From: Bacteroidales bacterium
GTDB taxonomy: Bacteria; Bacteroidota; Bacteroidia; Bacteroidales; UBA7960
Assembly: GCA_003557765.1 (NCBI GenBank)
Contig: PWNO01000008.1
Span: 1-15,056 of the forward strand
Reading direction: 5' to 3'
DNA: 15,056 nt
Part shown: piece after piece, positions 1-15,056 of the stretch
How the letters are laid out: each line of letters begins with the position of its first letter
Position numbering within the stretch: the stretch's first letter is position 1
Notes under the pieces: model-generated
What the model was told of the DNA's origin: nothing
Database searches by the model: none
The model's input: only the letters and a program-made list of their open reading frames with translations
Made by a program: the position numbers and the translations under genes

Positions 1-1298
1 AGTAATAACCATGTATCTATCAATGATGATATTCCGACATCAGAATTCTCTAATGTGCAGTCGCCTGATGTCAGACTGGTAAATAAAGCTGTTATATGCT
101 TTGACTTAAGAAAATCAACAATACGCATTAACATTGTTTTTACTTCGTGCTCTTTATCACCAACAACGAAAGTATTAATGGGATCAAGAATAACAATATC
201 AGGTTTGAAAACATTTACAATTTTATGAGTTACAGCCAGATGCATTTCCAGGCCATAAAATGTTGGCCGGGTTGCCTGGAATTGTAACAGCCCTTTCTGT
301 ACCCAGGGCTCTAATTTTATGCCGATCGAAAGCATATTGCGCATAAGCTGGTTCGGAGATTCTTCGAAACAGAAATAAAGGACACGCTCGCCCCGTTTAC
401 AGGCAGCTTCTGCAAAGTGAGCCGCAATACTTGTTTTCCCAACTCCGGCAGTACCGGAAACAAGAACGGTGCTGCCGCGGTAATAACCTTTTCCTTCAAG
501 CATCTTATCAAGTAGAGGTATGCCACTTGAGATTCTTTTATTTGATACAATATGGTTCAATCCCAGGGAGGTTATGGGGAGTACTGATAACCCATTTTCA
601 TCGATCAGAAATGGATACTCATTGGTACCATGCGTTGAACCCCGGTATTTAACGACTCGTAAACGACGTGTAGAGGTCTGTTCAGTTACACGATGGTCGA
701 GCATAATAACACAATCAGAGACATATTCTTCCAAACCCTGCCTGGTTAATGTTTCTTCACCACGTTCGCCAGTTATGATTGCAGTAACACCTTTATCTTT
801 TAGCCAGCGAAACAGACGCCTCAGTTCTGCGCGTAAGATCAATTGGTTTGGCAATCCGGCAAACAGTGATTCAATCGTATCCAGTACAACACGTTTTGCT
901 CCAATATTATCAATTGCATAAGCAAGTCTTATGAACAGACCTTCTAAATCGTATTCCCCGGTTTCTTCAATTTCACTGCGCTCAATACGAACATAGTCAA
1001 GAGCAATTTTTTTATTCTTAACAAGATCTTCCAGATCAAAACCGAGTGATACAACATTTTTGGTTAATTCCTCAATAGTCTCTTCAAACGACATAAATAC
1101 GCCCGGTTCGTTAAACTGGGTTGCACCCCGTACAAGAAACTCAATTCCAAAAAGTGTTTTACCGCAGCCTGCACTGCCACAAACCAGGGTTGGTCTGCCG
1201 GTTGGTAACCCGCCACCGGTTATTTCATCAAACCCCTGGATGCCGCTGGGTGATTTTTGAAGACTTTTTATTGTGAGTTTAGATGCTGTCTTTTTCAT
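1..1298 (-). CDS. kaiC: KaiC-type double RecA-like ATPase/kinase (3' end outside window)
   Basis: I translated this from the minus strand; the frame is open from the ATG at 1298 to the window edge (432 codons), so roughly the last 70-130 residues of a usual 500-580-residue KaiC are missing. Two RecA-like domains are clear. CI has Walker A GSAGCGKT (41-48), catalytic Glu pair (72-73) and the CI end motif VVKYRG followed by EYPF (216-230). CII has Walker A GTAGVGKT (282-289), Glu pair (312-313) and a Walker B-like strand VILDP (369-373). Family knowledge: KaiC hydrolyses ATP as a hexamer and autophosphorylates two adjacent residues in CII. Here the site aligns as I-S-S (Ser424, Ser425) instead of Ser-Thr. 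No KaiA or KaiB is in the window; a KaiB or kinase partner could lie beyond the left edge. The start has no clear Shine-Dalgarno. A shared two-box promoter block lies 115-149 bp upstream. In Bacteroidota such proteins are more likely stress or signalling ATPases than a full circadian clock (inference). Confidence 0.95.
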   Translation of the reverse strand, partial: MKKTASKLTIKSLQKSPSGIQGFDEITGGGLPTGRPTLVCGSAGCGKTLFGIEFLVRGATQFNEPGVFMSFEETIEELTKNVVSLGFDLEDLVKNKKIALDYVRIERSEIEETGEYDLEGLFIRLAYAIDNIGAKRVVLDTIESLFAGLPNQLILRAELRRLFRWLKDKGVTAIITGERGEETLTRQGLEEYVSDCVIMLDHRVTEQTSTRRLRVVKYRGSTHGTNEYPFLIDENGLSVLPITSLGLNHIVSNKRISSGIPLLDKMLEGKGYYRGSTVLVSGTAGVGKTSIAAHFAEAACKRGERVLYFCFEESPNQLMRNMLSIGIKLEPWVQKGLLQFQATRPTFYGLEMHLAVTHKIVNVFKPDIVILDPINTFVVGDKEHEVKTMLMRIVDFLKSKHITALFTSLTSGDCTLENSDVGISSLIDTWLL

Positions 1299-1333
1299 TC
1301 ATTTGCAGATATATATTGCTATTATAGGATGAT

Positions 1334-1355
1334 ACCAACAGGTCGAGCTGTTGGT
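1334..1355 (-). repeat. Perfect 8-bp inverted repeat in the kaiC leader
   Basis: ACCAACAG (1334-1341) and CTGTTGGT (1348-1355) are exact reverse complements with a 6-nt spacer. The element lies 36-57 bp upstream of the kaiC start, inside the expected 5' leader if transcription starts just after the promoter block. It could be an mRNA hairpin or an operator. No U-run follows in the kaiC direction, so it is not a usual terminator. Confidence 0.5.
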
Positions 1356-1382
1356 GAAGTGATTATTTTGGATATAATTGTT

Positions 1383-1447
1383 TAAATTTTTTAAGAAATT
1401 GCGAATTATTTATTACACAATTAGTAAAAAAATTTACATAATTCACA
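1383..1447 (-). promoter_or_regulatory. Two-box promoter block of kaiC
   Basis: In the gene direction, box A is TGTGAATTATGTAAA (1447-1433) and box B is TAATTGTGTAAT (1423-1412), separated by 9 bp. This is the arrangement found upstream of four other genes in the window. The -7 position, 22 bp after box B, reads AAAATTTA (1390-1383), keeping the TTT but not the final G of TAnnTTTG. This is therefore the weakest core promoter of the five. Box identity is seen directly; the role as an activator site is inferred. Confidence 0.6.
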
Positions 1448-1692
1448 GATTTAAATCGCGATGTATAACCATTTTTGTATTGGTTAAAACCTTAAGGTAA
1501 AGGAAGATTGGCATGTTCAGTACTCGCACTGGCAGGAAAGCCTGCCGGTAAATCAGGACAAGTTGTGTCTGGCGAAAACCTGAAGAGAAATATCATCCCG
1601 ATAGCTCCCTTTAGCTTCAAATGAACATTGAACGTACTCGTCACAGAAGCCAGGAGGGCTTTATAATAAGTTATTTAACTATTAGAATTTCT
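1448..1692. other. Intergenic stretch with two hairpins, no gene seen
   Basis: This belongs to the 394-bp gap between kaiC and the helix-hairpin-helix gene. No coding frame with plausible composition was found. Two hairpins are visible. ACTGGCAGG (1528-1536) pairs with CCTGCCGGT (1541-1549) across a 4-nt loop, with one G-T pair. AAGCC (1647-1651) pairs with GGCTT (1657-1661) across a 5-nt loop, 32-46 bp downstream of the stop of the helix-hairpin-helix gene. Neither is followed by a convincing T-run in that gene's direction, so terminator function is doubtful. A small structured RNA is possible but not supported by any motif I recognise. Confidence 0.4.
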
Positions 1693-2874
1693 TTACATTA
1701 CGGGTGAATTATCTTTTTTAAGTCTATGGGCTTGGGTAACCCAGTTCTGTATGTCCATTCGTTCGGGAGATATCTCAAGTATTTCGGATATTGTTTCCAC
1801 ATCTGAAGGTGTAAAGTTGCTGATTTGATCAAAGGTATATATGTCAAGCATATTGAGCCTTTCTTCGATCCACAGGCCAATTCCGTTAATAAGCGTTAAA
1901 TTATTCGCATGGTGTTTATGGGCAATCCCTAACCTGTCATAAAAAATCTTATCCTTCCTTCCCCGGATGCGCTTCAGGAGTTCAGCCTTTTTGCCTGCTA
2001 TTCTAACAAGTTCGTGTGCTTGCAATACCCATTCATCCCTTTCAATCCTTCCTGGGAAGTATTCAATAGCTTCGGTAACTATATGAACGTCCTCCTCAGA
2101 AAAATTGCTGATCTGTCTGAAGGTATAGATATCCAAAGCGTTGAGCTTTTGATTGATCCACCCTCCTATACCGCTGATTAATGTTAATTCATCCGCATTG
2201 TCTTTATGTGCAATTCCTATTCTGTCAAAGTAAATGCGCGTTTTTTTTGACCTTATTTGCTCCAGAAGGTTTATTCTGTTTTCTTCAGCATTTACAAGCT
2301 CTCTGGCTTGAGCAACCCATTTGTCTCTTTCAATCCTTCCTGAAAAGTACTCTATAGCGATATTTAATTTTTCAATATCGCCGGGGGTGAAGTTACTGAT
2401 CTGTCTGAAAGTATATATATCCAATGCATGAAGTCTCTCTTCAATAAAAGGACCAATACCACTAATCATTTTCAGGTCATCTCTTTCGGCTTTCTCTGCT
2501 TTCCCGATACTTTGATAATCCAGTAAATGCTTTCGCTTTGCAATCTGGACCAAAGCTGCGTCTGTTTCATCAACATACTCTGCATGAAGTGCTTTAAGAG
2601 TATTTATCTCTTTTTGAAGATAATCTGTTTCATTTCCTTTTTCACGAAGGTTCTCATGAAGATCTCTGTTATTTGCGTTGAGTTTGGCAATTTGATTATT
2701 CAACTCTTCCATTTTAGACTCAGCAATTATAATTTTCTTTTTTAAAACGGACCTGGAATAAAACCATGCTGTTATATACCCAATTATTGCAGCAACCAGT
2801 AATAATGTAAAAATTACAATTGTTGCCTCGGTTCTTGTTTGGGTTTGTACCAAAATAATTATTAATGTGTTCAT
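1693..2874 (-). CDS. Membrane-anchored protein with coiled coil and three helix-hairpin-helix repeats
   Basis: 393 residues. A single hydrophobic segment spans about 17-38 and is followed by RSVLKKK, so the positive-inside rule places the rest in the cytoplasm. Residues about 45-105 are charged, heptad-like and probably coiled coil. Then three units with a 96-residue period follow. Each has a helix-hairpin-helix core (SGIG or NGIG at 138-141, 234-237 and 330-333), then LDIYTF, QISNF, an acidic helix, R-I/M with acidic residues, and WV-QA. The cores resemble the helix-hairpin-helix domains of the COG3743-type predicted 5' nucleases, often found as C-terminal appendages. No nuclease catalytic core is evident, so DNA binding or protein binding is more likely than cleavage (inference). 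The start is 4 bp after the stop of the OmpA-domain gene, so the two are almost certainly co-transcribed and translationally coupled. Expression should follow the shared promoter block at 3484-3548. The precise role is unknown. Confidence 0.88.
   Translation of the reverse strand: MNTLIIILVQTQTRTEATIVIFTLLLVAAIIGYITAWFYSRSVLKKKIIIAESKMEELNNQIAKLNANNRDLHENLREKGNETDYLQKEINTLKALHAEYVDETDAALVQIAKRKHLLDYQSIGKAEKAERDDLKMISGIGPFIEERLHALDIYTFRQISNFTPGDIEKLNIAIEYFSGRIERDKWVAQARELVNAEENRINLLEQIRSKKTRIYFDRIGIAHKDNADELTLISGIGGWINQKLNALDIYTFRQISNFSEEDVHIVTEAIEYFPGRIERDEWVLQAHELVRIAGKKAELLKRIRGRKDKIFYDRLGIAHKHHANNLTLINGIGLWIEERLNMLDIYTFDQISNFTPSDVETISEILEISPERMDIQNWVTQAHRLKKDNSPVM
1717..2550 (-). repeat. 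Three tandem 288-bp coding repeats (helix-hairpin-helix units)
   Basis: The encoded units start near residues 109, 205 and 301. The anchor Q/R-I at 110-111, 206-207 and 302-303, and the GIG hairpins at 139, 235 and 331, are spaced exactly 96 residues apart. Units 2 and 3 also share Y/F-DR-I/L-GIAHK in the linker, while unit 1 has a diverged QSIGKA. DNA for the LDIYTF-QISNF part is visibly similar in all three, indicating internal duplication. Confidence 0.85.
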
Positions 2875-2878
2875 AATT

Positions 2879-3409
2879 TTATTTATTAATTGTTAATACT
2901 GATCTCCTGTTTTTGGCCCTTCCTGACCTTGTATTATTGTCGTCGGCTGGTTCATTCTCGCCTTTGGATTCTGTTATGATCTTATTTGCAGACATTCCCC
3001 TGCTTTCAATATAATGCTGTACACTTTGTGCCCGCCGGTAGCCCAGGGCCTGATTGTATTCAAAAGATCCGATTGAATCAGTGTGGCCAGTTACAACCAG
3101 CATTGCTTGTGGATTTTGGGCCAGATATACATTTGTCTCGTCAATAAACCTGTCTGCTTCTGCATCAGCAGTGAATTCAGATTTGTCAAAATCAAAGTAG
3201 ATTACCAGGTTGTCAGGGATTTGTGCTTTATTCTCTGCTACAAGTAGAATAATGGTGTCAGCCGTGGCACTGTCATTATAGGTGGCCGTATACATTTGCG
3301 TGATTATCGCCGGTTCGCTGCACAATCCTTGTATCCTGCAAACATAGATATGGATTGACAGTACCGACCAGCTTACAAATGCAATAAATCCAATCAGAAG
3401 AATTTTCAT
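2879..3409 (-). CDS. OmpA-domain envelope protein
   Basis: 176 residues. The N-terminus (1-22) is a hydrophobic segment that may be an uncleaved anchor or signal peptide. A Cys at 30 follows QGL, which is not a canonical lipobox, so lipidation is uncertain. Residues about 66-175 form an OmpA C-terminal peptidoglycan-binding domain: IYFDFDKSEF (70-79), GHTD (108-111), YRRA (124-127) and NRRSVL (167-172). The residues that in OmpA bind diaminopimelate, an Asp and an Arg 15 positions later, are present as Asp111 and Arg126. The domain should sit in the periplasm and bind peptidoglycan non-covalently. It is the first gene of an operon with the helix-hairpin-helix membrane protein, only 4 bp apart. 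The operon is driven by the two-box block at 3484-3548. The pairing suggests an envelope-spanning function, but this is inference. Confidence 0.92.
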   Translation of the reverse strand: MKILLIGFIAFVSWSVLSIHIYVCRIQGLCSEPAIITQMYTATYNDSATADTIILLVAENKAQIPDNLVIYFDFDKSEFTADAEADRFIDETNVYLAQNPQAMLVVTGHTDSIGSFEYNQALGYRRAQSVQHYIESRGMSANKIITESKGENEPADDNNTRSGRAKNRRSVLTINK

Positions 3410-3483
3410 AAGTCACTTTTTAAAAGGTGGGACAACATGTAATACCAAATTTCCATAACCAATTGTAAACAGTTATTGTGATC

Positions 3484-3548
3484 CAAAGATCGGCAGGTCT
3501 TTAACTAAAAGTGTTACATAACTTGTTAAATTAGTTACATCATTAACA
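3484..3548 (-). promoter_or_regulatory. Two-box promoter block of the OmpA/helix-hairpin-helix operon
   Basis: Reading towards the gene, box A is TGTTAATGATGTAAC (3548-3534), box B is AAGTTATGTAAC (3524-3513), and the -7 element GATCTTTG (3491-3484) starts 22 bp after the last base of box B. The 36-bp A+B block matches the block upstream of the lmo0937-type gene at 29 of 36 positions with no gaps. Box B would overlap the place of a Bacteroidota -33 element. The predicted start of transcription gives a leader of about 70 nt. Confidence 0.72.
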
Positions 3549-3647
3549 GTTTGATCCACAATCCTGCAGTACCCCGGTATTAAACATCGGGCAATTAGGA
3601 GGATGTCAGGACTATTTATCCCACACCTTTGACTTCCAGCAATTAAG
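3549..3647. other. Centre of the divergent intergenic region, nothing else seen
   Basis: The 330-bp space between the divergent OmpA genes (3410-3739) holds one outward-facing two-box block for each gene. The two box B copies (3513-3524 and 3672-3683) form a perfect 12-bp inverted repeat, which follows from the blocks facing opposite ways. Between the blocks I see no gene or hairpin of note. Confidence 0.5.
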
Positions 3648-3712
3648 TTTGAATCATATAACTTTTAAGGGAAGTTATGTAACATTTAACAGTTGCCGGG
3701 AGCTTAACTTTG
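3648..3712 (+). promoter_or_regulatory. Two-box promoter block of the glycine-zipper OmpA operon
   Basis: Box A is TTTGAATCATATAAC (3648-3662), the most diverged of the five upstream boxes. Box B is AAGTTATGTAAC (3672-3683), identical to two other copies. The -7 element TAACTTTG (3705-3712) fits TAnnTTTG perfectly and starts 22 bp after the last base of box B. The leader is predicted to be short, about 20 nt. Confidence 0.72.
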
Positions 3713-3739
3713 AGTAAAAAAATATAATCCTAAATCATT

Positions 3740-4411
3740 ATGAAAAATTTAAGTATGAGTTTAATATTGGTTTTGAGTGCAGCATTAGTTTTTGGTAGCT
3801 GCGCCTCCTGGAACAAAACACAAAAAGGTGCTGCTGTCGGGACTGCCGCGGGAGGTGCTACTGGTGCAGTGATTGGAAGGGCTTCCGGCAACACAGCACT
3901 GGGTGCAATTATCGGTGCAGCGGTTGGAGGTACCGCGGGTGCAGTAATTGGAAATCAGATGGACAAACAGGCTGAGGAAATAAAAAAGACCGTTCCTGAT
4001 GCAAATGTTGAACGGGTAGGTGAAGGCATAGTTGTAGAGTTCAACAGTAATGTTCTGTTTGGATTTGACCAGTCAGACCTGTCATACGAAGCCAGAGCCA
4101 ATCTGGATAAACTGGTCGTGGTTCTGAACAGTTATGCCGACACTGATATTGAGTTGCAGGGTCATACCGACAGCAGTGGCAGTGCATCATATAACCAGGC
4201 CCTGTCTGAAAGACGTGCCGGTGCTGTATCAGGTTATCTGGCAAGCAGGAATATAGATGCAAGCCGGCTTACAGTCAAAGGTTTTGGCGAAACCTTGCCT
4301 AAATATGATAATAAAACAGCAGATGGTCGTACTCAGAACCGAAGGGTTGAGTTTTTGATTACTGCAAATGAGAAAATGAAGGCTGAAGCTGCAAAAGAAG
4401 CAAACAGGTAA
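3740..4411 (+). CDS. OmpA-family lipoprotein with glycine zipper
   Basis: 223 residues. The signal peptide ends in a lipobox, FGSC, with Cys21 as the predicted lipidated residue, so the protein should be an outer-membrane lipoprotein. Residues 30-71 are a glycine zipper with repeated GAA-G, GGATGAVIG and GGTAGAVIG patterns. A short linker leads to an OmpA C-terminal domain (about 98-208) with VLFGFDQSDL, GHTD (141-144), SERRA and NRRVEF. Peptidoglycan-binding residues Asp144 and Arg159 are conserved with the normal 15-residue spacing. The C-terminal tail is Lys/Glu/Ala-rich. This architecture is common in Bacteroidota and proteobacterial stress-inducible lipoproteins. The gene lies 31 bp before a beta-barrel gene, probably in the same transcript, and is controlled by the block at 3648-3712. 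Role inferred: envelope stabilisation under stress. Confidence 0.95.
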   Translation: MKNLSMSLILVLSAALVFGSCASWNKTQKGAAVGTAAGGATGAVIGRASGNTALGAIIGAAVGGTAGAVIGNQMDKQAEEIKKTVPDANVERVGEGIVVEFNSNVLFGFDQSDLSYEARANLDKLVVVLNSYADTDIELQGHTDSSGSASYNQALSERRAGAVSGYLASRNIDASRLTVKGFGETLPKYDNKTADGRTQNRRVEFLITANEKMKAEAAKEANR

Positions 4412-4442
4412 ATAATGTTATCAACTCTAATAATATTTTAAA

Positions 4443-5129
4443 ATGAAAACAAGACTTATATTAATTGCATTGATGTTTGTGCTTTCAACTTTTATATCTA
4501 ATGCTCAGAGCACAGGTACTGCAAAAACATCCTTTGCCATTCTGGGCGGGGTAAATTTCCAGAATTTTAACGGCAAAGATAATAGTGGCAACAAATTGGA
4601 AAATGATATGATCATTGGCTATCATGCAGGGTTTAATATACAGATGCCCGTTGCTCCGGAATTCTATTTTCAGCCTGGTGTGCTTTTTTCCCTGAAGGGT
4701 TCGGAAAGCAGTTTTGGGTCATTAACAGGAACATACAAGCTTTCTTATATTGAAGTACCTATAAATATGGTCTACAAGGGTTTGCTTGGGAGTGGGTTTG
4801 TAATACTAGGATTCGGCCCGTATCTGGGTTACGGCATTATGGGTAATGCAACATTGGAATCCGGCTCTGTAAGCGTTGAAACAGATGTTGAATTCAAAAA
4901 TGTAGTGGAGTCCGGTGACCCTTATGCAACACCTTATTTCAGGACATTTGATGCAGGTGGGAACATCTTTGCCGGATATGAAATGGAAGGTGGGTTATTC
5001 TTCCAGCTCAACGCACAGCTTGGTATGCTGAAAATCAATCCCGAAGATAAGAGGACCGCAGTAGTCTATGGTGAAGAATTATCAGTCAAAAATACAGGAT
5101 TCGGCCTTTCACTGGGATACCGGTTCTAG
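4443..5129 (+). CDS. PorT-like outer-membrane beta-barrel protein
   Basis: 228 residues. A Sec signal peptide covers about 1-21, ending SNAQS. The mature part is a run of amphipathic strands with Gly/aromatic alternation (for example FAILGGVNFQNF, FYFQPGVLFSLKG, LSYIEVPINMVYKG, FVILGFGPYLGYG, LFFQLNAQLGMLKI) and it ends with GLSLGYRF, whose terminal Phe is typical for barrels inserted by the BAM complex. The pattern fits the outer membrane protein beta-barrel domain family (PorT-like), probably with 8 strands. Function beyond being an outer-membrane barrel cannot be read from sequence. The gene follows the OmpA lipoprotein gene by 31 bp, has no promoter-like element of its own and is closed by a strong terminator, so the two form an operon. 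Confidence 0.88.
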   Translation: MKTRLILIALMFVLSTFISNAQSTGTAKTSFAILGGVNFQNFNGKDNSGNKLENDMIIGYHAGFNIQMPVAPEFYFQPGVLFSLKGSESSFGSLTGTYKLSYIEVPINMVYKGLLGSGFVILGFGPYLGYGIMGNATLESGSVSVETDVEFKNVVESGDPYATPYFRTFDAGGNIFAGYEMEGGLFFQLNAQLGMLKINPEDKRTAVVYGEELSVKNTGFGLSLGYRF

Positions 5130-5150
5130 CATAATTGTTATTATTTTATT

Positions 5151-5188
5151 AAAGGGACTGTCTCAGATTTAAGAGGCAGTCCTTTTTT
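5151..5188 (+). terminator. Rho-independent terminator after the beta-barrel gene
   Basis: GGACTGTCTC (5155-5164) pairs with GAGGCAGTCC (5173-5182) with one G-T pair and an 8-nt loop. The stem is extended by AAA against the first Ts, and TTTTTT (5183-5188) follows. It starts 22 bp after the stop codon at 5129. Confidence 0.92.
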
Positions 5189-5203
5189 GTGAGAGGGAAT
5201 ATA

Positions 5204-5268
5204 TGTGATTTATGTAATTCATTTAAATAATTGTGTAACAATATTTTATAATTACACAATTATCTTTG
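5204..5268 (+). promoter_or_regulatory. Two-box promoter block of the small barrel gene
   Basis: Box A is TGTGATTTATGTAAT (5204-5218), box B is TAATTGTGTAAC (5228-5239), and the -7 element TATCTTTG (5261-5268) starts 22 bp after the last base of box B. Box B matches the kaiC box B at 11 of 12 positions. A 12-bp perfect inverted repeat, ATAATTGTGTAA (5227-5238) with TTACACAATTAT (5252-5263), overlaps box B and the -7 element. This is the only copy with such a feature. The leader would be about 95 nt. Confidence 0.7.
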
Positions 5269-5368
5269 TAATATTGAAATAAATCAAATCATCTTTTTCT
5301 AACACAGGGTTAAAATGTTGGGGCGAAACCGAAAAGCCAAACGAGTAGGAAACTGAAAAATTAAGCTT
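5269..5368 (+). other. About 100-nt untranslated leader, possibly structured
   Basis: The predicted mRNA leader contains a purine-rich stretch, GTTGGGGCGAAACCG followed by AAAAGCCAAACGAGTAGGAAACTG (about 5318-5356). Short pairings such as GTTGG with CCAAAC are possible, with a bulge. It vaguely recalls known riboswitch cores but matches none I can name. Confidence 0.25.
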
Positions 5369-5839
5369 ATGAAAAAAACTGGACTTATGATTCTACTAGG
5401 AGCTTTTATTTTCTCATTTAGCTATGCTCAGGGTTACAATACAGGTATCGGACTACGGGGTGGATTTTACAATGGATTAACCATCAAGCATTTTGTTAGC
5501 TCAAATACTGCTTTTGAGGGAATTATTACCAGTCGCTGGAGAGGAATTGAATTAACCGGCCTTTATGAAATTCATAACAGGGCTTTTAACACCGATAGGT
5601 TGAACTGGTATTATGGTTTTGGTGCTCATATTGGTTTTTGGAAAGGGAATAACGTGCGATGGGGAGAACAGGGAGAATCTTATACAGTTATCGGAGTCGA
5701 TGGTATTTTAGGGTTAGAATACAATTTCGCGGAAGTACCCTTTAATCTGAGTGTGGACTGGAAGCCTGCTGTCAACTTGTTTGGATACACAGACTTTTGG
5801 TATGATGGTGGAGCAGTTTCGATCCGGTATATATTTTAA
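5369..5839 (+). CDS. Small secreted outer-membrane beta-barrel-like protein
   Basis: 156 residues. The signal peptide is about 1-20, ending SYAQG. The mature chain is made of alternating hydrophobic/aromatic strands: GIGLRGGFYNGLTIKHF, TAFEGIITSRW, IELTGLYEIH, WYYGFGAHIGFW, SYTVIGVDGILGLEYNF, FNLSVDWKPAVNLFGY and GGAVSIRYIF. It ends in Phe, the usual barrel terminus, which fits a compact 8-stranded outer-membrane protein of a Bacteroidota conserved family of unknown function. The start is the first ATG after the leader; no good Shine-Dalgarno is at the right distance. The gene stands alone between the 5151-5188 terminator and a non-coding stretch, and has its own two-box promoter block, so it belongs to the same proposed regulon as the OmpA genes. 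Confidence 0.87.
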   Translation: MKKTGLMILLGAFIFSFSYAQGYNTGIGLRGGFYNGLTIKHFVSSNTAFEGIITSRWRGIELTGLYEIHNRAFNTDRLNWYYGFGAHIGFWKGNNVRWGEQGESYTVIGVDGILGLEYNFAEVPFNLSVDWKPAVNLFGYTDFWYDGGAVSIRYIF

Positions 5840-5875
5840 TTCGTTGTAAAAATAAACAATCCGGTGAGCAACTTA

Positions 5876-5896
5876 AAATGTTTGAACATCATTTTT
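5876..5896 (+). terminator. Weak terminator candidate after the small barrel gene
   Basis: ATGT and ACAT (5878-5889) flank a TTGA loop, with A-rich sequence before and CATTTTT after, giving an AAAATGT stem with one bulge. It lies about 37 bp past the stop at 5839. The stem is AT-rich and short, so termination efficiency would be low. Confidence 0.3.
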
Positions 5897-5951
5897 ATAA
5901 AGCCCCCTGGCAGGAGCTTGACAGGCTCACCGAGGCAGCATAAAAACAGAG

Positions 5952-5994
5952 AAAGGAGGTGAACATGAGAACCAACCCGAGGGTGTATCGGTAA
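5952..5994 (+). CDS. Nine-codon ORF (MRTNPRVYR) behind a perfect Shine-Dalgarno
   Basis: AAGGAGGTGA (5953-5962) is a full complement to the 16S anti-Shine-Dalgarno. It is placed just upstream of ATG at 5965, which opens a nine-codon frame ending in TAA (5992-5994). Most genes in this window have no Shine-Dalgarno, so the strength is odd. It may be a leader peptide, the start of a gene broken by frameshift (both other frames stay open for 30-40 codons after it), or not translated at all. No function can be assigned. Confidence 0.3.
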
Positions 5995-6437
5995 GGTGCA
6001 TTCAAGTAGCTCAAAAACAAGTAAATCAAGTGGCATTTATGCCCGAAGGACAAAGGACAATAACTATTTATGTGTGGAGTTAAACTAAATTGGCCGCAAT
6101 TGAATTGCCTTTGTTCATAAACCGGCTTAATCCCGGTTCAAAAAATTCAATTTGGATATATCAGGCAGATGAATTTGTGCGGATTTCCGGCGATAAAGCA
6201 GCACTTATTTATTATTGTCTTGTGTCAAGATCAGGCAGAGTGAGGTGTCTGTCGTAATGTAAGCTCCGGGTCGAGCGGATCGTTACCTGTCCACTTGGAT
6301 TTGCCCCCCTGCGCTTGAACCATTTTATAAGACAGCGTTTTGCATGTAAATAAAACCACCCCATTTATATATGATTCCGGGAATTGTCCTGAATTGAATC
6401 ATTGAAAGCTGGATGACCTGGTGGATGTTACTTCGGT

Positions 6438-6998
6438 TTAAGGAATGTCCTGCTTTCTGAAACCGGTAATATCAACAACCGACAGGAGGCATCTCTGGTC
6501 ATCACCAGTTACGATCCCTTCCATATAAACATATAATGAATGATTCTCATCATGACTAAGTTTTACTTCGCATGATTTTTTAACCTTACTGGTAAAAACT
6601 TTACTGAGGAAATTGTTGAATACCGGTAAAGAATCACTGGAAATGAAAAGCTTCAGGTTAGTGTTTACCAGACTGAAGCGCCTGTCGCCAAGCATATCGG
6701 CAGCAGTAAAATTAAGTTCGCAGATTGCACCATCGCGTTCAATTGTAAAATAGCCCATTGGGGCTAAATCATACAACATGGTGTATTTTTTCAGAGCCTT
6801 TTCTGCTGCTTCATTTGCCTGACGCAGCTCCTCGTTCTGCATTTCAAGTTCAATCTGGTGCACCTGCAATTCATGAAGGAGTCTCTTCTCATCGGCTTTA
6901 AGAACACGTAAATCATTCTTTTGCTGTTTCTCTTTCAGCAGTTCTTCAGCTTTTTTGCGCAGTATCCGGGGATCTGTTAAATCCTGATTTTCTTTCAT
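6438..6998 (-). CDS. Single PAS-domain protein with N-terminal coiled coil
   Basis: 186 residues and no signal peptide or membrane segment. Residues 1-70 are charged and heptad-like, with the LHELQVHQIELEMQNEELR stretch that commonly precedes PAS domains in Bacteroidota sensor kinases. Residues about 72-182 form a PAS fold: YDLAPMGYFTIERDG, an NFTAADMLG helix, a central LFISSDSLPVF, and strands ending in LSVVDITGFRKQ. No histidine-kinase, receiver or GGDEF output domain follows, and the stop is clean. It therefore probably works by protein-protein contact or as a ligand/redox sensor feeding a partner. It starts 34 bp after the CheB-CheR-PAS gene and is presumably co-transcribed and functionally linked with it. 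The usual homologues are the first part of longer kinases, so an ancestral truncation is possible. Confidence 0.85.
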   Translation of the reverse strand: MKENQDLTDPRILRKKAEELLKEKQQKNDLRVLKADEKRLLHELQVHQIELEMQNEELRQANEAAEKALKKYTMLYDLAPMGYFTIERDGAICELNFTAADMLGDRRFSLVNTNLKLFISSDSLPVFNNFLSKVFTSKVKKSCEVKLSHDENHSLYVYMEGIVTGDDQRCLLSVVDITGFRKQDIP

Positions 6999-7032
6999 CT
7001 CTATAAAGTATGGTTATTAAATTATTGGTGTT

Positions 7033-9948
7033 TCATCTTTTGAATATCAATATCATTCCTGTTGGCTTTTTATTAATGTTGTGAATAATTTTCACTGACC
7101 ATTCAACCGGTAAATTACCTCCTGGTGTAATTACCCTTGTTTTAAATTTCTTATCCTGAGTGTTACTCACCAGTTTAATCATTGTATTTTCTGTTCTTTT
7201 TCGAACCGGTTCGTGAACAAACATTTGAATAAAATCCTGATTTATTACTTCATCCTTTTTTATGCCAAAAAAAATCTCTGCTTCAGGATTGAATTCAAGC
7301 ACTTTCAGGTCAGTAGATAATTCAATTAATACATCTGATGTTGATTTTAATAGCAGGCTATTTTCCTTAGTTGTTTCAGATAATTTCTCTTCTATCTTTT
7401 TCAGCTCGGTAATATTAATAAAAGTGATCACAAGGCCATCTATTATGTCGTCAAATGTTCTGTATGGCATAATGCGGACTGAAAACCATCGTCCGTCTTT
7501 GGCCGGAATTTGTTTTTGTAGAATTATATGTGTTCTTAATACTTCGAAGGCATCATCGGCCATTTCGGAATATAATAAAACTGATGCCTGGTCGGTGAAA
7601 GGTCTTCCGATATCGCTTTTAATTAGTTTAAAAATTCTTGTTGCTTCATTCGTAAAACGGCGTATATTTAAATCCTTATCGAGAAACAAAGTAGCAATAT
7701 CGGTACTGTTAAGCAGGTTTTTCATATCATTGTCCACCCGTGAAAACTCATCCAATTTAGCCTGGAGTTCTGCGTTTACCGTTTGAAGTTCTTCATTCAT
7801 GCTTTGCATTTCTTCCTTTGAGCTCGTGAGTTCTTCATTGGTAGACTGGAGTTCTTCATTTGTTGATTGCAATTCCTCGTTGGTAGATTTTAATTCCTCC
7901 TGTGAAGTCTGCATCTCTTCAACTGAGCTCTGCATCTCCTCACGTGTGCTTTGTAATTCATTTTCAAGTTCCGATATTCTTGAACTGCGGGAGGAACTTT
8001 TGCCAGCTTCTGTTTTCGGTAAAATTTTGGAAATCTTGGGTACATCAGCAAATATGATCATTACCATGCCTTTTAACTGCTTCGGTTTATCAATCGATTG
8101 TAAGTAAATGTTTAAAGTTTGGGTATAACCGTTTGTGTCAATTTTGACATTGTTTATTACAACCTGTTCCTTTTGCATAATAGCCTTGTGGAAAGCAACA
8201 TAAAACCGACTTCGTAAACCTTCCCTGAGCATTGCAAAAATGTTCATATTAGCTTTACCTGTTGCCGGCTCAAGATATTTTCCCGTATGGCCGCTTATGT
8301 ATATGATGTCCCCGCTATGATTCACCAATACTCCGGGTGGTGAAAAATGCTGCAGTAGCAGTTCCTCGGCGAGGGTTTTAATGTTTCTATGCAATATTTC
8401 AGGGGATTGCTTTTCAATATTAACAGGTTTTCTGTGTGAAAAAGAGGAGGGGAAATTGAACAAATCGGGGGCCAGTGTATTATGGGAGCGTTTGTAGATC
8501 TTTAACCTGGAATCTAAAGGTATGAAAAGATGGTTCAGCGTTCCTATAGTTTCTGATTTGCCCAAAACCATAATACCTTCATTTCTGATGCTATGGTAAA
8601 ACAATTCAATTATTCTCTTCTGAGGCTCAGAATCCATATAAATAAGCAGGTTGCGGCAAAAGAGCATATCAATATTGATAAAAGGAGGATGCATGATAAG
8701 GTTATGCTGGGCAAATACAACCATCTCCCTTAGTTCGTTTTTGACGCGATATCCTTCATCAATATCGTTGAAAAAGCGGTTCAGGCGATCAGGTGATACA
8801 TCTGTAGCAATATTTACGGGAAATATGCCTTTCCTGGCAACACCAATAGCTTCTTCGTCAATATCAGTAGCAAATATCTGAAGTGATAGTTTTCTTGACG
8901 GCTTATTCTTTTCAAGCGCTTCTTTAAAGACCATTGCCAGTGAATATGCCTCTTCGCCTGAAGAAACGCCCGTTACCCATGCACGAAGCACTGAACTGTC
9001 CTTCAGGCTGTCAATTAAATCAGGAATAACCCTCTCCTTTAATTCTTCCCACACCTCATGATCACGAAAAAAACTTGTTACCCCAATCATCAATTCTTTG
9101 AAAAGAATGTCACCTTCTTTTGGATTATCCTGAAGAAAATTAACATATGAAGATATCTCATCGATTTTGTGAATACCCATACGCCTTTCGATGCGACGAT
9201 ACAATGTGTTTTTTTTATACACTGAAAAGTCATTACCGGTATACCTTCGCAGCAGAATAATAATCTTTTCCAGAGCGTGTTTGTCTTTTATATCTGGATC
9301 TGGACTGGTTCTGGAAAGTGAAGTTTGTTTAAGAAAAGCAGATAGCTTCTCCGGAAGAGCATCTGGAGGAGCCACAATATCAACAACTACGGCATCAATA
9401 GCGTTGCGGGGCATACTATCGAATTTTGCAGTGGCGGGTTCCTGCACCATCACTATTCCGTTTTTTTCTTTTATGGCACGTAGTCCTAAACTGCCATCGG
9501 AGCCCATTCCGGAAAGAATGATACCGATACTTTGTTCCTTTCTATCGTCTGCAAGTGAACGAAGGAAAAAATCAACCGGGAGTCGCATACCCCTGATTTC
9601 AATGGATGCAAAAAGACGGAGTATTCCATTTAAAATGGACATACTTCTGTTTGGAGGGATTACATAGACACAGTCTGGCTCTACAACCATCATGTCTTTT
9701 GCCTGATGAACTTCCATTTTGCAAATCCGCTGAAGAAGTTCGGGAAGCATACCTTTTTGAGTCGGATCCAGATGCTGGATTACAACATATGCTATTCCGC
9801 TTTTTTCAGGAACATTAACAAAGAAATGCTCCAGTGCTTCAAGTCCCCCGGCCGAGGCACCGATGCCGGCAATCGGGAACAGACCGGTAAAGGATTCGGA
9901 TTTTTTAACTTTTGGAGATGCTGTTGAACTTTGTTCCCTTGTCTTCAT
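7033..9948 (-). CDS. CheB methylesterase-CheR methyltransferase-PAS fusion protein
   Basis: 971 residues, soluble. CheB-type methylesterase spans about 22-205 with the catalytic triad visible as Ser32 (GASAGG), His59 (IQHLDP) and Asp151 (GSDG). CheR spans about 222-490: an N-terminal helical part with MIGVTSFFRD, a SAM site VTGVSSGEEAYSLAM (325-339; GVS where chemotaxis CheR has GCS), FATDID (359-364), and FCRNLLIYMD (430-439). A PAS-like segment (about 530-637) follows. Next comes a long coiled coil (655-735) with near-perfect repeats of STNEEL, then two PAS domains (about 740-850 and 860-970). There is no receiver domain before CheB and no histidine-kinase output. Family knowledge: CheB and CheR remove and add methyl groups on glutamates of chemoreceptors, but such fusions occur in non-motile bacteria and probably tune other signalling proteins. 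No chemoreceptor or CheA gene is in the window. It is first in an operon with the PAS protein. Confidence 0.95.
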   Translation of the reverse strand: MKTREQSSTASPKVKKSESFTGLFPIAGIGASAGGLEALEHFFVNVPEKSGIAYVVIQHLDPTQKGMLPELLQRICKMEVHQAKDMMVVEPDCVYVIPPNRSMSILNGILRLFASIEIRGMRLPVDFFLRSLADDRKEQSIGIILSGMGSDGSLGLRAIKEKNGIVMVQEPATAKFDSMPRNAIDAVVVDIVAPPDALPEKLSAFLKQTSLSRTSPDPDIKDKHALEKIIILLRRYTGNDFSVYKKNTLYRRIERRMGIHKIDEISSYVNFLQDNPKEGDILFKELMIGVTSFFRDHEVWEELKERVIPDLIDSLKDSSVLRAWVTGVSSGEEAYSLAMVFKEALEKNKPSRKLSLQIFATDIDEEAIGVARKGIFPVNIATDVSPDRLNRFFNDIDEGYRVKNELREMVVFAQHNLIMHPPFINIDMLFCRNLLIYMDSEPQKRIIELFYHSIRNEGIMVLGKSETIGTLNHLFIPLDSRLKIYKRSHNTLAPDLFNFPSSFSHRKPVNIEKQSPEILHRNIKTLAEELLLQHFSPPGVLVNHSGDIIYISGHTGKYLEPATGKANMNIFAMLREGLRSRFYVAFHKAIMQKEQVVINNVKIDTNGYTQTLNIYLQSIDKPKQLKGMVMIIFADVPKISKILPKTEAGKSSSRSSRISELENELQSTREEMQSSVEEMQTSQEELKSTNEELQSTNEELQSTNEELTSSKEEMQSMNEELQTVNAELQAKLDEFSRVDNDMKNLLNSTDIATLFLDKDLNIRRFTNEATRIFKLIKSDIGRPFTDQASVLLYSEMADDAFEVLRTHIILQKQIPAKDGRWFSVRIMPYRTFDDIIDGLVITFINITELKKIEEKLSETTKENSLLLKSTSDVLIELSTDLKVLEFNPEAEIFFGIKKDEVINQDFIQMFVHEPVRKRTENTMIKLVSNTQDKKFKTRVITPGGNLPVEWSVKIIHNINKKPTGMILIFKR

Positions 9949-10167
9949 AGAGTACCAATCATGTCATATATCAATCATTCTTATTTATATCTTTACTCTG
10001 CGGCATGGCATTGTGTTTTGGAATGCACTGTTAATATACTAATATTATGCATATCAACTAAAATATCATGCTGCTTTTTTTATCTTTTTTGCTATTATTC
10101 AGCATATTATTTTTAGTGCGAAACTTTAGTGACTTACGGGCAGGGCAGGAAGACGGTGACCGATACA
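9949..10167 (-). other. Intergenic region upstream of the CheB-CheR-PAS gene
   Basis: This 219-bp AT-rich stretch separates two same-strand genes and presumably carries the promoter of the CheB-CheR-PAS operon. I found neither the shared two-box block nor a clear TAnnTTTG element. A small plus-strand frame here is AT-rich and overlaps the start of the minus-strand gene, so I do not call it. Confidence 0.35.
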
Positions 10168-11076
10168 TTAAGGATATAACGGTATTGAGAATATAAAATT
10201 ACTGCCTTCACCCGGATTGCTTTCTAAACGGATATTTCCACCGTGCATTTCTGTGAATTCTTTGCAAAGTTTCAGCCCTAAGCCTGTTCCATGTCCATTC
10301 CCGCTGGGTTTCTTCAGATTTGTATTATCATTTCCAAAGAGGTTTTTTTGATCCTCTGATGAAATTCCAATACCGTTGTCAGCTACTCCAATTTCAACGA
10401 ACGGATGGCACTCTGAAATACTTACAATAATTTTCCCATTATTGCCGGTAAATTTAATAGCATTATCAATCAAATTTCTGAGTATTATTCTAAACATCTG
10501 AATGTCTGTATGTAAAATTAACTCCGGGTCAATGGAATAGTTAATGCTAAATTGTTTTTGAAAAACTGACGTACTGATTTTTCCAATTTCTTCATTTATT
10601 AAATTCTTCAAATTGACTTTTACCGGATTGAATTTCAGTCCATTATCCTGTAGTATTGCCCAATCTATAAGATCTTCAAAAATGCTATATGCATTGATTG
10701 CTGATTTAGTAGCAATATTAATATATAGTCCAGTTTCGTCTGATTCAGGCAGATGCATTTTTTTCTTTAATAGATCAAGAGCAATCAGGATAGCCGTGAA
10801 CGGGCCTTTTAGATCATGTGCAATTATTGCAATGGATTTAGCATTTGAAGTTACAACTTCGACGAGTTTTTCATTACGTTGATTGAGAAGTCTTCTTAAA
10901 TTGCTGTTGAGTTTTTCCAGTTCATTAATTCTTGTAACAAGAGAATTTTCCGGTTTTCTTAAAGTTCCTGGAACACCATTGGCATTATCATTTGACTGTG
11001 AATTTCCATTTTCTCCGCTTACATATTTCTCAGGGATATAGAGTTTGTCAGGAAAAATAAACTGTTTATTCTTCAT
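10168..11076 (-). CDS. Soluble histidine kinase (HisKA/HATPase_c)
   Basis: About 302 residues from ATG at 11076. The frame extends two codons further to a TTG at 11082, which is less likely as start. The following positions are counted from that TTG. The N-terminal 50 residues are Asn/Ser-rich and disordered-looking, then a coiled coil (50-75) leads into a HisKA domain with the H-box IIAHDLKGPF and phospho-acceptor His89. The HATPase domain has the N-box RNLIDNAIKFT (202-212), G1 DNGIGI (235-240) and G2 GTGLGL (265-270). There is no membrane segment and no sensory domain, so input must come from a partner protein. No response-regulator gene is adjacent. PAS proteins encoded downstream on the same strand are plausible input partners, but a 219-bp gap makes co-transcription uncertain. 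Confidence 0.93.
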   Translation of the reverse strand: MKNKQFIFPDKLYIPEKYVSGENGNSQSNDNANGVPGTLRKPENSLVTRINELEKLNSNLRRLLNQRNEKLVEVVTSNAKSIAIIAHDLKGPFTAILIALDLLKKKMHLPESDETGLYINIATKSAINAYSIFEDLIDWAILQDNGLKFNPVKVNLKNLINEEIGKISTSVFQKQFSINYSIDPELILHTDIQMFRIILRNLIDNAIKFTGNNGKIIVSISECHPFVEIGVADNGIGISSEDQKNLFGNDNTNLKKPSGNGHGTGLGLKLCKEFTEMHGGNIRLESNPGEGSNFIFSIPLYP

Positions 11077-11082
11077 AAGCAA

Positions 11083-11271
11083 TTATTTAATCGGTCTTAT
11101 GCACCTTACCATAACTGAAAAATTCGTGTTTGCATCAATTCAATATTATTAATCAACTCGATGCAAACATAAAAATGTTTTCGGGCAGCTTCCTTATAGA
11201 AATCCTGAAAAAATTTATATAATTCCTACATTTTTATATTTTAAGAAAGTGGTTCATTATAATAACTCGCA
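11083..11271 (-). other. Intergenic region upstream of the histidine kinase gene
   Basis: 189 bp between two same-strand genes. It contains a 10-bp inverted repeat and an overlapping TAnnTTTG element (see 11127-11171). The stretch nearest the patatin gene stop is AT-rich without a convincing terminator hairpin. Confidence 0.4.
11127..11171 (-). promoter_or_regulatory. Candidate promoter/operator of the histidine kinase gene
   Basis: TGTTTGCATC (11127-11136) and GATGCAAACA (11160-11169) are perfect reverse complements with a 23-nt spacer. On the minus strand TATGTTTG (11171-11164) fits TAnnTTTG and overlaps the upstream arm. A regulator bound to the repeat could control this promoter. No good -33 TTG is present at the expected distance, so the promoter call is tentative. 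Confidence 0.4.
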
Positions 11272-13545
11272 TTATAAACTCCACCCTAAATTGAGGCATG
11301 CCAATACATTCCCGGTTTGTGGACTGTATGAAAAAGACACTTTTACAGGACCAATAAGCGACAGGTATCCGAAACTCAAACCTGCACCTAACAGCAGTTG
11401 ACCGGACTGGAGTTTATTGAGGTTTTGTATCTCAAAATTGTAAAAGGCCGCGTTTAAAACAGGTACCAGGTAGAATTCGGACCACAGGTTGTAATTCAAT
11501 CCCATACCCGCCGTAATAACCGATGATGTTATTATCCCAAACTCGTTCAGGCCGGTAAAGGTTATCTGATCACGTAAAAAGGAATGCGTTCCACCAAGAT
11601 TGAAAGCATGAATGAAATCTTGAAAATAACGGAAGTTATATCCTGCCTGCAACTGAGTGAAATATGTAATGCGCTGATTAACTGGAATGAAAGACTCCCA
11701 GTTAAGCTTCATCCGGAAAAAGTTGTTAATGATGATATTTAGTTCGGTCAGATCATGGGAACTTCCATCATCTGCCAGGACACTAATCGAATGGTCCTGT
11801 CCGAGAAACCAGGTGATCTCTGTAGCCAGGTTTTGCCCTTTTCGCGTGTATGAGTGCCTGTTAAGAGAATATCTACTCCATTTTGCAAACATTTCATAAC
11901 CTTGTTTGTGTCCCTTAGCATGTAACCCGTTTATCATTGTGGGTGTTAATTCTTGCTTGAAAAAAGCGGATCCCAGTGTAAAAAATGAATGTTCACCGGC
12001 CGACTGGTTGATTGAGCTTTCCAGCCGGATATAGCTCTCTTTGTACTCACTGACCACCTCAAAGTTTTCATAAACCGGAAATATGATCATATCGCCTGAA
12101 GCCTGAGATCTAATCCAGATTCTCTGATTACTTCCGGTAAAAAAGTTGAGACCGGTTAAAAAAGCCGGTTGCTCGCCAAGACTCAATCTGGCAAACGCAT
12201 CCATGTTGTGGAACAAAAAATTATTCATTAAAATTCCTCCGATAATCCCTACGCCGGCAAACAAATTGTAATGAATGGCGGCGTTGATTTTAATAGAGGG
12301 TTTTTCAGAGAAATTGAATACAAGATGCGCTTTGCCCGGTTCCTTTACAGAAGGAATGTAGCTGTAAGTAACTCTTTCAAAATAATCAGTAGCATATAAC
12401 CTGTTTATCAGGATATTAATCTCGTCGACTCCAATGGTGTCCCCGGGTTGAATATGAGTCATGTTTCTGATGAAATAAAACCTTATGTTTTCAAGCCCGT
12501 TATAAGAAACAGAATCAACAACAATGCTTCTGATCCGTTGTACATGCGGTTGTTTAATGGATTTCCAAATTTCCCGTCGGGCCATGGCAATGCTATCAAG
12601 ATCAGAACAATAACTCCTTGCTATTTGTTTGCCTCTTTCAATTATTTCATTGACATCTGAAAAACTGTTGGAAGTGAATCCATCAAGATCTGGTTCGATA
12701 AATATATCAGTTTGCTCTTTGTTGACACGCAACATTTGTTCAGCTTGAAATAGTCCCATCTGATAAATTACTTCAATCGGAGATTTCAGATTTTCAGCCT
12801 GTTTAAGACCCTGGGAAACGTTTATCCCGATTACAAAATCGGCTCCCATTTCTTTTACAACATCAACCGGTAAGTTATTTACCACTCCTCCATCCAACAG
12901 TGTCATACCATCTCTCTCAACTGCCGTGAAAACAGCCGGAATAGCCACACTGGCTCTTAGGGCATTTACAATATCGCCCTTATTCAGGATTACAGCCTCA
13001 CCAGTTTCAATATTGGCCGCGACACATGCAAATGGTATCGGAAATTCATTATACCAATTTATACCGCGAACATGAAAAAACAAGTCCTGGAGTACACTCC
13101 ACATTCTTTGTCCCTCAACCAAACCTGTCTCAAACTTCAGCCGGTTATCAACAATCGGCAGCTCAGCTACAAATCTTCCGGAAATCCTACGCTTTCCAAT
13201 ATGTACATAATCCAGATCGGGTTTGTTCCCAAATACTCCTTCCCAATCAACCGACAACACAATATCCTCAATCTCTTTTGCATTATAGCCTGTGGCATAC
13301 AACGCACCAATAATAGCACCCATGCTTGTACCCGAAATGTAGTCAACCTTGAGTCCAAGACTATCTATCACGTGCAATACACCAATATGGGCAAAACCCC
13401 TGGCACCACCACCGCTCAGAGTTAGTCCGACAGATCCGGATTCAGGGTTGGATGAGGTTGTATGTACACTTGCTGATGAAATGAAACTCAGAAAAGTTAT
13501 CAGCCAAATGCGACAATACAGATAAATGTATCTTCGGGGTCTCAT
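11272..13545 (-). CDS. Patatin-like phospholipase fused to POTRA and outer-membrane barrel
   Basis: 757 residues. A signal peptide covers about 1-28. The patatin domain (about 38-245) has the oxyanion loop GGGARG (45-50), nucleophile elbow GTSMG with Ser74, the conserved ASVAIPAVF (198-206), and the dyad Asp218 in LLDGG; all catalytic residues are intact. A linker (250-335) leads to a POTRA-like domain (about 336-413; SIVVDSVSYNG to LVFNFSEKPS). The remaining 340 residues are amphipathic beta-strands ending in GPVKVSFSYSPQTGNVLACLNLGWSL, a BamA/Omp85-like barrel. This order matches type Vd (PlpD-like) patatin autotransporters, though in Bacteroidota the patatin part may stay on the periplasmic side. 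The likely activity is phospholipase A1/A2 or lysophospholipase on membrane lipids; the substrate is not readable. The gene appears monocistronic. Confidence 0.95.
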   Translation of the reverse strand: MRPRRYIYLYCRIWLITFLSFISSASVHTTSSNPESGSVGLTLSGGGARGFAHIGVLHVIDSLGLKVDYISGTSMGAIIGALYATGYNAKEIEDIVLSVDWEGVFGNKPDLDYVHIGKRRISGRFVAELPIVDNRLKFETGLVEGQRMWSVLQDLFFHVRGINWYNEFPIPFACVAANIETGEAVILNKGDIVNALRASVAIPAVFTAVERDGMTLLDGGVVNNLPVDVVKEMGADFVIGINVSQGLKQAENLKSPIEVIYQMGLFQAEQMLRVNKEQTDIFIEPDLDGFTSNSFSDVNEIIERGKQIARSYCSDLDSIAMARREIWKSIKQPHVQRIRSIVVDSVSYNGLENIRFYFIRNMTHIQPGDTIGVDEINILINRLYATDYFERVTYSYIPSVKEPGKAHLVFNFSEKPSIKINAAIHYNLFAGVGIIGGILMNNFLFHNMDAFARLSLGEQPAFLTGLNFFTGSNQRIWIRSQASGDMIIFPVYENFEVVSEYKESYIRLESSINQSAGEHSFFTLGSAFFKQELTPTMINGLHAKGHKQGYEMFAKWSRYSLNRHSYTRKGQNLATEITWFLGQDHSISVLADDGSSHDLTELNIIINNFFRMKLNWESFIPVNQRITYFTQLQAGYNFRYFQDFIHAFNLGGTHSFLRDQITFTGLNEFGIITSSVITAGMGLNYNLWSEFYLVPVLNAAFYNFEIQNLNKLQSGQLLLGAGLSFGYLSLIGPVKVSFSYSPQTGNVLACLNLGWSL

Positions 13546-13784
13546 TCAGAAATTATTATCAATTATTATTCAAAGATCCCAGCTTAACGTTCATTTTAAT
13601 GATGCAGGTACAATTCAATAACTGTCCAGGTAAATTTTTCCCTGGTGAAGCTGAAGAATAGTACAAAGTTAAGCTTGGTTATGAAAGCAATAATCCTTTA
13701 CCGGCGTGTACACTAAAAGCATTGCTCTTTAATGATTTCAATTTGCTGTCTGCAGAAAGCCTAATTAGTTCACATATGCCCCAT
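13546..13784. other. Intergenic region upstream of the patatin gene
   Basis: A 239-bp stretch without a convincing gene. It holds the patatin promoter candidate (13664-13671) and a weak hairpin CCAGG (13626-13630) / CCTGG (13641-13645). No clear terminator follows the lmo0937-type gene, whose stop is at 13785. Confidence 0.4.
13664..13671 (-). promoter_or_regulatory. Candidate -7 element of the patatin gene
   Basis: On the minus strand this reads TAACTTTG, a full match to the Bacteroidota TAnnTTTG element, about 119 bp upstream of the patatin ATG. A TTG lies upstream on the same strand at 13690-13688, but with a 16-bp gap, slightly short for the usual spacing. The two-box block is absent. 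Confidence 0.4.
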
Positions 13785-13940
13785 TTACAGGACTTTTCTC
13801 CCTTGAATAATCCTGAATAAAACTGCAATAAGCGCAATAACAAGAAGGATATGAATTATGCCACCAGCACTGTATCCTAGGTATCCGACTGCCCATAAGA
13901 CAACCAGGATTACCGCCACAATGTAAAGCAGATTTCCCAT
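13785..13940 (-). CDS. Small two-helix membrane protein, lmo0937 family
   Basis: This gene is 51 residues and easily missed. Translation from ATG at 13940 gives MGNLLYIVAVILVVLWAVGY, a GYSAGGIIH turn, then ILLVIALIAVLFRIIQGRK and the C-terminal residues. Two hydrophobic helices (about 4-20 and 28-45), the central GG-I-H-I-L motif and a basic end (R-IIQGRK) match the lmo0937 family of tiny membrane proteins, often seen as stress-induced genes in Gram-positive bacteria and Bacteroidota. Function is unknown; a role in membrane stress is inferred. A strong two-box promoter block lies upstream at 13978-14042, nearly the same as that of the OmpA/helix-hairpin-helix operon. This supports it being a real, regulated gene. 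Confidence 0.9.
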   Translation of the reverse strand: MGNLLYIVAVILVVLWAVGYLGYSAGGIIHILLVIALIAVLFRIIQGRKVL

Positions 13941-13977
13941 GATATTATTGTTTTAATTTGAGTTGTGTTTGCAAATA

Positions 13978-14042
13978 CAAAGATGAACTCATTGGCTCAA
14001 AAATATGTTACATAACTTCTGCAATAATTTACATTATTCACA
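13978..14042 (-). promoter_or_regulatory. Two-box promoter block of the lmo0937-type gene
   Basis: Reading towards the gene, box A is TGTGAATAATGTAAA (14042-14028), box B is AAGTTATGTAAC (14018-14007), and the -7 element CATCTTTG (13985-13978) starts 22 bp after the last base of box B. Box B is identical to the two OmpA copies. Box A differs from the kaiC box A at one position of 15. The leader would be about 30 nt. Confidence 0.72.
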
Positions 14043-14110
14043 TATTAATAAGAGATATAAGGTCAGTAATTTCTGAAATCAATTAAACTTAAAGCAAGTA
14101 TTATAAAATG

Positions 14111-14146
14111 TGAGAAATGTGTAATTCTATACCGGAAGTATGTAAT
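14111..14146 (+). promoter_or_regulatory. Degenerate sixth copy of the two-box block
   Basis: TGAGAAATGTGTAAT (14111-14125) resembles box A and GAAGTATGTAAT (14135-14146) resembles box B, with the same 9-bp gap and overall 36-bp length. At the -7 position (14168-14175) there is TGGATAAG, not a CTTTG element. It points to the ORF at 14175 and may be a decayed promoter, or a chance match in AT-rich DNA. Confidence 0.35.
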
Positions 14147-14174
14147 GTCAAGAAAATTACCAGTTACTGGATAA

Positions 14175-14369
14175 GTGGTATGGCTGGATTCAGGTCATGG
14201 AACTTCAAAAAATGTCGGAAGAATAATTACCTCCGGCAGATTAAAAGTAACTTTTGAGACAGTTGCTACCCTCAGACCAAACAGATTATTTATTACAGCC
14301 GAAGATAACGAAAATGTCCAGTATCCTGACTCAATTGTTGTTTTAACAACCGACAGAATAAGATATTGA
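14175..14369 (+). pseudogene. Possible 5'-truncated gene remnant (64-residue frame)
   Basis: The frame begins with GTG directly after an in-frame TAA and contains no internal ATG start. Translation runs MVWLDSGHGTSKNVGR, then a beta-rich stretch RLKVTFETVATLRPNRLFITAED, and ends TTDRIRY. Composition and strand pattern look like the C-terminal beta-sandwich part of an exported protein rather than a complete small protein; no signal peptide is present. I do not recognise the family. A degenerate two-box block ends 28 bp before the GTG, closer than in any intact copy (56-129 bp). That would fit loss of the N-terminal coding part and the core promoter (inference). Alternatively it is a small real gene with a GTG start, or not a gene. 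Confidence 0.4.
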
Positions 14370-14385
14370 TATCAGGATTCGGTTT

Positions 14386-14600
14386 ATTGCACATGGGCGA
14401 GGAGTTCCTGATGCTCCAAACCCATACAGGCGCTTATCAGGCGGGATGCGTTAGCACTCAATGTTAACCGGGCGACGGGGCTGTTCGGTAGGTCGGCGGA
14501 CACATCAGACGTCAAAATAAACGGGAACCTCAGACCATCGGGTTAATTTTTCAACAAAACGGCCGACACGGCGGACACCGCCGTCAATTTTTTTTTAAAA
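14386..14600. other. GC-rich structured intergenic stretch
   Basis: This is clearly richer in GC than its neighbours. It contains nested pairing ATGGG...CCCAT with GGAG...CTCC (14394-14425), a direct repeat CAGGCG-CTTAT-CAGGCG (about 14428-14444), a GCGTTAGC word, a 10-bp direct repeat CGGCGGACAC (14494-14503 and 14569-14578), and a terminator at its right end. No coding frame fits. It may be a repeat element or a recombination junction next to the toxin-antitoxin genes. Confidence 0.45.
14568..14596 (+). terminator. Rho-independent terminator
   Basis: ACGGCGG (14568-14574) pairs with CCGCCGT (14578-14584) across a 3-nt loop, followed by CAA and nine Ts (14588-14596). It faces plus-strand transcription coming from the 14175 region. 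Read on the minus strand it has only a short interrupted T-tract, so it is a poor terminator for the toxin gene. Confidence 0.75.
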
Positions 14601-14638
14601 ACCATCTAAAACGTAAAAATCAAGGTTTAAACCAATAA

Positions 14639-15010
14639 CTAAAAATCCACAATGACTGAAATAATCTCATCTATGGTTTTAAATCCTTTATCTGCCGTTA
14701 TTAGCGGAATATTAAGATAATCGGCAGTGGCGGCAATAATGGCATCGGGTAATTTAAGGTTATTGGTTTTTCGAATGTTAATGGCAGTATCTTTTATATT
14801 TCTATTAATGTCAATAATCTTACAATTACTTAAAAACCTCTTGATAGTCTGAATTTCTCCTGTAGAATGGCCATCAAAAGAGAGTAATTCCATCTCTGTT
14901 ATAAAGGAAACCCATAAATCTCTTTCATGAAGTAGCTCATATACTCTTTCATTACCTTTAAAAAGGTAGATAAGGATATTGGTGTCCACTAAGAGGCTAT
15001 TCCCACTCAT
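14639..15010 (-). CDS. vapC: PIN-domain ribonuclease toxin (VapC-like)
   Basis: 123 residues, a normal VapC length. The four acidic residues that bind metal in PIN-domain nucleases are in place: Asp9 (VDTN), Glu39 (FITEMELL), Asp89 (LKLPDAIIAATA) and Asp107 (ITADKGF). Family knowledge: VapC toxins are Mg/Mn-dependent RNases that cut tRNA or rRNA when freed from the antitoxin. The ATG at 15010 overlaps the last 14 nt of the preceding antitoxin frame, the usual coupling in toxin-antitoxin pairs. AAGG precedes the ATG by 1-2 bases only, so translation probably depends on coupling. All catalytic residues are intact, so the toxin is probably active. The target RNA cannot be deduced. Confidence 0.92.
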   Translation of the reverse strand: MSGNSLLVDTNILIYLFKGNERVYELLHERDLWVSFITEMELLSFDGHSTGEIQTIKRFLSNCKIIDINRNIKDTAINIRKTNNLKLPDAIIAATADYLNIPLITADKGFKTIDEIISVIVDF

Positions 15011-15056
15011 CCCTTAATTTTTTCTGATATTGCAACGGATCAATATGCTGAAATCG
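14997..15056 (-). CDS. Antitoxin C-terminus, partner of the PIN toxin (5' end outside window)
   Basis: An open frame from the right edge encodes RFQHIDPLQYQKKLRDEWE and then stops with TAG (14999-14997), overlapping the toxin start by 14 nt. The position directly upstream and the short charged C-terminus (the part that usually wraps the toxin active site) identify it as the antitoxin by context. The DNA-binding domain lies outside the window, so its class cannot be stated. Confidence 0.75.
   Translation of the reverse strand, partial: RFQHIDPLQYQKKLRDEWE

Follow-up and report, generated by a model that had tools for sequence, protein, structure and literature searches.

Genes and predicted activator sites in the window

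The window, by which we mean the whole 15,056-nucleotide stretch of contig PWNO01000008.1 analysed here, comes from a Bacteroidales bacterium and begins within kaiC (3..1298, − strand; NCBIfam NF006799, KaiC, 638.8 bits, cut-off 408), of which 432 codons are inside the window, the gene continuing beyond its start. The same strand encodes an OmpA-domain protein (2879..3409; PF00691, 72.7 bits, cut-off 27.2) and a protein (1693..2874; PF11731, 34.3 bits, cut-off 25.5) that has a hydrophobic stretch at its N-terminus and carries three helix-hairpin-helix-like repeats; three stretches of it match several NCBIfam models, each under the cut-off of the model. On the + strand are found a YiaD-family glycine-zipper/OmpA lipoprotein (3740..4411; NF053611, 225.3 bits, cut-off 175), an outer-membrane beta-barrel protein (4443..5129; PF13568, 50.1 bits, cut-off 27), and a small exported protein (5369..5839), putatively barrel-like according to the preliminary description, for which neither Pfam nor NCBIfam gave a match at E 0.001. 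Two further genes on the − strand code for a sensor histidine kinase (10168..11082; PF02518, 91.8 bits, and PF00512, 29.6 bits) and for a 51-aa membrane peptide of the lmo0937 family/DUF5670 (13785..13940; NF033488, 62.1 bits, cut-off 30; PF18919).

The preliminary description reported five 36-bp blocks, each made of two boxes separated by 9 bp, and we found all five at the positions and on the strands that it gave, with the 9-bp gap present in every one. These predicted activator blocks precede kaiC (1412..1447, −; 42.4 bits; 114 bp before the kaiC ATG), the OmpA/helix-hairpin-helix pair (3513..3548, −; 33.1 bits), the glycine-zipper OmpA lipoprotein and the beta-barrel protein (3648..3683, +; 29.8 bits), the small barrel protein (5204..5239, +; 38.0 bits), and the lmo0937-family gene (14007..14042, −; 42.1 bits, or 54.6 bits including the −7 element described below). 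The scores come from a matrix of 30 training sites, all from other genomes. The pattern used to collect these sites was modelled on the window and its kaiC relatives and did not cover the −7 element; a 35-site matrix contains the same 30 together with five sites of the window. The best score per dinucleotide shuffle of the window averaged 3.9 bits, with a maximum of 20.0 (n = 300 shuffles). Searched with at most two mismatches, the two-box pattern has 10 matches in the window, five of them being the blocks, against 2.69 expected, and none of 200 shuffles reached 10.

Two weaker sites had not been listed before. The sixth block (11193..11228, −) scores 20.8 bits over 36 positions, barely over the top shuffle score, and 24.4 bits over 65 positions; it faces the histidine kinase gene and has a −7 element, TATGTTTG, in register (11164..11171, −). 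The seventh (14111..14146, +) scores 24.2 bits over 36 positions and 11.0 over 65, with no −7 element at its position, and is probably a decayed site. It is followed by a remnant of a 146-aa target family (14175..14369, +), 38% identical (25/66 columns) to the C-terminal part of that family.

A direct repeat at a fixed distance from a −7 element

The two boxes had been taken for different elements. They are instead one element repeated with a period of 21 bp, of the form TGTGAATNATGTAAC-N9-NAATTATGTAAC: the column similarity of the sites is highest at lag 21 (0.193, versus 0.134 at lag 30), and the spacer between the boxes is little conserved. TAnnTTTG, given as the Bacteroidota sigma-A −7 element in the excerpted text of PMC9723704, is usually placed exactly 21 bp after the block. 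In the window this holds for four of the five blocks, with GATCTTTG for the OmpA/helix-hairpin-helix pair (3484..3491, −), TAACTTTG for the glycine-zipper OmpA lipoprotein (3705..3712, +), TATCTTTG for the small barrel protein (5261..5268, +), and CATCTTTG for the lmo0937 gene (13978..13985, −), each 21 bp after box B; at the same distance, kaiC has a weak element, AAAATTTA (1383..1390, −). Among 124 sites outside the training set, a −7-like.A..TTT occurs at offset 21 in 99 and at offset 20 in 13, with six occurrences in total over the 14 other offsets tested.

This fixed distance places the boxes at about −69/−55 and −45/−34, which is the arrangement seen with class II activators of the AraC type, and direct half-sites about 21 bp apart that adjoin the −35 region are what characterises AraC/XylS-type operators. 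A TTG inside −36..−28 is present in only 10 of 160 distinct sites, a set in which each site scores at least 20 bits and lies at least 250 bp from the end of a locus fetched by kaiC, by motif, or by regulator.

Distribution in related genomes

The preliminary description proposed two comparisons, of sites inside and upstream of genes and of orthologues in related species, and both came out in its favour when carried out in relatives, the second with kaiC. Nearly every site lies upstream of a gene: in the fetched loci the midpoint of a single one of the 160 distinct sites falls within an ORF of at least 100 aa, and 155 point toward the next gene. The block, with up to five mismatches, is kept upstream of kaiC in 23 of the 48 kaiC loci examined. 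In 894 kb of loci, likewise fetched by kaiC, by motif, or by regulator, there were 133 matches at 8 bits against one reversed, and 118 against none at 20 bits. Loci of other phyla, 636 kb in all, had four against none at 8 bits and none against none at 20 bits; overlapping loci are counted more than once in these figures. At the level of whole genomes, 247 were scanned, from class and phylum samples that overlap in part: a pattern including the −7 element (spacer of 22 N) matched 304 times, in 57 of them, and the reversed-pattern control gave none in all 247. In several genomes the sites group in gene islands.

A candidate regulator with HMA-like and AraC domains

The sites often adjoin a gene for a protein of ~186 aa that combines a domain resembling the heavy-metal-associated (HMA) type, at the N-terminus, with the DNA-binding domain of AraC proteins. 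This protein is the best candidate for the regulator; its gene lies outside the window. The protein has an HTH_18 match and the two-HTH DNA-binding domain of the AraC type. In the structure model (pLDDT 85.5) the HMA-like domain spans residues 1-63, with a predicted ferredoxin-like metallochaperone fold, and the AraC domain residues 64-180.

Presence of the regulator and of the promoter go together. The close form (E ≤ 1e-85, a cut picked after the list was seen) is accompanied by the promoter in 24/24 genomes, one of which (G002) is also a source of training sites, compared with 33/223 of the others (Fisher p 6e-18, genomes counted without phylogenetic correction). At E ≤ 1e-60 the promoter is present in 39/91 genomes with the regulator versus 18/156 others (p 3e-8, likewise uncorrected for phylogeny). 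In a first sample of whole genomes, the pattern was missing from one of 12 close-form genomes (G067) and present in 43 of 186 others, in many of these by chance. The genome of the isolate Paucihalobacter ruber CWB-1 encodes a single copy of the regulator, at E 5.1e-90. We also considered 70 regulator-anchored loci, namely the 30 first loci and the 40 next-listed matches, omitting five matches in that range that were already inside larger loci: a site of at least 14 bits is found near the gene in 22, the other 48 having no site at this score, and the reversed control gave 0/70.

The regulator at E ≤ 1e-60 is absent from 18 of the 57 motif-bearing genomes. A repeat search in 12 of these revealed a distant form in seven, and no regulator at E ≤ 1e-8 in G398 (19 sites), G385, G351, G321, and G315; the remaining six genomes, with one site each, were outside this search. 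G017 and G022, with seven sites each, have only the distant form, and none of their 13 AraC-type matches is of the small HMA type within the site clusters looked at. Some of the gaps, as in G398, may be due to incomplete assemblies. G365 and one G243 copy retain the DNA-binding part but no recognisable HMA start.

The first Cys of the CxxC motif is kept in 54 of the 70 proteins and is Ser in 16, among them 11 of the 13 close-form proteins. The genes of distant paralogues carry, at the stop codon or in the promoter, variant sites built in the same way, and two of them adjoin heavy-metal-type genes (loci L234 and L237). Most of the distant paralogues keep the CxxC intact, and they seem to rely on the same promoter architecture.

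Target genes

The target families comprise CsbD, Dps, DUF892, Usp, BON, lmo0937, OmpA, and ice-binding-like proteins. CsbD, Dps/ferritin, DUF892, Usp, BON, and lmo0937 genes come directly after sites, and YtxH is encoded further along a site-bearing island. This is a broad set of general stress proteins, as in a sigma-B/sigma-S type response, and by family membership it resembles a sigma-B-type inventory. The most frequent downstream cluster is kaiC (23/154), a size largely due to 80 of the loci having been fetched by kaiC. A 20-member cluster is a chance merger in which one protein joins eight that are CsbD-like to 11 exported ones that are ice-binding-like or similar, one protein of either kind having been family-scanned, and an 11-member OmpA cluster consists of six glycine-zipper lipoproteins and other proteins. 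The earlier idea of one regulator acting on KaiC together with envelope genes is supported, with "envelope" too narrow a term; it is because of CsbD, Dps, Usp, and similar targets that the regulon looks like one of a general-stress type.

Proposed mechanism and alternative explanations

In our view the block is probably the operator of an AraC-type activator, most likely the HMA-AraC protein, controlling a general-stress-type regulon. Two activator monomers would bind the 21-bp-period direct repeat, one on each half (approximately −69..−55 and −45..−34). The proximal half (box B) would stand in for the missing −33 element and recruit sigma-A RNA polymerase to the TAnnTTTG −7 box by class II activation, presumably upon a stress signal, and it is the close form that would govern the general-stress-type regulon.

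A cue narrower than general stress, be it metal, redox, cold, or light via KaiC/PAS proteins, is possible but rather unlikely, with sites and regulator remaining as described. It would suit the HMA-like sensor fold, the ice-binding-like and KaiC targets, and the metal-type paralogues beside heavy-metal-type genes, but the targets are broad (CsbD, Dps, Usp, BON, DUF892) and most close-form proteins have lost the first cysteine of the CxxC, both of which argue against it.

We regard as improbable that another activator of 21-bp repeats, such as a LytTR response regulator or a different AraC protein, reads the block, with the HMA-AraC gene as a frequent neighbour or fellow member of the regulon. 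LytTR factors also use direct repeats of about 21-bp period, several genomes have sites and no recognisable HMA-AraC gene, and in G017 a non-HMA AraC-type gene is found ~2.5 kb from a site (C70:21442). However, sites accompany every one of the 24 close-form regulators, and the variant sites at the paralogues' own stop codon or promoter would be unexplained if the HMA-AraC protein were a mere passenger.

That an alternative sigma factor (ECF or sigma-B-like) uses the blocks as its promoters is very unlikely: the stress-type targets and the fixed position upstream of genes would be expected, but the −7 element in register is that of sigma-A (excerpted text of PMC9723704) and the boxes, at −69..−34, are outside the reach of a two-element sigma promoter. 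Repeats or mobile elements with no regulatory role can practically be dismissed, since, despite the clustering of sites in gene islands, orientation and gene distance are fixed with the −7 in register, the spacer is poorly conserved, and the blocks precede orthologues across different genomes.

Relation to known systems

An HMA-AraC activator acting in this way would share the class II layout with Escherichia coli AraC at araBAD I1/I2, but with an HMA-like sensor instead of the arabinose-binding cupin, a Bacteroidota −7 box, and many dispersed targets. MarA, SoxS, and Rob, which are small AraC-type stress regulators, bind single asymmetric marboxes, whereas here the half-sites come in pairs and the protein has an extra domain at its N-terminus. 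Compared with the metallochaperones CopZ, Atx1, and GolB, the HMA-like domain is fused to a DNA-binding domain, and the first Cys is replaced by Ser in most of the close-form proteins. Of the same phylum are the hybrid two-component systems (HTCS) of Bacteroides, which have an AraC-type HTH and, in the excerpted text of PMC3878776, predicted direct repeats averaging 21 bp, one motif having 12-bp sites and a 9-bp spacer. The HTCS have sensor, kinase, and receiver domains and control polysaccharide loci, whereas in the small one-piece protein the HMA-like and AraC domains occupy the whole length and the genes are of stress type. The Bacillus/Listeria SigB general stress regulon has the csbD, dps, ytxH, and universal stress families in common with the present targets, according to the excerpted SigB-related lists of PMC7824861 (csbD, dps, ytxH) and PMC2248587 (csbD and universal stress genes), but it is controlled by an alternative sigma factor, in contrast to a predicted activator at sigma-A promoters.

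No description of the motif, regulator, or regulon was found among the matches listed in the open-licence PMC literature (titles and abstract openings). To our knowledge, Bacteroidota have neither sigma-S nor sigma-B, and we know of no established general stress switch at the level of this group. Tentatively, and with somewhat less than even confidence, we suggest that an HMA-AraC protein, once a metal sensor, was duplicated and that in one branch, with metal sensing lost or changed, it became the master regulator of the general stress response in a large part of the Bacteroidota. Via a fixed sigma-A promoter module this branch would have taken over the genes that sigma-B or sigma-S control in other phyla, and a KaiC/KaiB clock-like module with them. 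One implication is that stress control may have arisen from metal sensing; another is that KaiC would be under stress-type control outside cyanobacteria. With the promoter code defined, a candidate regulator named, and the targets listed, it should become possible to assign functions to many hypothetical proteins, membrane-bound or exported, of environmental and MAG genomes. A switch of this kind could explain how stress genes are coordinated across the large phylum Bacteroidota.

Sites in the window

The five 36-bp blocks of the preliminary description, at 1412-1447 (-), 3513-3548 (-), 3648-3683 (+), 5204-5239 (+) and 14007-14042 (-), were found at these positions by direct sequence check. 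The block consists of TGTGAATNATGTAAC, 9 bp and NAATTATGTAAC, with a T-rich patch behind the first box. In order to limit circularity, the window was scored with a matrix from 30 sites, all of other genomes. The five blocks reached 29.8 to 42.4 bits, two extra sites 24.2 and 20.8 bits, and the next-best score was at most 2.1, whereas the best scores in 300 dinucleotide shuffles of the window had a mean of 3.9 and a maximum of 20.0, confirming that the five are not due to chance, as had been claimed.

The sixth site, at 11193-11228 (-; 20.8 bits), faces a histidine kinase gene (10168-11082) and was accepted because, besides its score, the -7 element (.A..TTT) is also in register. The seventh, at 14111-14146 (+; 24.2 bits), precedes a 64-aa remnant (14175-14369, +) of a 146-aa lipoprotein-like target family, which aligns at 38% identity with the C-terminal part of a family protein in L209, a locus of another genome (9223-9663). 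Since this site has no -7 element, and the family has a full site ahead of its gene in L209, the segment 14111-14369 looks like a decayed regulon member. The matrix scan found no site before the window gene for a CheB-CheR-PAS fusion protein (7033-9948, -); in L115, a related locus, a site at 17632-17667 precedes a CheB-like gene (18055 onward). A VapC-like gene at the window edge (14639-15010, -) scores below the NCBIfam cut-offs.

A repeated element in register with the promoter

The two boxes and their 9-bp gap stand as first described, but they are copies of a single element, recurring with a 21-bp period, rather than two separate elements: over 160 distinct sites, column similarity is highest at lag 21 (0.193), followed by lag 30 (0.134). 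The -7 element, absent from the pattern used to search for sites, is located exactly 21 bp after box B. Of the 35 sites in one matrix, 32 have its A, 34 the first core T and 35 the second. Of 124 sites outside training, 99 have.A..TTT at offset 21 and 13 have it at offset 20, with 6 in total at the other 14 offsets tested. The Flavobacterium psychrophilum sigma-A box is described as TAnnTTTG at -12 to -5 (PMC9723704), and this register therefore places the boxes at -69 to -55 and -45 to -34. TTG lies inside -36 to -28 in only 10/160 sites, a rarity expected of activator-dependent promoters.

AraC-type hybrid two-component systems of Bacteroides are likewise predicted to use a 21-bp direct repeat, in one case with 12-bp sites and a 9-bp spacer (PMC3878776). 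Given this match, the binding architecture is, by analogy, of an already known kind. Among the matches listed in the open-licence literature, no description was found of the regulator domain make-up, the target set or the fixed promoter module.

Position and spread of the sites

The proposed restriction to promoter regions holds in the fetched loci, where the midpoint of 1/160 sites falls within an ORF of at least 100 aa; the next gene is co-oriented in 155/160, and sites lie a median of 95 bp from the next ATG on their strand. Conservation upstream of orthologues was borne out for kaiC: allowing up to 5 mismatches, the block precedes the gene in 23 of 48 loci examined (80 fetched), and is absent from all 11 examined loci picked from other phyla and from 14 others. 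Among the 23, two have titles that were not expected, Nealsonbacteria and Balneolaceae; the former contig, L015 (Candidatus Nealsonbacteria), encodes a KaiC 86% identical, has the Bacteroidota promoter block and is probably misbinned. In locus L001 two tandem sites (3304 and 3440) precede one kaiC gene, and in L004 a regulator gene adjoins a kaiC that has no block upstream.

Six whole genomes gave 52 matches, against 0 for the reversed control. In a whole-genome scan, a looser pattern matched 54/198 genomes of the phylum, and since the reversed pattern also matched 20 genomes, single three-mismatch matches there are often due to chance. The pattern including the -7 element gave 304 matches in 57/247 genomes of the class, and its reversed control none in 247/247. 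Taken together, the blocks form a real, conserved regulon signal.

The candidate regulator

An HMA-AraC protein of about 186 aa is a well-supported candidate regulator of the blocks. At E<=1e-60 it is absent from 18 of the 57 site-bearing genomes; a second search of 12 of them at E<=1e-8 turned up a more distant relative in seven and none in five (G398, G385, G351, G321 and G315). Genome G365 and one match in G243 retain the DNA-binding part, with a different or degenerate N-terminus, and G017 and G022 have a distant relative only. In locus L121, tandem paralogues (4177-4737 and 5043-5603) bracket an lmo0937-like gene within one island, as in L127, the second being 46-48% identical to the query. 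In L234 and L237, where variant sites keep the same architecture, metal-type paralogues adjoin His-rich heavy-metal-type genes.

The first Cys of the CxxC motif is replaced by Ser in 11/13 close-form proteins (E<=1e-85) vs 5/57 others, and is retained in the regulators from genomes G001, G005 and G003. We infer that metal sensing may have been changed or lost in part of the stress branch.

Target genes

Targets were assigned by clustering 154 downstream proteins and by family scans. KaiC accounts for 23, a count biased by loci having been fetched by kaiC. The others include CsbD-like proteins (8), ice-binding-like or similar exported proteins (11, one family-scanned), OmpA-type proteins (6 with glycine zippers among them), the membrane peptides Thivi_2564 (7) and lmo0937 (6), and Dps/ferritin (3), besides DUF892, Usp, BON, AsmA-like and CheB/PAS sensor proteins. 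One protein bridges the CsbD-like and ice-binding-like clusters: encoded in L121 (7880-11176; 1098 aa) with its own site ahead, it has a CsbD-like start and continues as a long exported protein of the ice-binding-like kind. Loci L209 and L210 are dense single-gene promoter arrays, in which Dps, DUF892, CsbD-like and short membrane proteins each have their own site.

In site-bearing islands of L111, L115 and L125, two KaiB-like genes and one for a PAS-type protein come after kaiC, the KaiB family being confirmed for one gene and the rest assigned by resemblance. These islands appear to put a KaiBC module, here outside cyanobacteria, under a stress-type promoter. In L111, YtxH is found farther along a site-bearing island, and the B. 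subtilis SigB regulon list includes csbD, dps and ytxH (PMC7824861). The envelope genes of the envelope/stress regulon first proposed are among the targets, but its scope extends to general-stress-like families (CsbD, Dps, Usp). As judged from its members, the target set is like a general stress regulon biased towards the envelope, and would answer to stress.
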